Positions 1 through 64,000 of a stretch of 64,000 nt of DNA are shown piece by piece. The notes beneath the pieces are model-generated. The model worked only from the letters and a program-made list of their open reading frames with translations, was not told where the DNA came from and ran no database searches. The first letter of the stretch is position 1. Every line of letters starts with the position of its first letter. The position numbers and the translations under genes are program-made. Origin of the DNA: Verrucomicrobium spinosum DSM 4136 = JCM 18804 (lineage in GTDB: Bacteria > Verrucomicrobiota > Verrucomicrobiia > Verrucomicrobiales > Verrucomicrobiaceae); contig NZ_ABIZ01000001.1 in assembly GCF_000172155.1 (NCBI RefSeq), forward strand, positions 7,411,105 to 7,475,104, in the 5' to 3' direction.

Positions 1-425
1 TTGCCGGTGCCTAGAGTTTCGTAGCCAGACGCCGCCAGACGCACTGGTAACTGCTGCTCTTTGACGAGCGGGCCGCCCCTGGTCTTGCCCCAGTTGCTGT
101 ACACACCGCTCTGCTCCGGCTTCAAGCCCGTAAGGACGGCCGTCCGGGAGGCGAGGCACACCGGAGCCGCGCAGTGCGCATTGGTGAACAGCACCCCCCT
201 CGCCGCCAGACGATCCATGTTAGGCGTATGAGCCTGCGGATGCCCCTTCATGCACCCGATCCAGTCATTGAGGTCATCCACAGCAACGAACAGCACATTG
301 GGCCGTGCGACAGGCTCGTCCGCATCCTTCGCCAGGAGTGGCCCCACCATCCATGCCACCATGGCGGTCGCGGCCAGCCGCCTCCGTGCGAGGTTTTTCC
401 ACGCTACACTTTTGAGGATCATCAT
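1..425 (-). CDS. Sulfatase, N-terminal part (runs off the window start)
   Basis: This is the first 141 codons of a secreted arylsulfatase-family hydrolase that would remove sulfate esters, probably from polysaccharide. After a basic, hydrophobic leader (about residues 10-32) comes PNVLFVAVDDLNDW, whose Asp50-Asp51 are the usual metal ligands. Then comes CAAPVCLASRTAVLTG, where Cys90 in C-L-A-S-R fits the formylglycine motif C-x-(P/A)-x-R. The small-Ala variant and the GCMKGHPQAHTPNMDRL stretch resemble iduronate-2-sulfatase-like enzymes. The start ATG at 425 overlaps the TGA of the upstream PL8 lyase gene (ATGA), so translation is probably coupled. Pairing with a chondroitinase-like lyase suggests a sulfated glycosaminoglycan substrate, which is inferred. 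The C-terminal domain is outside the window. Confidence 0.85.
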   Translation of the reverse strand, partial: MMILKSVAWKNLARRRLAATAMVAWMVGPLLAKDADEPVARPNVLFVAVDDLNDWIGCMKGHPQAHTPNMDRLAARGVLFTNAHCAAPVCLASRTAVLTGLKPEQSGVYSNWGKTRGGPLVKEQQLPVRLAASGYETLGTG

Positions 426-3031
426 TCCCGAGGCTCCAGTTGAAACTCCAGCCCTTGTGCGTCCGCGCACCTCAATGTGACCCGCGTGGTGCGGCCTTCG
501 ACAGAAGCGCTGACGCCCTCAGTGCTCTTCCCGACTTGCCACGCCCCCTTGAGCACCAGAGTCAAAGGTGTGGGCACCGGTGCCATGGGCGTATCATCCG
601 GCCTGCGGGATTTGTTGGCGTACTGCCGACCTTCGGTCCATCCCAGATCCGGATGACATGCGGAGACGCGCAGCCGTCCAGCGCCCAGGTCCCTGGTCAT
701 GACCAGACAGGGGGCGCTGGCCTGGCTCAAAAACTCATCACCCAGCAACGCATCCGCCTTCGCCACCGCGTAGCCCGTCACTCCCAGCCGAAGTTGGCGC
801 ACCACGTGCGCCATTGCGTCCTGTCTCAGCACCCGGTACTCCTGCTCCGCCTTGCCCGCAAAGTCCTCCAACCCGTCCCGACCGGACCGCACCAGCACCA
901 CATACTCGCAACTCGCGTTTTCAGGAGAGGCTCCATGATCGACCCAGGCCGTTGCGACAGGCCCGCGAGATTCCCGGCTGGCTGACTGGTTCATGGATGC
1001 CTGCAGGGACCGGGACACCACCACCTTGTTGCCGGCGGGGATGTAGTAGCCGTTGCCGGCTGCATCCACCAGCCGGGAGGCTGCGGCATCAACAGCTTGC
1101 GTTGTTTCCGCAAATCCCGTCACCATCCTCCCCTGTTCGAACGTCGGCGTCTCCGCACCGCTCAAGGCTGTCTGGTAAAGGGTGGTCGTCACCGGATGTT
1201 TCCCGTCACCATTCCGGATGCCGCTGGTCAGCATGACGATCTGGTTGTCGAAGAAGAACGCCGTTTTCAGCGCCTTGAGCGGAGCATCACGTTGATCAGG
1301 CGTCGCCTCAGTGTAATCCATGACGAACATGCCCTGCCGCTGCTCCAATGACAACCCTCCTACGAAGGTCGCATCACTGTAGGGGCGGTTGAACGAGCCC
1401 CCCTCCTTGTCCATGGCCAGCATCTCTGCCGGGGTGAGGTGGCGCGTTGTCGTACTCGGCACCCGGCACCAGTCCCACCCTGCAGGGGCATAGCCACTCT
1501 GTACAGCGTTGACCCAGGGTTCGCCTTTGCCAAAGATCATGAGGCTCCCGGCCCCGTCATGAAAGCCAAAGACATTCTCCCGGCGCGGGTCCTTCCGGGC
1601 GTCTGTAAGCGAGCGCTCAAAGGCCCACCAGTACCGGCTTGCTCCCTTGATGCTCACCATCCAGTCCTCCCTCCGATGTACGGAGAGCGGCCCATAGTTG
1701 AAGGCCCAGTGTCCGGTGGGGTCCGGCTCAGCCCCGAGCCCCATGGCACGCTGCCTCACTTCCAGAAAATGTGCGATGCATCCGGGCCCGGGAGTCACCT
1801 CATCACGGTGCCCGGAAAAGGTGCGCCGGGGCAACCCGGATGCCATGTACGCCTCGTCCGCCAGTCTGGCCAGCATGCCCTGAAATTCGCTCTGTCGCGG
1901 ATGCTTCAAATCTGCCAGATAGCCATAGCCCAAGAGCACGTCAGGGATCACTGAAGCAGAGGAAAAACGCCCTCCCAGGGCCTTGTGCATGTCGTACTTC
2001 TGCGAAATGACGCGCAGCACGTCCAGACCGCGTGCCACGTGACTCACCGTCTCCGGGGGGCAGGCAAATCCTGTGTCCTGCAACAACCAGGCGGCAAATG
2101 CTGCCTGCGCCATGGTGAAAGCAGCGTAACCCGCCGGATAAACGCCCATGTGATGATGCCCCAGTCCATCCGGCTTCAGGGTGTCAAACGTATTGGACTC
2201 CGGTAACATAGACCGGCGCAGTTGCTCTCTGAGCATCTTCAACCTGGCGGCATTCCCCTCCGCCAAAGCTGCGGGCAGGCTGACATTCATCACCACCCTC
2301 ACCCCGTCTGCCTGGAGATAGTCCGCCCGCAAATCACCCGTTTTTTCAGGATGGCTCTCAATCTCCCAGCAAGTGTCGATCGCACGCTTGAGCCGGTCAG
2401 ACTCTTCCAGCTCTTTGCGCATCAAGAAAGTGGCCAGAGCATAACCGGAGGTGCGCAGGATGAAGTCCACCACCATGGCCTGGTTGGGGTCCCGCACCGC
2501 CACCTGCTGTGGCTTCCACGGCAAATGCATGGGATGACGGAAACCACGCTCATGCAACCGGTCGAACACCCGCATCAGCACATCATGCACCTCCTGGCTC
2601 CGATACCAGGGGTTGGGAGTCTTCCGACTTCCTTCCAATTGATAGGCAATGCTTAGCGCTGGAAGGGCTGAGGTGACCAGGAACCGCACCTCCTGCTCAT
2701 CACCACCCCGCTTGGTGGTGTCATACAAGGCACCAGCCGGTACGGAAGCCAACAGAGGACGCAGCTTGCCCATGGCCTGCTTCGACTCCGCCAAAACCTG
2801 CTTCAAGCGGGCCTCCCCAAAAGCATGGGCGTAAGCTTCCTCGCTACCGCCCAACACCCAGTTCAGGTAGCGCGCACGCACCGTCTCCAGATCCTGCGCC
2901 TCACTCCCCGCCAAAAGGCTGGTGCCGAGCAAAAGCAGCAGCAGGACCGGCAGCATCCTGCCGGCGCGATAATGTGGATGGTGATGGCGGCACCCCAAAT
3001 TTGAGACTGTAAGTACTTTCTTCTTTTCCAT
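422..3031 (-). CDS. Chondroitinase-like polysaccharide lyase, PL8 family
   Basis: This is a secreted lyase of 869 residues expected to cleave uronic-acid polysaccharides such as chondroitin or hyaluronan by beta-elimination. A basic start and a long Leu run (residues 26-40, ending near AGSEAQ) form the export signal. The N-terminal half is the alpha/alpha-toroid. The HHHMGVYPAGYA block at about 292-303 matches the active-site region of PL8 enzymes, with candidate catalytic His and Tyr. Further on, SGHRDEVTPGP and GWDWCRVPSTTTRHL match the conserved linker and super-beta-sandwich start of chondroitin AC/ABC lyases. Length is in the family range. The ATG at 3031 has AGGGA upstream. The gene overlaps the following sulfatase by ATGA, giving a lyase plus sulfatase pair. 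The exact substrate cannot be read from sequence. Confidence 0.85.
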   Translation of the reverse strand: MEKKKVLTVSNLGCRHHHPHYRAGRMLPVLLLLLLGTSLLAGSEAQDLETVRARYLNWVLGGSEEAYAHAFGEARLKQVLAESKQAMGKLRPLLASVPAGALYDTTKRGGDEQEVRFLVTSALPALSIAYQLEGSRKTPNPWYRSQEVHDVLMRVFDRLHERGFRHPMHLPWKPQQVAVRDPNQAMVVDFILRTSGYALATFLMRKELEESDRLKRAIDTCWEIESHPEKTGDLRADYLQADGVRVVMNVSLPAALAEGNAARLKMLREQLRRSMLPESNTFDTLKPDGLGHHHMGVYPAGYAAFTMAQAAFAAWLLQDTGFACPPETVSHVARGLDVLRVISQKYDMHKALGGRFSSASVIPDVLLGYGYLADLKHPRQSEFQGMLARLADEAYMASGLPRRTFSGHRDEVTPGPGCIAHFLEVRQRAMGLGAEPDPTGHWAFNYGPLSVHRREDWMVSIKGASRYWWAFERSLTDARKDPRRENVFGFHDGAGSLMIFGKGEPWVNAVQSGYAPAGWDWCRVPSTTTRHLTPAEMLAMDKEGGSFNRPYSDATFVGGLSLEQRQGMFVMDYTEATPDQRDAPLKALKTAFFFDNQIVMLTSGIRNGDGKHPVTTTLYQTALSGAETPTFEQGRMVTGFAETTQAVDAAASRLVDAAGNGYYIPAGNKVVVSRSLQASMNQSASRESRGPVATAWVDHGASPENASCEYVVLVRSGRDGLEDFAGKAEQEYRVLRQDAMAHVVRQLRLGVTGYAVAKADALLGDEFLSQASAPCLVMTRDLGAGRLRVSACHPDLGWTEGRQYANKSRRPDDTPMAPVPTPLTLVLKGAWQVGKSTEGVSASVEGRTTRVTLRCADAQGLEFQLEPRE

Positions 3032-3152
3032 GTTGGATCATCCCTGTTGCCAACGAATGTTTGGACCGGGACTGCGGTTGCCATAAACTGCCGCCAAAAC
3101 CGCCTGCGGCCAGAATTCTGCCGGGGAGCCTCTTCCCCAGAGGGGGCCCACC

Positions 3153-4139
3153 CTAGGGGTCTGACGCCACCATCGCCGTCAGCGCCGCACTTTCCAGAGC
3201 AGTCGCCCTGTCCTGTCGTCGGCGCGGTCCGCTGGTGCTTGCCGGGGCGGAACCAGATTCCAACTCCCGGGTGCCAGATAGAGGAACGGGGACAAAATCC
3301 TCCGCCTCACGCAGGCCAGAGATGTTTCTCCCCTCCATGTGTGCCTGCATGGCATACACCGCCCTGCGGAAGATGAAGCTCTGGTTGGCACCACCTCGCG
3401 GCATCGCGGTGGTCGTCGTCTCGCCCAGCAGAAACCGCCGCAGCCTCATGGCGGGATGGTCCTGCGTCAGCATGATCCCCCTGCGCACCCCATCCAGGAA
3501 CTCACAACACTTCGCCGCGTCCATCTCATGATACAACGTGGCAGCGGCCAGGAACGACGCCTGGCTAAGCCCCCGCTTGCTTTTGTTCGCCCCTTTCATG
3601 AGCGCGATGACGGCACGGATGTGCTCGATGTGGCAGTCCAGCGTTTGCTTGACCAGATGGTCAGAGGGCTGCACGCCGCTCTCGCTGCGCACCAACCGCC
3701 GGGTCAGGCAAGTCGCGATCTCCACCTCCTGGCGGTTCGTCGCCAGTCCTGCCAGGAAAAAGGCATCAAACAACGTGCGCCGCCGCTGGCGGTCCACCTT
3801 CTCCTGGCTGGCAGAGGGAAGGCCAAAGGTGACGAGCATCGGCACCGACTTTTGGGAGCGCACAATCGCATGCAGCCGGTGCTGCCCGTCCACCAGGTCC
3901 CCCTTGTCGTCCAGAGCAATGCAGCCCGGCGTGAGACGCCACTCATCCGCATGAATCTCCGCAACGTACTTTTGCACCACCTTCTCCGAAAGTTTCCGGT
4001 TGTGCACATTCCTCTCCAAAAGACGCTCAGCAGCCACGGGGGTCAATCGTACGGCGATCGTCTGAACGCCGGGGATCTTCTCCAGACTCTGAACTTCGTT
4101 CAGCGGGAATCGTTCGTTGAACCGTGTGCTGGGATTCAT
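3153..4139 (-). CDS. ParB/DGQHR-like domain protein of unknown role
   Basis: This is a 328-residue protein whose first half resembles the ParB-like nuclease/DGQHR fold. It reads TPVAAERLLERNVHNRKLSE, then a G/EW block, then DGQHRLHA at 84-91 and DRQRRRT at 116-122. This layout is seen in phage- and island-borne proteins of unknown function. The second half is helical with no recognised domain. It is not a chromosome-partition ParB: no parA, HTH or parS site is visible nearby. The C-terminus is rich in Arg, Ser and Ala and looks disordered. It stands alone between the lyase gene and the DUF1501 gene, so context gives no function. Confidence 0.6.
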   Translation of the reverse strand: MNPSTRFNERFPLNEVQSLEKIPGVQTIAVRLTPVAAERLLERNVHNRKLSEKVVQKYVAEIHADEWRLTPGCIALDDKGDLVDGQHRLHAIVRSQKSVPMLVTFGLPSASQEKVDRQRRRTLFDAFFLAGLATNRQEVEIATCLTRRLVRSESGVQPSDHLVKQTLDCHIEHIRAVIALMKGANKSKRGLSQASFLAAATLYHEMDAAKCCEFLDGVRRGIMLTQDHPAMRLRRFLLGETTTTAMPRGGANQSFIFRRAVYAMQAHMEGRNISGLREAEDFVPVPLSGTRELESGSAPASTSGPRRRQDRATALESAALTAMVASDP

Positions 4140-4428
4140 AAGTTGCGAAAAAGGGTGGAGGGCTTGCCCTGAGCGCCTGCCAGCAGGTGCTCCAAGGCGG
4201 AATCATCGAGCGATCATAGGCCAAGGGGATCAACTTCCAGGAACAGCCGCAACAACCGGGCTCGTACGGCTGCTTACAGCTGGCTCCTCAGATCGTGACA
4301 CTCATGGTATCCCAACCGTCGCCCTTTGGAATGAACCTTTGCGGCAAATCACTGTTCGCTTGCGAAAAAGCATTCTGCAGTCCCATCCTGCTCCATGAAC
4401 ACACCCTATGCATTTTTCAGTTATTTCC

Positions 4429-5904
4429 TCAGGCAATAATCTCCTTCACCACGTGACCGTGGACGTCGGTGAGACGGTAATCCCGGCCTTGGAAGCGGTA
4501 GGTGAGACGCTCATGATCCAATCCCAGAAGGTGCAGGACGGTGGCCTGAAGGTCGTGCACATGCACCTTGTCCGCCACCCCGGCGAATCCCATCTCGTCC
4601 GTGGCACCATACTCAAAGCCTGACTTCACTCCGCCGCCCGCCATCATGATGGTGAAGCAGTCGGGATAGTGATCGCGTCCCAGAATCTTGCTGCCCGCCG
4701 TACGCCCTTCACGGAATGGGGTGCGTCCAAATTCCCCGCCCCAGATGACCAGGGTATCATCCAGCAGCCCGCGTTCCTTCAGATCTCGGATGAGTGCCGC
4801 CACCGGCCTGTCGGTGGCGGCCATCTTGTCTGTCAGTCCATCCCGGATGTCTTCTTTTGGATTCACTCCATGGAAATCCCAACCCCAGTCAAAAAGATGG
4901 ATAAAACGGACCCCTTGCTCAACCAGGCGACGGGCCAGAAGGCAGTTGTTGGCAAAGCTGGATTCACCAGGCTTCGCGCCATAGGCATCCATGACGGCCT
5001 TTGATTCTCTAGAGATGTCCATCACGCCAGGCACACTCGTTTGCATGCGGTAAGCCAGCTCATATTGGGCTATCCGCGTGAGCGTCTCGGAGTGGCCGAG
5101 TTTTTCGAGCTGCCGCTCATTCAAGACGCGCAGGGCGTCCAGCGTTGTACGCCGCAGCTCCCGGGACATGCCGGCAGGATCTCCAGCAAACAGGACGGGA
5201 TCCCCCTTGCTGCGGCACTGCACCCCCTGATACACAGAGGGCATGAAGCCGCTCCCCCAGCAGCTCTGCCCGCCGCTCGGCAGCGTGCCGCTGGAGATGA
5301 GCGTGACAAAGCCCGGCAGGTCCTGGTTCTCCGTGCCCAGACCATACGTCACCCACGACCCCATGGAGGGCCGCCCCTGCCTGATGTGTCCCGTGAAGAG
5401 GAGCAGCTCTGCCGGAGCATGATTGAACTGGTCCGTATGCATCGCCCGTACCAGCGTTATTTCATCTGCAACCTCTTGAAAATGGGGCACGGCATCACTC
5501 ATCCACATGCCGGCTTTGCCATATTGCTTGAAGGTGCGCGGGGAGCCCATGAGGTTGGGCACACCGGTGGTGAAGGCGAACTGGCGCCCCTTGAGAAAGG
5601 AGTCCGGGCAGGGCTGCCCGCTGTGCTTTACCAGCTCCGGCTTGTAGTCAAAGATGTCGAGGTTGGGGGGGCCTCCCGACATGTGCAGGTAGATGACATT
5701 TTTCGCCCTGGCAGGTTGGGGGGGGCGCCGGGCTGCCAGGGGGTTTCCTTGAACTGCAGTTGCCGCACCACTTGCCTTTCCGCCCATGGCCTGCATGGCA
5801 ATGGCCCCCAGGCTGAACTGGCCCGCACTGCTCAGGAACTGGCGTCGGGTGGCGAGCTGCACCTTCGCAAGATGATCGAGGGGATGGGAATTCATGACCT
5901 TCAT
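4429..5904 (-). CDS. DUF1501 protein with Tat-type signal
   Basis: This DUF1501 protein is in the alkaline-phosphatase/sulfatase superfamily and is very common in Planctomycetes and Verrucomicrobia. The N-terminus carries a twin-arginine-like signal (RRQFLSSAGQFSLGAIAMQAM), so export is expected. Family blocks include NVIYLHMSGGPPNLDIFDYKPEL, MHTDQFNHAPAEL, VIWGGEFGRTP and GRDHYPDCF. The start is uncertain: ATG 5904 or ATG 5895 are both possible, the latter with GAAGG close upstream. The gene follows the DUF1549/DUF1553 gene with only about 35 bases between them, the usual arrangement for these partners, which are thought to act together at the cell surface or in the periplasm. The biochemical reaction of DUF1501 is not established. 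Confidence 0.9.
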   Translation of the reverse strand: MKVMNSHPLDHLAKVQLATRRQFLSSAGQFSLGAIAMQAMGGKASGAATAVQGNPLAARRPPQPARAKNVIYLHMSGGPPNLDIFDYKPELVKHSGQPCPDSFLKGRQFAFTTGVPNLMGSPRTFKQYGKAGMWMSDAVPHFQEVADEITLVRAMHTDQFNHAPAELLLFTGHIRQGRPSMGSWVTYGLGTENQDLPGFVTLISSGTLPSGGQSCWGSGFMPSVYQGVQCRSKGDPVLFAGDPAGMSRELRRTTLDALRVLNERQLEKLGHSETLTRIAQYELAYRMQTSVPGVMDISRESKAVMDAYGAKPGESSFANNCLLARRLVEQGVRFIHLFDWGWDFHGVNPKEDIRDGLTDKMAATDRPVAALIRDLKERGLLDDTLVIWGGEFGRTPFREGRTAGSKILGRDHYPDCFTIMMAGGGVKSGFEYGATDEMGFAGVADKVHVHDLQATVLHLLGLDHERLTYRFQGRDYRLTDVHGHVVKEIIA

Positions 5905-5939
5905 TTCTGGACGTTTGGATGGATGCAAAGGGCGGTTGG

Positions 5940-8462
5940 CTACCGGCGCATCTGAAATTCATCGAGGTTCATCACCACGCCTGCGACAGTGGTCCAGGCA
6001 GCAAGTTCCGGCAGATCGAGACCTTTCGGTGCCGGACCAACAGGGTCCAGGGCCATGCTGGCTGCCAGCTTGGCATCACTGCGGTAGAGGGCCAGCGCTC
6101 GCTTGTAAACCTCTGCCAAAGTTGCAATCTCCGCGGCATCCGGCTCCCGGGACAAGCAGACCTTGAAGGCGAACTGGACCCGGCTGGACCCATTGAGGCC
6201 GCCCTCTGCCAGGATGCGTCGCGCCAGGGCTTGGTGTGTTTCCACAAACACGGGATCGTTCAACGTGACAAACGCCTGCAGGGGTGTGTTGGAACGGCCC
6301 CGGCGGATGATGCACACCTCTCGATTCGGCGCGTCGAAGGTGGCGAAGCTCGGATAGGGGCTGCTGCGGCGCACCTCCGTGTACACGCTGCGACGGTGGC
6401 GGTCTTCACCAGGGCTGGTCTCCCAGTCCCCCCCCCCTTTTCCGCCAAAGGCTACCGTCAGGCCAAGGCTCGGCCGAAGAGGACGCACGGGGGGGCCGAA
6501 CATCTTGCCGCTCAACAAACCACTCACAGCCAGCGCTTGATCCCGCAGCAACTCCCCCGACGGGCGAAACCGAGGCCCCCGTGCCAGAAGCCGATTGTCT
6601 GGATCACGTTCATTCAGCGTCGGGTTGCTGGCGGAGTCCTGGCAGTAGGCACGGCTAGTCATCATCAGGTGAAGCATGCGTTTGACGTTCCAGCCACTTT
6701 CCATGAACTCGGCGGCCAGCCAGTCGAGCAGCTCAGGATGCTCAGGGAGATCTCCCTGACTGCCAAACTCCTCACTGCTACGCACGATGCCGACGCCAAA
6801 GAGGGACTCCCACATACGGTTGACCACCACCCGGGCAGTAAGAGGATTGTCCCGGCTCACCAGCCAGCGGGCCAGACCGAGACGGTTACGTGGCATGTCT
6901 GGCTTAAGCGGATTGAACGCAGACGGCACCCCAGCGCCGACCTCATCACCTAGGGCCTGCCAGTTGCCACGGAGCTGCACATGGGTTTTGCGTCGCTTTG
7001 CGACCGCCAGCTCCATCATCACCGGCACGGTCGTGGACTTGAGTCCAGCAAGCTGCTCCAACTCATCCGCCTTCTCACGCAGCACTTTCGTCGCCGGGGA
7101 GATGTTGCGGACGTAATACTGCTCAAGGACTTGAGCCTGCTGGGCACTGCGCTCCCCCTTTGGCACCTGAACTGCCGCTTGAACATTCGACCATTTCTTG
7201 TCTTCCAACTTGGGTTTTGTGGCAACCCACTCTTCCAGGCCCACCAGCCACTCCGGCTTCGGCGCTAGAAAATGGGCGTCGATCGCCGCCCTCTCTTTCA
7301 ACACCTTTTCCTCCAGGCCCTGCCCCAATGGCCGCACGATCTTCAGAAAAGGTGATTCATCCCGCTTGTCTGCGTCTGCCGATTGATTGAAAAAGGCGTA
7401 GCTCTGGTAGTATTCGTCGATTGTGATCGGATCATACTTGTGGGTATGGCACTGGGCGCAGGCCATGGTCGTGCCCATCCACACCGCAAAAGTCGTGTTC
7501 ACACGGTCGATGACGGCGGCATTGCGAAACTCCTCATCATTGGTGCCGCCCTCATTGTTGGTCATGGTGTTCCGATGGAAGGCGGTGGCGATTCGCTGGT
7601 CCTCAGTCGCATTGGGCAACAAATCACCGGCGATCTGCTCGATCGTAAACTGGTCAAAAGTCATGTTCGCATTCAGCGCGCGAATTACCCAGTCGCGATA
7701 GACCCAGATCTCCCGACCAGGATCACTCGGATACCCCGCACTGTCCGCATAGCGGGCGAGGTCCAGCCATTCCCGGGCCCAGTGCTCCCCGTACCCGGGT
7801 CTATTGAGAAAATACGTCACGATTTCCCCAGGGCTCTTTTCGGACAGGGACTTCAGTTCCTCCAGCGTTGGCGGCAGCCCCGTGGCATCCAGCGCCACCC
7901 GGCGGACGAACGTGCCCCGGTCGGCCTCGGATTTAAAAGAGAGGTTCTCCTTGATCAGTCTCGCCCTGATGAACGCATCAATGGCGTTTTTCTCGCCATT
8001 CGCCGGCACCTGCGGACGCTGCACCGTCTCATAGGACCAATGATTGCCCCAGATCGCACCCTGCAGGATCCACTGTTTCAGCAGGACTCTTTGCTCTTTG
8101 GTCACGGTCTTGTGAGCCTTGGGCGGCGGCATCACCTCATCGGGATCGCTGGTCTCAATCCTCTGCAGGAGGGTGCTAAGCTCGGGTTTGCCCGGCACCA
8201 CGGCGATCGCCCCGTCGTTGTCCGCCTTCGCAGCCGCTTCCATGTCCAGCCGCAGCCCCGCTTTGCGCCCCTTTTCATCCGGGCCGTGGCAGGAAAAGCA
8301 GTTCTCCGAGAGGATCGGACGAATCTCCCGGCTGAATGAGATCTTCCGGGCGGCAGGAGCCGTTTCTACAGACCATCCTGTGGTCACCAAGCAAACCATG
8401 GCCAACGCCACCGTCCACGGCACAACCGCAAACTTGTTTCGGATAATGGTAATATTTTGCAT
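5940..8462 (-). CDS. Planctomycete-type cytochrome c / DUF1549 / DUF1553 protein
   Basis: This is an 840-residue exported protein. After a signal segment (about residues 12-30) comes the Planctomycete cytochrome C domain with CFSCH at Cys55-Cys58-His59, a c-type haem site. Then follow DUF1549 (WAREWLDLARYADSAGYPSD; MACAQCHTHKYDPI) and DUF1553 (DNPLTARVVVNRMW; FGSQGDLPEHPELLDWLA). It is the partner of the downstream DUF1501 gene, and such pairs are frequent beside sulfatases and lyases in this phylum. It contains a run of ten C bases on the plus strand near 6428, in a Gly-rich stretch; the reading frame is intact across it. Function beyond haem binding is unknown. Confidence 0.92.
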   Translation of the reverse strand: MQNITIIRNKFAVVPWTVALAMVCLVTTGWSVETAPAARKISFSREIRPILSENCFSCHGPDEKGRKAGLRLDMEAAAKADNDGAIAVVPGKPELSTLLQRIETSDPDEVMPPPKAHKTVTKEQRVLLKQWILQGAIWGNHWSYETVQRPQVPANGEKNAIDAFIRARLIKENLSFKSEADRGTFVRRVALDATGLPPTLEELKSLSEKSPGEIVTYFLNRPGYGEHWAREWLDLARYADSAGYPSDPGREIWVYRDWVIRALNANMTFDQFTIEQIAGDLLPNATEDQRIATAFHRNTMTNNEGGTNDEEFRNAAVIDRVNTTFAVWMGTTMACAQCHTHKYDPITIDEYYQSYAFFNQSADADKRDESPFLKIVRPLGQGLEEKVLKERAAIDAHFLAPKPEWLVGLEEWVATKPKLEDKKWSNVQAAVQVPKGERSAQQAQVLEQYYVRNISPATKVLREKADELEQLAGLKSTTVPVMMELAVAKRRKTHVQLRGNWQALGDEVGAGVPSAFNPLKPDMPRNRLGLARWLVSRDNPLTARVVVNRMWESLFGVGIVRSSEEFGSQGDLPEHPELLDWLAAEFMESGWNVKRMLHLMMTSRAYCQDSASNPTLNERDPDNRLLARGPRFRPSGELLRDQALAVSGLLSGKMFGPPVRPLRPSLGLTVAFGGKGGGDWETSPGEDRHRRSVYTEVRRSSPYPSFATFDAPNREVCIIRRGRSNTPLQAFVTLNDPVFVETHQALARRILAEGGLNGSSRVQFAFKVCLSREPDAAEIATLAEVYKRALALYRSDAKLAASMALDPVGPAPKGLDLPELAAWTTVAGVVMNLDEFQMRR

Positions 8463-8653
8463 TCTGGAAGCACTTCAGTTCAGTCAACTTGTCATATTCA
8501 ATGTCCTGCCAGGTGTCCTCGGTTACAGCCAAATGCTCTGACCATGTCAGTCGCGCCCCCCCATTCCCGTACTGTGCTGAGCAGACCAGGTAGCCGCGCC
8601 CCACTGGCCTTGGGTTCTTTCTCTGGGGCAACGCCCCTGCACGTACATGCAGG

Positions 8654-10096
8654 TCACCGCGACGAAGGCGGCAGGAGACCAATGCCCCTTGATCTTCCTC
8701 CGCTTAACCCAGACTGCCGAACTTCGAACACTGGCGGATTGCGCGCCAGCTGTACCCGCTTCGCAAACTCGTCATTGTACAGGCGTCTGGTATCGGACAT
8801 CTCCAGCTTCGTGGTGGTAAAAACCGGCAGAATGGGAGTGCCATCTTCGCGGACCTCGTATTTCTCATTCTGCTGCTGAACCAAGAGCAGCCCACCCACC
8901 TTGCCGCCCGGCCTCTCCCCAACCAAAATATCCAGCCGGAAGGGTTCGTTGAGACTGACCCACTTGCCACAATAAGCAGTGCGACCACCGGAGATGGCAG
9001 GACCCTTGAAATCCTGTCTCATATCTTTGTCCTTGTCATACCCCTCCGCCATCGGCACCCAGGACCCATCCAGAACCGGTTTGTTGTTGATGTACACAAT
9101 GAGAAGATCGTCAAAGAAACCCACGAAGCGCCACATGCCCGGTCTCGGAGGAACGACGGTGCCTCCGTAGTGCACGAACCATCCGCTTGGCTCCACCTCC
9201 TTTTCGACATTGAAGCACTTGGGCCCTTCCGAGGCTTGCATATCGGCAGGCACCAGGAGGTAGGTGAAGTTTATCTGCTGCTTCGCCTTGTAGTATCCCC
9301 TCATGGAGTCGTCAGAGAATTTGGCTGCGGACACCTTGTGAACGGCCTCGATAAAAGCCCCCTTCGTATATCCGGTCGGCTCCCGCTCAGGATTCTGCTT
9401 GAGATCGTAAAAGGCTCCTGCCAGACCTCCGCTGTCACCCGCACGGCCAAAGACTGTCATGGGCGCAAACCCCTTCCCCCCGCCCATTCCTACCCCATTG
9501 CCAAACCCACCTCCTGAACCGCTTCCTCCAAAGCCCCCGCTGCCAAACGCGCCACCGCTGAGCCCTCCGCTCGTGGGACTGCTCATCTCCGGCATGTCCA
9601 GACTGTCCATAGGAAGGTCCGGCAAGGCGATGGCAGTGGATGAGGCGCTCGACACCACCCGCTTCAAGGGTGGGGACTTCGTCAGGTTGGACTGCTTCTT
9701 CTGCTTCAGTTGGGCATTCAACGAGGCTGACGCCGCCTGCCCCGCTTTGCTTCCCCCTCCCGGCAGAAAATCCACAGGAGTTTCTTTCTGAACGACCGTC
9801 TGCACCATGAAATAAGCACCCACCAGGATCGCCAAATGGATCAGCAAGCTTAGCCCCAGCGAGCCGCCACCGACCTTGCGCCAGTATTTGCCAATCACTC
9901 CTCGCGATCCTGCCGGAGCTATGGGAGGTGCCGCCACTTTGTCGCCCCCACTCAGCGAATCGCAAACCGGCAACGTTTCATGCCGTTCAGACTCAGGTGA
10001 ACAGGCAGCAACAACTGAATGACCAGCAGGCGTCAGTGCCGGGGTGGTGCCCAATACAGACGGAGACGGAGTCAGCGGTTTGATTTCAATTCTCAT
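8654..10096 (-). CDS. TonB-like inner-membrane protein with glycine-rich linker and PA14-like C-terminus
   Basis: This encodes about 480 residues. Residues near 80-105 (SLGLSLLIHLAILVGAYFMV) form a single membrane anchor as in TonB/energy-transducer proteins, preceded by a cytoplasmic Pro/Ser-rich stretch. A long linker ends in a Gly-rich block (FGSGGFGGSGSGGGFGNG). The C-terminal domain, with RPGMWRFVGFFDDLLIVYINNK, resembles the PA14-type beta-sandwich in which a small body moves over a carbohydrate, rather than the TonB C-terminal fold. I chose ATG 10096 because the frame extends upstream to 10309 without family-like sequence; that longer start is possible. It is divergent from the heparinase-like gene. 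The role is unknown; a surface or envelope sensor is possible. Confidence 0.6.
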   Translation of the reverse strand: MRIEIKPLTPSPSVLGTTPALTPAGHSVVAACSPESERHETLPVCDSLSGGDKVAAPPIAPAGSRGVIGKYWRKVGGGSLGLSLLIHLAILVGAYFMVQTVVQKETPVDFLPGGGSKAGQAASASLNAQLKQKKQSNLTKSPPLKRVVSSASSTAIALPDLPMDSLDMPEMSSPTSGGLSGGAFGSGGFGGSGSGGGFGNGVGMGGGKGFAPMTVFGRAGDSGGLAGAFYDLKQNPEREPTGYTKGAFIEAVHKVSAAKFSDDSMRGYYKAKQQINFTYLLVPADMQASEGPKCFNVEKEVEPSGWFVHYGGTVVPPRPGMWRFVGFFDDLLIVYINNKPVLDGSWVPMAEGYDKDKDMRQDFKGPAISGGRTAYCGKWVSLNEPFRLDILVGERPGGKVGGLLLVQQQNEKYEVREDGTPILPVFTTTKLEMSDTRRLYNDEFAKRVQLARNPPVFEVRQSGLSGGRSRGIGLLPPSSR

Positions 10097-10335
10097 GGAA
10101 TAAACCCAAACAATTCCCACCACGTCTTCTTTGAAATAGGGAGCATTGCGACCTTTCATCGGTTGATTGCGACAACTCCCCAATCCGTTGAACAATGGAA
10201 AAATAAAGTTCCATGAAACCTCATGAACCACTTGAGTAAAACGGAGAAGGATTCCTTGCGGCGGCAAGTCTCTCCTTACTTTTTTTACAACCCGTTCGTG
10301 AATCGGCACATAAAGACAGTGACTGCCAACACCTT

Positions 10336-13086
10336 ATGAGCATCGCCAAATCCATCAGCCCTCTCCTCGTCCTACTCACTGTCACGGGAGCCATGCACCC
10401 CTCGCGGGCGGCGGAGGAAAAACTGCCAGACGGTGTTCGCCGGGTGGGTCCGGCGGAGTTGCGGATTGATCGCGACTACATTGGCGCGCCTGGGCTGGAG
10501 CGTCCGACGCCGCAGGGCCTTGTCGATACGAACCCGCCCTGGCTGCATGTGCAGGTGCCGCTGCCACAGACCAAACAGGCGGTGCGGGAACAAAAGTGGC
10601 AACGGCGTTTTTACTTCAAGCTGTCTCAAGACCCCGGATTCAAGCGCGACGTCATTGAGAGCGGAGCGAAGCGCTGGTCCTTCTTCAACCCTTATCGCAA
10701 GCTAGCGACGGGCACCTGGTACTGGACCTATGGCGTGGCAGCGGCAGAATCGCCCAATGCGCCTGTCTGGCAAAAGGAGGTGTTCTCGTTCGTCGTGGAC
10801 GACCAGGCTTTCTCCCCGCCTGCCATTCCTCCCACTCCAGCACAGGCACTTGAGGCAATTCGCAAACTCAAAACGGGACCCGTGGCGGTCTGCATGAGCG
10901 AGGATATCGGCCACATGCTGCCGGATGAAGTCTGGCCGGAGGCAGCCGCGCGAATGCGCAAGGACGCCGAGCTTGCCCTGCGCAAGGGGGAGAGCGCGGT
11001 GAAGGTTGAGCTGACGGAAAAGAGCATCCCCGCGCATCTGGGTAAGGAGCCCAAAAAGAGCTTCTTCATGGTGAAGCTGCGCTCCCTTTTCACCGCTGAG
11101 GAGCGGCGTGTGGATGACCTCCTGCGGGGCTATCTGCTGACAGGTGATGAGCGCTACAAGAAACTTGGCGTGCAGCGCGCCATCGAACTGGAGAACGAGC
11201 GACTGCACCGCGTCTTTGACACGCCAGCTGGAAAAATTCCGCTAAGCGGCCCGGCCTTCTACAACACGGTGCCGATGCTGTTGCTGGATGCGTTTTGGGA
11301 TGATCTGCCCCAGGAGCAGCGGGACACTTTTGTTGCACTAGCCCTTGAGTTGATGGACAAGCACGGCAGTGGTTTCCCGCATCTGTTTGACCAGCTTGAG
11401 CACGCCCACTTCAACCAGCATGACTGGCAAGGCGACATCAAAAATATTCTCATTGGTTCCATCATCCTCTCCAGACATCGCAAAGAAATGGACGAATGGT
11501 TCGCCTACGCCTATGAACTGTGGCTCTACCGCAGCCCTGCCCTCAGCCGGACAGACGGCGGTTCCATGGATGGCAACGGATACCTCAGCGTGCATGACGA
11601 GCCGCTCACGCACCTGAACTGGATGCTCATGCGCCTCACTGGCTACAACTTCTTCCGGTCCAAACGGTGGTTCGCCAACTTTCCCGTTTACATGTCCTAC
11701 ATGAATCCGCCCGGCAACCCCGGGGCACCGTACAGCGACGGCGGTGATGGTGCTGCAGGCGTGCCCTACCTCACCCAGATGCTCGCCTATGTCTGCCCGG
11801 AAAATCCGGCGAACCTCTGGCGCCTCAAAACGATGGGCCGCCGTGATGCAGTGGATTTCAGCAATGATCTTGTAAAGGGATACAAGGCGATGGCGCTGCT
11901 GCAAATGTGGCATCAGTTCAAAGCGCCTGACGTGAGCAAGGCGCGTCCGCCTGAGAATTCCGCAGCCGCCTTCCGCGATGTCGGCATGGCCGGGATGCAC
12001 AGCGACATTTTGAATGCGAGCGACAATCTCGCGGTCAGCTTCAGTTCGGCGGTGAATGGCTCATTCCAGCATCTGCATCCGGCGCAGAACGCCTTCTGTG
12101 TCGGCTACGGAGGAGAGCCTTTGTTCTGGCGCAGTGGCTACTACAATGGCGGTCAGGCGCATGACGCGATGAGCTACAAAGCCTCGCGTGCGCACAACAC
12201 CCTTCTTGTCGATGGCCTCATGCAGGGCTTCGACCTCGGTGCCTATGGCTGGATGCCGCGCTTCGCCACCGGAAGCCGCATCAGTTACGCGCTCGGCGAT
12301 GCCTCGCACGCCTACAACGGGATGTTCCCGAAATACAAAGTCACCGAGCCAGACCAAGCGCTCCCCCCCGGACTGGAAGCCCTCGGCGTGCCCATCACAC
12401 GGGAGAACGGCTTTGGGAAACCTGGCGTCACCCGCTTCCGCCGGCACGTCGTCATGCTGCGCCCGAGCCACCTGATCATCTACGATGAGCTCGAGGCTGC
12501 AAAACCCGTGACCTGGACCTTCCAGCTGCACGCCCTTAAACTGATGCAGCAGCGCGGCAACGCGTGGTTCACCACCGCGAACAGCAAAGGCACCGGCAGT
12601 GCACGTCTGTTCTGCGCCGCACCCGTGGAGGGCAGCGTCACGGACCAGTTCTTCGCCGCACCCGTGGATGAGGAGAACAAGCGCGGCGGCAAGAATCCGC
12701 CCAACTGGCACGCCGCCATCTCCACGCGGGACAAACTCGCCGCCACGCGCTTCCTCACCATCATTGAGGTGCAGCCCGGGGAGGGCAAGTTGCAGGAGCC
12801 AACTCGCACAGGCGAAGGCAAAACGAGCTGGCAAGTCGGAGATTACCTCGTCAGCGCCAATCTGGATCCAAGCCGCCCCTCCCTGCTTGAGATCAAAGAC
12901 CTCGCCGGCACCTGCGCACTTGTCACGGGCCAGGCTGCCGAAGGAATCAGCCTTGGCTCAGACCGCCGCCCTGCCACGGCCAAAGGCAGCACGCTGCTCT
13001 GGGAGAAGCTGCCAGGACAACCAGAGGTCTTCCGCGAAGCCGTGGACCAGCTGCCACCCGTGCTAATCTACGGCAATCGCTACTAA
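10336..13086 (+). CDS. Heparinase II/III-like protein with DUF4962 N-terminal domain
   Basis: This is a 916-residue secreted protein with a signal peptide at residues 1-25 ([17 protein letters not shown]). The N-terminal part (about 40-400) matches the DUF4962/alpha-toroid layout of heparinase- and alginate-lyase-like proteins, including [13 protein letters not shown] and a Y/H-rich centre ([19 protein letters not shown]). From about 600 the sequence matches the heparinase II/III beta-sheet domain: [15 protein letters not shown], and [20 protein letters not shown]. The likely action is eliminative cleavage of an acidic, possibly sulfated, polysaccharide. It lies about 60 bases ahead of a sulfatase gene on the same strand, so the two may form a unit. 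Substrate is not readable from the sequence. Confidence 0.85.
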
Positions 13087-13145
13087 CTAAAAACCCTGTT
13101 TCTGCGCTAAACTCTCTGTCGCGCAGTCGTCTGCCTGCATTCCCC

Positions 13146-14670
13146 ATGAAACCAAGGTGCCTGATCCTTCCACTGGTCTTCCTACCCCTCGCCGGCACCA
13201 TGCACGCCGCCACCGTGCCCAAGTCTCCCAACATAGTGATCCTCTACGCGGATGACATGGGATATGGGGACCTTGGCATACAAAATCCGGAGTCCAAGAT
13301 TCCCACCCCCAACCTCGACCAGCTCGCCAAAGAAGGGATGCGGTTCACTGATGCGCACAGCTCTTCAGGGATCTGCACGCCATCGCGGTTCGCGCTCCTA
13401 ACCGGCATGTATCACTGGCGTCGTCTGCACGGCATCGTGAACAGCTGGGACAAGTCGGTGTTCAAGGAAGAGGACGTCACCCTGCCGGAGATGCTGAAGC
13501 AGAACGGCTACACCACCGCCTGCATCGGGAAGTGGCATCTGGGATGGGATTGGGAGGCTTTGCGAAAGCCGGATGCCCCCAAACCACTGGTAGGAAACAA
13601 CAAACAAGTTCGCGCCGCTGCGGAATTTGACTGGAGCAAACCCCATTCCCGACGGCCCCCTGGCTCACGGGTTTGATCACTACTTCGGTGACGACGTGCC
13701 CAACTTCCCACCCTACACCTGGATCAAGGACGACCGGGTGGCGACACCACCCACGGCCCCCTTTGTGGCGAATCCAAAACCTGAAGAAGGGAGTGCGGAA
13801 GCGCGCCCCGGCCCCATGGCGGAGGGATGGCGGCTCGACGCCGTCATGCCTACCCTCACCAAGACGGCGGTGGATTGGATCGCCTCGCAGAAAGGAAGCG
13901 ACAAGCCCTTCTTTCTCTACTTCCCCTGGACCTCCCCTCACGCCCCCATTGTGCCAACGCCTGAGTGGAAGGGGCGGACTCAAGCCGGGCCCTATGGCGA
14001 CTACATGGCACAGAGTGACTGGACGGCCGGTGAGGTGCTCAAAGCCCTCAAGGAAAATGGCTTCGCGGAAAACACCATTGTCATCTTCAGCGCCGACAAT
14101 GGCCCGGAACACTTTGCCTATGATCGTGCCCGCGAGAAGGGACACCGGAGCATGGGAGAGTTTCGTGGGTTGAAACGCGACCTTTGGGAAGGCGGGCACC
14201 GGGTTCCATTCACCGTCCGCTGGCCGCGCGTGGTGCCGAAGGGCAGCGTCTCCGACGGGCTCCTCAGCCAGACGGACCTCTTTGCCACACTGGCCACAGC
14301 CATCGGGGCCAAACTCCCCCCACAGTCCGCGCCGGACAGCTTCAACCAACTGGAGCTCTGGAAGGGCACGGGATCCAGCACCCGCCCAAGCATGGTGCAC
14401 AATACTTCCAAAGGCAGCTACGCCATCCGCAGGGGTACCTGGACCCTTGTGGATGCCCCGTCAGGGGCAGGCACCAGAGTTCCCAAAGGGTGGGACGAGG
14501 CCAACGGCATCGATGCAGACGACCAACCTGCCGCCCTGTACGACATGCGGACAGATCCCGGCCAGAAGCACAATCTTCTGACCCAGCATCCCGACGTGGT
14601 GGCGGCGCTGAGGCAGGAGTTCCGGCAGATTCAGGAGAGTGGGCGCAGCAGACCTGCTCCTACTGAGTAG
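13146..14670 (+). pseudogene. Sulfatase broken by a one-base insertion (frameshift at a CCCC run)
   Basis: This is an arylsulfatase-family gene in two frames. The first frame runs from ATG 13146 with a signal peptide, [14 protein letters not shown] (metal Asp residues) and [15 protein letters not shown], where Cys77 of C-T-P-S-R is the formylglycine site. It breaks at about 13641-13644. The second frame carries [25 protein letters not shown], then FSADNGPEHFAYD, GGHRVPFTVRWP and the C-terminal subdomain to 14670. Reading AAACCCATT instead of AAACCCCATT restores [16 protein letters not shown], so one extra C explains the break. Either the gene is inactive in this strain or this is a sequence error; nothing suggests programmed frameshifting. 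It follows the heparinase-like gene on the same strand. Confidence 0.85.
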
Positions 14671-14694
14671 GGCGGATTCCGGGGGGGGCGCGCA

Positions 14695-15603
14695 TCACTT
14701 TGTCATGGCTGGGCGTGGTTTGGGATACGGCGTCTCAGTTCTTTTTTGCAGATGCTTGTGCGCCCCCTTGGGATGGGTGGCCTCGGTCATGCTCTGATGT
14801 GCAACGGTCCTCCGGTCCTTGCTCGATCCCTTGAGCTCATCGAGCAGGTCGCCCACCCCCTCAAGGACGCAAGTCGGCTGGTAAACATAGTTCCCCAGAT
14901 CTTCAAGCCGGGTGGAACCCGTCAGTACCAGACAGGCCTGCATTCCCACCTCGATGGCACCACGGATATCAGTCTCCATGGTGTCACCTACCATCATCAC
15001 CTCTTCAGTCCGGCGTTGAAGCAGCCGCCTTGCTCTTTGAAACATGTAGGGGTTGGGCTTGCCCAGGAAGTACGCACGTTGTCCCGTGCTGGCCTCCAGA
15101 TACGCAGCCAGAGCCCCTGCACCTGGCCGGGTGACTTCATTCTTTACTGGGCACCAGTTGTCCGGATTCGTCGCTACAAGCCGGGCCCCGCGCTCAAGCA
15201 ATTCATGTGCCTTTGAGAGCTTTTCCGTGGACTGCATCCCTTCCCCCACCACGACATAGGTCGGGCGTATCGAGTCATTGGGGATTCCGGCCTTCTGTAG
15301 CGCCAGATTAAGACCCGCATCCCCCATGACAAAGGCAGTACAGCAAGGATGAGTCCCGGCAAGAAACTCTGCCGTGTTCATGGCCGCCGTGTAAAAGTGC
15401 CTGACGGAGAGTCCACTGATGCCCAGATGACTTAGCTTCACCACCAGATCCTCCGGCGTGGGGGCGGAGTTGTTTGTCACAAACACGAAAGGTGTGGCGC
15501 TCTCGATGAGGAAGTGCACAAACTCAGCCGCCCTGGGGAGCAGGTGATTCTCGCGGTAGATGACTCCATCCATATCAATCAGAAGTCCTTTGGTCTGTGG
15601 CAT
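14695..15603 (-). CDS. HAD-IIA family phosphatase (NagD-like)
   Basis: This is a cytoplasmic HAD-superfamily phosphatase. Motif I is LLIDMDGV with nucleophile Asp10 and Asp12, motif II is FVTNNS (residues 41-46), the motif III Lys is in LGKPNP (Lys182), and motif IV is MVGDTMETDI with Asp207 and Asp212. Order and spacing match the NagD/p-nitrophenylphosphatase (HAD-IIA) class, whose substrates are small phosphates such as nucleotides or phosphoglycolate. The last about 50 residues (from ELKGSSKDRR) are basic and unlike the family, so they are probably a lineage-specific tail. The gene converges on the broken sulfatase with only 24 bases between the stops; the intervening DNA includes a G8 run. 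Confidence 0.85.
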   Translation of the reverse strand: MPQTKGLLIDMDGVIYRENHLLPRAAEFVHFLIESATPFVFVTNNSAPTPEDLVVKLSHLGISGLSVRHFYTAAMNTAEFLAGTHPCCTAFVMGDAGLNLALQKAGIPNDSIRPTYVVVGEGMQSTEKLSKAHELLERGARLVATNPDNWCPVKNEVTRPGAGALAAYLEASTGQRAYFLGKPNPYMFQRARRLLQRRTEEVMMVGDTMETDIRGAIEVGMQACLVLTGSTRLEDLGNYVYQPTCVLEGVGDLLDELKGSSKDRRTVAHQSMTEATHPKGAHKHLQKRTETPYPKPRPAMTK

Positions 15604-16196
15604 AGCAATGTTTGGGGTGTCAGTTCAGGGGAGAGGTCGTTGCTTCTGTCTTTGACTATAAAGAACCGCCTGCGTGCGCCGCCGGAAGGAATCTCCCGCG
15701 GCATTCGTCAATGCGGTGCCCCTGATCCACTTCGACCGCCTTTTGTAAACAGAGCGAATGAATCCGCGCCGAAGCATCGCTTCGGCACGGAAGGGCAGCC
15801 CACGCTTCAGCAGGACTGAGTCCAGCAGCCCCCCTCAATGCCTGACGCATTGCGTCAAGGTTATGACAGATCGCGCAATGTCACACTCCAACAAAATAGA
15901 GGAAACAATCTCCTTCTTCGATGCAGGCGGTTGAACGCCCGGCCAGCCATCAAACAAACCTTCTCCCGCCTCAGTCTCTTCAGCAGACGACAAAATGCCC
16001 GCACATCCGTCCGCTGTTGAGGCACGGCTACGCCCAGTGCGCCCCCACAGTAAGAACCTGTTGGGATCAAATAAACCGCAGGGGCAGGCCTTCATCCCGG
16101 CGGAGCCACTCTTATCTCATTCCCTCCACTGAACCTGCCGCACCCGGATGTTTTCATCCAAACAGGTTCTAAAGGGTGGAATAGAAACGGGCGTGG
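15604..16196. other. Intergenic stretch with a small inverted-repeat element
   Basis: No convincing gene is seen in about 590 bases. Short open frames on both strands between 15656 and 16095 lack family features and a ribosome site. The stretch holds the 121-base inverted-repeat element at 16052-16172. The DNA next to it (15838-16050) could be decayed transposase sequence, but I could not assign a family. Confidence 0.5.
16052..16172. repeat. MITE-like element with imperfect terminal inverted repeats
   Basis: TAAGAACCTGTTGGGAT at 16052-16068 is matched in inverted orientation by TTAGAACCTGTTTGGAT (reverse complement of 16156-16172). The element is 121 bases long and has no room for a transposase. 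AGAACCTGTT-type ends resemble those of IS5-group elements, but the assignment is by eye. No target duplication beyond a possible TA was found. Confidence 0.5.
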
Positions 16197-16919
16197 TCAC
16201 GGAAGCTCACGAACGCGCAAGTTGCGAAACTCCACCGGCGATCCTTCACTTTCCAGGCAGAGATAACCCGTGAGGGGCGAGCACCGGGTCCCACCCGAGA
16301 CTTCCTCCCCGTTTACCCACAGGCGCACCTCGCCATTGATTGCGCGCACATAGTAGTGGTTCCATTCGTTGACACCTTTGCTCAGGCTCTTGCGGGGAAA
16401 GCTGCGCTTCTTGTCCGGTGCAGTCGGAGCAAAGGGTGTCATCTTGGCAACCCCCACGGGGAAAACATCACCATGAGTGGTGAACCAGTCGGCGGGCTTC
16501 TTGTAGGCCTTCTCGTACTGCTCGGTGTAGCCATGGTCGAGCACCTGCACCTCGATCCCGTGGGGAAGAGACCGTTTGCCTTGCTCGACGAGGGCAATCG
16601 ACTCCGGAGATGTCCACAAGAAAATTCCTGAATTCCCTCCTGCCTTCAAATGCCGCCACTCCACAACCAGCTCAAAGTTGGTGATCATCTTGACGGTTCG
16701 GATGACGCCCGTGGGTTTACCCGTGCAGGAAATAAGTCCGTCTTTCCATTTCCACGTTTCCGGTGGGCAGTTGACCCGGGTGAAGTCTCCTTCGACCATG
16801 GCGCGCCAGCCTTCTTCCGTACCGTCAACGAAGGCTTTGGAAAGCGGCTCAGCCCCATGCCCGCTTGCAGCCACGGCCAGAGCACAGGCAAGGGAGAAAA
16901 TTTCAAAAAGATGTCGCAT
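16197..16919 (-). CDS. DUF1080 (3-keto-disaccharide hydrolase-like) secreted protein
   Basis: This is a 240-residue protein with a signal peptide (residues 1-23, ending near ASGHGAE). The single beta-jelly-roll domain matches DUF1080, the family later named 3-keto-disaccharide hydrolase. It has WKWKDGLISCTGKPTGVIRT, FELVVEWRHLKAGGNSGIFLW, GIEVQVLDHGY and GYLCLESEGSPVEFRNLRV. Members are abundant in Verrucomicrobia and Planctomycetes, often secreted beside sugar oxidoreductases and sulfatases. The fold is laminin G/concanavalin-like, so sugar binding or hydrolysis is the expected role. The gene stands alone here, with no oxidoreductase next to it. ATG 16919 directly precedes the signal peptide. 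Confidence 0.85.
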   Translation of the reverse strand: MRHLFEIFSLACALAVAASGHGAEPLSKAFVDGTEEGWRAMVEGDFTRVNCPPETWKWKDGLISCTGKPTGVIRTVKMITNFELVVEWRHLKAGGNSGIFLWTSPESIALVEQGKRSLPHGIEVQVLDHGYTEQYEKAYKKPADWFTTHGDVFPVGVAKMTPFAPTAPDKKRSFPRKSLSKGVNEWNHYYVRAINGEVRLWVNGEEVSGGTRCSPLTGYLCLESEGSPVEFRNLRVRELP

Positions 16920-17248
16920 GAACTATATAAAATCGATTGGGGCTTCTGCTTTCATCCCGACGTTGCATTTTGCGCCGTCACCGATCTTCCAACCGGATTC
17001 AGGATCACAAAAGACATCGGACTCAATGGAAAAATGTCACCACCGAGCGGAACGTTCCGAAAAAAGCCAGTGGGGACTCAACCTGTAGGCGCAAAATGCA
17101 TTCGCGACGCACCGGCTCAAAGTAAGCGACCCGCTCTTCTGTGCTGCTGAAACGATTCTGCAACCAGATGCCCTCTCAAAAGGGAGGGCACCCAAATGCC
17201 TTCACGTCACCTCGCGGTTGTTACCCAAGGATGACGATCATGCGGTCT
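16920..17248. other. Intergenic stretch
   Basis: No gene is seen in about 330 bases between the DUF1080 start and the hydrolase stop. The only clear structure is the hairpin at 17169-17190. Confidence 0.5.
17169..17190 (-). terminator. Hairpin behind the SHD1-hydrolase gene
   Basis: TGCCCTCTC (17169-17177) can pair with GGGAGGGCA (17182-17190) around an AAAA loop, giving a 9-pair stem with one G-T pair. It lies about 60 bases past the stop of the minus-strand hydrolase gene. There is no following T run, so it is a weak intrinsic terminator candidate at best. Confidence 0.4.
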
Positions 17249-18577
17249 TCAAGCTTTCGGCTTGGCCAGCATTCGCAGGATTTCGGCCTGTGGAAGACTC
17301 TGAAACTTGCTCGCGATTTTTTCTGCCTCAGCTTCGCGATCTGGATTGGGGCTCTTGCCTTTCTCGTAGAGAGCATAGTGCTTTTTTGCGAATTCATTCA
17401 CAGCCTCATTGGCGGCGCGGCCCGCAAGAACCTCCGGGTCCTTCGCCAGCTTGGCCATTGTTTGAGTCGCAGTGGTCTTGATGAGAGGTTCACCAGGAAA
17501 CCCGGCAAGAACAGCCATCCAATCCGCCTTGTCCCATACACGGAGGCCCGGCGCCATGACCCTCAGCCAAATGGCGCGAGAATAGCGCAGCTGTTGCTCC
17601 CGCAGCGCAGGTGTGGGTTTGGTCACATCTTTCAGGGCCACACCAAGGACAAAGGAGAATCCGTCAGCGATCAACTCGGAACTGGCCCATGCATGCTTCC
17701 CTGGAAAGAAGGTGAGTTTGCTCCGCCCCGCATCAAGGTTGACCTGACTGCTGACGGCCTCATCCCGGTTGAAGCAGTTCGTGCCCATGAGACTGCAAAC
17801 CGGCAGGCCGGACCGCAGCTTCGCGATCCGGCACACTTTGCTGTTTTCTTCATCCGGATAGACGCCCATCCCAGATCCGCAGGCAAGTATTCCCGCTATC
17901 GAAGGATCCGTCTCTGCCAGCAGGTAGGCCATGCGCGAGCCGCCGGAAAAACCGGAGGCAAACGACAACTCCGCGAGCACCGGAAGGCGGCTCTTCACAT
18001 CTGCCACCATGGCCTGCACCGCCTCGTCCGACGGTCCAAAGCCATTCTTGGCTTCCTTCGAGGCGACGAGAATCACACCATGGCGCTCGGCTGTAGCCAC
18101 ATAGCGCTGCACGGTGCTTGCCTTGCCGCCACCCGGATCCATCAAATAGATGACCGGGTACTGGCGGGACCTGCGAAAGGTCTTGGGGAGATAGACAAAA
18201 TAAGACCACTCTCTGGACAGTTTGCACGGGATGGCCGCGCTGATTTTTCCCGGTTCCGCTGGAAAGTCGGCGATCACCTGTTCCCCGGCAGAAGCGGCCT
18301 CTTCAGGCTGGAGCAACTTCTCAATCGCGGCGTTTTTCGATTCATCAATGAACCGCCGGTCATTCTCACTCAAGAGTTGAGAAGACACCGTCAGACGTTT
18401 CCCAGTCCGCAGTTCCAACACCACGGCAGTTTCAGATGCCTCCAGCAATCGTGCCTCCATTTCACTCCCTGCCGTGCTCCTCCATAGACGCCAATCTTCC
18501 CCGTGGACGATCGAGTTACAGAGGCAAAGCGCGAGAAGTGAAAATTGAAAGAACGACGTGCGGGGCTTGCGAATCAT
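17249..18577 (-). CDS. Secreted SHD1-domain / alpha-beta hydrolase protein
   Basis: This encodes 442 residues from ATG 18577, chosen because a signal peptide begins there (FFQFSLLALCLCNSIVHG). Residues about 29-75 (DWRLWRSTAGSEMEARLLEA, then a VVLELRTGKRLTVSSQLLSE strand pattern) match the SLA1-homology SHD1 domain that many Verrucomicrobia and Planctomycetes put on secreted proteins. The rest resembles an alpha/beta-hydrolase of the PHB-depolymerase/feruloyl-esterase kind. It has YPVIYLMDPGGG, HGVILVASKEAKNG, and a nucleophile elbow SGFSGGSRMAYLL with Ser in G-F-S-G-G. The C-terminal 150 residues are helical and unassigned. Substrate unknown. It stands alone downstream of the phosphonate operon. 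Confidence 0.7.
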   Translation of the reverse strand: MIRKPRTSFFQFSLLALCLCNSIVHGEDWRLWRSTAGSEMEARLLEASETAVVLELRTGKRLTVSSQLLSENDRRFIDESKNAAIEKLLQPEEAASAGEQVIADFPAEPGKISAAIPCKLSREWSYFVYLPKTFRRSRQYPVIYLMDPGGGKASTVQRYVATAERHGVILVASKEAKNGFGPSDEAVQAMVADVKSRLPVLAELSFASGFSGGSRMAYLLAETDPSIAGILACGSGMGVYPDEENSKVCRIAKLRSGLPVCSLMGTNCFNRDEAVSSQVNLDAGRSKLTFFPGKHAWASSELIADGFSFVLGVALKDVTKPTPALREQQLRYSRAIWLRVMAPGLRVWDKADWMAVLAGFPGEPLIKTTATQTMAKLAKDPEVLAGRAANEAVNEFAKKHYALYEKGKSPNPDREAEAEKIASKFQSLPQAEILRMLAKPKA

Positions 18578-18724
18578 ACAGACACGATGGCATGACGCCG
18601 GCCTGCATCGTGGTACATGACTAGATACGATAAATTTTTGTCCGAAAGCGCGCCATCCACAGAACCGGTCGGAGATAGCTGCATGGCACAATCGCCGACA
18701 GTTGAGGCGGCAAAGGCTAAAGCC

Positions 18725-20143
18725 TCACCACGGCAGTGAAAAGGTCTTGACGGTTGTCATGAACTTCATCGCCTCGATCACACCCTCCTTGATCCCCAGC
18801 CCGCTGTCTTTCACGCCGCCAAACGGGGAAAGCTCGAGACGATAACCGGGAATTTCATTCACGTTCACCGTGCCGACTTTCAACGTCTTGACCGTTTTGA
18901 TCACGGCATCCATGGAGTTCGTGACGATGGCGCTGGAGAGCCCGTACGCGGTGGCATTGGAGAATTCCAGAGCGTCATCCAGATCCTTCACGGGAAAGAT
19001 GGGTGCCAGGGGGCCAAAGCACTCATTGGTAGCCAGGTAGGCCGACCGTGGCACATTCTCCAGGATGGTCGGCGCCATCTGGGCCCCCTGGCGGCTCCCG
19101 CCGAGGAGCACGGCCGCCCCCTTGCCCACAGCCTCCAGCACGGCCCCTTCCAATGCGATGGCCGCAGGCTCGTCGATAACGGTACCCACTACGGTTGACT
19201 CCTCCGCCGGATCCCCGTGAACGTAGGTCGCGGCCAACTTTACGAACCGGTCCGTAAACTCCTGAATCACCTTCTCATGCACCAGCAACCGGCGCACGGC
19301 GGTGCAGCGCTGGCCGCTGTTGCGGAAGCTGCCTTCACAGGCCAGCTTCGCGGCGAGATCGAGATCCGCATCCTCCAGGATGATCATCGGAGAGTGCCCC
19401 CCCAGTTCCAGGCAGAGCTTCTTGTACCCGGCCGTGGCGGCGATTTTCTTGCCAACAGATGCGCTGCCAGTGAAGGTGACCAGCTCCACGCGCTCATCTT
19501 GAATAAGAGGGGTGGTGATCTCTTCCAGCGAACCATGCACGACGCTGAGCATCCACCCCGGCAGCCCTGCCTCGTAGAGTACCTCGGCCAGACGGGCTGC
19601 CGTAAGCGGCGTCTTCTCCGAAGGTTTGAGGATGATGGGTGCTCCAGCGGCAATGGCTGGGGCCAGCTTGTGCGCCACCTGATTCAGGGGATGGTTGAAG
19701 GGAGTGATCGCGGCCACAAGAGACAGCGGTTCACGGTGCGTAAAGATCTTCCGCGCCTTGCCCGTGGGTGAAATGTCGCAGGAGAACGTCTGCCCATCAT
19801 CGCGGAGTGCCTCCATGGCGGCGAACGAGAAGACGTCACAGGCTCGGCCCACTTCATACCGCGTTTCCTTCAGGCAGAGACCCGCTTCACGGGTGATGAT
19901 CCGCGCAAGCTCCTCACGTCGGCCGTTGAGCAGATCATGGGTGCGGTTCAGGATCGTCGCCCGTTCATACCGGGTGAGTGGCCCATGCGGAGCCAGGTGC
20001 GAGGCAATGACTTCATCAAGCTGGCTGCGCGTGATGCGGGCCACGCTGCCGACGCGGCTGCCGTCCCAGGGGTTGAAGACTTCAAGACGGTCGGCCGACT
20101 GAGTGGCGACGCCCGCCAGATAGGATGGAAGTTCGAGATTCAA
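18725..20143 (-). CDS. phnY: Phosphonoacetaldehyde dehydrogenase
   Basis: This aldehyde dehydrogenase has 472 residues. LELGGHSP carries the general base Glu246, and GSFRNSGQRCTAVRR carries the catalytic Cys280. ITPFNHPLNQ, LKPSEKTPLTA and FTGSASVGKKIA are the NAD-binding blocks. The enzyme class oxidises phosphonoacetaldehyde to phosphonoacetate with NAD. I assign that substrate because the gene is last in an operon with a phosphonoacetate hydrolase and an HpnZ-like dehydrogenase; by sequence alone it is a glyceraldehyde-3-phosphate-dehydrogenase-type ALDH. The stop of the previous gene is about 20 bases upstream. No aminoethylphosphonate transaminase (PhnW) is present in the window, so the aldehyde must come from elsewhere or from the neighbouring dehydrogenase. 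Confidence 0.8.
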   Translation of the reverse strand: MNLELPSYLAGVATQSADRLEVFNPWDGSRVGSVARITRSQLDEVIASHLAPHGPLTRYERATILNRTHDLLNGRREELARIITREAGLCLKETRYEVGRACDVFSFAAMEALRDDGQTFSCDISPTGKARKIFTHREPLSLVAAITPFNHPLNQVAHKLAPAIAAGAPIILKPSEKTPLTAARLAEVLYEAGLPGWMLSVVHGSLEEITTPLIQDERVELVTFTGSASVGKKIAATAGYKKLCLELGGHSPMIILEDADLDLAAKLACEGSFRNSGQRCTAVRRLLVHEKVIQEFTDRFVKLAATYVHGDPAEESTVVGTVIDEPAAIALEGAVLEAVGKGAAVLLGGSRQGAQMAPTILENVPRSAYLATNECFGPLAPIFPVKDLDDALEFSNATAYGLSSAIVTNSMDAVIKTVKTLKVGTVNVNEIPGYRLELSPFGGVKDSGLGIKEGVIEAMKFMTTVKTFSLPW

Positions 20144-20164
20144 AGGATTGTACAGGGGTCGGGT

Positions 20165-21286
20165 TCAAGGTTTCACGGCAACACGCTGCCAGACTCGGGA
20201 TCGGGTGAGGGAGACGGCCTCCTCCAGGGAGGCGAGCGGCAGGGCCGGGCTGACCAGCTTTTCGTAGGGCAGCTTGTGCAGGGTGGATTCGAGGAAACTG
20301 AGCCCCTTGGCCAGATGCAACGGCGAGTAGTTGTGCATGCCCCGGATGGTCAGGCACTTCCGGATGACGGCCTCACCCGTGAGCTGGAGCACAGTCTCCG
20401 GGTGAACCATGCCTGCCCACACATACATGCCGCCGGGGCGGAGCATCTGCACTCCCGGCGGGACCACGGATGCCGAGCCGGTCACCTCCACGACCAAGTC
20501 CACCCCACCGGGACATTCCACGTGCATGCGCTCCCGGGAGCGGCTCCAGTTTGCATCATCGCCGAGAACGGGAAGGCCGCCAAAGTCGGCGACGAGATCC
20601 AGCCGTTGGGGTTGGATGTCCGAGCAATAGACCTGCTGCACGCCGCGGTGACGCAGCCATGCACAGGCGTACAGACCAAGCAAGCCACCGCCCTGCACCC
20701 AGGCGGAGTCGCAGTGGGAGGGGAGGTCCGTAAGGGCACTGACCACGGTGGCCAGTGCACAGTTGGCAGGGGCGACGACCGCATCCGGCAGGGTGTCAGG
20801 CACCTCCAGCACAGCCGTGCCAGGACGCAGCATGATGTGGGTCGCATAGCAACCGTTGAGTCCGCTGCCATTGTTCAGTGCCGCATGACCATACTTGAAT
20901 AGATGATCACACTTCTGCGGCAGGTGCCAGGAGGCACAGGCCGGGCAATGGCCGCAGCTGTCTGCCAGGCTCCATGTCACCCGCGTGCCAGGAACGATGC
21001 CCTGACGTCCGCTTTCCACCACCACTCCCACGGCTTCATGCCCCAGGACGCACGGGGTGGGGGCAGAGCGACGACCGTCGATGGTATGAAGGTCAGAGCC
21101 GCAGATGGTGGCCAGCGAGATCTCCACCAGCACCTCCCCCTCGCCCACATGCTTGGGCAGCACCTGCTCGTGAAGCTCGAAACTGCGGGATGGACCATGA
21201 AACAACTGAACACGTGCCCGGGATGCGCAGCGAGACTTTTTTGATCCGACCGGGGCCGGAGAACGGGGAGGGAGGGTGACACTCAT
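20165..21286 (-). CDS. Zinc-dependent alcohol dehydrogenase, phosphonate-associated (HpnZ-like)
   Basis: This is a medium-chain dehydrogenase of 373 residues. Start ATG 21286 has GCAACCT upstream and is in frame; a longer frame to 21475 overlaps the MFS gene. The catalytic zinc site is in ATICGSDLHT and GHEAVGVV. The structural zinc Cys cluster is CGHCPACASWHLPQKC. The Rossmann part has VQGGGLLGLYACAW. The pattern matches the proposed phosphonate-catabolism alcohol dehydrogenase family found beside PhnY/PhnA-type genes. A plausible reaction is oxidation of 2-hydroxyethylphosphonate to phosphonoacetaldehyde, the substrate of the next gene; this is inference from gene order. It sits 25 bases behind the MFS gene and 21 before the aldehyde dehydrogenase. 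Confidence 0.75.
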   Translation of the reverse strand: MSVTLPPRSPAPVGSKKSRCASRARVQLFHGPSRSFELHEQVLPKHVGEGEVLVEISLATICGSDLHTIDGRRSAPTPCVLGHEAVGVVVESGRQGIVPGTRVTWSLADSCGHCPACASWHLPQKCDHLFKYGHAALNNGSGLNGCYATHIMLRPGTAVLEVPDTLPDAVVAPANCALATVVSALTDLPSHCDSAWVQGGGLLGLYACAWLRHRGVQQVYCSDIQPQRLDLVADFGGLPVLGDDANWSRSRERMHVECPGGVDLVVEVTGSASVVPPGVQMLRPGGMYVWAGMVHPETVLQLTGEAVIRKCLTIRGMHNYSPLHLAKGLSFLESTLHKLPYEKLVSPALPLASLEEAVSLTRSRVWQRVAVKP

Positions 21287-21311
21287 AGGTTGCAAAAGGA
21301 TGCCAGTCAGT

Positions 21312-22595
21312 TCAGCGGCGGATAAGAAGGGCGAGCAGCGCGCTGCAAACGGCGAAGGCGGAGACGATGGGGAAGACGAGGGTGGTGTTTTCGACCCCGG
21401 GAACGGTGGCAAAGGGGTTGTGCTGGACCATCCAGCCGATGAAGGGTTCCCCCAGGCCAGCCATGGCATAGGCAAAACAGTTGATCATGCCCACCGCCGT
21501 GCCCGCGCGGGCGCGCCCCAGCAGGTCGGGAGCCAGTGCCCAGAAGGCCGCCTGGGGACCATAGGCAAAGAAGCCGCACAGGAACAGGACAGGCAGCCCC
21601 AACCAGTGCCCCTTGGGGAGCAGATACATGCCCATGGCGGTGACAGCGGCCAGACCCATGAAGGTGGCGATGATGCCGGAGCGGCGGGAGCCGCAGAACC
21701 GGTCAGAGATCCAGCCCGTCGCCACGGCCCCGAGAGCCATGCCCACCGGCAGGGCGATGCTGATCCATTTCCCTGCGGGGTTGCTCTTGAAATCGGGGCC
21801 CAGGAAATAGACAGGCACCCAGATGAGGAGCCCGTACCGAACGGAACTCTGGAATCCGATGGCAAGACCAGCGAGCATGAGCTTGCCATTGCCCAGGGCG
21901 GCGCGGTAGCGCTGCCAGGAGGTTTCACCGGTGACAGCGGGAGCGGGCGTGCCATCCTCCTTTTTTTCATCGGTAAAGTCCGCGAACCCCAGCTTCGCCG
22001 GGCGGTCCCGGGCGATAAGCCATACCACCACACCCCCCAGGAGCATGAGGATCACCGGCAGGCGGAAGATCCAGCGCCAGCTCAGGTGCAGCACATCCAG
22101 AATCAACAGGGACGTAATGTAGGACAGCACGGAGGAAAGACCGGCGGAAAGCAGGTAGAAACCGAAGGCCTTGCCACGCTCATGGGTGCCACACCAGTTG
22201 GCCACCAGACGGCTGCCCGGTGCCCAACCCATGCTTTGAGCGAGCCCGTTGGCACTCCAGGCGACGGCCAGCGACTTGAGTCCGGTGCCCAGGCTGGTAG
22301 CCCAGTTCAACGCGAACGAAAGCACCGTGCCCAGGCTCATCATCCGGCGTCCGCCGAAGCGGTCCCCCAGATTACCATTGATCGCCTGACCTACAGCATA
22401 GGCCCAGAGCATGCCAGCGCTCACCCAGCCCAGCGTCTGCTTGTCCAGACCGAGCTCTGCCTGAATGCCGGGAATGGCAAACCCGAAGGTCTGCCGCCCG
22501 GTGTAGTAGAAGAGATAGCAGAACATCACCGCACCGAGCACGCGCTTTTGTGCGCGCCGGAAGGCGGGGTCCTGATGAGTTACAGCGGCGGCCAT
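21312..22595 (-). CDS. MFS transporter of the organophosphate/phosphonate antiporter type
   Basis: This is a 427-residue membrane carrier with about 12 hydrophobic segments. FCYLFYYTGRQTFGFAIPGI in segment 1 matches the OPA family (GlpT/UhpT) start, where Tyr and Arg bind phosphate. GNLGDRFGGRRMM is the MFS A-like motif between segments 2 and 3, and NGLAQSMGWAPGSRLVANW is the OPA signature in segment 4. In this operon the cargo is most likely a phosphonate exchanged for phosphate, which is inferred. Its start lies 2 bases behind the stop of the phosphonoacetate hydrolase gene, so the two are translationally linked. Confidence 0.8.
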   Translation of the reverse strand: MAAAVTHQDPAFRRAQKRVLGAVMFCYLFYYTGRQTFGFAIPGIQAELGLDKQTLGWVSAGMLWAYAVGQAINGNLGDRFGGRRMMSLGTVLSFALNWATSLGTGLKSLAVAWSANGLAQSMGWAPGSRLVANWCGTHERGKAFGFYLLSAGLSSVLSYITSLLILDVLHLSWRWIFRLPVILMLLGGVVVWLIARDRPAKLGFADFTDEKKEDGTPAPAVTGETSWQRYRAALGNGKLMLAGLAIGFQSSVRYGLLIWVPVYFLGPDFKSNPAGKWISIALPVGMALGAVATGWISDRFCGSRRSGIIATFMGLAAVTAMGMYLLPKGHWLGLPVLFLCGFFAYGPQAAFWALAPDLLGRARAGTAVGMINCFAYAMAGLGEPFIGWMVQHNPFATVPGVENTTLVFPIVSAFAVCSALLALLIRR

Positions 22596-22597
22596 GG

Positions 22598-23839
22598 TCA
22601 GAGAGTTCCGTTGCAGGTGAATTCGAAAATGTCGAAGTTTCGCGGATCCGCCGTGGCCCGGGCCGCATATTCCGGCTTCAGAGGCTGGCTGAAGACGAAA
22701 GGCACCATTTCCTCATACCTGCCGCCATGGCTGCGCAGGCCGCCCGCCAGAGCTTTCAGGTCGTGGTAGGCTGGAGTGCGCCCCAACACCACGTCCCGGG
22801 CGCTGGCCACCACAAGGTCGCCCATGCGATCCTCCGGGAGTTCGAGGAGTTTTGCCCCCACTGCCCGGGTGTGGCATTCGGTCACGCCGCTGCGTCCCAG
22901 CAGCCAGGTCTGTACGGCCTGAACCTCCACGCTGGCCGGCACGTGCACCTGGGCAAAGGAGCCCAGGGCACCGTGATGCACCACATACGGGTCAGTGATG
23001 GGAAGGATCACGCGAAACCCGCCCCCGAACTGGGCGTCCAGTTCACTTTCCAGGTAGATCACGTTGGGAGTGCCATCGGCCTTTTGTTTGGCGTTCATGC
23101 CGTGGTCCGCTGTCACGCCCACGACTGCGCCCAAGGCCACCAGTCGGCCGAGTTCGGTATCGATTCCCGCGTAGAAGTCCAGCGCCTCCTGCTCCTCCGG
23201 CGCATGCTTGTGCTGCATGTAGTCCGTGGTGGAGAGGTAGAGGAAGTCCGCGATGCCGCGCTCCAGCAGGACCACACCTGCCTTCAGCACATATAGGCTG
23301 GCATCGCCGCTGTAGATCTCCGGGGTAGGGCCCACTATGGACTCCACTTCATCAATGCCGTGGCTGGCTTTGACCGCCTGCGCCGCTTTCTCTGCAGAGA
23401 AGGCGATGCCGCCTTCATTGATCAGCCCCGAGGCGAAGATGTCGCGCAGCTTTTCCTTGGCGGTGACCACCGCCACCTTGCGCCCCGCTTTCTGGACGGC
23501 GGGGAAGATCGTTTCCACCCGCAGGAACTTGGAGGAGTTCATCATCACCTCCTGGTCCTGGGCGGTGTCATAAAAGAAGTTTCCGCCAATCCCATGCACG
23601 CTGGGCGGAGTGCCAGTGACAATGCTGGTGTTGTTGACGTTGGTAAAGGTGGGCATGGCCGCGCGGGCAAACCCGCGCCAACCATTGAGGCTCATCCTGG
23701 CCAGGTTCGGCATGAGACCGCGCACGAGGGCGGCGTCGAAGTACTCGGTGGCGGAGCCATCCAGGCATACGACCACAACGGGACGCGATGGCAGGTTGTA
23801 GGCACGCTGGTTGACGGTGACGGAAGCAGTGGAATACAT
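22598..23839 (-). CDS. phnA: Phosphonoacetate hydrolase
   Basis: This 413-residue enzyme is in the alkaline-phosphatase superfamily. Metal and nucleophile blocks are VVVVCLDGSATEYFD (first Asp), PTFTNVNNTSIVTG (nucleophile Thr region), STTDYMQHKHAP (Asp and His), GVTADHGMN (Asp-His) and a late His in RSHGGRYEE. This set and the length fit phosphonoacetate hydrolase, which splits phosphonoacetate to acetate and phosphate and needs zinc. I chose ATG 23839 because homology-like sequence begins there. It is the second gene of the operon; the aldehyde dehydrogenase three genes on would supply its substrate. The assignment rests on the motif set plus context. Confidence 0.85.
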   Translation of the reverse strand: MYSTASVTVNQRAYNLPSRPVVVVCLDGSATEYFDAALVRGLMPNLARMSLNGWRGFARAAMPTFTNVNNTSIVTGTPPSVHGIGGNFFYDTAQDQEVMMNSSKFLRVETIFPAVQKAGRKVAVVTAKEKLRDIFASGLINEGGIAFSAEKAAQAVKASHGIDEVESIVGPTPEIYSGDASLYVLKAGVVLLERGIADFLYLSTTDYMQHKHAPEEQEALDFYAGIDTELGRLVALGAVVGVTADHGMNAKQKADGTPNVIYLESELDAQFGGGFRVILPITDPYVVHHGALGSFAQVHVPASVEVQAVQTWLLGRSGVTECHTRAVGAKLLELPEDRMGDLVVASARDVVLGRTPAYHDLKALAGGLRSHGGRYEEMVPFVFSQPLKPEYAARATADPRNFDIFEFTCNGTL

Positions 23840-23858
23840 GAGTCGGGTTCTAGGAAGT

Positions 23859-25190
23859 TCAGGCGTGGGTGAGGTCGGCCAGGGTGAGATTGTAGGTAAA
23901 GACCCTTTCACCGTGGCGGTTGATGAGCTCGGCGGAGACCCGGGCCGGAGTGACCGTGCTGTCCACCTCCATCACCATGAAAACGTGCGGCTCCACGGCG
24001 CTGCGCACCAGATCCGGGTGATACGTGTTCAGCTTGGGGATGACGCTGCTGTGGATGGGGGAGGCAATGAACTGCACCAGGTCGTAGCCCACGGTTTTCT
24101 TGGACTTGTAGTGCAGCACCCGGCTGGCGTGGATGTCCCCGCCCACCAGCATGACCCCGGGGATCTTGTTCCGGGCGATGAATTCCTCCAGGGCCACGCG
24201 CTCATGCATGTACGTGCCCCAGTCGTCTTTCTCGCTGCTCTGCTTGTCATCCCAGATCACCCCGCAGGCCAGAATCTTGAAAGGTGCGGTGGAGGCCTTC
24301 AGTCCACGCTGCAGCCACTCCCACTGGGCGGCTCCCAGCAGGGAGGACTTTTGGGGGTCGGCATAGGATTTTTCTGTTTCCGAGAACCAACGGGTGTCGA
24401 GCAGGAACACTTCCACCGGGCCGTGGCGGAAGCTGGTGTAAATTCCTTGATCCTTCTCGCCAAAGGTCCACTGCGGCCGGTAGCGGCAGTACACCGTGCG
24501 GCTGTTTTCCTTGCCCTTGGCGCGACCGTCGCAGTCGTTCCCGGCAAAGTCGTGGTCATCCCACGTCCACCAGCAGGGGCGGGACTGCAGCAGGTTTTGG
24601 TATTCCGGCACTGCCGCGAAGGCACGGTGGCGCTTGGTCTGCACTTCGAGGGCGGTGCTGTCGATGTACGGGGTGTCACCGATAAGGATCACGGCATCCA
24701 CCTTCTCCTCCGCCATTCTATTCCAGACGGCCCGGCTGCCCGCGTCTTCCTTGGCGCAGGAACTGATGGCAAAGCGCACCTTGCCCGGTTTGTCAGGTTC
24801 GGGAGCCGTCTTGAAGCTCTGCTCCGGTGCGTTGGCCACTGGAGCGGAGTTGGACAGGACCCGATAGCGGTAGGCAGTGCCGGGGCGCAGTCCCTTCACC
24901 TGCCAGTGCAGGCAGAGATCCTGGTCCACCGTGGCCTGGGCAGATACCGTCACCGGCGCGCCTCCGCTGATGGGAGCCACCTCCAACACATACGCCCCGG
25001 GGGCGGCCGCCCTCATCCAGATCGCGCTCTTGTCCGTTTCTGTATGGCCCACGATGGGGCCGAGGAAGCCGCTATGGCTCCCAGAGGCGGCAGCGGCCTG
25101 ATCAAGAGCGGAGGCGGCGGTGCAGGCGAGGGTACCCGCGACGAACTGCCGGCGACTGACCCTGCCAGATGGAAGAGAAGGCGTTTTCAT
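23859..25190 (-). CDS. PhoD-like alkaline phosphatase with Tat signal
   Basis: This is an exported phosphoesterase of 443 residues. The N-terminus SRRQFVAGTLACTAASALDQ is a twin-arginine signal. An Ig-like N-terminal domain (about 45-150) is followed by the PhoD metallophosphatase domain. That domain has ISSCAKEDAG, LIGDTPYIDS, WWTWDDHDFAGNDCDG, FLLDTRWF and MLVGGDIHASRVLHY, which supply the usual Cys/Asp/Asn/His metal ligands. It is the first gene of the phosphonate operon, with about 20 bases to the next gene, so it probably contributes to external phosphorus gain. PhoD enzymes act on phosphomono- or diesters; a phosphonate-ester substrate would be a guess. Confidence 0.8.
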   Translation of the reverse strand: MKTPSLPSGRVSRRQFVAGTLACTAASALDQAAAASGSHSGFLGPIVGHTETDKSAIWMRAAAPGAYVLEVAPISGGAPVTVSAQATVDQDLCLHWQVKGLRPGTAYRYRVLSNSAPVANAPEQSFKTAPEPDKPGKVRFAISSCAKEDAGSRAVWNRMAEEKVDAVILIGDTPYIDSTALEVQTKRHRAFAAVPEYQNLLQSRPCWWTWDDHDFAGNDCDGRAKGKENSRTVYCRYRPQWTFGEKDQGIYTSFRHGPVEVFLLDTRWFSETEKSYADPQKSSLLGAAQWEWLQRGLKASTAPFKILACGVIWDDKQSSEKDDWGTYMHERVALEEFIARNKIPGVMLVGGDIHASRVLHYKSKKTVGYDLVQFIASPIHSSVIPKLNTYHPDLVRSAVEPHVFMVMEVDSTVTPARVSAELINRHGERVFTYNLTLADLTHA

Positions 25191-25264
25191 AGAAGGTGAC
25201 GATTGGCTAAAAAGACACTTTTGTTTCTAGAAAGCAACTTTTTACGCTTTTCTATCATCCGCTA

Positions 25265-25279
25265 TTTCTTTTGGGAAAC
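25265..25279. promoter_or_regulatory. Candidate operator before the phosphonate operon
   Basis: TTTCTTTTGGGAAAC lies about 75 bases ahead of the PhoD-like start. It differs by one base from the inverted pair of TTTCTTTTGAGAAA boxes on the other side of the XRE-cupin gene. A second palindrome, TTTCTAGAAA, lies at 25224-25233 closer to the start codon. Probable binding sites for the XRE-cupin regulator; the assignment is by repetition and position. Confidence 0.55.
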
Positions 25280-25303
25280 AAATCGGTCACCCAGCAGTGG
25301 GAC

Positions 25304-25365
25304 CTGAACCCGGTGCGGTTGAGGGCATAACGCCCCCTCTCCAGAACCGCACAGGGCGAGTTCAG
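25304..25365. other. Extended hairpin between regulator and phosphonate operon
   Basis: Three nested pairings are visible: CTGAAC (25304) with GTTCAG (25360-25365), TGCGGTT (25314) with AACCGCA (25345-25351), and GAGGG (25321) with CCCTC (25335-25339). The result is a roughly 62-base imperfect hairpin. It lies just after the stop of the regulator gene, in the path of any read-through into the operon. There is no T run. It could be a terminator/attenuator or an unrelated palindromic repeat. Confidence 0.5.
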
Positions 25366-25387
25366 GAGGTCGTCAGTGGGTTTGCAA

Positions 25388-25999
25388 CTACTTGCTATTG
25401 TGCCGGTTGGCAGCCGTCAGCGCTGCCGGATCCATACACATGACGCAGAGAACTCGCGCATCTTTGTCGGTCTCATTGAAGACGCGATGGTCCGTTTCAG
25501 CGTCGAAATAGAGGCTGTCTCCCGCATCCAGGCGGTAGAGATCATTGTCGTACTCGAAGGTCACAGTGCCCTCCAGAACAAGGAGAAACTCCTCCCCCTC
25601 GTGCTTCATGGCCTGCTGGCGCCCGCCCTTTGCAGGGACACGTACTTCGAGCGGGTCCATGGTCCGATCCGCACGCCGGTGGGCCAGGGACTCGTAATAG
25701 TTGTTCAACTTGTTGCCCGCCTCGGAGGGAATGTAGTTGCGCTCGATCGGCTTGCGCTCGCTGCGGCGCACCACGCTGATACGGGGCTTCTCATCAAGTC
25801 CTTCAAGAAGCTCTGAGAGCTTGATTCCCAGGGTTTCCGTGAGTTTTGCCAGCGTCGTCAGCGTCGGGGTAACACGGAAATTTTCCACCTTGGAGAGCAG
25901 CCCTTTGGCCAGACCTGAGGATTCCGAGACTTCTTCCAGCGTCAATCCGCGCTTGAGTCGGGCATTTCGGATTCGTTGGGCGAGTTCTACCAAATTCAT
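25388..25999 (-). CDS. XRE-family regulator with C-terminal cupin domain
   Basis: This is a 203-residue one-component regulator. Residues about 5-62 are an HTH of the XRE/Cro type (RIRNARLKRGLTLEEVSESS, LLSKVENFRVTPTLTTLAKL). Residues about 115-190 are a cupin (MKHEGEEFLLVLEGTVTFEY, YRLDAGDSLYFDAETDHRVFN) that may bind a small ligand or metal. I chose ATG 25999, directly before the HTH; an upstream extension to 26113 would overlap the candidate operators. It lies ahead of the phosphonate operon on the same strand and is divergent from the PEP-CTERM gene. Matching boxes stand on both sides, so it probably regulates itself, the operon and perhaps the divergent gene. The ligand is unknown; a phosphonate is a reasonable guess. 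Confidence 0.85.
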   Translation of the reverse strand: MNLVELAQRIRNARLKRGLTLEEVSESSGLAKGLLSKVENFRVTPTLTTLAKLTETLGIKLSELLEGLDEKPRISVVRRSERKPIERNYIPSEAGNKLNNYYESLAHRRADRTMDPLEVRVPAKGGRQQAMKHEGEEFLLVLEGTVTFEYDNDLYRLDAGDSLYFDAETDHRVFNETDKDARVLCVMCMDPAALTAANRHNSK

Positions 26000-26077
26000 A
26001 GGGCTGTGGTGGTTACACAGATTAGCACAGGAGCCGGTTGGAGCAAAGCGGGATGGTGTATGAAAAAGGGTCTGGAC

Positions 26078-26091
26078 TTTCTCAAAAGAAA
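26078..26091. promoter_or_regulatory. Candidate operator, left copy (TTTCTCAAAAGAAA)
   Basis: This is the exact reverse complement of the box at 26119-26132, with centres 41 bases apart, about four helical turns. It lies between the divergent starts of the XRE-cupin gene and the LamG/PEP-CTERM gene. The spacing suits two dimers on one DNA face. Confidence 0.6.
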
Positions 26092-26118
26092 CATTTTGTT
26101 TACACAAGAGCACTTTCC

Positions 26119-26132
26119 TTTCTTTTGAGAAA
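26119..26132. promoter_or_regulatory. Candidate operator, right copy (TTTCTTTTGAGAAA)
   Basis: This is the exact inverted mate of 26078-26091, about 20 bases ahead of the PEP-CTERM gene start, where binding would block initiation of that gene. It shares 13 of 14 bases with the box before the phosphonate operon. Confidence 0.6.
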
Positions 26133-26150
26133 CATTAGCCTCCGACCGCG

Positions 26151-27047
26151 ATGAAAAACCTGCTGTCCCTATTGTGCGCTACAGGAATGCTGGCTGGCCT
26201 GGTCCAGCCCGCTCTTGGCTCTGTCTCCCTGCTGGACGGACTGAGCTTTTATCTCGATTTCGAGGGCAGTGCTCCGGTGGACACTTCTGGCAAGAATGTG
26301 GTGGTGACCAACTCAGGCGTGACCTCCAACACCCTGACTGGGCACTATGGTGCGATCGCCGGGGTGGCCGGGAACGCCGGCTACTTCAACCGGTCGGAAA
26401 AGGACTGGCTCCAGATCGGACTGGGATATGGCAAGCTGGCGGCAGATCCGGCACCACAACCTCTGGCCTACAGCTTTACCATCAGCGCTTGGTACTACCT
26501 GCAGCCTGAAAGCGCCCCCACAGACCGGCTTTTCCTCTATGAGGGCGACGTGGACTATGATTTATCATTTGGCATCCGCGGGGATCTGGCCTCGTCGAAC
26601 GGGTCCTATGTGGGCACCGCCTACACCCCCGGGAAGACCAACTACGATGTATCAAATGCGGCCTACTATGACACGACGACCAACGAAGGGGCCTGGCAGC
26701 AGGTGCTGGAGACATTCTCGTCTGACGGCACTACGATCACGAAGAAGCTGTACCTCAACGGCGAACTGGTTGGCACCACCTCCACCATGACGGAGAGCTC
26801 GCTCTACTCTCCAGCGATCAATCTCGGCACTTATCGCGACAACAGCGGCCGCTACTGGGACGGCTTCATGGATGAGGTTGGCCTCTGGAACCGTGCGCTG
26901 ACCGATGTTGAAATATCCGATCTCTACGATCTGACTTACATCGACGGGCTTTCAGTGACCAGCCTGGCACCCGAGCCCTCAAGGGCAGTCTTGCTGCTGC
27001 TTGGCATCGTCGGGCTGCATCTTCGCCGATCCCGCCGCAGAGCCTGA
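26151..27047 (+). CDS. LamG-domain protein with PEP-CTERM sorting signal
   Basis: This is a 298-residue exported protein. Its signal peptide is residues 1-24 (LLSLLCATGMLAGLVQPALG). Residues about 30-255 form a LamG/concanavalin-like domain: LSFYLDFEGSAPVDTSG, SFTISAWYYLQPE, KKLYLNGELVGTTS, and YWDGFMDEVGLWNRALT. The last 26 residues are a PEP-CTERM tag: EPSRAVLLLLGIVGL followed by the basic tail RRSRRRA, expected to be processed by an exosortase. It stands about 50 bases ahead of the Verru_Chthon cassette, an arrangement known for that cassette, so it is probably its surface product. The upstream inverted boxes suggest control by the neighbouring XRE-cupin regulator. Its ligand is unknown. 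Confidence 0.85.
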   Translation: MKNLLSLLCATGMLAGLVQPALGSVSLLDGLSFYLDFEGSAPVDTSGKNVVVTNSGVTSNTLTGHYGAIAGVAGNAGYFNRSEKDWLQIGLGYGKLAADPAPQPLAYSFTISAWYYLQPESAPTDRLFLYEGDVDYDLSFGIRGDLASSNGSYVGTAYTPGKTNYDVSNAAYYDTTTNEGAWQQVLETFSSDGTTITKKLYLNGELVGTTSTMTESSLYSPAINLGTYRDNSGRYWDGFMDEVGLWNRALTDVEISDLYDLTYIDGLSVTSLAPEPSRAVLLLLGIVGLHLRRSRRRA

Positions 27048-27095
27048 GATCAGTCGCTCTGCGTCGAACTGTTGGGAAAACCATGCCCCCACGTC

Positions 27096-27782
27096 ATGAA
27101 AACGCCACCGACGTTCCCACGCACCCATGCTCGATTGGCCGGCTTCACGTTGATCGAACTGCTGCTCGTACTGGCCGTGATGACGATCCTGCTGACGCTG
27201 GTGGTGCCGGCGGTGCAGAGCACAGGGGCCGCGCGACTTACCGCAGGAGGCAAACAAGTGGCGGGACTCGTAGGGGCGGCCCGCCAGACTGCCATGTCCC
27301 ACAACACGCTGGCAGCCCTGGTGCTGCTTACCAGCCCAAACCAGCCCCAGGCTTACCGGGCCTTTGCCATCATCTACTACAAGGAAGGCCAGGGCTGGGT
27401 CCAAAAAGGCAACTGGGAAATGCTGCCGGAAGGCGTGGTGGTGGATGCGTCCAACACCGCTGATAGCACCTTCCTTCTTCACTCGCCCGAACCGTTCCCC
27501 TTCTTGAGCGAAGAGCAAGGGCAGGCGGCGCCTCCCGTGCGGTACCAGGGGGAGGGAGTTCAGGGCAACAACGCCATGGCCGCGCGCATCTTCACTGCCG
27601 GGGGCGGTTTGCTGGATGCCTCAGTGCCCTCCCAAATCCGCCTGGTGGAAGGGCATGTAGTGAGCGGCACCGTGCAATACGGCAGGCCCGGTGTTGACGG
27701 CAGGCCAGACAACTTTTTTGACATCGCCATCCTGGGGGCCACCGGCCTGCCAAAGATCAGTCGTCCACAACTCGAACCATGA
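27096..27782 (+). CDS. Verru_Chthon cassette protein D (prepilin-like)
   Basis: This is a pseudopilin-type protein of 228 residues. A short basic leader is followed by LAGFTLIELLLVLAVMTILL, the prepilin peptidase site (G|FTLIE) and hydrophobic helix, and then a GspH/FimT-like soluble domain. It resembles cassette protein D of the four-gene Verru_Chthon group. ATG 27096 puts the leader at a normal length; an upstream ATG at 27072 is less likely. Its stop overlaps the start of protein B (ATGA), so the genes are translated together. It is presumably assembled into a type II secretion/type IV pilus-like structure in the envelope; the work of these cassettes is not known. Confidence 0.85.
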   Translation: MKTPPTFPRTHARLAGFTLIELLLVLAVMTILLTLVVPAVQSTGAARLTAGGKQVAGLVGAARQTAMSHNTLAALVLLTSPNQPQAYRAFAIIYYKEGQGWVQKGNWEMLPEGVVVDASNTADSTFLLHSPEPFPFLSEEQGQAAPPVRYQGEGVQGNNAMAARIFTAGGGLLDASVPSQIRLVEGHVVSGTVQYGRPGVDGRPDNFFDIAILGATGLPKISRPQLEP

Positions 27783-28297
27783 AACCGATTAAGCGCCTTT
27801 CTTCCGGCTTCAGCCTGGCTGAGGTGGTCCTCGCCATAGGAATCTGCTCCGTGGCCCTCATGTCCCTCATCGGAGTGTTGGGAGTCTCCCTTTCTGCGGA
27901 GCGGGATTCTGCACGGGACACGGCCCTGACAGCCATGTCCTCACAGATCGTGGCCCGGCTTTCCAAGCAGCCTTTTGATGAGTTGCTCAAGAGCGTCGGG
28001 TCTGCCTCGGCCTCCGCAGAGGGAGACAGCGCCATGCCAGATGCCGGTCCTGTCTTCTACTTTGACTCCCAAGGCATGCTGCTCGCCGACGCCAGTGACC
28101 CAAATGAGTTGAGTGCCGCCTACCGATGCCTGGTCACACAACGCCCCTGCGAGGATACCAAAAATCCCACCACCGGCGCCTGCAACCTCGTCCGTGTGGA
28201 GATGGCCTGTTCCTGGCCCGTGACGAGCGGAAGCGGATCGACCAGCGCCCAGTCAACCGGCCAACAGCGTCTCTATGCAAGCATCGCCCGATACTGA
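27779..28297 (+). CDS. Verru_Chthon cassette protein B (prepilin-like)
   Basis: This is a 172-residue pseudopilin of the GspI/PilV kind: SSGFSLAEVVLAIGICSVALMS at residues 8-29 gives the processing site and helix. The remaining domain ends near GQQRLYASIARY. It matches cassette protein B in size and place. The start overlaps the stop of protein D by four bases, and its end overlaps the start of protein C by 23 bases, marking a single transcript. Confidence 0.85.
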   Translation: MKPIKRLSSGFSLAEVVLAIGICSVALMSLIGVLGVSLSAERDSARDTALTAMSSQIVARLSKQPFDELLKSVGSASASAEGDSAMPDAGPVFYFDSQGMLLADASDPNELSAAYRCLVTQRPCEDTKNPTTGACNLVRVEMACSWPVTSGSGSTSAQSTGQQRLYASIARY

Positions 28298-29231
28298 TCA
28301 TCGCGCCAGCAGCGCGAGGCGGGCTTTCACCCTGGTGGAGCTCCTGGTTTCCATCAGCGTGCTGGCCCTCATCGTAGCCCTGCTCGGCAGCTCGCTCACG
28401 GAGGTGAGCCGAGCCTGGACTCGCGGGGAGGGCAATGCGGAACGCCGCGGCAGCTCCCGGGCATTGGCAGATTTCCTGGCATCGGAGTTGCAAGGAGCCC
28501 TGCTTCCCGTGGAGGGCACAGACCCACGGGGGCAGGGCAATCTGCAATTCCTTGCCAGTCCTCCGGCGGCCCGTTTGCCTGCAGGGTGTGCCTGGTCCGA
28601 CTCGCTCTTCTGGCAGACACCCCAGGCCATGGAGACCACCTTTGGAGAGATCGCCGTGGTGGGTTATTTCATCAAATGGACAGACGGCCGCCCCATGCTA
28701 TGCCGTCTCTTCATTCCGCCGTCGGCACGCCAGGATGGCGTTGTTTCGAAGAACCCAGATTTCAGAGTCTATGACAGCAACCCCGATGCCTGGCTGGACG
28801 CCGGGATTGTATCGCGAAACGCGGCCCCGGATGACAAGGCCGGAGGCTATCGGGGGCTCTTTGCGGATCTTGTGCCCGGATTCTGGGTGCAGTGCTACGG
28901 GCTCGACGGTCAGGCACTGCCCCGCACCTATGACTCCCGCCAGGGCTATGACTGCCGCTTCCAGCCCGAAGGCAGGCTCAGCTACACAGAGAAGCGTTAC
29001 CTGCCCGCCACAGTGAGAGTGTCCCTGGCCCAGGTGGACTCAGGTCATGAGTTTGAACTGGCGCAGGCGGCCGACGAGGTGCGCGCCATCGCGGCCGATC
29101 CTGCCGTCAGGGACGCAGCCACCTTCCTCCAGCGCATTCAGTCAGCGGCGGAAAGTTCGCCCACGCTCGCGGCGCTGCTCCCGGGGCTGCGCACCTACAC
29201 CACGGAAATCCAGATGCTGCACTCCCGATGA
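28275..29231 (+). CDS. Verru_Chthon cassette protein C (prepilin-like)
   Basis: This is a 318-residue pseudopilin of the GspJ/PilW kind: ARRAFTLVELLVSISVLALI at residues 14-33 is the prepilin signal and helix. The soluble part has LADFLASELQGALLPVE and VAVVGYFIKW-like blocks typical of cassette protein C. The leader is 16 residues, slightly long but plausible. Overlaps with B before it and the A-like gene after it (ATGA at 29228) show tight coupling. It is probably a minor pilin that joins B and D at the tip of the fibre; this follows from GspH-I-J-K analogy. Confidence 0.85.
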   Translation: MQASPDTDHRASSARRAFTLVELLVSISVLALIVALLGSSLTEVSRAWTRGEGNAERRGSSRALADFLASELQGALLPVEGTDPRGQGNLQFLASPPAARLPAGCAWSDSLFWQTPQAMETTFGEIAVVGYFIKWTDGRPMLCRLFIPPSARQDGVVSKNPDFRVYDSNPDAWLDAGIVSRNAAPDDKAGGYRGLFADLVPGFWVQCYGLDGQALPRTYDSRQGYDCRFQPEGRLSYTEKRYLPATVRVSLAQVDSGHEFELAQAADEVRAIAADPAVRDAATFLQRIQSAAESSPTLAALLPGLRTYTTEIQMLHSR

Positions 29232-32200
29232 AGTCTTGCCTTCCCATCCGCGCTTCCCGCCCAAGGGGAGCTGCCCTCATCATCACACTGCTGATCATCG
29301 CCCTGCTCACGGTCATGGTGGTGGCGTTTCTGGACACCTCCCGCATTGAGCGCAGCGTGTCTGCCCATCACATGGAGCGATCACGGGCCGCCCTGTTGGC
29401 CAGGGAGGGCGTGAGTCGCACCGTGGCCCTCTTGCAGAAGGAGACGGTGGACGCGCCTCGTCAGGAGGGTGAAACCGAGGAGCAGTTTGCCCTTCGCAAG
29501 AGGAACTGGATCAGCCAGCCCGGTGCACTGCTGGTGCCGGATGCGCTCCCAGCCAGCCAGAAAGAGATTCGCCGGAAGGTGGAACTCTCCAGCGGCACGC
29601 CCCAGACAACTGCACCCACCTCGCCCGTCTTCGAGCCAGCCAACCTGAATGTTCAGATCCTATCAGACCCGAAGCCCGGATCACGGCTCATCACCGATAT
29701 CAAGGACCCTGCAACGGGCAAGCCGGTGCCATTGAAGCTGCGGTGGATCTATGTGCGGGAAGATGTAAAGGGAGGCGGCCTCTCCTATGACACAGCAGAG
29801 GAGCCGGACCTCCGTGACAGCGCCCGCCCCATCGTGGGGCGCTTCGCCTACTGGGTGGATGACGAGAGCAGCAAGATCAACTGCAACCTGGCCTGGAAGC
29901 GCACCCCGTCTGGCACTCCGCCCGCGCGTGCCAATCAACATCCGGCATCCCATCCGAGCCGCATCAATCTCACCAGTTTGATGCAACCGGATGGCGCGCG
30001 CCTCGACGAGGCGGCAGCAGATGCCCTGCATCAGGAGGCCGCCACCCGGCCGTTCAACTCTTTCACCGACGCCCGGAGAATCGAAGAAATGGCACCCGGC
30101 ATCTCCAGCCTGCTTTCGCACAACAAGTTTGAGCTGACCCACTACAATCAGGACCCTGACACCACCTTCTTTGGCGAGGAGCGGATCATGCTCACCACCA
30201 ATCCTGCACTGGTGCCCAAGAATGCCGACGGCACATATGCGCGGAAGTTTCTCGACATCCTCCGGGATGATCCCGAGACGCTGGGCCTCACCAAGGAGCA
30301 ATTGGATCCGGGAAACTACGATCACCTTGCCGCCGGCCAGCCTGACTATGCGGGTGCGGGCTCCAATGTGCTGCTGCCCAACAAGCTCGACGGCGTGGTC
30401 CGTGATCTGATGCGCTACATCAGCTCCCGCGAATGGCCGATATCCCCCGGGGTCAGTTTTAAGGACAAGTACTACCCCGGCGCTGCCAGTGACTCGGACG
30501 CGCAGCTTTCCCAACTGGCGGTGAACATCATCGACTATGTGCGCGCGAAGGAGTCTGCCATGGACGTGTTCGCGCCCATGCGTTTTGGCCCGAACCCGGC
30601 GGGTGAGCTTACCACCCATCCTTCCTATGGCTACGCTGGCTCCAATACCTTTCTGGGCATCAGTCGGGCACCTTACATCACTGAAGTGGGCATGTACATG
30701 AAGAATGACCCAGTGCCGGTTCCCAATCCGGTGCCCTCAGGCTGGCCACGGGATACCCAGGGCAAGCCGAAGAATCTTTACCCGTTGCACTATCGGTTTG
30801 AGGTCTTTCTCCCACCCAACTATGGCGTGGACGACGGCGTGGACCTGGTGCCAGACAAGGACGCAGAGCCCACGCCAAACTCGTCCTATGGCTGGCATTT
30901 CAGTAACCCTGACATCACTGCCTCAGACAGCACCTTCACGCAGTATCTCCCCGGACCCGGTGGCAGAGTGACCAGTACCAAGGGTCGCTCCATCACAGTC
31001 CGCATCTTCAAAGAAGACATTGAAGGCGGGCAGACGAAGCTCATGCCTGGCCAGCGGCTGGTGGTGAACAAGGTGCTCTACCGCGATGCCCCATGGTCCG
31101 TCCGCAAGTATTGCCCCTGGCGGTTGGCCATGTATCTCTGGAAGTCGGACGCGGAAGGGTTCATGACTGGGCCTCATGCACCGCGCATCGTCATCACTCC
31201 GGAGCATGGCACCATCCGCTGCGACATGGGCGATCCTGGCACCACCACCCCGGCCAACATGGTCTCCCATGAGTGTGATGATCCCCGGGCCAGCGTGCAT
31301 ACCAGCGACTGGAAACCGAACAAGAACAACGGCAACACCTTCGGCGCCCCGAACTCCCGATCCACGGTGGGGGCGAATCCACTGAACGTGCGCCCGCAAC
31401 AGGACGTGGACGCCGGTGGGAAGATCTCAGATGCCAGCTTCTACATGCCGCCTCCAAAGGGGCGAGGAACCAACGGACCAGATGGTGACAACGGCCGCCT
31501 CGGCTCGGTGGCCGAGCTGGGCTATGTGCACACGGGCAACAACGCGGCCACGGGCAGCATCCCCTGGCGCACCCTGCGTCTTCAGGTGAACAACTACACG
31601 ACTGCCAATCCTTCCCTGCCGGACTGGGCGCTTCTGGATCTGTTCAGCGTGGCCAACACCGGCACCACCTCCAATGGCGGACTCTACAAGCCACATGGCA
31701 CCTCCGTGGGAGGCCGCGTGAATGTGAACTCCCGCACGCTGCCGTTTGAGAACCTCACCCGGTCCCAGGCCCTGGTGGCGCTGCTCACCGGGGCCAATGG
31801 CATGACCTTGGAAAAGGCGACGGAGATCGCGGGCAACATTTACCGGCGTGAACTCTCCCCGCTGAACAACCGGCTCGGCAAAAGCTTCGGCAAAAGCTAT
31901 GGCTTCCCGTGGAAGGCGGCACCCGTGGCCACGGACGCGAATGCCTATGACATCCCGTGGGAGATCTGCGAGGTGAAGGGCGTGGCCGATGAAGGCGAGG
32001 CCAGTGAGAGTCTTGTGCGCGAGATTGGCAGCCTCATCACCTCCCGTGGAGGTGTGTTCACCGTCTATACCGTGGGCCAGGCGATGAAACAAACCTCCAG
32101 CGGCCAACTGACGGTCACCGCAGAACAGCGTCAGCAGGTCATGCTGGAGCGTTACGTCACGAATCGAGGCACCGCCAATGCGGCCGATGATGAAGTGCGC

Positions 32201-32236
32201 TTTCGCGTGGTGTACTCACGCAACCTGACGCCATAA
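29228..32236 (+). CDS. Verru_Chthon cassette protein A-like (GspK/PilX-like large protein)
   Basis: This is a 1002-residue protein closing the forward cassette. The N-terminus RGAALIITLLIIALLTVMVVAF is a prepilin-like membrane helix without the usual FTLIE Glu site, as in PilX/GspK. RFAYWVDDESSKINCNLAW at about 195-215 is the block that defines protein A relatives. Late in the protein, GGRVNVNSRTLPFENLTRSQ and YTVGQAMKQ repeat features of the second protein A at 32475-36521. It is shorter than the usual protein A (here 1349-1367 residues). The start overlaps the stop of protein C by ATGA. Confidence 0.8.
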   Translation: MKSCLPIRASRPRGAALIITLLIIALLTVMVVAFLDTSRIERSVSAHHMERSRAALLAREGVSRTVALLQKETVDAPRQEGETEEQFALRKRNWISQPGALLVPDALPASQKEIRRKVELSSGTPQTTAPTSPVFEPANLNVQILSDPKPGSRLITDIKDPATGKPVPLKLRWIYVREDVKGGGLSYDTAEEPDLRDSARPIVGRFAYWVDDESSKINCNLAWKRTPSGTPPARANQHPASHPSRINLTSLMQPDGARLDEAAADALHQEAATRPFNSFTDARRIEEMAPGISSLLSHNKFELTHYNQDPDTTFFGEERIMLTTNPALVPKNADGTYARKFLDILRDDPETLGLTKEQLDPGNYDHLAAGQPDYAGAGSNVLLPNKLDGVVRDLMRYISSREWPISPGVSFKDKYYPGAASDSDAQLSQLAVNIIDYVRAKESAMDVFAPMRFGPNPAGELTTHPSYGYAGSNTFLGISRAPYITEVGMYMKNDPVPVPNPVPSGWPRDTQGKPKNLYPLHYRFEVFLPPNYGVDDGVDLVPDKDAEPTPNSSYGWHFSNPDITASDSTFTQYLPGPGGRVTSTKGRSITVRIFKEDIEGGQTKLMPGQRLVVNKVLYRDAPWSVRKYCPWRLAMYLWKSDAEGFMTGPHAPRIVITPEHGTIRCDMGDPGTTTPANMVSHECDDPRASVHTSDWKPNKNNGNTFGAPNSRSTVGANPLNVRPQQDVDAGGKISDASFYMPPPKGRGTNGPDGDNGRLGSVAELGYVHTGNNAATGSIPWRTLRLQVNNYTTANPSLPDWALLDLFSVANTGTTSNGGLYKPHGTSVGGRVNVNSRTLPFENLTRSQALVALLTGANGMTLEKATEIAGNIYRRELSPLNNRLGKSFGKSYGFPWKAAPVATDANAYDIPWEICEVKGVADEGEASESLVREIGSLITSRGGVFTVYTVGQAMKQTSSGQLTVTAEQRQQVMLERYVTNRGTANAADDEVRFRVVYSRNLTP

Positions 32237-32474
32237 TCGGTGCCATTGGCGTCGGACGCTTCACCAACAGCCGGAGACGAGGCCCTGTCCGCCCACCTTG
32301 CACCCCTGGCCCCATCTGGATTGCCACTTACGGAATCTTCTGTTAAACAGGGGGATCCTCGGTGGAGGGAATTCATGGGGCCGTCAGCAGATGCTTGAGC
32401 CCCGGAGTCCTTCACCCTGCACGCGAACTGAATCTACGGGTGATCCGGCAAAAACGTGCCCCGCGCGCGCCCGC

Positions 32475-35400
32475 TCAGGGAGCAAAGGTCCTCTTGGAAA
32501 TAACGCGGAAACCATAGTGATCATCCAGCGCATCTTCGGGAAAGTCATTCTTGATGAAGTCTGGCAGCTTCTCGTTATTAGGGTCAAGATACCGCTCCAG
32601 AAGCACAGAGCCTCTTTGTTCTGCTGAAACAAAATCCACCGCTTCATCCCAGGTGGCGGCAGAGCTGGAACGGGCTTTCTTCAATGTCTGCACCCGGTAG
32701 TGCACAGTGTAGGTGTTCGACTTGGTGGTCAGTCGGGGGTAAAGATGGTTGTAGGGCGATTCGCGTACATTGTCCCCCGTCAGCTCATAGCCGTCTTTTT
32801 GGGTGCCCAGATCACCATTCCACCAGGAGACCATGGACTCGTACGTGGGTGAAGAACTGGGCAGACCGCCAGGATGGGTGTAATAGGTGCGGCCCGCAAA
32901 AGGCTGGGGCACAAGGAAGATCTCGCAAATCTCCGACGCGCTCCGAAAGATGTCCCCCTTCAAAAAGCGGTTTCGGATGCCTTTCATCGTCTCCGCTGCG
33001 TTGACGCCGTAAACAGTTTCATAGTTCAACCATTTGTCCCGTGACTTGTAACACCCCTCCCCCTTCGTGGGATCGTCATCTCCTGCCAGGGCATCCTTGG
33101 CCCAGGCCAGGTCAGCGGGGAGGGCTGAGATCCGCGAGCTGCGCAACACGGCATGAATGCCGGTGTTTCTCTCAATATAGGAGAAGGGCATGATCTGGCT
33201 GTTCAGATTGATCTTGCCCGCCGTGGATCCTGGCTCGCTGATCGCATAAGGCTCCACCACTGGCATCCAGAAAAAGTCGAGTAGGAGGTGGTCATGCGGA
33301 GGGCGGAATCCAAAATGGTCCCCAGGCTTCGGCTCCTCAAGAGAGGGAGTCTCGCGAGAAGGCGGATTCGGGCAGAAAAGCAGCGTCTGCCAGGGCGCGG
33401 GGGCTGGGATGCCGTCAAGAGGATCGGCATGGATCACGGACGGAAGCGAGCCAAACGCCACCGCGGAACAGATCTGCCGGTTGGGAGAGTAGAAACGGCC
33501 CGTTGTCTCCTCGGTGAAACCAATTCTGGAGAAGTATCCATCGTCCTCCTTTGTTGTATTTCCAGTGACTCCGGCGTCATCAATCTTGTTGATATAGGGC
33601 CCGTCTTCGATTCTTCCAGTGCCCGTATCCCAGTCCCCCGGACGCCCGTCGGTATTGTAGGCCCCATTCAGCTTTCTGGGAACCGCAGGCTGGCAGTCTT
33701 CCCAGTACTTTACATCGCGCAGCAAACCATAGGACTTCAGCACAGCCTTGTCCGGACCAATTTCATAGCCGGCCATTTTCCACACATGCTGCCTGCCCTG
33801 GTTCGTTGTCAGATAGGGCACCTGGTGACTGCGACCATAGTGTCCGGCGTAAGTTGACCCTGCATGCCGGAGGGATTGTGCTTCCTCAATGGGGCTGTTG
33901 TAGTCCTCATGAGGGGCGAAGTACTCCTTGGGCACCTCCTTGAGGGCACAAAGCAGGCGGTAGTCTCCTTGAATCGGGCTGGACGAGCCGGAAACGACCG
34001 AACGCACCGTGTCTCCGTAGCAGATGATGTTGTTGAGGATATTCTTGGTATTCAAACGGGCCTGCAGATTCATGCGATTAACGGCGGTGGCCCAGTTGGC
34101 ATTGGAGCTCATTGCGGAATCCACTCGAACCGTGGGCACCGGCCAGGGTCCGGCTGTAGGGAAATCCAGGTGGAAGGTCTGAACCAATGTTTCGTCACCA
34201 AATTTCCCAGCAGGGCCTGAACCCGTATGAATCTCAATGGTCAGGTCCCCTCCCTCAAATAGGAAGGTCTTGCCGGCAGAGACGTCCACCTCCAAGCTGA
34301 CAAATGGGAATGAGTCTGTTTCATCGGCATCCACCCCGCCAGGGGCAACGGCCTTCATCATTTTTTCGGCATTTCCAGTACGAGCCTTGTAGAAGTGCGA
34401 GTTTAACGAAGTGTAAGCCGTGGCAGACCCGGCGTCGCCCGTAGCACCAGATGCCACCCAAGTGCGGTTGACAAGCTGCGCACCAAAGCCCAGAGAGATG
34501 CCGTTTACCTTCCAGTTCTCCAGCCCCAACACCCGATAGCGCACATTGGGATTTCTCGGCGGCATACCCACGGCGGGGATGAAGGGCTGTAGGATCAAAA
34601 ACGCCTGCATCTTCGTGGTCTTGTCGGACACGTTGGTGGGAGCTTCCACATCTTTAGGTTTGTTGGCAGACGCCATCTCCACTTGAGTCGCCATGAAGAC
34701 GACTGCCGCCTCTACCACTGAGGGATAGTGGCCGAATGACTTCAGCTTGAGCGCATACGGCTCGGTCGGGGTGCCGCTCGCAGTCAATGGCACCGCTGTC
34801 GATTCAGCCATCCACTCAGGATTAAGCTTCGTGTAGGCCCGGGGCGGCAGGTAGTGGTATTTGGGTGTTTCGTAAGGATTGTGGCCATTCACCCCCCACC
34901 GGATGAAGTCGAACATGTTCAACAAGATCTGGTTGCGGTTCAGGCTCCCATACTTGTCATCAAACGTGTCACTGCCAAATCCCGGCGCAGCTTTCTTGGT
35001 CAGTCGTTGCAGATAGCTGAGCAGTTCCTGGTTCCGGGCAATCTGAAAGTCTGCCGTCTGACTTTGGGACGACCCTTGCTTGGTCGAGTTATTCTCCCAG
35101 GTGGACGCTCTCTGGAAGCCACCTGGGAGGCCAGCAGTGGTGGCGCAAAAGTTGAGCAGCTTGTCTTTGGCCGTGCGCTTGGCCTTGTCCGCCTGCACAG
35201 GCCACAGGGAGATGCGCGGGCGGTTGTAGAGATTGACCTCCGGGGCACGGCTGTGGGCTGTGAGGAAGAAACGACTGGCCTCCAGCTCACCACTGTCAAT
35301 AAGGCCCCCGGCTGCATTGGGCAGCCTCATCCCCTGACTGTCGAGCGTTGATCCGTAGAAGAATTCATCCACCGTGCTGAAGAGTCTCTCGCGCTTAAAC

Positions 35401-36521
35401 GGAATGCCTGTCGCAGATTTAGGCTCCTCCGTGCCCCCACGGGAGCCCTCGCCGGGGGCGCCAAGCTGAAGTCTGGGAGTCAAAGCGTAGAGCTTCCCCA
35501 GCCATGCTGTGTAGCTCTCCTTGTTGGCCACCATCCCGGAAGCGATGACCTGGGGATACTGATACTCATAAGACTCGTCAAACGCCTGGAGAACCACCCC
35601 AAGACTCGTCATGGCTGGATGTCCGGGATATCTCTGAAACTCATTTTGCGCAGGAGGGAAGTAGGCAAAATTCCGATCCGACCAGCTTGATGTACGCGGC
35701 AAATTCCAACCCGTCCCTTCGCCCGCCGTGTTGATGTTGACCTTGCAGCTTTCATCATCAGTCCAAAACGCAATCCGGCTGACTATGGGATTGCTGGCCG
35801 TAACTTCCGCGGCATTGAAGACCGCCTTGCCCCCCTCTCCTCCGGTGGGCACCACGATGCGCCCGTCCTGCAGCACATAGAGCCAGCGCACCGGCATGGG
35901 AAGGGGCTGCTGCGGAGTCGCCCCCGGCACTGACGCAGACGCGGAAAGGCTAAAGCCATCCATCTTGCCGACGGCCGGCTCCCCCTCTCCGCCCAGCAAG
36001 CTGTGATCGACGATGGGGTAGCGGTATTCCACCGTCCCGCTCCCGCTGAGTTTAGCCACCGGCTCATTGAGATCAACGAACTGGGCAGGCAGTTCCCTCC
36101 ACTGAGCCAGACTCTCGACCTCTTTAAGAGCATCGAAGGTGTCACCCGCTTGAACCATTTTCTCTGCCGAATACAACCGCCACACAGATTGCAGATCGGA
36201 CCGTCCAGGGATGGAGCCCGCCTGGTTCCCGAAGACACGGATCATTCCCGGCTGGGACGCCCAGGTCTTGGCCATGCCCAACTCCGTCGTGGCCTGCCTG
36301 ATCTGGCCCATGACGATACTGACCGGCATGTCTGTGAGCTGGCGCACCTGGGCAATCTGGCTGAAGCCAGCCGACGCCCTGGATTCTGACGAGCCCATGG
36401 ACAACATCGCCAGCACAAGCCCCATCAGCAGCGTGACAATGACCAGCACCAACACCAACGCCATGCCGGCCTGGCGGCGGCCCCCTTTAGACTGTGGCAT
36501 ATTTTCGAAAGAGTTAATCAT
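32475..36521 (-). CDS. Verru_Chthon cassette protein A, convergent copy
   Basis: This is a very large protein of 1348 residues from ATG 36521; ATG 36500 is an alternative and a TTG at 36578 is possible. The N-terminal helix GMALVLVLVIVTLLMGLVLAMLSM is followed by QVRQLTDMPVSIVMGQIRQAT and TWASQPGMIRVFG. Next come SRIAFWTDDESCKVNINTAGE and a C-terminal YRVQTLKKARSS region, the hallmarks of cassette protein A. It faces the forward D-B-C-A set, with 238 bases between the stops. The nearest D, B and C genes belong to the other strand, so it is either the remainder of a second cassette or a stand-alone A. No domain with known chemistry is seen. Confidence 0.85.
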   Translation of the reverse strand: MINSFENMPQSKGGRRQAGMALVLVLVIVTLLMGLVLAMLSMGSSESRASAGFSQIAQVRQLTDMPVSIVMGQIRQATTELGMAKTWASQPGMIRVFGNQAGSIPGRSDLQSVWRLYSAEKMVQAGDTFDALKEVESLAQWRELPAQFVDLNEPVAKLSGSGTVEYRYPIVDHSLLGGEGEPAVGKMDGFSLSASASVPGATPQQPLPMPVRWLYVLQDGRIVVPTGGEGGKAVFNAAEVTASNPIVSRIAFWTDDESCKVNINTAGEGTGWNLPRTSSWSDRNFAYFPPAQNEFQRYPGHPAMTSLGVVLQAFDESYEYQYPQVIASGMVANKESYTAWLGKLYALTPRLQLGAPGEGSRGGTEEPKSATGIPFKRERLFSTVDEFFYGSTLDSQGMRLPNAAGGLIDSGELEASRFFLTAHSRAPEVNLYNRPRISLWPVQADKAKRTAKDKLLNFCATTAGLPGGFQRASTWENNSTKQGSSQSQTADFQIARNQELLSYLQRLTKKAAPGFGSDTFDDKYGSLNRNQILLNMFDFIRWGVNGHNPYETPKYHYLPPRAYTKLNPEWMAESTAVPLTASGTPTEPYALKLKSFGHYPSVVEAAVVFMATQVEMASANKPKDVEAPTNVSDKTTKMQAFLILQPFIPAVGMPPRNPNVRYRVLGLENWKVNGISLGFGAQLVNRTWVASGATGDAGSATAYTSLNSHFYKARTGNAEKMMKAVAPGGVDADETDSFPFVSLEVDVSAGKTFLFEGGDLTIEIHTGSGPAGKFGDETLVQTFHLDFPTAGPWPVPTVRVDSAMSSNANWATAVNRMNLQARLNTKNILNNIICYGDTVRSVVSGSSSPIQGDYRLLCALKEVPKEYFAPHEDYNSPIEEAQSLRHAGSTYAGHYGRSHQVPYLTTNQGRQHVWKMAGYEIGPDKAVLKSYGLLRDVKYWEDCQPAVPRKLNGAYNTDGRPGDWDTGTGRIEDGPYINKIDDAGVTGNTTKEDDGYFSRIGFTEETTGRFYSPNRQICSAVAFGSLPSVIHADPLDGIPAPAPWQTLLFCPNPPSRETPSLEEPKPGDHFGFRPPHDHLLLDFFWMPVVEPYAISEPGSTAGKINLNSQIMPFSYIERNTGIHAVLRSSRISALPADLAWAKDALAGDDDPTKGEGCYKSRDKWLNYETVYGVNAAETMKGIRNRFLKGDIFRSASEICEIFLVPQPFAGRTYYTHPGGLPSSSPTYESMVSWWNGDLGTQKDGYELTGDNVRESPYNHLYPRLTTKSNTYTVHYRVQTLKKARSSSAATWDEAVDFVSAEQRGSVLLERYLDPNNEKLPDFIKNDFPEDALDDHYGFRVISKRTFAP

Positions 36522-36986
36522 AGAAACTAGAAGATTGATGGTGGGAACACTGGCGCAGGCTGTCTGCACAACTCCCAACTTGAGATGATGCCAGTACGAC
36601 GAAAGCAGCGGTCGTATCCCTCTCTCTCAGCACAACCTCAACCGAGGCTGCTCATACGAGCGGGAGAAAAATCGGGATCAAAAGCCCATGGAATTGCAGG
36701 TGACCTAATTCGATTTCATGGACAGCGACCCTCGTTAGGGTGCATCGCCGAAACCAACTAGGAAAGGATTGATTGCGAGTTAATCCTGAATCATTGCGTC
36801 TACATTGTATTGTCTAAGGCCGCACTCAGGCCTGATGCAACCGGGATACACGGCCCATCGCAGACGTCAGATTCAAAGTCTGCCGCAGACTAGAAAACAG
36901 CTTCTTGGGGAATGCGGAACGTTTAAAGCCTCAGCACCGCAAAAACTCTCACCCACATCCAGAAGTGCGAAGCTGCAATCTGTAAC
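36522..36986. other. Intergenic stretch at the left border of the accessory island
   Basis: About 465 bases upstream of the convergent protein A gene. No gene, terminator or strong promoter is recognised. It ends at the first TAGCCTGTC repeat (36987), which I take as the left limit of the toxin/RAYT island. Confidence 0.5.
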
Positions 36987-36997
36987 GACAGGCTATA
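36987..36997 (-). repeat. RAYT-associated repeat, gene-distal end of RAYT copy 1
   Basis: GACAGGCTATA here is the inverted form of the TATAGCCTGTC core. With the copy at 38241 it brackets the first complete RAYT gene as inverted ends. The same GGCTATACGCAAA context recurs at the far end of RAYT copy 3 (42436). Confidence 0.6.
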
Positions 36998-37135
36998 CGC
37001 AAACCGCGTTCCGGGCAGCAAATCAGCACTCTTCCTGGATACGAGTCCACGGAGATTCTCCAGGGTCTCAATGCTCCTTGGCCCCCTATTCCCGCATGCA
37101 CCAGCCACCCTGCTTTGCGGCACCCCTGATTGCCC

Positions 37136-38191
37136 TCACACCACCCCGACTCTCGGCGCTCGAAAGGCAAACATTCCGGCAAAACTTCCGCCCTTCATGG
37201 GGCGGGCACCTCGTTGGCGGCGGGCATCAAATTGTTCACGGCGCGCCTCAAAGAACTCATCCACAAACCCCCGGCTTCCCAAGGCCACACCTAGCGTGAA
37301 GTACGTCACCCGATGACGCAGCGTCTCCGCGAGCGTCAGCTTGCCGTCTTCCTCGCGCACCTGCTCCACCACCTCGCGCTTGATCCCCTTGCGCAGCACC
37401 TGGCTGTCGGAACCGTGACCGTCCCGAACCTCCTCCCCCTGGCCAAAGAGCCATACCCGGTAGCCGGAAAGCACTCGATCCGCACTCGGGATCCGTTGTG
37501 ACCCTCCCGTCTGATTCTGCTCATGCAGCCGATGCTCATTGGTGATCGTGTACAAGGCTGACAACGCCTTGCGCCCCCCCGCCACCGCCTCCGCATAGCT
37601 GCACCACCGGTAGTCCTTGGGGTCCTGCACCAGTCCGGCCCGCACCGGGTTGAGGTCAATGTAGGCACTCATCACCGAGAGCGTAGCGAGCTCACCTTCC
37701 AGCAGCACACTGGTGAACCGCTCCTCCCAGAGAGTGCCCTTGCGATTCTCCCTCTTGTTGAACCACAGGCTGAAGCGCTGTTTGAGCTCCTTCATGAACT
37801 GGCTCACATCCCACATCCGCCCCAGGTATCTCTCCTTGAGTTCCTCGGCCGCCGCGTCATGCCCCTGGCTGCGAAAGGTTTCCAGCGTCTCCTTGAGCAG
37901 CCGCACCGCCGGCTTGGAATAGATCAGTGCCGCCTGCTTGAGCAGCCATGCATCCGAGAACTTTTCCGCCTCCGGTCGCTTCCGGACCTCCACCATGATG
38001 TGGAAGTGGTTGGACATCACGCAGTAGGACAACACCCGCACCTGGCAAAAGCCCTCATAGGCCCGCATCAACCGCACAAACTGCTCCTTCTCCTCCGGCC
38101 CGAACGCCAGCCGCCTCTCCACCACCCTGGATATGCAGTGGTAGTACGCAACCGGAACCATCTGATCGGCAAAATATCGAGGCGAGGCCAT
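37136..38191 (-). CDS. REP-associated tyrosine transposase (RAYT), copy 1, complete
   Basis: This is a 351-residue single-strand DNA transposase of the Y1/HUH type, the domesticated IS200-like family that works on REP sequences. The HUH motif is His62-x-His64 in YCVMSNHFHIMVEV. SAYIDLNPVRAGLVQDPKDY (from about 176) and WCSYAEA form the conserved C-terminal block. A basic tail carries FDARRQRGARPMKGG. The gene begins MASPRYFADQ and has a 12-base palindrome GACTGCGCAGTC at 38213-38224 in its leader, shared with RAYT copy 4. Repeats at 36987 and 38241 flank it in inverted orientation. Copy 3 at 42511 is nearly identical in protein sequence. As the only complete copies, 1 and 3 are the candidates for mobilising the repeats. 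Confidence 0.88.
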   Translation of the reverse strand: MASPRYFADQMVPVAYYHCISRVVERRLAFGPEEKEQFVRLMRAYEGFCQVRVLSYCVMSNHFHIMVEVRKRPEAEKFSDAWLLKQAALIYSKPAVRLLKETLETFRSQGHDAAAEELKERYLGRMWDVSQFMKELKQRFSLWFNKRENRKGTLWEERFTSVLLEGELATLSVMSAYIDLNPVRAGLVQDPKDYRWCSYAEAVAGGRKALSALYTITNEHRLHEQNQTGGSQRIPSADRVLSGYRVWLFGQGEEVRDGHGSDSQVLRKGIKREVVEQVREEDGKLTLAETLRHRVTYFTLGVALGSRGFVDEFFEARREQFDARRQRGARPMKGGSFAGMFAFRAPRVGVV

Positions 38192-38240
38192 GAGGTCCCC
38201 ATCGCATTAAAAGACTGCGCAGTCAACTTCCTTCTCTCGT

Positions 38241-38260
38241 AATAGCCTGTCTCTTCGTAC
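38241..38260 (+). repeat. RAYT-associated repeat upstream of RAYT copy 1
   Basis: AATAGCCTGTCTCTTCGTAC is preceded by CTCGT. The same block recurs at 55981 before RAYT copy 4 and, with small changes, at 56460 before copy 5. RAYT copy 2 sequence is cut off a few bases after it. Confidence 0.7.
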
Positions 38261-38264
38261 TCCC

Positions 38265-38732
38265 CTCCCAGAGGGTCCCCTTGCGATTCTCCCTCTTGTT
38301 GAACCACAAGCTGAAGCGCTGTTTGAGCTCCTTCATGAACTGGCTCACATCCCACATCCGCCCCAGATATCTCTCCTTGAGCTCCTCGGCCGCCGTGTCA
38401 TGCCCCTGGCTGCGAAAGGTTTCCAGCGTCTCCTTGAGCATCCGCACCGCCGGTTGGGAATAGATCAACGCCGCCTGCTTGAGCAGCCATTCATCCGAGA
38501 ACTTTTCCGCCTCCGGACGCTTCCTGACTTCCACCATGATGTGGAAGTGGTTGGACATCACGCAATAGGACAACACCCGCACCTGACAGAACCCCTCATA
38601 GGCGCGCATGAGCCGGACAAACTGCTCCTTCTCCTCCGGCCCAAACGCCAACCGCCTCTCGACCACCCGAGAAATGCAGTGGTAATAGGCAACCGGAACC
38701 ATCGGATCGGCAAAATATCGAGGCGAAGCCAT
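38265..38732 (-). pseudogene. RAYT copy 2, N-terminal half only
   Basis: It encodes the first about 155 residues of the RAYT, including the HUH pair in MSNHFHIMVEV, and then stops matching after NKRENRKGTLWEG. The loss coincides with the repeat block at 38241-38260. It is closest to copy 3 (42511-43566) and shares its leader, including the double repeat at 38783 and 38811. It belongs to a direct duplication of 43099-44503. The C-terminal half with the conserved IDLNPVRAG block is absent, so it should be inactive. Confidence 0.85.
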
Positions 38733-38782
38733 GTCCCAATACTGACAGGCCCAGCCTAAATCGTCAACTTATCTCTTTTACA

Positions 38783-38828
38783 AATAGCCTGTCTATTTGT
38801 ACTTCAGCTATTCTAGCCTGTCTAATTG
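38783..38828 (+). repeat. Double repeat behind the Imm11-like pseudogene
   Basis: AATAGCCTGTCTATT at 38783-38797 is self-complementary (AATAG/CTATT with a CCTGT loop). TTCTAGCCTGTCTAATTG follows at 38811-38828. The pair sits 22 bases past the end of the immunity gene and also upstream of RAYT copy 2. Confidence 0.7.
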
Positions 38829-38849
38829 CATTTTCTGCACATGGTGGAT

Positions 38850-39453
38850 CTAGAACAAATAAGTACCTATCCCTTCACCGTCCTCTGCTACGAATCGGAA
38901 ATTTGTGAACTTCGATTTCTCCACAAGATTCTTGAATCGCTCACTGCACAACAGAGTCCTTGATCTAGTCGTGGAAAAGTACAACAGGTCTTGCCCATCC
39001 CAGTCACTGAAATCGAACTTCCATCTTCTGAGCCCCCCCCCCCACTGACAAATCATAAAAACCCGTTTCCGGTTCAATAGGGCACGGAGTGACCAAGTCA
39101 CTCATCGAAGGAATCGCGGGCACCCCCATTTCCGGAAGCACCCATCGGTAACACGGATCTGGCAGAGCTGAAAGACCCTTGTGATCCACAGCCCTCAATT
39201 CTAGGGGGAAGTGATGGATTCCTTTCAGGCCTGACGCCAGGAACCCCCTCACGAGACGGTCACTCCAAATGGTTCCCTCCAAACAGTAAAGGTGATCTGG
39301 CCAAGCCCTCGCTCGATAGTAGACATCAATTTGGCCCGCCCCTGGAAGGTAATCCCCCATGACTTTTCCAGCCCGGTAGACATTGCCCCTCTTCATTGAG
39401 ACAAATTTCCCGCATGGGCTATTATTTAGGTATTCCATCACATAAAAGTTCAT
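38850..39453 (-). pseudogene. Imm11-like immunity gene, frameshifted copy
   Basis: This is a copy of the intact 200-residue gene at 43684-44286. The N-terminal 142 residues (MNFYVMEYLNNSPCGKF...) match. Then a run of 11 C bases (39033-39043, plus strand) in place of 10 shifts the frame, turning VGGGLRRWKFDF into VGGGAQKMEVRFQ and an early stop. The lost part includes the C-terminal SERFKNLVEKSKFTNFRFV motif. It follows a truncated toxin end (39450-39670). Either slippage at the C run or a sequencing difference can explain it. Confidence 0.8.
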
Positions 39454-39670
39454 GGCGTTGCGAAATTGAAAGTTCTAGTGCTGCCGTCTTTAGTTACGAA
39501 AGTGTATCCCGTTCCCGATCTAATTTCATCCAATTTCGATCGGATTTGCGATTCAGTTGCTTCCGGAAATTGTCGAAAGAAATCTCGCCAAACTTGATTA
39601 AAACATCCGCCGCGAGCGATGTCTTTGCCGTTGTGCCAAGAGTCGTGGATGCGTTTATCAACAATCCTGC
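39450..39670 (-). pseudogene. Truncated AHH toxin tip (last 73 codons)
   Basis: It is identical in reading to the C-terminus of the orphan toxin at 44283: IHDSWHNGKDIARGG, FNQVWRDFFRQFPEAT, then TKDGSTRTFNFATP. The HH pair that starts the domain is lost. The break at 39670 is at the first base before the repeat TGCCATTCTAGCCTGTC. It overlaps the start of the immunity copy by ATGA, as in the intact pair. Confidence 0.8.
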
Positions 39671-39699
39671 TGCCATTCTAGCCTGTCTATTTGTACTTC
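39671..39699 (+). repeat. RAYT-associated repeat at a toxin truncation point
   Basis: TGCCATTCTAGCCTGTC followed by TATTTGTACTTC. It cuts the duplicated toxin tip on one side and lies 64 bases past the stop of the membrane-protein gene on the other. Confidence 0.75.
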
Positions 39700-39762
39700 A
39701 TGCAGAGAAGTATATTTGTATATTTCCAAAACTGAGTGCACACACATTAATCGGACGATGCA

Positions 39763-40536
39763 CTAGCTCATCTCTTTGCGCTTACGATAGGTTTTCCATG
39801 CTAAGAATGCACCAGCGACCGAAAACGCAGACCAAAACAAAATTGCGCGATGCCGACGATTGACAACTTCTTTGATACTAATTTTTGAAGCAGGTTCCGA
39901 GATTGCGACAGGAGGTAGTCGTCCCGCTCCAGTCAGATCTTCTTGTTTCGCATTCTGGTGGCTGGAATTTGAAACTGCACCAGACACAATTTGACCAGCA
40001 ACGTTACCCTTGTGATCCAAGATCAAAGATCCGGGGTTCGTTTGCATTTCTGAGGCATGCCTGGTGTTCGGTTGAATCCACATGCCAGAATGTGGAAGCT
40101 GTTGTTGCGCACGATTGAAAATCTCTTCAATGCTCTGCTCTGTCCTCCATTCAAGTGAGAACCTGCTATTCTTGAACCATATCACATATCGGCCATCCTC
40201 ATCACTTCTATCTTCTCTTATGCTATTGTTTGAAACACAAACAACGAGCCCCTTTTCTTCATCTTTCGGCCCATTTAGACCGAATAGAGTGTAGCGATCC
40301 GGAAGGGATCCTCTCACTTTCATCTCTAAGGCATCTCGACTAAAAAACCTTCCCTTAAAATCATCCCACGAATCCGCGATTTCGCCGCCATTATATTTGG
40401 CGTAATATTCAAGCGCTGATCTTATGACTCCAGCTGAAGCGCTTGCGGGAGTGTCAATAACCACTCCCTGCAGTGGTCCGATTAAAACGCAAATCGCACC
40501 TAGTATCACCAACGGGCATCTAAGATTGTTCAGCAT
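39763..40536 (-). CDS. Small membrane-anchored protein of unknown function
   Basis: Start ATG 40536 (a TTG at 40545 is possible) gives 257 residues. An N-terminal hydrophobic segment (CPLVILGAICVLIGPLQG) looks like a signal or first anchor. The middle is a soluble domain with YYAKYNGGEIADSWDDFKG and YTLFGLNGPKDEEKGLVVC. A C-terminal membrane helix (AILFWSAFSVAGAFLAW) ends in the basic tail KTYRKRKEMS. The layout resembles the gene at 50356-50987 though the sequences differ. It is AT-richer than the host genes and lies between two TAGCCTGTC repeats, so it is probably acquired. A membrane immunity protein is a possible role; nothing proves it. Confidence 0.6.
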   Translation of the reverse strand: MLNNLRCPLVILGAICVLIGPLQGVVIDTPASASAGVIRSALEYYAKYNGGEIADSWDDFKGRFFSRDALEMKVRGSLPDRYTLFGLNGPKDEEKGLVVCVSNNSIREDRSDEDGRYVIWFKNSRFSLEWRTEQSIEEIFNRAQQQLPHSGMWIQPNTRHASEMQTNPGSLILDHKGNVAGQIVSGAVSNSSHQNAKQEDLTGAGRLPPVAISEPASKISIKEVVNRRHRAILFWSAFSVAGAFLAWKTYRKRKEMS

Positions 40537-40590
40537 ATCGTTCAATCTCTTACTGTAATTCTCGACTATTCCAACTCGGCAATGCGAAAA

Positions 40591-40895
40591 GACAGGCTAC
40601 ACTCAAGCCTCCTTTGATTTGAAGGAGGCGATCAAGTCTGGGAGCCAGCCGCCCAGGAGAACGCCCAACTGGCGAAGACAAAGGGCGTCAACCTTGGACC
40701 TGGACTGGCTGAGCGCGGAGTTGCGACGGGAGGGGGCGCGGCCAAAGAGGATGCGGTGGACGCCTGGAAAGAAAGGGGTGGATGGACGCATTTAAAGTAA
40801 TACATCGAACCCGTTGAAAGTAAACTAGCGCGTCGCGCAAACTTGTCCCAAACCACCCTAAAGTCGGTGCCATTCTAGCCTGTCTTGTTGCACTC
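40591..40895. mobile_element. Short element with inverted repeat ends and a transposase N-terminal fragment
   Basis: GACAGGCTACACTC (40591-40604) and TGCCATTCTAGCCTGTC plus TTGTTGCACTC (40868-40895) are inverted relative to each other and enclose about 260 bases. The inside matches the inside of 50052-50320. It carries only the first about 50 codons of an IS4-type transposase, so it would need a transposase in trans. Confidence 0.6.
40605..40791 (-). pseudogene. IS4-type transposase, N-terminal fragment
   Basis: MRPSTPFFPGVHRILFGR, NSALSQSRSKVDALCLRQLG and LGGWLPDLI match the usual beginning of one IS4-group transposase. The piece at 50075-50216 has the same protein with conservative changes (MRTSTPFFPGIHRILFGRK), so the reading frame was kept for some time after the two diverged. 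The rest of the gene is missing, cut at the repeat at 40591. Confidence 0.6.
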
Positions 40896-40961
40896 AAAAT
40901 TATTCGCAAGCAGCGCAGCAATTTCCGCATTAGTGGCTCGAACGATGCTCGCAAATTTCAA

Positions 40962-41639
40962 CTAGCCTATGCGTCTAAGCAGTGGTTTTTCGAACTCTTC
41001 ATTTCCTTTCAATGCCGGATAGCCATCAGTCTCAATCATCCGTCTCATCCATGCATCGAGATCCTCATCATCTTCGCCTCCGTCCATCTGAGCGTCTTGA
41101 AAATAGGCTGTCGATTCCTCATGAGACACATACATAACACGCCATTTCTGGTCCTTTGTGCTCTGCCGAAGAGCCAAATAGTCACCTGCACCCCACACCT
41201 CAGCGAACCTAATTAACCTCACTGCCGCGCTTTTATTGTCGTGCCAATCGCGATGCTCCTCTTCGACGAGAATAATGCTCTGCGGATGAAGGAGATAGAA
41301 CATATTTCGCCAAGTAAGCACTGCCGTCTCGACCTTCGAGTAGAAGAGGAGGAACCACTCTGGCAATACGATATTCCAACGCTTCTCAAGAATCGAAGCG
41401 TCTCCGCACCCCCAACGCACCATGTGCTTCACCGAAATGTCATAGGTTGGCCCATCTAAAGGATTGTACTTTCCAGGCTCATCTTCAGACAGCAGGCGCA
41501 TACTGTCTTGCCAATCTTGATCCGGAAATGCTTCCTCGAAGCTGCTTTGATAGTCCCTCAACCATCTACGATACACTGACGAGGTGCGATATGTCCGCTG
41601 TTCGCGAGAATCCTCAAGGAGTAGATTTACTGCGTTCAT
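40962..41639 (-). CDS. SUKH-like (SMI1/KNR4) immunity protein
   Basis: This 225-residue protein is homologous to the gene at 56513-57226. Shared blocks are KHMVRWGCGDASILEKRWNI / KWGRADFSIFRKRWGV, PEWFLLFYSKVETAVL / PEWMEEFYSKVTCALL and VRLIRFAE-GDYLALRQ / YRLIRFADG-FSLRQ. Also shared are the ending DGYPALKGNEEFE / DGHPLMIGNEEFE. Order and pattern (helix, LP-E-F, I-F-D/G-L) resemble the SUKH superfamily, whose members bind and block nuclease toxins. It lies 12 bases behind a decayed toxin tip that itself resembles the tip of the 57227-64000 protein, so this is a second toxin/immunity pair whose toxin is dead. A repeat follows its 3' end at 40868. Confidence 0.6.
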   Translation of the reverse strand: MNAVNLLLEDSREQRTYRTSSVYRRWLRDYQSSFEEAFPDQDWQDSMRLLSEDEPGKYNPLDGPTYDISVKHMVRWGCGDASILEKRWNIVLPEWFLLFYSKVETAVLTWRNMFYLLHPQSIILVEEEHRDWHDNKSAAVRLIRFAEVWGAGDYLALRQSTKDQKWRVMYVSHEESTAYFQDAQMDGGEDDEDLDAWMRRMIETDGYPALKGNEEFEKPLLRRIG

Positions 41640-41651
41640 ATGATAGCGTTG

Positions 41652-42431
41652 TCAGAGCGTAAATCCACCACCAATCAGTCCGGAGGGCATAAAATCACCT
41701 TCTTTATACGAATCATACAGGGCTCCATTGAGCCCCTGAACTTTCTCGGGAAGGCGGACTCTAGTTCTCACAGAACTGCCCCTATGTTTAAATTCCACAA
41801 CAAGTTCCACCACACCTGCCGTTGATGTCAACAAGATATCTTCGACCGAAGCCTCAATGACAGCTTTAATTCGATTGAACGGACCTTCCACTTCATAAAG
41901 CTTCCACGACATCCCAATAAAGATCGGGTTACCATCGCTCAGAATGTGACACTCCTGGCCATTCAATGGCGGCGCCCCCCCCAACTCAGCTCATTTCTGG
42001 GTCTTCGAGAGTTCCCGTGGGATTTTATGTGGGACTGGAAGGCCAGCATTCTTTGTGAAACCCGATAATTGCAGGCTTGCGTCGGGTTTTGCAGAGAGTG
42101 CTGGTGCGGTGCGGAGCGCAACAGGAGCCAGACTGGGCGCATCTTTGATCGTTTGAGTTGTACTTGCCTGTGTCCGAACGTTTTCCACGGCTGATCGCGC
42201 CTCGAAACCCCAAGAAATCCCACGCTATTCTACGAAGAGCCTCATTTCTCCGATAGCCTTCAACAATACCTTGAAGGTCAGTTTTCGATATGCCTGTTTC
42301 ATCCGCAATTGCCTGCAATGGGTCTGAAACGGCAAGAATTGCTGATATTGAGGTAATAACCGGAGCAAGATTTCTAAAAGCAGACGATGCCACATTCTTC
42401 CCAGTCGCATCTCTGGCACGGAAATGCGCAA
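41652..42431 (-). pseudogene. Decayed toxin C-terminal cassette, related to the 2257-residue protein
   Basis: In reading order, ITSISAILAVSDPLQAIADE matches the region before the end of the 57227-64000 protein (FSLGIYLQALNAVSAAEDP). A frame change near 42170-42190 leads to KDAPSLAPVALRTAPALS. An in-frame TGA at about 41990 follows. The end piece GGAPPLNGQECHILSDGNPIFIG ... YDSYKEGDFMPSG aligns with PPTGGVLQVVLDDGQLLYIG ... NNFQKGDLIPYAG. A C8 run lies at the junction. The 5' side is cut by RAYT copy 3 (repeat at 42432). There is no secretion part. The downstream SUKH-like gene is intact, leaving an orphan immunity gene. Confidence 0.7.
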
Positions 42432-42446
42432 AGACTGGCTATACGC
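42432..42446 (-). repeat. RAYT-associated repeat variant, gene-distal end of RAYT copy 3
   Basis: AGACTGGCTATACGC is the inverted core with one change. It is the equivalent of 36987 for RAYT copy 1 and separates the RAYT element from the decayed toxin. Confidence 0.6.
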
Positions 42447-42510
42447 AAACTCCTTGGGCCCTATTTCCGTATGCACCAGCCCCCCTGCTTCGCAGCACCC
42501 CTTATCGCCC

Positions 42511-43566
42511 TCACACCACCCCGACTCTCGGCGCTCGAAAGGCAAACATTCCGGCAAAACTCCCGCCCTTCATGGGGCGGGCACCTCGTTGGCGGCGGGC
42601 ATCAAACTGCTCCCGCCGCGACTCAAAGAATTCATCCACAAACCCCCGGCTTCCCAAGGCCACACCTAGCGTGAAGTACGTCACCCGATGACGCAGCGTC
42701 TCCGCGAGGGTCAGCTTGCCGTCTTCCGTGAGTACCTGCTCCACCAGCTCGCGCTTGATCCCCTTGCGCAGCACCTGGCTGTCCGGACCGTGACCGTCTC
42801 GAACCTCCTCCCCCTGGCCAAAGAGCCATACCCGGTAGCCGGAAAGCACTCGATCCGCAATCGGGATCCGTTGTGACCCTCCTGTCTGATTCTGCTCATG
42901 CAGCCGATGCTCATTGGTGATCGTGTACAAGGCTGACAACGCTTTGCGTCCCCCCGCCACCGCCTCCGCATAGCTGCACCACCGATAGTCTTTGGGATCC
43001 TGCACCAGTCCCGCCCGCACCGGGTTAAGATCAATGTACGCACTCATCACCGAGAGCGTCGCCAGCTCCCCTTCCAGCAGTACACTGGTGAAGCGCTCCT
43101 CCCAGAGGGTCCCCTTGCGATTCTCCCTCTTGTTGAACCACAAGCTGAAGCGCTGTTTGAGCTCCTTCATGAACTGGCTCACATCCCACATCCGGCCCAG
43201 GTATTTTTCCTTGAGTTCCTCCGCCGCCCTGTCATGCCCCTGGCTGCGAAAGGTTTCCAGCGTCTCCTTGAGCATCCGCACCGCCGGTTGGGAATAGATC
43301 AACGCCGCCTGCTTGAGCAGCCATGCATCCGAATACACCGCCCCTTCAGGCCGCTTCCTGACTTCCACCATGATGTGGAAGTGGTTGGACATCACACAAT
43401 AGGACAACACCCGCACCTGGCAGAACCCCTCATAGGCCCGCATCAAGCGCACAAACTGCTCCTTCTCCTCCGGCCCAAACGCCAACCGCCTCTCCACCAC
43501 CCGAGAAATGCAGTGGTAAAACGCGACCGGAACCAGCGGATCGGCAAAATATCGAGGCGAAGCCAT
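42511..43566 (-). CDS. REP-associated tyrosine transposase (RAYT), copy 3, complete
   Basis: This is a 351-residue HUH/Y1 transposase, nearly the same as copy 1. It has MSNHFHIMVEV with His62 and His64, SAYIDLNPVRAGLVQDPKDY and the tail FDARRQRGARPMKGG. Differences are scattered (KRPEGAVYSDAW against KRPEAEKFSDAW; VLTEDGKLTL against VREEDGKLTL). Its leader differs from that of copies 1, 4 and 5 and matches copy 2. It is bracketed by inverted repeats at 42432 and 43617/43645. It sits between a dead toxin tip and an intact Imm11-like gene, so it separates two toxin/immunity modules. Confidence 0.88.
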   Translation of the reverse strand: MASPRYFADPLVPVAFYHCISRVVERRLAFGPEEKEQFVRLMRAYEGFCQVRVLSYCVMSNHFHIMVEVRKRPEGAVYSDAWLLKQAALIYSQPAVRMLKETLETFRSQGHDRAAEELKEKYLGRMWDVSQFMKELKQRFSLWFNKRENRKGTLWEERFTSVLLEGELATLSVMSAYIDLNPVRAGLVQDPKDYRWCSYAEAVAGGRKALSALYTITNEHRLHEQNQTGGSQRIPIADRVLSGYRVWLFGQGEEVRDGHGPDSQVLRKGIKRELVEQVLTEDGKLTLAETLRHRVTYFTLGVALGSRGFVDEFFESRREQFDARRQRGARPMKGGSFAGMFAFRAPRVGVV

Positions 43567-43616
43567 GTCCCAATACTGACAGGCCCAGCCTAAATCGTCA
43601 ACTTATCTCTTTTACA

Positions 43617-43662
43617 AATAGCCTGTCTATTTGTACTTCAGCTATTCTAGCCTGTCTAATTG
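43617..43662 (+). repeat. Double repeat behind the intact Imm11-like gene
   Basis: AATAGCCTGTCTATT (43617-43631, self-complementary ends) and TTCTAGCCTGTCTAATTG (43645-43662). It lies 22 bases past the stop of the immunity gene and upstream of RAYT copy 3, identical to 38783-38828. Confidence 0.7.
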
Positions 43663-43683
43663 CATTTTCTGCACATGGTGGAT

Positions 43684-44286
43684 CTAGAACAAATAAGTAC
43701 CTATCCCTTCACCGTCCTCTGCTACGAATCGGAAATTTGTGAACTTCGATTTCTCCACAAGATTCTTGAATCGCTCACTGCACAACAGAGTCCTTGATCT
43801 AGTCGTGGAAAAGTACAACAGGTCTTGCCCATCCCAGTCACTGAAATCGAACTTCCATCTTCTGAGCCCCCCCCCCACTGACAAATCATAAAAACCCGTT
43901 TCCGGTTCAATAGGGCACGGAGTGACCAAGTCACTCATCGAAGGAATCGCGGGCACCCCCATTTCCGGAAGCACCCATCGGTAACACGGATCTGGCAGAG
44001 CTGAAAGACCCTTGTGATCCACAGCCCTCAATTCTAGGGGGAAGTGATGGATTCCTTTCAGGCCTGACGCCAGGAACCCCCTCACGAGACGGTCACTCCA
44101 AATGGTTCCCTCCAAACAGTAAAGGTGATCTGGCCAAGCCCTCGCTCGATAGTAGACATCAATTTGGCCCGCCCCTGGAAGGTAATCCCCCATGACTTTT
44201 CCAGCCCGGTAGACATTGCCCCTCTTCATTGAGACAAATTTCCCGCATGGGCTATTATTTAGGTATTCCATCACATAAAAGTTCAT
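43684..44286 (-). CDS. Imm11-like immunity protein (MXAN_0049/DUF1629 type)
   Basis: This is a 200-residue protein with no signal or membrane segment, so cytosolic. It begins MNFYVMEYLNNSPCGKF and ends LLCSERFKNLVEKSKFTNFRFV, a pattern like the Imm11/DUF1629 family, where a C-terminal S-x-x-F/L-x-x-L-x ... F-x-P/V block is conserved. Its start overlaps the stop of the orphan AHH toxin by ATGA, so it is the cognate immunity gene by position. A run of exactly 10 C bases (43867-43876) encodes VGGG; the copy at 38850 has 11 and is broken, so the gene may switch by slippage. The intact copy should protect against the 44283-48007 toxin, and perhaps against related strains. Confidence 0.6.
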   Translation of the reverse strand: MNFYVMEYLNNSPCGKFVSMKRGNVYRAGKVMGDYLPGAGQIDVYYRARAWPDHLYCLEGTIWSDRLVRGFLASGLKGIHHFPLELRAVDHKGLSALPDPCYRWVLPEMGVPAIPSMSDLVTPCPIEPETGFYDLSVGGGLRRWKFDFSDWDGQDLLYFSTTRSRTLLCSERFKNLVEKSKFTNFRFVAEDGEGIGTYLF

Positions 44287-47200
44287 GGCGTTGCGAAATT
44301 GAAAGTTCTAGTGCTGCCGTCTTTAGTTACGAAAGTGTATCCCGTTCCCGATCTAATTTCATCCAATTTCGATCGGATTTGCGATTCAGTTGCTTCCGGA
44401 AATTGTCGAAAGAAATCTCGCCAAACTTGATTAAAACATCCGCCGCGAGCGATGTCTTTGCCGTTGTGCCAAGAGTCGTGGATGCGTTTATCAACAATCC
44501 TGCCGAATTCTTTCGAGTTCGGATCAAGACCAGCTCGCAGGAAATTTCTCAGAAATTCTTTGGCGATAGGCAGGTCGTGATGCGCAACATTGGAAGCTCC
44601 ATCTGCAACGTTAAGAACCGATCTTAAATATGCTCTGCTAGAAGAATTGCTCACAAAAAGCAATCCGGAATCCACTAGTTTATCTAGAAACACACCGTCA
44701 ATAGTCCCATTCTGAATGAGTGGTGCTAAATGCTGCATGAACACAACCCTCTGCGCCGCTGCACTACCGGCGGTGCGTGCAGCGACACGGGCAGCTGCAA
44801 ATGCCTCACAAACTTCTTTTGGAATCTCGACAGTCCCGAATTTCCCAGAGATCTTCAGCCCTTTCTCAAGTTTTATCAATCTTGAGCTAACAACTGGCAT
44901 AAGCATCAATGCAGCTTGTAAAGATGCTTGCTTATACTCACCGTCTTCAAACCCTTCAACAAGGTGAGGCAAAGTAAGCACCCAATCTGCAGGCTCCGCG
45001 ATGAGGGATAGACCTATTTCAGCCGCCGTAGCCGCCAAATCCATAGCCTCCGCCCAGCGATTGAAAATCGCGTAGTAACTCTCAATCAGCGTTCCGTCAT
45101 AGTCAATTGTCTGATAGTCGTACCTCCAAGCTTTCGCTTTCACTTCGAGAATTGCGTTAGCCAATGTTTGAGCAGCCTGGAGCTCCGTAGAGAAATCGTC
45201 GTCAATCTGAATAGTCAACGCCCCTGTTTCCGTCCAATTGTTCTTGAAATTATAGCCCGACCAATTGAATGCATCCCATAGATCTACAACCTCAATTTTA
45301 AACTTTCCAGGGCCGAGATCTTGATAAATCGACAGATGCCGCATGACATCGCCACCTGCAATTTCATCGATAATCTCCAACCACATCAGAATCTCTTTTA
45401 GATCGTAAACACTATCTTCTACAGACTGCGCGGCACGAGAGGCCGCATCAGTGGGAGCATCGAGGTCTGTAACAATGGACACAACACTTTCAAAAACTGT
45501 CTCATCTCTCAGTTGAAGCGCAGCGCTGATTTCTTCGATCGCCCAAGCATCATTTGGGAGAAGAGTATCCGAGAGTTCTTTCACTGCAGCGAACAATCTA
45601 GGCTTTCCGCTTGATGAAATGTAGAAATGAGTCATTCCGGGGGGAGGAACGTCGTCAGCAAACTGGTCATCTCTGACGATGTCGTGCAATTGCGAATTGA
45701 TTCGTGCCCGCAATTTCCCATCTTCATTCCCTAATTGATCTGCCAAAATTTCAGGGATTGTGTAACGCACCACAAACGGTTCGAATGCTCCATTTTTTGA
45801 CTTCCCCCCATTTTGTATTGACGTAACAGCAAGTTCCGAGGAGCCAGAATTGTCCTCCATGTACCTGCCAGAAGCCATCTTGAAGACTTTAGAGTCATTG
45901 CTCGTTTCGGACCAAACTCCGCCAGCCATATATGCTGAACCGGTCGAATCCACCAACCAAACATTCGCACGAAACGAATCAACTGCAAAGGCGTTAAACG
46001 TTGGGATGGATTCGAATGAAAAAGACACCTGTCCATCGAGCGAAGATCCATGAAACTCTCCAGAGTTTTTTGAATCCGGAGCCTCTTTAGCAGCGAGTGT
46101 GAATCCACTCCTTGAAATATTAACTGTGTCATCATTCGATGGGGATGGGGCATTCTGAAAAGAAGCCGTGATTTCTACATACCCAGCAATTGAAGAAACA
46201 TCTTGCTCCGCCGATGGAATTGAAGTTTGACTGAATTGCAAATCGCCTCTTCCAGCAAAAACGGTTACCTGATCCCATCCGATATTTCCTGCTGCATTAC
46301 TGCTTGATTGAACTCTCAACACATGAGGACCGAGCCGTGCCATGGGGACGCTAACGCTACGGCTGAATTCAAACCGATTGGGATTGGGAGACCAAACACT
46401 ATGAGTCGTCCCTGAAGGAGAAGTCAAGTTTACCGCTTCTAGAAGAGTTCCGTTGAGGAATATCCGTGCAACCTGAGATTCGTCGGCCCCTGTTATGCCG
46501 ACCAGAGGATCCGTGACGGCACAGGCAAACTCGATTTGCAACTCCCCATTAGAGGCGATTTCTGCACTGCTGATTTCCAAATCCACTTCGGGCGTAGGTT
46601 GAGACTCCGTCACTAAGCCTCCAACTGCGTAGGTTTGCCCATTTACAGGGTTGCGGGCAAGGCGCTCAATTCGTACGGGCGTTAACAATGCATAGCTCTT
46701 TTCAAACTTCGCTTTGAAGTCTTCCTCATCAGACCAATCCGATAGGATTTTCGTTTCCTGAGAAATTCCACCGGCGTCGGCTGAAATGGAATCAAACATT
46801 ACATAACCCAGGTCTCTAAGCGCCCATTCCGTATTGGCAACTGATACTCGAGAAGTCCCATCAAAGTCGGGAGATGGCAAGTCCGCCTTGGGGTCCGTCC
46901 CGCGATGTCTAATCTCAAACTTGTAAGCCTGACCAACTCTAAACTGCGAGTACACTCGAGTCTCAACAACACCATAGTTTGGTGCTCTGTGCGTCAGAAG
47001 TTTCCTACCACTAGGCACTTCTGTAACAACTAAATCATATCTTTCGGAATGGCTGCCGCTTGGATCTCCCACAACAAGTTCTAACTCGAACAGGTCTCCG
47101 TCGTTTGGCAACGGCTTCCCCCCCCCTGGCGACGACGAGGGTATTGAGGGAGGTTGACCACCATCTGATGGGCTGTTGGGCTGCCCATTCTGAGCAACTT

Positions 47201-48007
47201 CGTCTCCATCTCCTGTTCCATCTCCATCGGTATCAGCATGCTTTGGATTTGTGCCAAAAATGGTCTCATCAAAGTCTGTCAACCCGTCGCCGTCCGTATC
47301 CGCGAACTTGTCATTCAGCTTAAGAGGATCAAAAGGAAGCCCTTGAGCGATTTCCCAATCGTCCTCAAACAGGTCACCATCTGTATCAAAATTATTCGGG
47401 TGAGTTTTATACCCCTGCTCTTGTAGATTGGTAAGATTATCCCGGTCGGGGTCACCATCCGCGCCGTTATCACCCACGGCACTCTTAGGATCAACGCCGT
47501 AGGCCACCTCCCACCCGTCCAAAAGTCCATCGCCGTCAGTGTCGGGATTCCAAGGATCGGTGGTCATGATGACCTCCACGGCATTCATTAGGCCGTCATG
47601 GTCAAAGTCGTCTGCAATATCGATGGTAAACGTGTAGCCGCTTCCGTGAGGGCCGGAAGTGTAGCCAGTCAATGTATACTCAACGTTGTTTAAGAACCTG
47701 AGATCCAGTTCAAAAGAATTGCCGTCGTCATTCCCGTCTTCAATGAGCTCAAAGGTGAATGAACCAGTGATGCCGACAGGGAGATAAAGGATGTTTGTGT
47801 AGTCAAAATCACTCTCGGACCCGCCTGATGTCAGATTTCTCCCAATATAAATCCCGTTGATGTAAGCACGCCACGAATCATCGTCGGCCTCCCCGGGTCA
47901 CGAATCCCAAGTTGCAATTCAAGATCAAGCCCCCCAGACTCCTCAAAAATGTCCTCCAAGGTGGGCGGATTGCCATTGTAATAGTCATGGGGATCACTGC
48001 AAATCAG
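44283..48007 (-). pseudogene. Orphan AHH-nuclease polymorphic toxin, N-terminus lost
   Basis: The long open frame (44283-47672, 1129 residues) has three or more Ca-binding thrombospondin type 3 repeats (DTDGDGLLDGWEVAYG; DTDGDGLTDFDE), a beta-sandwich shared with the 2257-residue protein (DPSGSHSERYDLVV, YSQFRVGQAYKFEIR) and a long unassigned middle. Its tip is NVAHHDLPIAKEFLRNF with His1031-His1032, followed by GGCFNQVWRDFFRQFPEAT, the AHH/HNH-type nuclease layout. Homology continues upstream to 48007, where SDPHDYYNGNPP begins, but with one C missing from the run at 47891-47894. There is no signal peptide, LamG domain or start in the usual place. The upstream cut is exactly at a repeat (48008). 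It is probably not secreted, a silent donor tip rather than an active effector. Confidence 0.75.
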
Positions 48008-48036
48008 TGCCATTCTAGCCTGTCTATTTGTATTTC
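48008..48036 (+). repeat. RAYT-associated repeat joining a truncated toxin to an immunity gene
   Basis: TGCCATTCTAGCCTGTC then TATTTGTATTTC. On the left the orphan toxin's homology starts at the next base. On the right the Imm-like gene ends 4 bases later. Confidence 0.75.
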
Positions 48037-48039
48037 TAC

Positions 48040-48909
48040 TCAGACAATCCGCACAGGAATGTATCTCACATCAGTCAGTCCCAAACTACGACAAGTCTCC
48101 CTGAACTTTTGAGAAACGATCAAAGACCGCCCTCCGTCCCGGGGTTCATTAGGGTTTCCCAAAATTTCCCTTGTCCAAGCAGCATTAAATTTCCCTATCG
48201 ACTCCACCTCCGAACGCAGGAACTTCAGCTCCTGGGGCTCACAACCTCCATCATTGAAATGTCTGGCCCCCATTTCGTCGGTGAACACCGAGAGCAAACA
48301 ATTAGGCATTAGATTTGGGGTATCAACCTCCCAATAAGCGCCCAATGCCAACTCAGGCTTGTCCCAGCCTAGCGGGTGAAAGGAAAGGTCAAGCCCACTT
48401 GCCTCTAACCCTCTTTTAATCTCGCTGTTGACGAAATAGTTCCTCCATCCATCCAAAGATCCGTAAGTTTGCCCCCACTTCAAGCCAGAGCGGCGGCCCA
48501 CATTTGTGGATATACCAACCCAACGTTGTCCCGACCTCGCGTAAAATGAAGTTAACACCCCCTTCCCCCATGTGTCCGCAATCCGCAAGTACTCCGCCTC
48601 TTCTATGTCCCGCTCGTCATAGGTTACCACCTTACGCAGATTGAAATGCGTAGAGCGCAACGCCGCTGGCGGCGGGCCAGGATGCGGGTTCCAACCAAGT
48701 TTCCTTAGCGCCTCAAGAAAGTAAGGCCATCCGGCATGATCTTCGGACGCCTGAATGTCAGGAGAAATGTGAGAGCCTGGCGTTGGCTCACTACAAAGGC
48801 CGACTTCAACGGCGACTCTCAACAACGAATCGCATTGATCGTTGTCGAGAATTGTGGGCCCCCACTCGTTGGGGTATCGATACACATAAACACAGATCTT
48901 CCTTTTCAT
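48040..48909 (-). CDS. Immunity-like protein, possible Imm11 relative
   Basis: This is a 289-residue cytosolic protein starting MKRKICVYVYRYPNEWGP. The middle has GLKWGQTYGSLDGWRNYFV and PELALGAYWEVDTPNLMPN. The end, GGRSLIVSQKFRETCRSLGLTDVRYIPVRIV in pattern, resembles the C-terminal block of the Imm11-like protein (SERFKNLVEKSKFTNFRF), and both finish with F/Y-x-P/V. No domain name is certain. It has no toxin upstream: the IS4-type element stands there, so the partner was lost or never present. A repeat touches its 3' end. I infer an orphan immunity gene. Confidence 0.5.
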   Translation of the reverse strand: MKRKICVYVYRYPNEWGPTILDNDQCDSLLRVAVEVGLCSEPTPGSHISPDIQASEDHAGWPYFLEALRKLGWNPHPGPPPAALRSTHFNLRKVVTYDERDIEEAEYLRIADTWGKGVLTSFYARSGQRWVGISTNVGRRSGLKWGQTYGSLDGWRNYFVNSEIKRGLEASGLDLSFHPLGWDKPELALGAYWEVDTPNLMPNCLLSVFTDEMGARHFNDGGCEPQELKFLRSEVESIGKFNAAWTREILGNPNEPRDGGRSLIVSQKFRETCRSLGLTDVRYIPVRIV

Positions 48910-49046
48910 GTTTAAACAAGCGCTGCTCGAAGGCGCCTTCGCCTACCGGTTTCTATGAAATCGCCACAAGTTTGCTCTCACAAGGTCAGCAATTTTTTCT
49001 TATTTTACACACAGCCGTCCCACAGCGAAACAAAAAGGTGACTGGC

Positions 49047-49070
49047 GGCCTACCCCACACAGGGTAGGCC
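49047..49070 (+). promoter_or_regulatory. Perfect hairpin just before the IS4-type transposase start
   Basis: GGCCTACCC (49047-49055) and GGGTAGGCC (49062-49070) form a 9-pair stem with a 6-base loop, ending 4 bases before the ATG. It would hide the ribosome site in the mRNA, a known way for insertion sequences to limit transposase made from outside promoters. Confidence 0.6.
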
Positions 49071-49074
49071 TGAG

Positions 49075-50051
49075 ATGAAATTCAAACCAGCCAAAGTCAT
49101 TGGAAGCGTTCTGGGGCAGCTTTGCAAGCTCATTCCCGGGCACTTGGTCGCGAACCTCTGCGCTCAACACCACCACGGCAGCCAGCCGCGCACCTTCAGT
49201 TCCTGGAGTCACGTGGTCAGCCTGCTCTACGCGCAACTGACACACTCCATCAGTCTCAACGATGTGTGCGACAGCTTGAGGCATCATGCCGGGGCCCTCG
49301 CTGCCATCCGCGGAGCGACACCGCCAGCCCGCAACACCCTGTCCCATGCCAATAAGAATCGGGACAGCGACCTGATGGAGACCCTCTTTTGGAAGATGTT
49401 GGATCATCTCCAGCATCGGCACCCCGGGTTTGGCCTGCGCTATGAAGGACTGCCCCGGCGGTTTAGACGGGCCATCTACGCCATCGACTCCAGCACCATC
49501 GCCCTGGTGGCCAACTGTATGAGTTGGGCCAAGCACCGGCAGCGCAAGGCGGCGGCCAAGCTCCATTTGCGTCTCAACCTGCAAACCTTCCTGCCAGCCT
49601 TTGCCATCATCGAAGAAGCCTCTCATCATGATGACTCGCGCTCCCGCGCGCTTTGTGCCAGCCTCAAAGACGGGGAAATTGCCTTGTTTGACAAGGCTTA
49701 CATCAACTTTGCCCACCTCTGGGAGTTGACTGGGCGGGGCATCTTCTGGGTCACCCGTGCCAAAGACAACATGAGCTACCGGGTGACGCGCAAGCTCCAG
49801 GCACGGCCGCAAGGCAAGGTGCTGCGCGATGACCTCATTGTGCTCAAAGGAGCCAGGAGCCTTTCGCAACATCCCGGCCCGCTGCGCCGGGTGGAGATGC
49901 TCGTGGAGCTTGACGGCAAGGAAGTGCGCATGGCCTTTATCACCAACCAGACAGAATGGGCCGCCAGCACGGTAGGAGAACTCTACCAGAGCCGCTGGGG
50001 CATTGAAGTGTTCTTCAAGCAGATCAAGCAAACGCTCTGCAGGGATGGCGT
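49075..50051 (+). pseudogene. IS4-family transposase, C-terminus lost at a repeat
   Basis: This is a DDE transposase of the IS4 group with a DUF4372-like N-terminal domain (KLIPGHLVANLCAQHHHG). Catalytic blocks are IYAIDSSTIALV (first Asp), ALFDKAYINFAHL (second Asp) and LYQSRWGIEVFFKQIKQTL, the Y-R-E-K region with Glu. The normal continuation after FKQIKQTL is missing. Instead the frame runs into the TAATAGCCTGTCTC repeat at 50052 and unrelated sequence, ending at 50184. The catalytic residues are all present, so only the C-terminal tail is lost. It lies opposite to the toxin genes. Confidence 0.8.
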
Positions 50052-50320
50052 AATAGCCTGTCTCGTCGCATTTCCGCCCGCAAGCATGATCAGTTGCTGG
50101 AGGCAAAGGTTGTCGACCTTGCTCTTGAACAAGTGGAGGGCAGAGTTGGTGGCGCGAGGTTTGCGACCAAAAAGGATGCGATGAATGCCCGGAAAGAAGG
50201 GGGTGGAGGTCCGCATGCATTGTATTACATCGAACCCTGTAAAATTCAACGCGTTTGTCGCCTAAAACAGTCCAAAACACCCCTTAAGTCAGTGCCATTC
50301 TAGACAGGCTATTTGCACTC
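50052..50320. mobile_element. Short element with inverted repeat ends, second copy
   Basis: AATAGCCTGTCTCGTCGC at the left and TAGACAGGCTATTTGCACTC at 50301-50320 are inverted. The inside (about 220 bases) matches 40605-40867, including the same IS4-type N-terminal fragment. It replaces the end of the IS4-family transposase gene. One end carries the TGCCATTC left half of other repeats (50293). Confidence 0.6.
50075..50216 (-). pseudogene. IS4-type transposase, N-terminal fragment (second copy)
   Basis: MRTSTPFFPGIHRILFGRK, ATNSALHLFKSKVDNLCLQQ. About 47 codons remain, parallel to 40605-40791 with mostly conservative changes. It is cut by the repeat at 50052. Confidence 0.6.
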
Positions 50321-50355
50321 CAACACAAAGGCCCTCGCCCGCATGCCAATCAAAG

Positions 50356-50987
50356 CTATCTGCGTTTTTTCAAAAAAAGCCAAGTGAGAAGTGTCACCAC
50401 TAGGGCCAGTGCTCCGCCTAAAACTCCCCCCCATCTTCCTCGATACCAATCCAGAGATTGCACTGAAGTTTGCTGGTTCGCCCCATCGGACTCATTGCTT
50501 GAATTCGTTTTCTTTTGCGACTGTATTCCGCCGCCAGAATTGGCTTTTACATCCTCCATCCCCAACCGCCTCCTCAAGACGACCTCTTCCATCCCAACAT
50601 TGTATGTTTTTTGGATATCTCTCAAAAGATCAAGATGACCAGCATCCCCAAGTTTGGCAGCAAGTCGAGCGATGAACCGAATGTCCGAGTGTTCGAGATT
50701 CCCCTTGTCTCTTTCATATAGCTCAGCAGCTTCATCAAGGACCCGCCTTGCCCAGCTTATCTCAGAGTGATTGTACACCCAATCGATCACTCCTGAACGG
50801 TCATTGAAATCCACGGGTTTCGCCAGCAATCCCGAACAAACATCCCCCGCTGCCGCTCGCGTTAGAATATCCTGATCAATCATTTCCTGCCACGGAAAAT
50901 TTACCTCGAAAATGCTATTTAGCCTATAGGCGTACAGCTCACGCAGCTCTTGCGAACTGTCTGAAAGATCACGAAGGCGCTCCTTGT
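50356..50987 (-). pseudogene. Membrane-anchored protein of unknown function, N-terminus removed by IS66
   Basis: About 210 codons remain. There is a helical domain (DWVYNHSEISWARRVLDEAA, HSDIRFIARLAAKLGDAGH) that looks like helical repeats, a Ser/Asn/Gln-rich spacer, and a C-terminal membrane helix (WGGVLGGALALVVTLLTWLF) with basic tail LKKRR. The frame enters from IS66 at 50988, so the true start is gone. The layout (outer domain, spacer, C-terminal anchor) is like the gene at 39763-40536. A repeat lies 36 bases past the stop. It may be a membrane immunity protein; function unknown. Confidence 0.6.
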
Positions 50988-51045
50988 GTAAGCAGATCAG
51001 CAAGGCCGTCTGGTGCGCGGAGCGCAGCCGGGCAAGTTTGCGCGT

Positions 51046-51393
51046 ATGCCTCGATATACAGCCCTGCAACGTCGTCGTCTAGTGCGCCAGTTTCAATCCA
51101 GCGGTCTGACCCTGGCAACTTTTTGCCGGCTTCATTCTTTGAGTGTCTCAAGCCTTTGTGCCTGGCGTCGCCATGTTGAACTTCAGAAGCGCTCCTCTGA
51201 TCCTGCGCCGCCTCCATGGCTGCCGGTGGAAGTTTCCTCACCTCCGGGGAGCACTGCTGCGGGACTTCCCGGCTTGGATTATCTCATCGAAGCGGGTCTC
51301 TGGCGTCTGCACGTCCCTTCAGGCTTTGGCCGCGATGAAGTGGCCGCCCTCCTTGAACTTCTCCATGCCAGGCAGGGAGGTGCCCCATGCTAA
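51046..51393 (+). CDS. tnpA: IS66 accessory protein TnpA
   Basis: This is the first gene of the IS66 operon, 115 residues from ATG 51046. An HTH-like start, PRYTALQRRRLVRQFQSSGLTLATFCRLHSLS in pattern, is typical, and WRLHVPSGFGRDEVAALLE closes it as in IS66 OrfA. Its TAA overlaps the start of tnpB by four bases or so. Confidence 0.85.
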   Translation: MPRYTALQRRRLVRQFQSSGLTLATFCRLHSLSVSSLCAWRRHVELQKRSSDPAPPPWLPVEVSSPPGSTAAGLPGLDYLIEAGLWRLHVPSGFGRDEVAALLELLHARQGGAPC

Positions 51394-51743
51394 GCCTGGG
51401 TCCTGCCACCAAAGTCCATTTGCTGGCAGGTGCCACCGACATGCGCCTTGGGTTTGAGGGGCTGCTCGCCCTGGCTTCTGGTCTGTTGCGCGAGGATCCT
51501 TTGAGCGGTCACCTCTTTGTCTTTTGCAACAAGCACCGCACCCGTCTCAAGGCCCTCTACTGGGACGGCTCGGGCTTGTGGGTGTGCGCCAAGCGGCTGG
51601 AGAAGGGGCGCTTCCACTGGCCGCAGCCCCCAGCGCAAGGAGCTTCACGCAAGGTGGTGCTCACCCAGGCGGAGCTCACTTTGCTGCTGGCGGGCATTGA
51701 CCTGGAAGGCACCCAACGGAGGGCCTGGCACCGGGTCGGGTGA
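51387..51743 (+). CDS. tnpB: IS66 accessory protein TnpB
   Basis: This is a 118-residue IS66 OrfB: VHLLAGATDMRLGFEGLLAL, GHLFVFCNKHRTRLKALYWD, GLWVCAKRLEKGRFHWP and the ending LLAGIDLEGTQRR. It is needed with TnpA for IS66 transposition. It overlaps tnpA and precedes tnpC by 70 bases. Confidence 0.9.
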   Translation: MLSLGPATKVHLLAGATDMRLGFEGLLALASGLLREDPLSGHLFVFCNKHRTRLKALYWDGSGLWVCAKRLEKGRFHWPQPPAQGASRKVVLTQAELTLLLAGIDLEGTQRRAWHRVG

Positions 51744-53323
51744 GGGTGCGGGAAGAGGTGTTTTTTAGGGTTCGCGGTAACAACTTGTTGCAACGAGCCC
51801 GCTGCTGGGCATCATGCAGCTCCCGCTGCTCATGCCCGCCACTCCTGCCACCCCGGATCTGCCTGAAGCCCTGTTGCTTTCTTTGGGACCCCGGGAGCGT
51901 CTTGCCCTGGAGGAGATCCTGCGTCAGCGCGATGAGCGTATTGCCACCCTGGAACTGGAAGTGCGCCTGCGTGAGGAGCAGTTGCGGCTGGCCCTCATCA
52001 AGAAGTACGGTCCCAAAGGCGAGGGCCTCGGCAAAGACCAGGCCCTGCTGCTGGATCTGGAGCCCGGCGTGCAGGAGGCCGAGGTGGCCCTTGAAGTGGG
52101 CCTGGCCCTGGCGGACAAGACCCTGCCCGAGGCTGGACGCCTGGAACAGGAGCAGGCCGCCCGGCTCAAAAAGAAAAAGCCCGGCACCCCGCGCTACGCC
52201 CAAGTGCATCCTGGGCGGCACGAACTGCCCGCGCATCTGCCGCGGGTGGAAGTCATCCTACCATGCTTGGAAGCGGCGCAAGGCGAACTGGTGGGCTATG
52301 AGATCAAGGAAGAGCTCGTCATCAAGCCTGCGGAGTTCTTTGTGCGGGTGCTCAAGCGCGAGAAGCGAGTCATCCAGCTGGGGGACCGTCGCACGGTGGC
52401 CACAGCCGCCTCCCCTGGGCGCATCGTCGACAAAGGGCAGCTGGCCAACGAGACGGTGGTGGAGCTGGTGGTGCGCAAGTACGCCGATTATCTGCCGGTG
52501 TACCGTCAGCTACAGGGGTGGGAGCGCGATCACAGTGTGACCGTGCGTCAGGCCACGGCGACGCGGGCGGTGATGGCCGCAGGAGCGTTACTGCAACCTC
52601 TGGCGCGGGCCATCGGCCAGGAACTGCGGCAGGGGCCGCTCATTCAGGCCGATGAGACGAGGCTGCCGGTGCTGCAAGATCTGGGTAAAGGCCGCAACGA
52701 TGTGGCGTGGTTGTGGCAGTACTCCATCCCCGGAGGGCTGGTGTACTTCGAGTACCAGGACAACCGTGCCCAGGCGGGGGCGAGGGCCTATTTGAAGGAC
52801 TACGGAGGCATCCTGCAAAGCGACGGCTATGTGGTCTATGACTGTCTGGAGGGGCAGGTGCAGCGGCATGCGGGATGTTTTGCCCACGTGCGACGCAAGT
52901 TCGTGGAGGCGTGCCAGGCCGCCCCCAAGGAAGTGCCGTGCGAACCGGGGCTGGCGGTGGTGGCCAGCATCGGCGCGTTGTATGGAGTTGAAGAGCGGGC
53001 GCGGGAAAAGCAGTTGAAGGGGCAGGCCCGTCTGGACTACCGGCAGGAGCAGGGTGTGGCGCAAAAGCTCTCCAGCCTCAAGGCGCAGATCCTGGAGGTG
53101 CGGGCCAAGGCCCTCCTGCCGCAGAGCCTGCTGGCCAAGGCCTGTGACTATGCGCTCAACCAGTGGGAGAAGCTGGAGGTGTATGCCAGCCACGGGGAGG
53201 TGGAGATAGGTAGAGTCGGAGACAGGCGCGGTGGTTTTAGGAAAGAGGAGTTGCTGTTGCCGGCGGCTTTCGCCTGATGCCGGTGCCTCAGTCTCTTCCC
53301 TTGACTCCGTTTCCTGCCCCCGC

Positions 53324-54787
53324 TCATCGAACCGGACTTGCAGCTTTACCGCATCCGGCTCTCATCACCGACTTCTGTACTTTCGCATTCAGCGTGCCTG
53401 GGCGCTCGCATTGCAGTTTGTACAGGCCAAGCTCCTCGTAGAGGTGCTTGTCGGGATACTGGCGGTAGCCCGTGCCTTTCTTCTGCCTGCGCCGCATCAG
53501 CCACCTGCGCAACCGCCTCTCTGTATAGGCTTGGATCTTGCGATACTCCTTGAAGACCGGGCCTTGGTTGAAGTAACCCGCCCAGCCTCTCAGTTTCCGG
53601 TTGATCACCAATGTCCTCACCTCGGGTTCCGAGGCGTGCCACAGTGAGGTGGTCTCGTCATGGATTGCCTTCATCAGTTTTTGCACAGCCTTCTTGGAAG
53701 GCCGGGTCCCTTCATATGACTTTCCGTCTCGTCCGTAAAACCGTCCGAAGCTGTAACCCAGGAAGTCAAACATCCCTCCCGGCACCTGCACCAGCCGCGT
53801 CTTGCGCTCGTTTACCTTCAACCCAAGTTTCTCCATGATCCCTTCCATGGCCTCGAGGGCCGTCGGCCCGTTTCCGGGTTTGCAACAGATCACGAAGTCA
53901 TCAGCGTAGTTCACGATCACCGATTGCGTGGCACGGTCGTGCCCAAACTTCTTCCAGGCCAGCAGGAACCTCCGAAAGTAAAGGTTGGCAAGCAGGGGCG
54001 AGATCACCCCTCCCTGCGGCACCCCGCGTCGGTGGTTGCGGCTTTCAGTCGCTTGGACAGTTCGGCTGCCTCTGCTTGGTTCTTTGACGGGGACTTTGAG
54101 CCACATCCGGATGATCCGGAGCACTTTGCCATCAGCTATCCTCCGGCTCAGGCACTTGAGCAGCGCTCCATGGGGGATGGTGTTGAAGTAATCGCTCAGG
54201 TCCGCGTCCACCACTTCACTGCGTCCTTTCTGCCTCACCTGATAATAGACAAGGCGTACCGCAGTTTTAGCGTCGCGTCCCGGACGATACCCCATCTGCT
54301 CTTCGCAGAGGTCGGCCTCAAAGATTGGGGCCAGCACCAGCACCATCGCCATTTGCACCACTCTGTCCTTCACCGTGGGAATGCCCAGCGGTCTCTGTCC
54401 TCCTCCTGCTTTGGGTATCCACACCCGGCGGAGGCGTTGCGGGCGGTAAGCACCGCTTCGCAACTCCTCCCGCAGCTCCCTCAGCCACACGCTCACATCC
54501 TGTTGTTCGATCTGTTGGAAGCTGGTGCCATCCACTCCGGGTGCCCCCGCTTTGCGGCGGCAGCGGTCCCAGGCTTCAGCCAGCACATCCTCGCGCCAGA
54601 CCTTGTCCCACAGACTGTAAAACCGGCAGCCGGGCTCGGCCTTGGCTTTTGTCAGCAGTGCACTTTGCAGCTTCCCAACCGTCCCGGTCTTGCCCGGTTG
54701 AAGTTCGTAGATGTTGCCATCAATCCTCATGGTTCTCGCTGCTTGGTTCACTTGCCAGTCATCAGGGAGCCTTCCCTCCACCCGCAT
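53324..54787 (-). CDS. ltrA: Group II intron reverse transcriptase/maturase
   Basis: This is a 487-residue maturase. RT blocks are RKAGAPGVDGTSF, RVWIPKAGGGQRPLGIPTVKDRV, YFNTIPHGALL, GVPQGGVISPLLANLYF and VNYADDFVICC, with catalytic Asp-Asp in YADD. The maturase (X) domain holds RKLRGWAGYFNQGPVFKEYRKI. There is no HNH endonuclease after it. A second ATG at 54730 (MRIDGNIYELQP) is an alternative start. The last codons overlap the intron's domain V. It would serve splicing and retrohoming of its own intron. Confidence 0.9.
   Translation of the reverse strand: MRVEGRLPDDWQVNQAARTMRIDGNIYELQPGKTGTVGKLQSALLTKAKAEPGCRFYSLWDKVWREDVLAEAWDRCRRKAGAPGVDGTSFQQIEQQDVSVWLRELREELRSGAYRPQRLRRVWIPKAGGGQRPLGIPTVKDRVVQMAMVLVLAPIFEADLCEEQMGYRPGRDAKTAVRLVYYQVRQKGRSEVVDADLSDYFNTIPHGALLKCLSRRIADGKVLRIIRMWLKVPVKEPSRGSRTVQATESRNHRRGVPQGGVISPLLANLYFRRFLLAWKKFGHDRATQSVIVNYADDFVICCKPGNGPTALEAMEGIMEKLGLKVNERKTRLVQVPGGMFDFLGYSFGRFYGRDGKSYEGTRPSKKAVQKLMKAIHDETTSLWHASEPEVRTLVINRKLRGWAGYFNQGPVFKEYRKIQAYTERRLRRWLMRRRQKKGTGYRQYPDKHLYEELGLYKLQCERPGTLNAKVQKSVMRAGCGKAASPVR
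53329..53361 (-). ncRNA. Group II intron domain V
   Basis: On the minus strand GAGCCGGATGCGGTAAAG pairs with CTGCAAGTCCGGTTC to form the short two-part hairpin of domain V, the catalytic centre of group II introns. A GC-rich domain VI stem region follows. Confidence 0.75.
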
Positions 54788-55526
54788 TACCAGGCTTCCC
54801 AGGTACTACACCCCCATCCGTCATCTGCCAGGACCCACCGTCTCCCTCGCGGGCCGATGGTTGGGCTCCGGATGCCACCCCGGCTGTCCATCCCAGCAGA
54901 CTTCCCTCGTTGCGTTGAGCCCCTTCCATGCGTACTGCCACCACTACCCCGGTGGAATCCAGGACCTTCAACCGCTCAGAGCGGCCCCAGACGACGGCCT
55001 TCCCCGTTATTATGGCGGGTCGGCTCCCACAACAGTCTTTCGAGGCCTGCACGGTGTTCACACTACATTGCAGCCCGCATGATCGCTGACTCCCTACGGA
55101 GCCTTTTCTGGAAGTACTTCGATTCATTTGTCACCTCTTGAACCGCCCCCAGTGCTTCTGGCCGGAGCGATATAGCCAGCCGGGACTTCCACCCGGTGAT
55201 TCTCAACGCCTTTCCGAGGCATACACAACAACTGGTGTGAGAATGCCATGAGGCCGGTGGCGCTGGGGCGCAAGAACTGGCTGCATCTAGGAAGCCACGA
55301 GAGCGGGCCCAAAGTAGCGGCGATCCTGACGGTGCTGGCCAGTGCTCAGCGGCTGGGGCTCAACGTGCGGGAGTATCTTGGGGAGGCGCTGGAGACCCTG
55401 TGTGACGGTGAGGGGTTCAACATCACGCGCATCGGGGAACTGCTGCCCAGCCGCTGGAAGCCCAAACCTGCGTCAGGGCTCGAACCTGAAGCTATGCCAC
55501 GGGATTGCTGAACTGCATACCTTCAA

Positions 55527-55931
55527 CTCCTTCATGAACTGGCTCACATCCCACATCCGGCCCAGGCATCTTTCCTTGAGCTCCTCTGCCGCCGCGTCAT
55601 GCCCCTGGCTGCGAAAGGTTTCCAGCGTCTCCTTGAGCATCCGCACTGCCGGCTTGGAGTAGATCAGAGTCGCCTGTTTCAGCAGCCATTCATCGGTGAA
55701 CACTTCCCCCTCCGGTCGCTTCCGGACCTCCACCATGATGTGGAAGTGGTTGGACATCACGCAGTAGGACAACACCCGCACCTGGCAAAAGCCCTCATAG
55801 GCCCGCATCAACCGCACAAACTGCTCCTTCTCCTCCGGCCCGAACGCCAGCCGCCTCTCCACCACCCTGGATATGCAGTGGTAGTACGCAACCGGAACCA
55901 TCTGATCGGCAAAATATCGAGGCGAGGCCAT
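55527..55931 (-). pseudogene. RAYT copy 4, N-terminal part
   Basis: The first about 135 residues of the RAYT (MASPRYFADQMVPVAYYHC to DVSQFMKEL) including the HUH pair. It is cut a few bases from the IS66 right end, where the frame runs on into IS66 and stops at 55473. Its leader, with palindrome GACTGCGCAGTC and repeat 55981, is the same as that of copy 1. The rest of the gene is missing on the other side of IS66. Confidence 0.85.
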
Positions 55932-55980
55932 GAGGTCCCCATCGCATTAAAAGACTGCGCAGTCAACTTCCTTCTCTCGT

Positions 55981-56003
55981 AATAGCCTGTCTCTTCGTAC
56001 TTC
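55981..56003 (+). repeat. RAYT-associated repeat upstream of RAYT copy 4
   Basis: AATAGCCTGTCTCTTCGTAC then TTC, identical to 38241-38260 over its length. It marks the border to transposase remnants. Confidence 0.7.
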
Positions 56004-56104
56004 TGCTGAGCCGGATGCCGACGCTGACCAACCGTCAGATCAAGGACGTGACACCGGCGGCTGTGGCCGGGAAGCTGGCCTGGCAACGGCCCCTGGCCGC
56101 CTGA
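56003..56104 (+). pseudogene. Transposase C-terminal remnant, family uncertain
   Basis: The frame LLSRMPTLTNRQIKDVTPAA ... LAWQRPLAA-stop looks like the C-terminal tail of an IS66-type transposase, with its LP-x-x-T and TPA pattern. It begins right at the repeat 55981-56003, so it is cut there. Low certainty. Confidence 0.35.
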
Positions 56105-56164
56105 CCCCCAGAGCCGTCAAGTGTTAGAAGACGGAACCGTCGGTGACGTTTACGGAGAAGTTGT

Positions 56165-56283
56165 GCGATCCGGTGGGGTTCAACATCACACGCATCGGCG
56201 AACTGCTGCCCACCCGATGGCGGCAGGATGCACTGTCACCCCTCGAACCTGACCCGACCCGACGGGATTGCTGAACTGCTTAC
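56165..56283 (+). mobile_element. IS66 right-end remnant
   Basis: The frame FNITRIGELLPTRWRQDALSP matches the end of the intact IS66 TnpC (FNITRIGELLPSRWKPK). It closes with the inverted end GTAAGCAGTTCAGCAATCCC at 56264-56283. Only about 120 bases remain. It joins directly to RAYT copy 5, as the full IS66 right end joins to copy 4. Confidence 0.75.
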
Positions 56284-56421
56284 CATCAAGCGCACAAACT
56301 GCTCCTTCTCCTCCGGCCCAAACGCCAACCGCCTCTCGACCACCCTTGAAATGCAGTGGTAATAGGGCGACCGGAACCAGCGGATCGGCAAAATATCGAG
56401 GCGAGGCCATGAGGCCCCCAT
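56284..56421 (-). pseudogene. RAYT copy 5, N-terminal scrap
   Basis: Only about 40 residues remain: MASPRYFADPLVPVA, then after a one-base frame change YYHCISRVVERRLAFGPEEK. It is cut by the IS66 remnant. The leader resembles that of copies 1 and 4 with substitutions, so this is an older copy. Confidence 0.75.
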
Positions 56422-56459
56422 CGCATTAAAAGGCTACGCGGTCAACTTCCTCCTCTCGT

Positions 56460-56500
56460 AATAGCCTGTCTCACCGTAAATTCTGCCTGTCTATTTGTAC
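56460..56500 (+). repeat. Double repeat behind the SUKH-like gene
   Basis: AATAGCCTGTCTCACCGTA (56460-56478) followed by TTCTGCCTGTCTATTTGTAC (56481-56500). The second lies 12 bases past the stop of the immunity gene; the first belongs to the leader of RAYT copy 5. Confidence 0.7.
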
Positions 56501-56512
56501 GACATGAACTAG

Positions 56513-57226
56513 TTATCCAGTATATTTCGAGACTAATTCAGCTGGCACACGTCTGTAAGGCATGGGTTCGAATTCTTCATTCCCAATCATCAATGGGTGC
56601 CCATCGGTGTTCAGCATCCGCAACAACCATGCATTAACATCCCGATCGCTCAAACCGGGTTGCTCCCAAATAGCAGATTGATACTCCATTGCAGTGTATT
56701 GCGGTCCGGTGGGAACAATCTCCCAGCTATCGTCATCCAATCTCTGCCGAAGCGAGAATCCAGTTCCATCATCTCCCCCATCCGCGAATCGAATCAGACG
56801 ATATGGCAGCGCACTTTCGCCCATGCTTTCCCTACGAGCCTCTTCTGCAGCCACAGCTTCTTCAGGTGACATGATGTAAATTTGATTCAGCATGGGCAGC
56901 AGCGCACAGGTGACTTTGCTATAAAACTCCTCCATCCATTCAGGGACAGAAACCCCCCAACGTTTTCTAAAAATCGAGAAATCTGCACGCCCCCACTTAA
57001 CGATTCTTCGCACTCCCCACAAAGGGTATTGATCTCTTTTACCCTCGGCCACCTCGACCAGATACCCATCCCAAGATTGATCTGGGAAGCGAACCCTAAA
57101 ATCTTTCAAGGTACAGTCCACCACGGCCCGAATGTCTGAACCCATCGCATAAAATCGGTATTGCAACTCCTCAGACTTAAGCAGATCAAGTGCAGTCATC
57201 ACTCGCAGTCTATATTGTTTCAGCAC
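56513..57226 (-). CDS. SUKH-like (SMI1/KNR4) immunity protein for the large toxin
   Basis: This is a 237-residue cytosolic protein. The start is GTG 57226, directly after the toxin's TGA, or ATG 57199 (MTALDLLKSEELQYRF). It shares with the 40962-41639 protein the WGRADFSIFRKRWGVSVPEW, YRLIRFADGG-FSLRQ and GHPLMIGNEEFEPMPYRRV blocks. The SUKH superfamily resemblance (LP-x-W/F-x-x-F; I-F-x-x-D-G-x-L) is by pattern. By position and coupling it is the immunity protein of the 57227-64000 toxin, protecting the producer's cytosol from the nuclease tip. A double repeat follows its 3' end. Confidence 0.65.
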   Translation of the reverse strand: MLKQYRLRVMTALDLLKSEELQYRFYAMGSDIRAVVDCTLKDFRVRFPDQSWDGYLVEVAEGKRDQYPLWGVRRIVKWGRADFSIFRKRWGVSVPEWMEEFYSKVTCALLPMLNQIYIMSPEEAVAAEEARRESMGESALPYRLIRFADGGDDGTGFSLRQRLDDDSWEIVPTGPQYTAMEYQSAIWEQPGLSDRDVNAWLLRMLNTDGHPLMIGNEEFEPMPYRRVPAELVSKYTG

Positions 57227-60200
57227 TCACGGCAACCCTGGGATTACAAAGTTACCAGCATAGGGAATCAAATCACCTTTCTGGAAGTTGTTCCAATACG
57301 AAGGATCAGCCTGACGCCTAAACGGCATTGGAGACTTGATTTCAATCTTAACTTGTGAATTCTCCTCTGTGACAATGTAGGTGGCTTTGTAACCCCCTCC
57401 AGAGGCTTCTATGTCATGCACAGTGCCACTGTAAATTCTATCTATGATCCCTCCAGTATTACAGCCATAAAACCTTACAGATTTGCCAATATAGAGCAAC
57501 TGCCCGTCATCTAATACAACCTGCAGCACCCCCCCTGTGGGCGGGCGCGTGCCCATGTGTATTTCCTCCCACGATGAATTCATTAAGTCTTCCACACTTC
57601 CTCTCTGGAGCCCGGTTGTATCGGCAACCCAACCCACCGGATCTTCGGCCGCTGAAACTGCATTTAATGCTTGCAGGTAGATCCCCAAACTGAAGAGCAT
57701 CTTGATAGCAACCCTCCTGCCAGCCTGCTTTGACAGCCGCTCAAGTGTATCTGCGCCCCATCTCTTCATGATGTCCTTGAATTTACCCGGATTTCCGACC
57801 CTCAAATCATCAATATCGAACATGTCAAGCTGCATAAGCCTAGAGCGAGATTCGCCAATGTTTCTTACCACGCCATTTGTGACATTATAGCGCATGACTT
57901 TTTCATATGGCAAATTAAACCTTTTATCATTAACTTGTCCCCACATCACGTCTAGGGCTTTCCTCTTAATCTCAGCTGGCGAACCAACCAGTCGCCCTGA
58001 AGAATCCGAGTACTCCTCAATAAATTCAGTCCATTGCTGATTTAATCCGCCTGCCATCGTATGATACGAAGAGTTTTGCACACCTGCTATTGGAATGACA
58101 AAATCATCCACATCAATACCCAAATTCTTCCAAAATTTATCAACCCTGGCCTTCAGGACCTTGTCGGGCGAATTTCTGAAATTCTGAAAAAGATGGTGTA
58201 GAATCACGCCCGTCGTTTTTTCGTACGGCTTTCCATCAGTCATGGATTCAAGCGCTGATATTACAGCGGCACTTGGCTCCACGTTATGCACAGCCAAATA
58301 GCCGGCTTGTCTCAAACTCTCCCATTGCGAATCCGTAATTGTTTCACGCCCTGGAGATGAATGATATATGACGATCTTGCCTTCGCTCACATGCATCCCT
58401 GGACCTTGTGCTTGAAGAATCGCTCTGCGCTTCATCTGCGATGCCTGAGCGTCGCCAGGAAGACTCAACTCAAAACCATCAAATGTAAATTCAGGACTCT
58501 GAACAATCACGCGATTTCCCGACTTGAGCCCTCTCACCGAGATTTTTGCGCAAGCATCATCAGGTATTTGGACACCGTCATGAGTCGCACTCTCAAGGAA
58601 CGTAACGAGTGACTGAGCGCTCAGTTTGTAAGTAGAAACAAGAGGCTCTCCACTTAGGTTCTGCCACTCGATATCCCAAGTTTCAATGGGGAGCAAATCG
58701 ATCATATCACTTCCTGATCTGCCAACCCTAGCCACAATCGAATTCAACTGCCAAGGCGTTCTAACTATGTCCCCACTTGCTTCATTGTAATATAGAAGCT
58801 CGTCGCCGCCGCCATCACCCCCTTTGATCCGAAATCCCACAAAGGGGCGCCCATTGGGAAATACGGGGACCGAACTGACGACCTCAACTCCATCGTCAAT
58901 GAACACGAAACCCAACTCTGGTCCTTCTTGACCAACAGGCATCAACGAGAGCCCCTTCCCATCTTGAATGCTGACGGTGAAGCCACAAGCAGACCCACTG
59001 GGTTGAATGTTTTCGTCGGCAATTTTTGACAACTGCCATCCCGTGAATTCTTTCGGCATTACCTCGTCATACGCAGTCCTTTGAAAGTGAAAGGTATTTG
59101 TGACAGCCCCCGACTCAACACATAGTATACTGCTTGCGGCCGGAAATTCCAACCTTCTACCCACTCTCGCCTGAAATACCTGCGCATGCAATAAGTCAAT
59201 ACCTAATGTGGGTGTAAATAGACCATAAATCTGAACTATTTGCCCGCTTTGCGTTGCAAAGATCTGACTGGCGGGTCCAGTCTCGACCGCGACCTCAGTT
59301 GCGGCGTTTGGAAATAGGTTAAATGCAACAACATCAATTGCATTGGCATTAAGTGGACCGCTTACTGTCAATGCGCCAGCGAGTCCTGGAGTCACGATTT
59401 GCCCTTGTTCTTGGAATTGAGGCGTAAATGACAACTCAACTTTTTCTTCTCCTTTGACTCCAGCGAGGTTCTCGGACGTTTCAAGCCTGATGGTCACATT
59501 CGATTCGATCTCAAATTGTATCTGCGTCGGGTTAATTATCGCATCGGACGGGTTGGAGCCCCCCCCTTCGCCTCCAGTCAACGCCACATGCTCCGCAATC
59601 AACTGGTCATTTGCATATATATTGATATATTCAATGTCCGCGCCGTGCCCGACTGGAATTGAGCTCGTGAATGCATCCACCACTCTCCCTGATAGGGTTA
59701 ACGTTGCCAAGTTTCCCTCAACTATCACGCTAGATTCTTCTATATCATCCAGCCTTATATCAGGCTCCCTATTGGTAAATGCAACTCTTTCAATCGGTCG
59801 CATCTGCCCATCGCTCGCGGTAACGAGATCGACTGGAGACAACTTCACTTTGGTTTCAATCCCTTCTTTAAGCGTCGCCCTAAGTTCTACCTCTTCTGAA
59901 CTTGCCCCCCCTTCCGGAATTGTAAATTTGACGGTCTGAACTTTGTCAATAATTTCGCTACTGGAGATCTCCTCGGTCTCACGTGAAGAATCGATCTTTA
60001 TAAAGATCTTCTCAAACAAACCGCCGACTCCATCTTTTCTTTGGAGCTTTACTTTCTTGGCTTCATGTAAAGCGGTTTCATTGTGACAGCTATAGCATTT
60101 TGATTTGTTTAGCAGATAATGAGACTTCACTTCCACTGCGCCAATACCAACTTTGTCGACATACTTGCCTTCGTTGAATCCGTTTAGCATCGACTCAACA

Positions 60201-63200
60201 CCTCCGATCCCGACAACCTTATTCAATTCATTGCCGTCATTTGTGCCGTCTTCCCGGACTAGATAGTAAGACCCTGCCGGTTCCCTCTTACCTTGCGTCG
60301 CAACAGCAGTAGTTAGCGATTTCCCCGCCACATACATGTGAACCGCGTTGTCAGTTGGTGGTAGAAGCTCAATCTCATCGGGAGGCCCTTGGTTGGTTGG
60401 CTTGCTCGTTGGGTTCGTAGGTTGAGAGCCACCGGCTACCTCACGGCCATCGCCATAGCCATCCCCATCCGAATCCCGAGAGTTGGGATTGGTTCCATGG
60501 GCTACCTCTTCCGAAGCGCTCAGCCCATCGCCATCCAAGTCGGCTCTTCCGTCGAAGCTGTCACGGGGATTCATGGCAAGCATCAGTTCCTGCTTGTCGC
60601 CTATACCGTCACCATCCGTGTCGGCCTTGTGCGGATCTGTGCCATGCTGTGATTCTTGCAGGTTGGTGAGGCCGTCATTGTCGAGGTCGCCATCCGGATT
60701 AACATTGGTGAGGTCGTGCTTCTTCTCATAGTCATCCGGAATACCATTTGCCGGAGCCACGTCTGCAGCGCTGGTGGGATCGGTGCCCAATTCGAACTCT
60801 TCCCAGGTCAAGACGCCGTCGTTGTCTGCATCAGCAAAGACATCAAGAGAGTCCAGAGGGTCCAACCCGTGGCCTACTTCCCAGCCGTCAGGCAACTCGT
60901 CGAAATCCGTGTCCGCAGAATGAGGGTCAGTTCCAGCCTGCCATTCTTCGAGGTTGTTCAGTTCGTCATCATCTGGGTCCAGGGTGGCGTCATCGTCCAG
61001 GGGCCGCAGACCGTTTGCAACCTCCCAATCGTCAGGCATGCCATCAACATCCGTGTCCGGCAAAGCGGGATTGGTGCCGTACACATGCACTTCCTCGCTG
61101 TCGAGCAGGCCATCATTGTCCGTGTCGGTTTGGTGATCATCTAGCCAGATTAACACGGATTCATAGCGCGCTGCCGATACCTGGAAATCGAGCTTGTCAG
61201 TCCAGTTGGTAAGCACGACGGGGTCCTTTGACAGGGAATGCGTCTGAGGATCAAGAGCGTCGAACAGACGGTATTTGAAGTCTACCCACGGAGTCCAGGC
61301 AGGCACTGCAATGGGCTTGACGGAGGCGATACCATCAAAGTCTGGTTGAGAAAGATTGAGCTTGGGATCGGTGCCGTTCCAGCGCAGCTTGAACTTGTAG
61401 GTTTTGCCGAAACGGAACTGGGAATACTCTCTCGCTGCAACTTCGCCGAAAGTGCCCCCTTCATGCTCAAGGACAATGTTGCCCGTGTCCGCGTCAATGA
61501 CGACTAGGGTATAACGCTCAGAGTTTCCACCTGTTGGATCCCCCACTTCCAGTCGAAGCGGCCAGGCTTCACCCATCTGAGGATGGGCCGGGTCGACAGC
61601 AAAGACTGGAGCGAGCCCACCATCGCTGTCGTCATTGGGCAAGCCTCCCTGACTGACTTCATCCCCATCGGAGGCGCCGTCGTTGTCGGTATCGGCTACC
61701 AGCGGGTTGGTCTGGAAGATCTTCTCATCGAAGTCGGTCAACCCATCGGAGTCCGTGTCGGCAAAGCGATCGTTGTAAACCAGCGAATTAAAGGGTGCAC
61801 CTTTGGCCACTTCCCACCCATCGGGGAACAGATCCCCATCGGTATCGAAGTTGTTGGGATGTGTTCCCAAATCTTTCTCCTCCAGGTTTGTCAATCCATC
61901 CCGGTCTGGGTCGCCGGACGCTCCCTGATCACTGTCATCACTGGTGGGATTGAGATCATACGCCACTTCCCAACCGTCCAACAGGCCATCTCCGTCGGTG
62001 TCTGGATTCAGTGGATCCGTGGTCATGATCGTTTCCACGGCGTTCATTAGGCCATCATGGTCCAGATCGTCGCTGATCTTGAGAGTGAATGTGTAGCTTC
62101 CTCCCTGAGGCTCGGCGTTAAAGCCAATCAGCTCATAGGGAATGCTGTTGAGGAAATCCAGGTCGAGCGCAAAGGAGCTACCATCGTCGTTGCCATCCAG
62201 GATGAGTTGGAAGGTGAAGGTGCCAGTGAGACCTACGGGAAGATAAAGAATGTCACTGTATTCGAACTCGCTCTCCGAGCCGTTGGCGTAGTTTCGACCA
62301 ATGTAGATGCCGTTGATGTAGGCTCTCCACGAGTCATCGTTGGCAAGGCCGGGATCGCGAATTCCCAGACGAAGCATCAAGTCCAGACCACCCGAAGGGT
62401 CGAAAATGTTGCCCAGGACCGGTGGGTTTCCATTGTAATAATCCCACGGATCACTGCCCGCCAGGAACTCCTGCACATTGGTACGACCATCACCGTCATG
62501 GTCCGCTTGTGGATTGGTCACATGATTGGCGGTCTCCCACGCGTCGGCCATACCGTCCTTGTCGAGGTCCGTCAGGTCCTTGAGACGAGGTTGCCACAGG
62601 GCGAGAGTGGAAGCTTCATCCGCAGAAAGCGCCCGCTGGTAAAGCCGGACCTCATCGAGGAATCCGCGGAAACGCTGAAAGGGCTCGTAGTCGCCAGTCA
62701 GGGAGTCGGCCTCATGTCCAAGGACCGCAAGATCAATGTCTGAGGTCACGAATGTCGCCGTGCGTTCGCCTTGGAACTGTCCATCCACATAAAGCCGGGC
62801 CTTGCCGGCGGAGCCCTCTCGCACCACCACAACATGGTGCCAGTTGCCATCAGTCAACCCAGGTTCCCACTCCACATAGGTGTTGGAATAGACGCCTGTG
62901 TAAAGACGAAGGAACTGATCCTTCAATAAGACGAGGTATGCGTTGTGGTTGGTGGCCGAGGGGGCGCTGACCACCCCCATCTCACCCTGAGTAGATGAAC
63001 GCATCCAGAAGGACAGTGTGGTATCTGCCTGCATTTCCAGCAAATCCGGAGGCAACATCACTCTGGAAAGGTTGTTGAGACCCATTCTGAGTGCGGCAGT
63101 CTCGGCGATACCAGCTTCGTTCTCCAATCCGGCTTGCATCAGTGCGGTTCCATGGGCATGCGAATTGGTCTCATCTTGAATTTCTTGTCCGAGGTCCCCT

Positions 63201-64000
63201 GTGATGTCCATCTTCCAATAAGCTGCCAGACCGAATGCAGAAAGCTTGTCCCGCAACGAGTCTTCGTCGGTATCGGGCGTATCTGGGTTGGTGCCCGTGA
63301 CATATTCTTGATAGTTTGTCAGACCATCCTGATCGGGGTCGGCGTTGGCGTCACCGGCATAGTTGGGATTCAAGGAATTGGCGATTTCCCACGCATCGGG
63401 CATGCCGTCGGAATCAGCGTCCTCTTGCTCGAAAATCTTGATATCCTTGAATTGAGTCGAGGCCAACGGTGACAAGCGATCATCGTCATTGGCCAAGACC
63501 AGATAGCGCATCAATCCAGCCGGATAGGTTCGACCCACAGGCAAATGATACTGCCGCCAAGACCCTTGATCACGATAACGTTGCGATGGCGGAGTGGTGA
63601 TCGTGTAGCTGGAGGCCTGAGTACCGTGAATACGGAAGACACGGGCTGCGTCGGCCAGCTCTGTATTCTCGTCCAGCCCCAGTCCGTGGGTCTCGCCTTC
63701 TGCGTCGGCGCGGTAGCTGAACTCTACCACCGTGCGAGGCGTCACCGGATAGTCCACCAAGACCTGAAGCCAGCGATTCCCGGCGATGGAAAGTTCACGA
63801 CCATTGTTAGCCGGAGTGACGGAGCCCGACTTGGGCACATCGCCATCGTTCGTCGGCAACCCGTAGCCGCTCCAATAGCGGAGATCCACATAACCCTGCG
63901 CGTCGTTGATCGGGGCTTCATAGAAGCGCACCTTGCGGATCGTCATGGACGCATCGTGGGGAGCGTTGTCATCGTCGTTCACCACGAAGAAATGATGCAT
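57227..64000 (-). CDS. Giant LamG / TSP3-repeat exoprotein with HH-nuclease toxin tip (5' end outside window)
   Basis: 2257 residues are visible; the true start is probably beyond 64000. In order there are a beta-sandwich region (1-200), then a LamG domain (about 255-470: LSFWMRSSTQGEMGV, HHVVVVREGSAGKARLYVDG). A long array of Ca-binding thrombospondin type 3 repeats follows (about 480-1200, D-x-D-x-D-G: DTDGDGLLDGWEV, DSDGDGYGDGREV). Next is one CYSCH haem-type site at Cys1302-Cys1305-His1306, then Ig-like strands. The tip (about 1900-2257) has ILHHLFQNFRNSPDK with His1935-His1936, LGIDVDDFVIPIAG, LNQQWTEFIEEYSD and a final beta domain. HH followed by GID and W-x-x-F is the AHH/HNH-type toxin pattern. 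A SUKH-like immunity gene follows at once. The expected role is a surface or secreted contact toxin; secretion route not visible. Confidence 0.75.
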   Translation of the reverse strand: MHHFFVVNDDDNAPHDASMTIRKVRFYEAPINDAQGYVDLRYWSGYGLPTNDGDVPKSGSVTPANNGRELSIAGNRWLQVLVDYPVTPRTVVEFSYRADAEGETHGLGLDENTELADAARVFRIHGTQASSYTITTPPSQRYRDQGSWRQYHLPVGRTYPAGLMRYLVLANDDDRLSPLASTQFKDIKIFEQEDADSDGMPDAWEIANSLNPNYAGDANADPDQDGLTNYQEYVTGTNPDTPDTDEDSLRDKLSAFGLAAYWKMDITGDLGQEIQDETNSHAHGTALMQAGLENEAGIAETAALRMGLNNLSRVMLPPDLLEMQADTTLSFWMRSSTQGEMGVVSAPSATNHNAYLVLLKDQFLRLYTGVYSNTYVEWEPGLTDGNWHHVVVVREGSAGKARLYVDGQFQGERTATFVTSDIDLAVLGHEADSLTGDYEPFQRFRGFLDEVRLYQRALSADEASTLALWQPRLKDLTDLDKDGMADAWETANHVTNPQADHDGDGRTNVQEFLAGSDPWDYYNGNPPVLGNIFDPSGGLDLMLRLGIRDPGLANDDSWRAYINGIYIGRNYANGSESEFEYSDILYLPVGLTGTFTFQLILDGNDDGSSFALDLDFLNSIPYELIGFNAEPQGGSYTFTLKISDDLDHDGLMNAVETIMTTDPLNPDTDGDGLLDGWEVAYDLNPTSDDSDQGASGDPDRDGLTNLEEKDLGTHPNNFDTDGDLFPDGWEVAKGAPFNSLVYNDRFADTDSDGLTDFDEKIFQTNPLVADTDNDGASDGDEVSQGGLPNDDSDGGLAPVFAVDPAHPQMGEAWPLRLEVGDPTGGNSERYTLVVIDADTGNIVLEHEGGTFGEVAAREYSQFRFGKTYKFKLRWNGTDPKLNLSQPDFDGIASVKPIAVPAWTPWVDFKYRLFDALDPQTHSLSKDPVVLTNWTDKLDFQVSAARYESVLIWLDDHQTDTDNDGLLDSEEVHVYGTNPALPDTDVDGMPDDWEVANGLRPLDDDATLDPDDDELNNLEEWQAGTDPHSADTDFDELPDGWEVGHGLDPLDSLDVFADADNDGVLTWEEFELGTDPTSAADVAPANGIPDDYEKKHDLTNVNPDGDLDNDGLTNLQESQHGTDPHKADTDGDGIGDKQELMLAMNPRDSFDGRADLDGDGLSASEEVAHGTNPNSRDSDGDGYGDGREVAGGSQPTNPTSKPTNQGPPDEIELLPPTDNAVHMYVAGKSLTTAVATQGKREPAGSYYLVREDGTNDGNELNKVVGIGGVESMLNGFNEGKYVDKVGIGAVEVKSHYLLNKSKCYSCHNETALHEAKKVKLQRKDGVGGLFEKIFIKIDSSRETEEISSSEIIDKVQTVKFTIPEGGASSEEVELRATLKEGIETKVKLSPVDLVTASDGQMRPIERVAFTNREPDIRLDDIEESSVIVEGNLATLTLSGRVVDAFTSSIPVGHGADIEYINIYANDQLIAEHVALTGGEGGGSNPSDAIINPTQIQFEIESNVTIRLETSENLAGVKGEEKVELSFTPQFQEQGQIVTPGLAGALTVSGPLNANAIDVVAFNLFPNAATEVAVETGPASQIFATQSGQIVQIYGLFTPTLGIDLLHAQVFQARVGRRLEFPAASSILCVESGAVTNTFHFQRTAYDEVMPKEFTGWQLSKIADENIQPSGSACGFTVSIQDGKGLSLMPVGQEGPELGFVFIDDGVEVVSSVPVFPNGRPFVGFRIKGGDGGGDELLYYNEASGDIVRTPWQLNSIVARVGRSGSDMIDLLPIETWDIEWQNLSGEPLVSTYKLSAQSLVTFLESATHDGVQIPDDACAKISVRGLKSGNRVIVQSPEFTFDGFELSLPGDAQASQMKRRAILQAQGPGMHVSEGKIVIYHSSPGRETITDSQWESLRQAGYLAVHNVEPSAAVISALESMTDGKPYEKTTGVILHHLFQNFRNSPDKVLKARVDKFWKNLGIDVDDFVIPIAGVQNSSYHTMAGGLNQQWTEFIEEYSDSSGRLVGSPAEIKRKALDVMWGQVNDKRFNLPYEKVMRYNVTNGVVRNIGESRSRLMQLDMFDIDDLRVGNPGKFKDIMKRWGADTLERLSKQAGRRVAIKMLFSLGIYLQALNAVSAAEDPVGWVADTTGLQRGSVEDLMNSSWEEIHMGTRPPTGGVLQVVLDDGQLLYIGKSVRFYGCNTGGIIDRIYSGTVHDIEASGGGYKATYIVTEENSQVKIEIKSPMPFRRQADPSYWNNFQKGDLIPYAGNFVIPGLP

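Follow-up and report, generated by a model that had tools for sequence, protein, structure and literature searches.

A putative XRE-cupin regulon joining phosphonate use and a LamG surface protein in Verrucomicrobium spinosum and related bacteria

The window, i.e., the whole stretch of 64,000 nucleotides of Verrucomicrobium spinosum DNA analysed here, contains a regulator gene with phosphonate genes on one side and a surface protein gene on the other. The regulator (25388-25999, minus strand, 203 aa) has an N-terminal XRE helix-turn-helix domain and a C-terminal cupin domain, with HTH_3 (41.8 bits) and Cupin_2 (66.1 bits) both above the Pfam cut-offs, and is thus an XRE-cupin protein. Its start codon is the ATG at 25999, so the intergenic region shared with the surface protein gene is 26000-26150. 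The first Pfam and NCBIfam runs were made with ORFs extended to GTG or TTG codons, in which the regulator had 241 aa, the alcohol dehydrogenase described below 436 aa and PhnA 437 aa. Against PuuR (NCBIfam NF007408) the regulator scores 65.8 bits, below the cut-off of 211. The motif SKVENFR and the residues H133, E137 and H171 are invariant across 28 aligned regulator sequences. The predicted model of the protein has a mean pLDDT of 79.1 and a pTM of 0.53; given this pTM, its domain arrangement is uncertain.

Downstream of the regulator and in the same direction lies a tight operon of five genes on the minus strand. The first encodes a PhoD-family phosphatase (23859-25190), which matches PF09423 above the cut-off (112 bits) and reaches 53.8 bits against the 1000 of the NCBIfam equivalog NF058638. 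It has a Tat-type SRRQF signal, recognized by eye, and weak PDB matches (9uya, 2yeq). The second gene, with its start set at an internal Met, encodes the phosphonoacetate hydrolase PhnA (22598-23839; TIGR02335, 488.9 bits against a cut-off of 407.55; PDB 3szy, E 3.4e-111). It is followed by an MFS transporter of the organophosphate type (21312-22595, PgtP/GlpT-like), which is above the cut-off for PF07690 and has TIGR00881 as its best NCBIfam match, below the cut-off of that family. The last two genes encode a zinc alcohol dehydrogenase (ADH; 20165-21286), a candidate hydroxyethylphosphonate dehydrogenase, and a PhnY-type phosphonoacetaldehyde dehydrogenase (18725-20143). Both score slightly below the cut-offs of families that are their best matches by a wide margin, namely TIGR03366 for the former (312.7 against 328.1 bits) and TIGR03250 for the latter (620.3 against 635.65 bits). 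An ORF that lies 33 bp past phnY (17249-18691, minus strand) weakly matches an extracellular PHA depolymerase domain, and no relative of it is clustered in the other regulator loci. PhnW was found above the cut-off in six of the 25 regulator-bearing genomes searched, and neither in the genome of the window nor in its two sister strains, BvORR034 and BvORR106. A use of aminoethylphosphonate via PhnW is therefore unlikely here.

On the other side, divergent from the regulator, a gene on the plus strand (26151-27047) encodes a 298-aa surface protein with a LamG domain (Laminin_G_3, PF13385) and a PEP-CTERM sorting tail. The tail scores 22.1 bits against TIGR02595 (cut-off 16), and the genome has four matches to exosortase (PF09721) above the cut-off, two of them partial, i.e., both parts of a PEP-CTERM system are present. 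Directly after the LamG gene follow a gene for a pilin-like Verru_Chthon D protein (27072-27782, plus strand; TIGR02596, 47.3 bits, below the cut-off of 70), which was found in both sister strains, and overlapping genes for the B, C and A proteins (27779-32236, plus strand). In a full Verru_Chthon cassette all four proteins would exceed their cut-offs; here only B does (TIGR02598, 53.3 against 51.4 bits), while C (TIGR02599) has 38.4 against 256.5 bits and A (TIGR02600) 236.6 against 332.3 bits. A second, canonical Verru_Chthon A protein (32475-36578, minus strand, 1435 bits) is encoded convergently to this divergent cassette.

Two pairs of boxes lie at the locus. Box A1 (TTTCTCAAAAGAAA, 26078-26091, plus strand) and box A2 (26119-26132, minus strand) are located between the regulator and the LamG gene and are complementary at 14 of 14 positions across a gap of 27 nt, 41 bp from start to start; A2 ends 18 bp upstream of the LamG start codon. 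This exact inverted pair was pointed out in an earlier note on this DNA, and we found it as described. The note had also placed a 13/14 match at 25265-25279 and the sequence TTTCTAGAAA upstream of the phosphonate operon. The match exists and ends at 25278, and TTTCTAGAAA is found at 25224-25233 as a part of a full box, B1 (TTTCTAGAAAGCAA, 25224-25237, plus strand). The match itself is box B2 (TTTCTTTTGGGAAA, 25265-25278, minus strand, reverse complement TTTCCCAAAAGAAA). B1 and B2 thus form a second complete inverted pair, which the note had missed, with the same 27-nt gap and the same 41 bp from start to start. When a 24-kb stretch of the window was searched for GTTKC-N6-GMAAC with a score of at least 8/10 and a spacing of 36-46 bp, exactly two pairs were obtained, A1/A2 and B1/B2, each spaced at exactly 41. 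The boxes are real.

The arms of A1/A2 could pair as RNA (14 bp with a 27-nt loop), and the pair might be read as a hairpin, i.e., a terminator or an attenuator, and no operator at all. We give this explanation hardly any credit, as each arm is itself near-palindromic, the boxes in other genomes are often single, and the promoter and terminator scans found no promoter and no terminator-like site. Another inverted repeat (25309-25356, 12 nt with a 24-nt loop) lies directly past the stop codon of the regulator gene; it is poorly conserved in the sister strains and is possibly a terminator.

The 14-mer is rare. Its exact sequence occurs twice in the 8,220,857 bases of the genome, as A1 and A2, and four matches have one mismatch, one of which is B2. 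Two of the other three (L003 and L004; L and G numbers denote loci and genomes) are within long ORFs. The third (L005, with a low score of 13.6 bits) is in a 141-aa ORF, 190 bp upstream of a gene for a 415-aa protein; this ORF may be spurious and the match thus intergenic. At up to two mismatches there are 35 matches in the genome against 21 for the pattern read backward, so only close matches stand out. A looser pattern, built from six boxes of the distant genome G143, matches three places in the genome of the window, all of them at the locus, with no control matches.

The boxes are also conserved in the sister strains. B1, B2 and A2 are identical in both, and A1 is identical in BvORR106 and has one change in BvORR034. 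On the phosphonate side the block from box to box is nearly constant while its flanks drift, most clearly in BvORR106. On the LamG side the region is conserved throughout, which makes the conservation of the boxes there less informative.

We searched 288 genomes of the order for the regulator. Matches at E of at most 1e-20 were found in 32 genomes, and 29 of the 288, the genome of the window included, have a match with at least 49% identity. From the other genomes, 28 loci of at most 20 kb each were taken around the regulator. At least one of PhoD, PhnA, MFS, ADH and PhnY was detected by tblastn in 23 of these loci, and PhnA or PhnY in 13. The five loci where this search gave none of the five are L043, L045 (where the contig ends beside the gene), L049, L055 and L066. 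A profile scan of one genome per species across 84,980 species gave 109 relatives of the regulator. The best 80 of the 109 loci, which were kept, come mainly from Verrucomicrobia and Planctomycetes, with Lentisphaerae and Phycisphaerae. Among 64 loci of this wide scan, 14 duplicate the first set, as judged by eye from contig name, length and position, which leaves 50 others. With a minimum of 35% identity, PhoD, PhnA, MFS, ADH, PhnY or DUF5690 was found in 33 of the 50, and PhnA or PhnY in 11. A looser count of 37/50 (13/50 for PhnA or PhnY) includes weak dehydrogenase matches and PhoD-LamG queries that could match LamG alone. The search for phosphonate-type genes was negative in the remaining 17 loci; six of the 17 are on contigs shorter than 8 kb. 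In 16 more distant XRE-cupin loci (Burkholderia, delta-proteobacterial and other bins) no phosphonate-type gene was found, even at E 1e-6. Two loci contain a second XRE-cupin regulator copy close to the first (L061, 7255-7836; L079, 9405-9944), so paralogues exist. A cluster with genes for di-haem cytochrome c peroxidases (CCP_MauG) is present in four loci; in two of them these genes are directly upstream of PhoD-LamG (L050, 2146-3453; L057, 6535-7773).

Box-like sites in the other Verrucomicrobiales loci are concentrated upstream of regulator, PhoD, phosphonate and LamG genes. In 26 other loci, seeds made from the boxes of the window gave, at up to two mismatches, 19 matches within the 34.0 kb that precede family genes, against 10 in the remaining 446.7 kb; for 30 scrambled seed sets the mean upstream of family genes was 0.4 and the maximum 2. 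We then built a 20-column matrix from 22 sites of the window and the 26 loci, with 19.5 bits as the threshold for strong sites, and applied it to the 50 other loci. It gave nine strong sites. Eight of them are upstream of regulator, LamG, PhoD-LamG or ADH genes, although the upstream stretches counted make up 7.2% of the bases, and the ninth is upstream of a pilin-like ORF in L091. The controls gave four sites in the reversed sequence and a mean of 0.36 (maximum 3) for permuted matrices.

A second operator form, GTTGACT-N3-AGTCAAC, was found mostly in planctomycete loci. At up to three mismatches it has 59 matches, 25 of them upstream of family genes, against 0 to 2 upstream for eight other gap lengths and 1 to 3 for three scrambled forms. 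The form was derived from weak matrix matches in the same loci, and these comparisons of gaps and scrambles are its only controls. Where there is a second site, it tends to be found 38-41 or about 20 bp from the first, in small numbers outside the genus; the exact spacing of 41 bp is secure in the genus only, and elsewhere the boxes are often single.

A palindrome as simple as TTTC-N6-GAAA could belong to another regulator that is widespread in these bacteria and beside which the XRE-cupin gene merely happens to lie. Many regulator-free genomes do have matches to the pattern, often in numbers near the control counts. An exception is G106, with 13 pattern matches against 0 control matches and no regulator match at E 1e-20; its sites possibly belong to another regulator with a similar site. 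Against this explanation, the sites track the XRE-cupin loci across families, and the second operator form, with its gap of 3, tracks the regulator's mostly planctomycete relatives. We therefore regard it as very improbable and take the boxes to be putative operators of the XRE-cupin protein. Genome-wide box counts do not show whether boxes and regulator occur together, since 190 of the 288 genomes, regulator-free ones among them, match the loose pattern; we discarded this test.

According to the earlier note, one regulator may control phosphonate use, the surface protein and its secretion cassette. For the surface protein a difficulty is that A1 and A2 lie between two divergent genes, so their position alone cannot assign them. 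They might serve autoregulation of the regulator only, with the LamG gene as a bystander on the other side, and LamG is a widespread domain, with 30 PF13385 matches in the genome of the window. Evidence from outside the window makes this improbable. L061 (genome G248) repeats the layout of the window, with a regulator and a PEP-CTERM LamG gene in divergent orientation and a box between them. Ten boxes are upstream of LamG genes only, in L051, L052, L054, L062 (four boxes), L069, L074 and L076; four of the ten were training sites of the matrix, and the one in L054 is inside a called ORF on the opposite strand. In L062, L069, L074, L076 and other loci the LamG genes behind the boxes do not adjoin the regulator. 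A LamG gene is close to the regulator in 11 of the 29 loci, where the genome-wide density of LamG predicts 3.7 (P 4e-4); when the two sister strains are excluded, the figures are 9 of 27 and 3.6 (P 0.006). The observed numbers are from tblastn and the expected ones from PF13385 totals. PhoD-LamG fusions were confirmed with Pfam in all three loci tested, and a PEP-CTERM tail was found in three of four LamG proteins of relatives.

In L062 of genome G143, the regulator of which is about 50% identical, boxes are upstream of four LamG genes, a LamG-PhoD-LamG fusion, an ADH-PhnA-PhnY operon and the regulator. In all of G143 the pattern matches at nine places: six in L062, all used for the design of the pattern, and three new ones elsewhere. 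The first new site is 55 bp upstream of a gene for an exported PhoD that stands alone, with a divergent NHL-repeat gene at a greater distance, the second is 37 bp upstream of an exported calcineurin-like phosphoesterase, and the third is within an ORF. In the other four genomes scanned with this pattern, the places matched are mostly at the locus (G000, 3/3; G021, 2/2; G136, 3/4; G248, 1/2). Glycan enzymes occur as well: in L055 a box is 42 bp upstream of a GH123 enzyme with a sugar-binding domain, and in L047 a GH5 enzyme follows PhoD. The boxes at LamG genes away from the regulator and the PhoD-LamG fusions thus make a link between phosphonate use and LamG surface proteins well supported at the level of sequence comparison, and this part of the claim is upheld.

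The cassette is another matter. BvORR106 retains it whole. The locus of BvORR034 (16.7 kb) has LamG and D only, followed by an Rhs gene, and its contig ends about 4 kb further on. This Rhs-core gene (L039, 13528-16254) stands in place of the B, C and A genes, which makes the membership of the cassette in the regulon doubtful. As its proteins are divergent too, the pilin-like cassette is the weakest part of the proposed regulon, and we would not assign it to the regulon at present.

Around the observed boxes, with their spacing and conservation, and the co-location, families and fusions of the genes, we infer a model that covers binding, repression, ligand, substrate and the order of steps. We consider it rather probable that a local XRE-cupin repressor, relieved by phosphonate, controls the recovery of phosphonate esters from polysaccharide. 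The protein would be a local, autoregulated repressor that binds as one dimer per imperfect palindrome of the GTTTC-N6-GAAAC class; the palindromes at its own gene and at neighbouring genes, as predicted operators, agree with the local mode of action of XRE-cupins. Each of two control regions in Verrucomicrobium would be shut by a pair of dimers set 41 bp, or about four helical turns, from each other; one region lies upstream of phoD-phnA-MFS-ADH-phnY, the other between the LamG gene and the divergent regulator. On binding a phosphonate or an intermediate of the pathway, the cupin domain would let the DNA go. The LamG surface protein would hold the glycan, the exported PhoD would cleave the phosphonate ester, and the MFS carrier would take up the freed 2-hydroxyethylphosphonate. 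ADH would oxidize this compound to phosphonoacetaldehyde, PhnY would convert the latter to phosphonoacetate, and PhnA would split it into acetate and phosphate.

HppE and HEPD, near the top of a fold search in which 1y9q was the best Foldseek match of the regulator model, are phosphonate-binding HTH-cupins. We rejected phosphonate sensing inferred from this homology, since seven control XRE-cupins without phosphonate neighbours match HppE better (E 4e-10) than the regulator family of the window does (E 6e-8). The likeness therefore looks generic to XRE-cupins, and HppE and HEPD serve as an architectural precedent only. VIA-align gave mainly HTH-only and cupin-only chains, with no HppE among the 50 matches listed, which has no bearing either way.

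The sign and the trigger of the regulation could be different. The regulator might activate transcription, or act together with a general (Pho-type) response to phosphate starvation, and not be a substrate-specific repressor: the gene products liberate phosphate, and boxes about 30-90 bp upstream of start codons would suit an activator, too. In L052 and L075 and, less strongly, in L054, sites abut the start codon of the regulator gene, which suits repression, and the XRE-cupins described in Pseudomonas are local inhibitors with palindromic sites beside their own genes, according to the available text of PMC7901475. We thus consider activation or Pho-type control unlikely, though less so than the bystander role of LamG, and retain the repressor model. 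Judging from the genes present and from the local type of XRE-cupin, the inducer would be a specific substrate. As to the nature of this substrate, 2-hydroxyethylphosphonate (HEP) and methylphosphonate are described as polysaccharide esters in marine organic matter (in the accessible parts of PMC5649143 and PMC8931226), and PhoD-type enzymes are postulated to cleave phosphonate esters off polysaccharide (likewise PMC5649143). Such a cleavage agrees with a PhoD that is secreted and carries LamG modules. Several results weigh against the model. No phosphonate-type gene was found in 5/28 and 17/50 regulator loci, PhnA or PhnY are present in only 13/28 and 11/50, LamG is close to the regulator in only 11/29, and the reversed sequence gave four strong sites, compared with nine real ones. 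The scores of ADH and PhnY below their cut-offs, the generic likeness to HppE and HEPD, and the restriction of the secure 41-bp spacing to the genus count against it as well.

More tentatively, and with somewhat less than even confidence, we suggest a phosphonoglycan-use system across Verrucomicrobia and Planctomycetes. It would consist of one XRE-cupin regulator, LamG lectins, exported PhoD or PhoD-LamG, glycan hydrolases in some lineages (GH123, GH5), a carrier, and a hydroxyethylphosphonate dehydrogenase that leads to PhnY and PhnA. If it exists, it would supply the missing steps of ester cleavage and uptake in the turnover of phosphonate-bearing dissolved polysaccharide. The putative regulon joining PhoD, LamG and a PhnW-free phosphonate pathway provides concrete candidate genes, suggests a hydroxyethylphosphonate dehydrogenase, and assigns a testable role to one LamG/PEP-CTERM protein out of the many in Verrucomicrobia. 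The two operator forms may be used as a computable marker of the regulon to find more genes. The available text of PMC12366243 weighs a hydroxyethylphosphonate dehydrogenase activity for another enzyme and deems it less likely.

The components are of known kinds. In the accessible parts of the open-licence literature searched, we found no description of their combination, in which a single regulator would govern phosphonate breakdown, PhoD and LamG/PEP-CTERM surface proteins in Verrucomicrobia and Planctomycetes through two forms of operator, and none of control of PEP-CTERM or Verru_Chthon genes by a phosphonate regulator. As far as the available text of PMC5615132 goes, phosphonoacetate hydrolase is already known in the phylum, from phnA of freshwater Verrucomicrobia, and phosphonate regulation, PEP-CTERM and LamG are not mentioned there. 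PhoD alkaline phosphatases share with the PhoD of the window the PF09423 domain and an export signal (seen by eye here), but the latter is below the equivalog cut-off, and the PhoD of relatives is fused to LamG. The PEP-CTERM/exosortase and Verru_Chthon systems have the same sorting tail, exosortases and pilin-like D-B-C-A genes behind, whereas the set in the window is divergent and is incomplete in one sister strain.

The Proteobacterial PhnW-PhnY-PhnA pathway, as described in the accessible text of PMC8154272 and PMC12366243, likewise contains PhnY and PhnA and ends in acetate and phosphate. Here, in contrast, there is no PhnW above the cut-off, ADH possibly feeds in hydroxyethylphosphonate, and a PhoD is exported. 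The part of PMC9381506 available names LysR-type regulators, whereas an XRE-cupin protein is found in Verrucomicrobium. The closest parallel is provided by ErfA, PsdR and PauR of Pseudomonas. According to the available text of PMC7901475, they combine a helix-turn-helix with a cupin domain, have palindromic sites, bind at their own genes and control adjacent metabolic genes, and ErfA additionally controls the unrelated exlBA operon. In comparison with these proteins, phosphonate being absent from that text, the Verrucomicrobium boxes are paired and the predicted regulon includes a LamG/PEP-CTERM surface protein gene.
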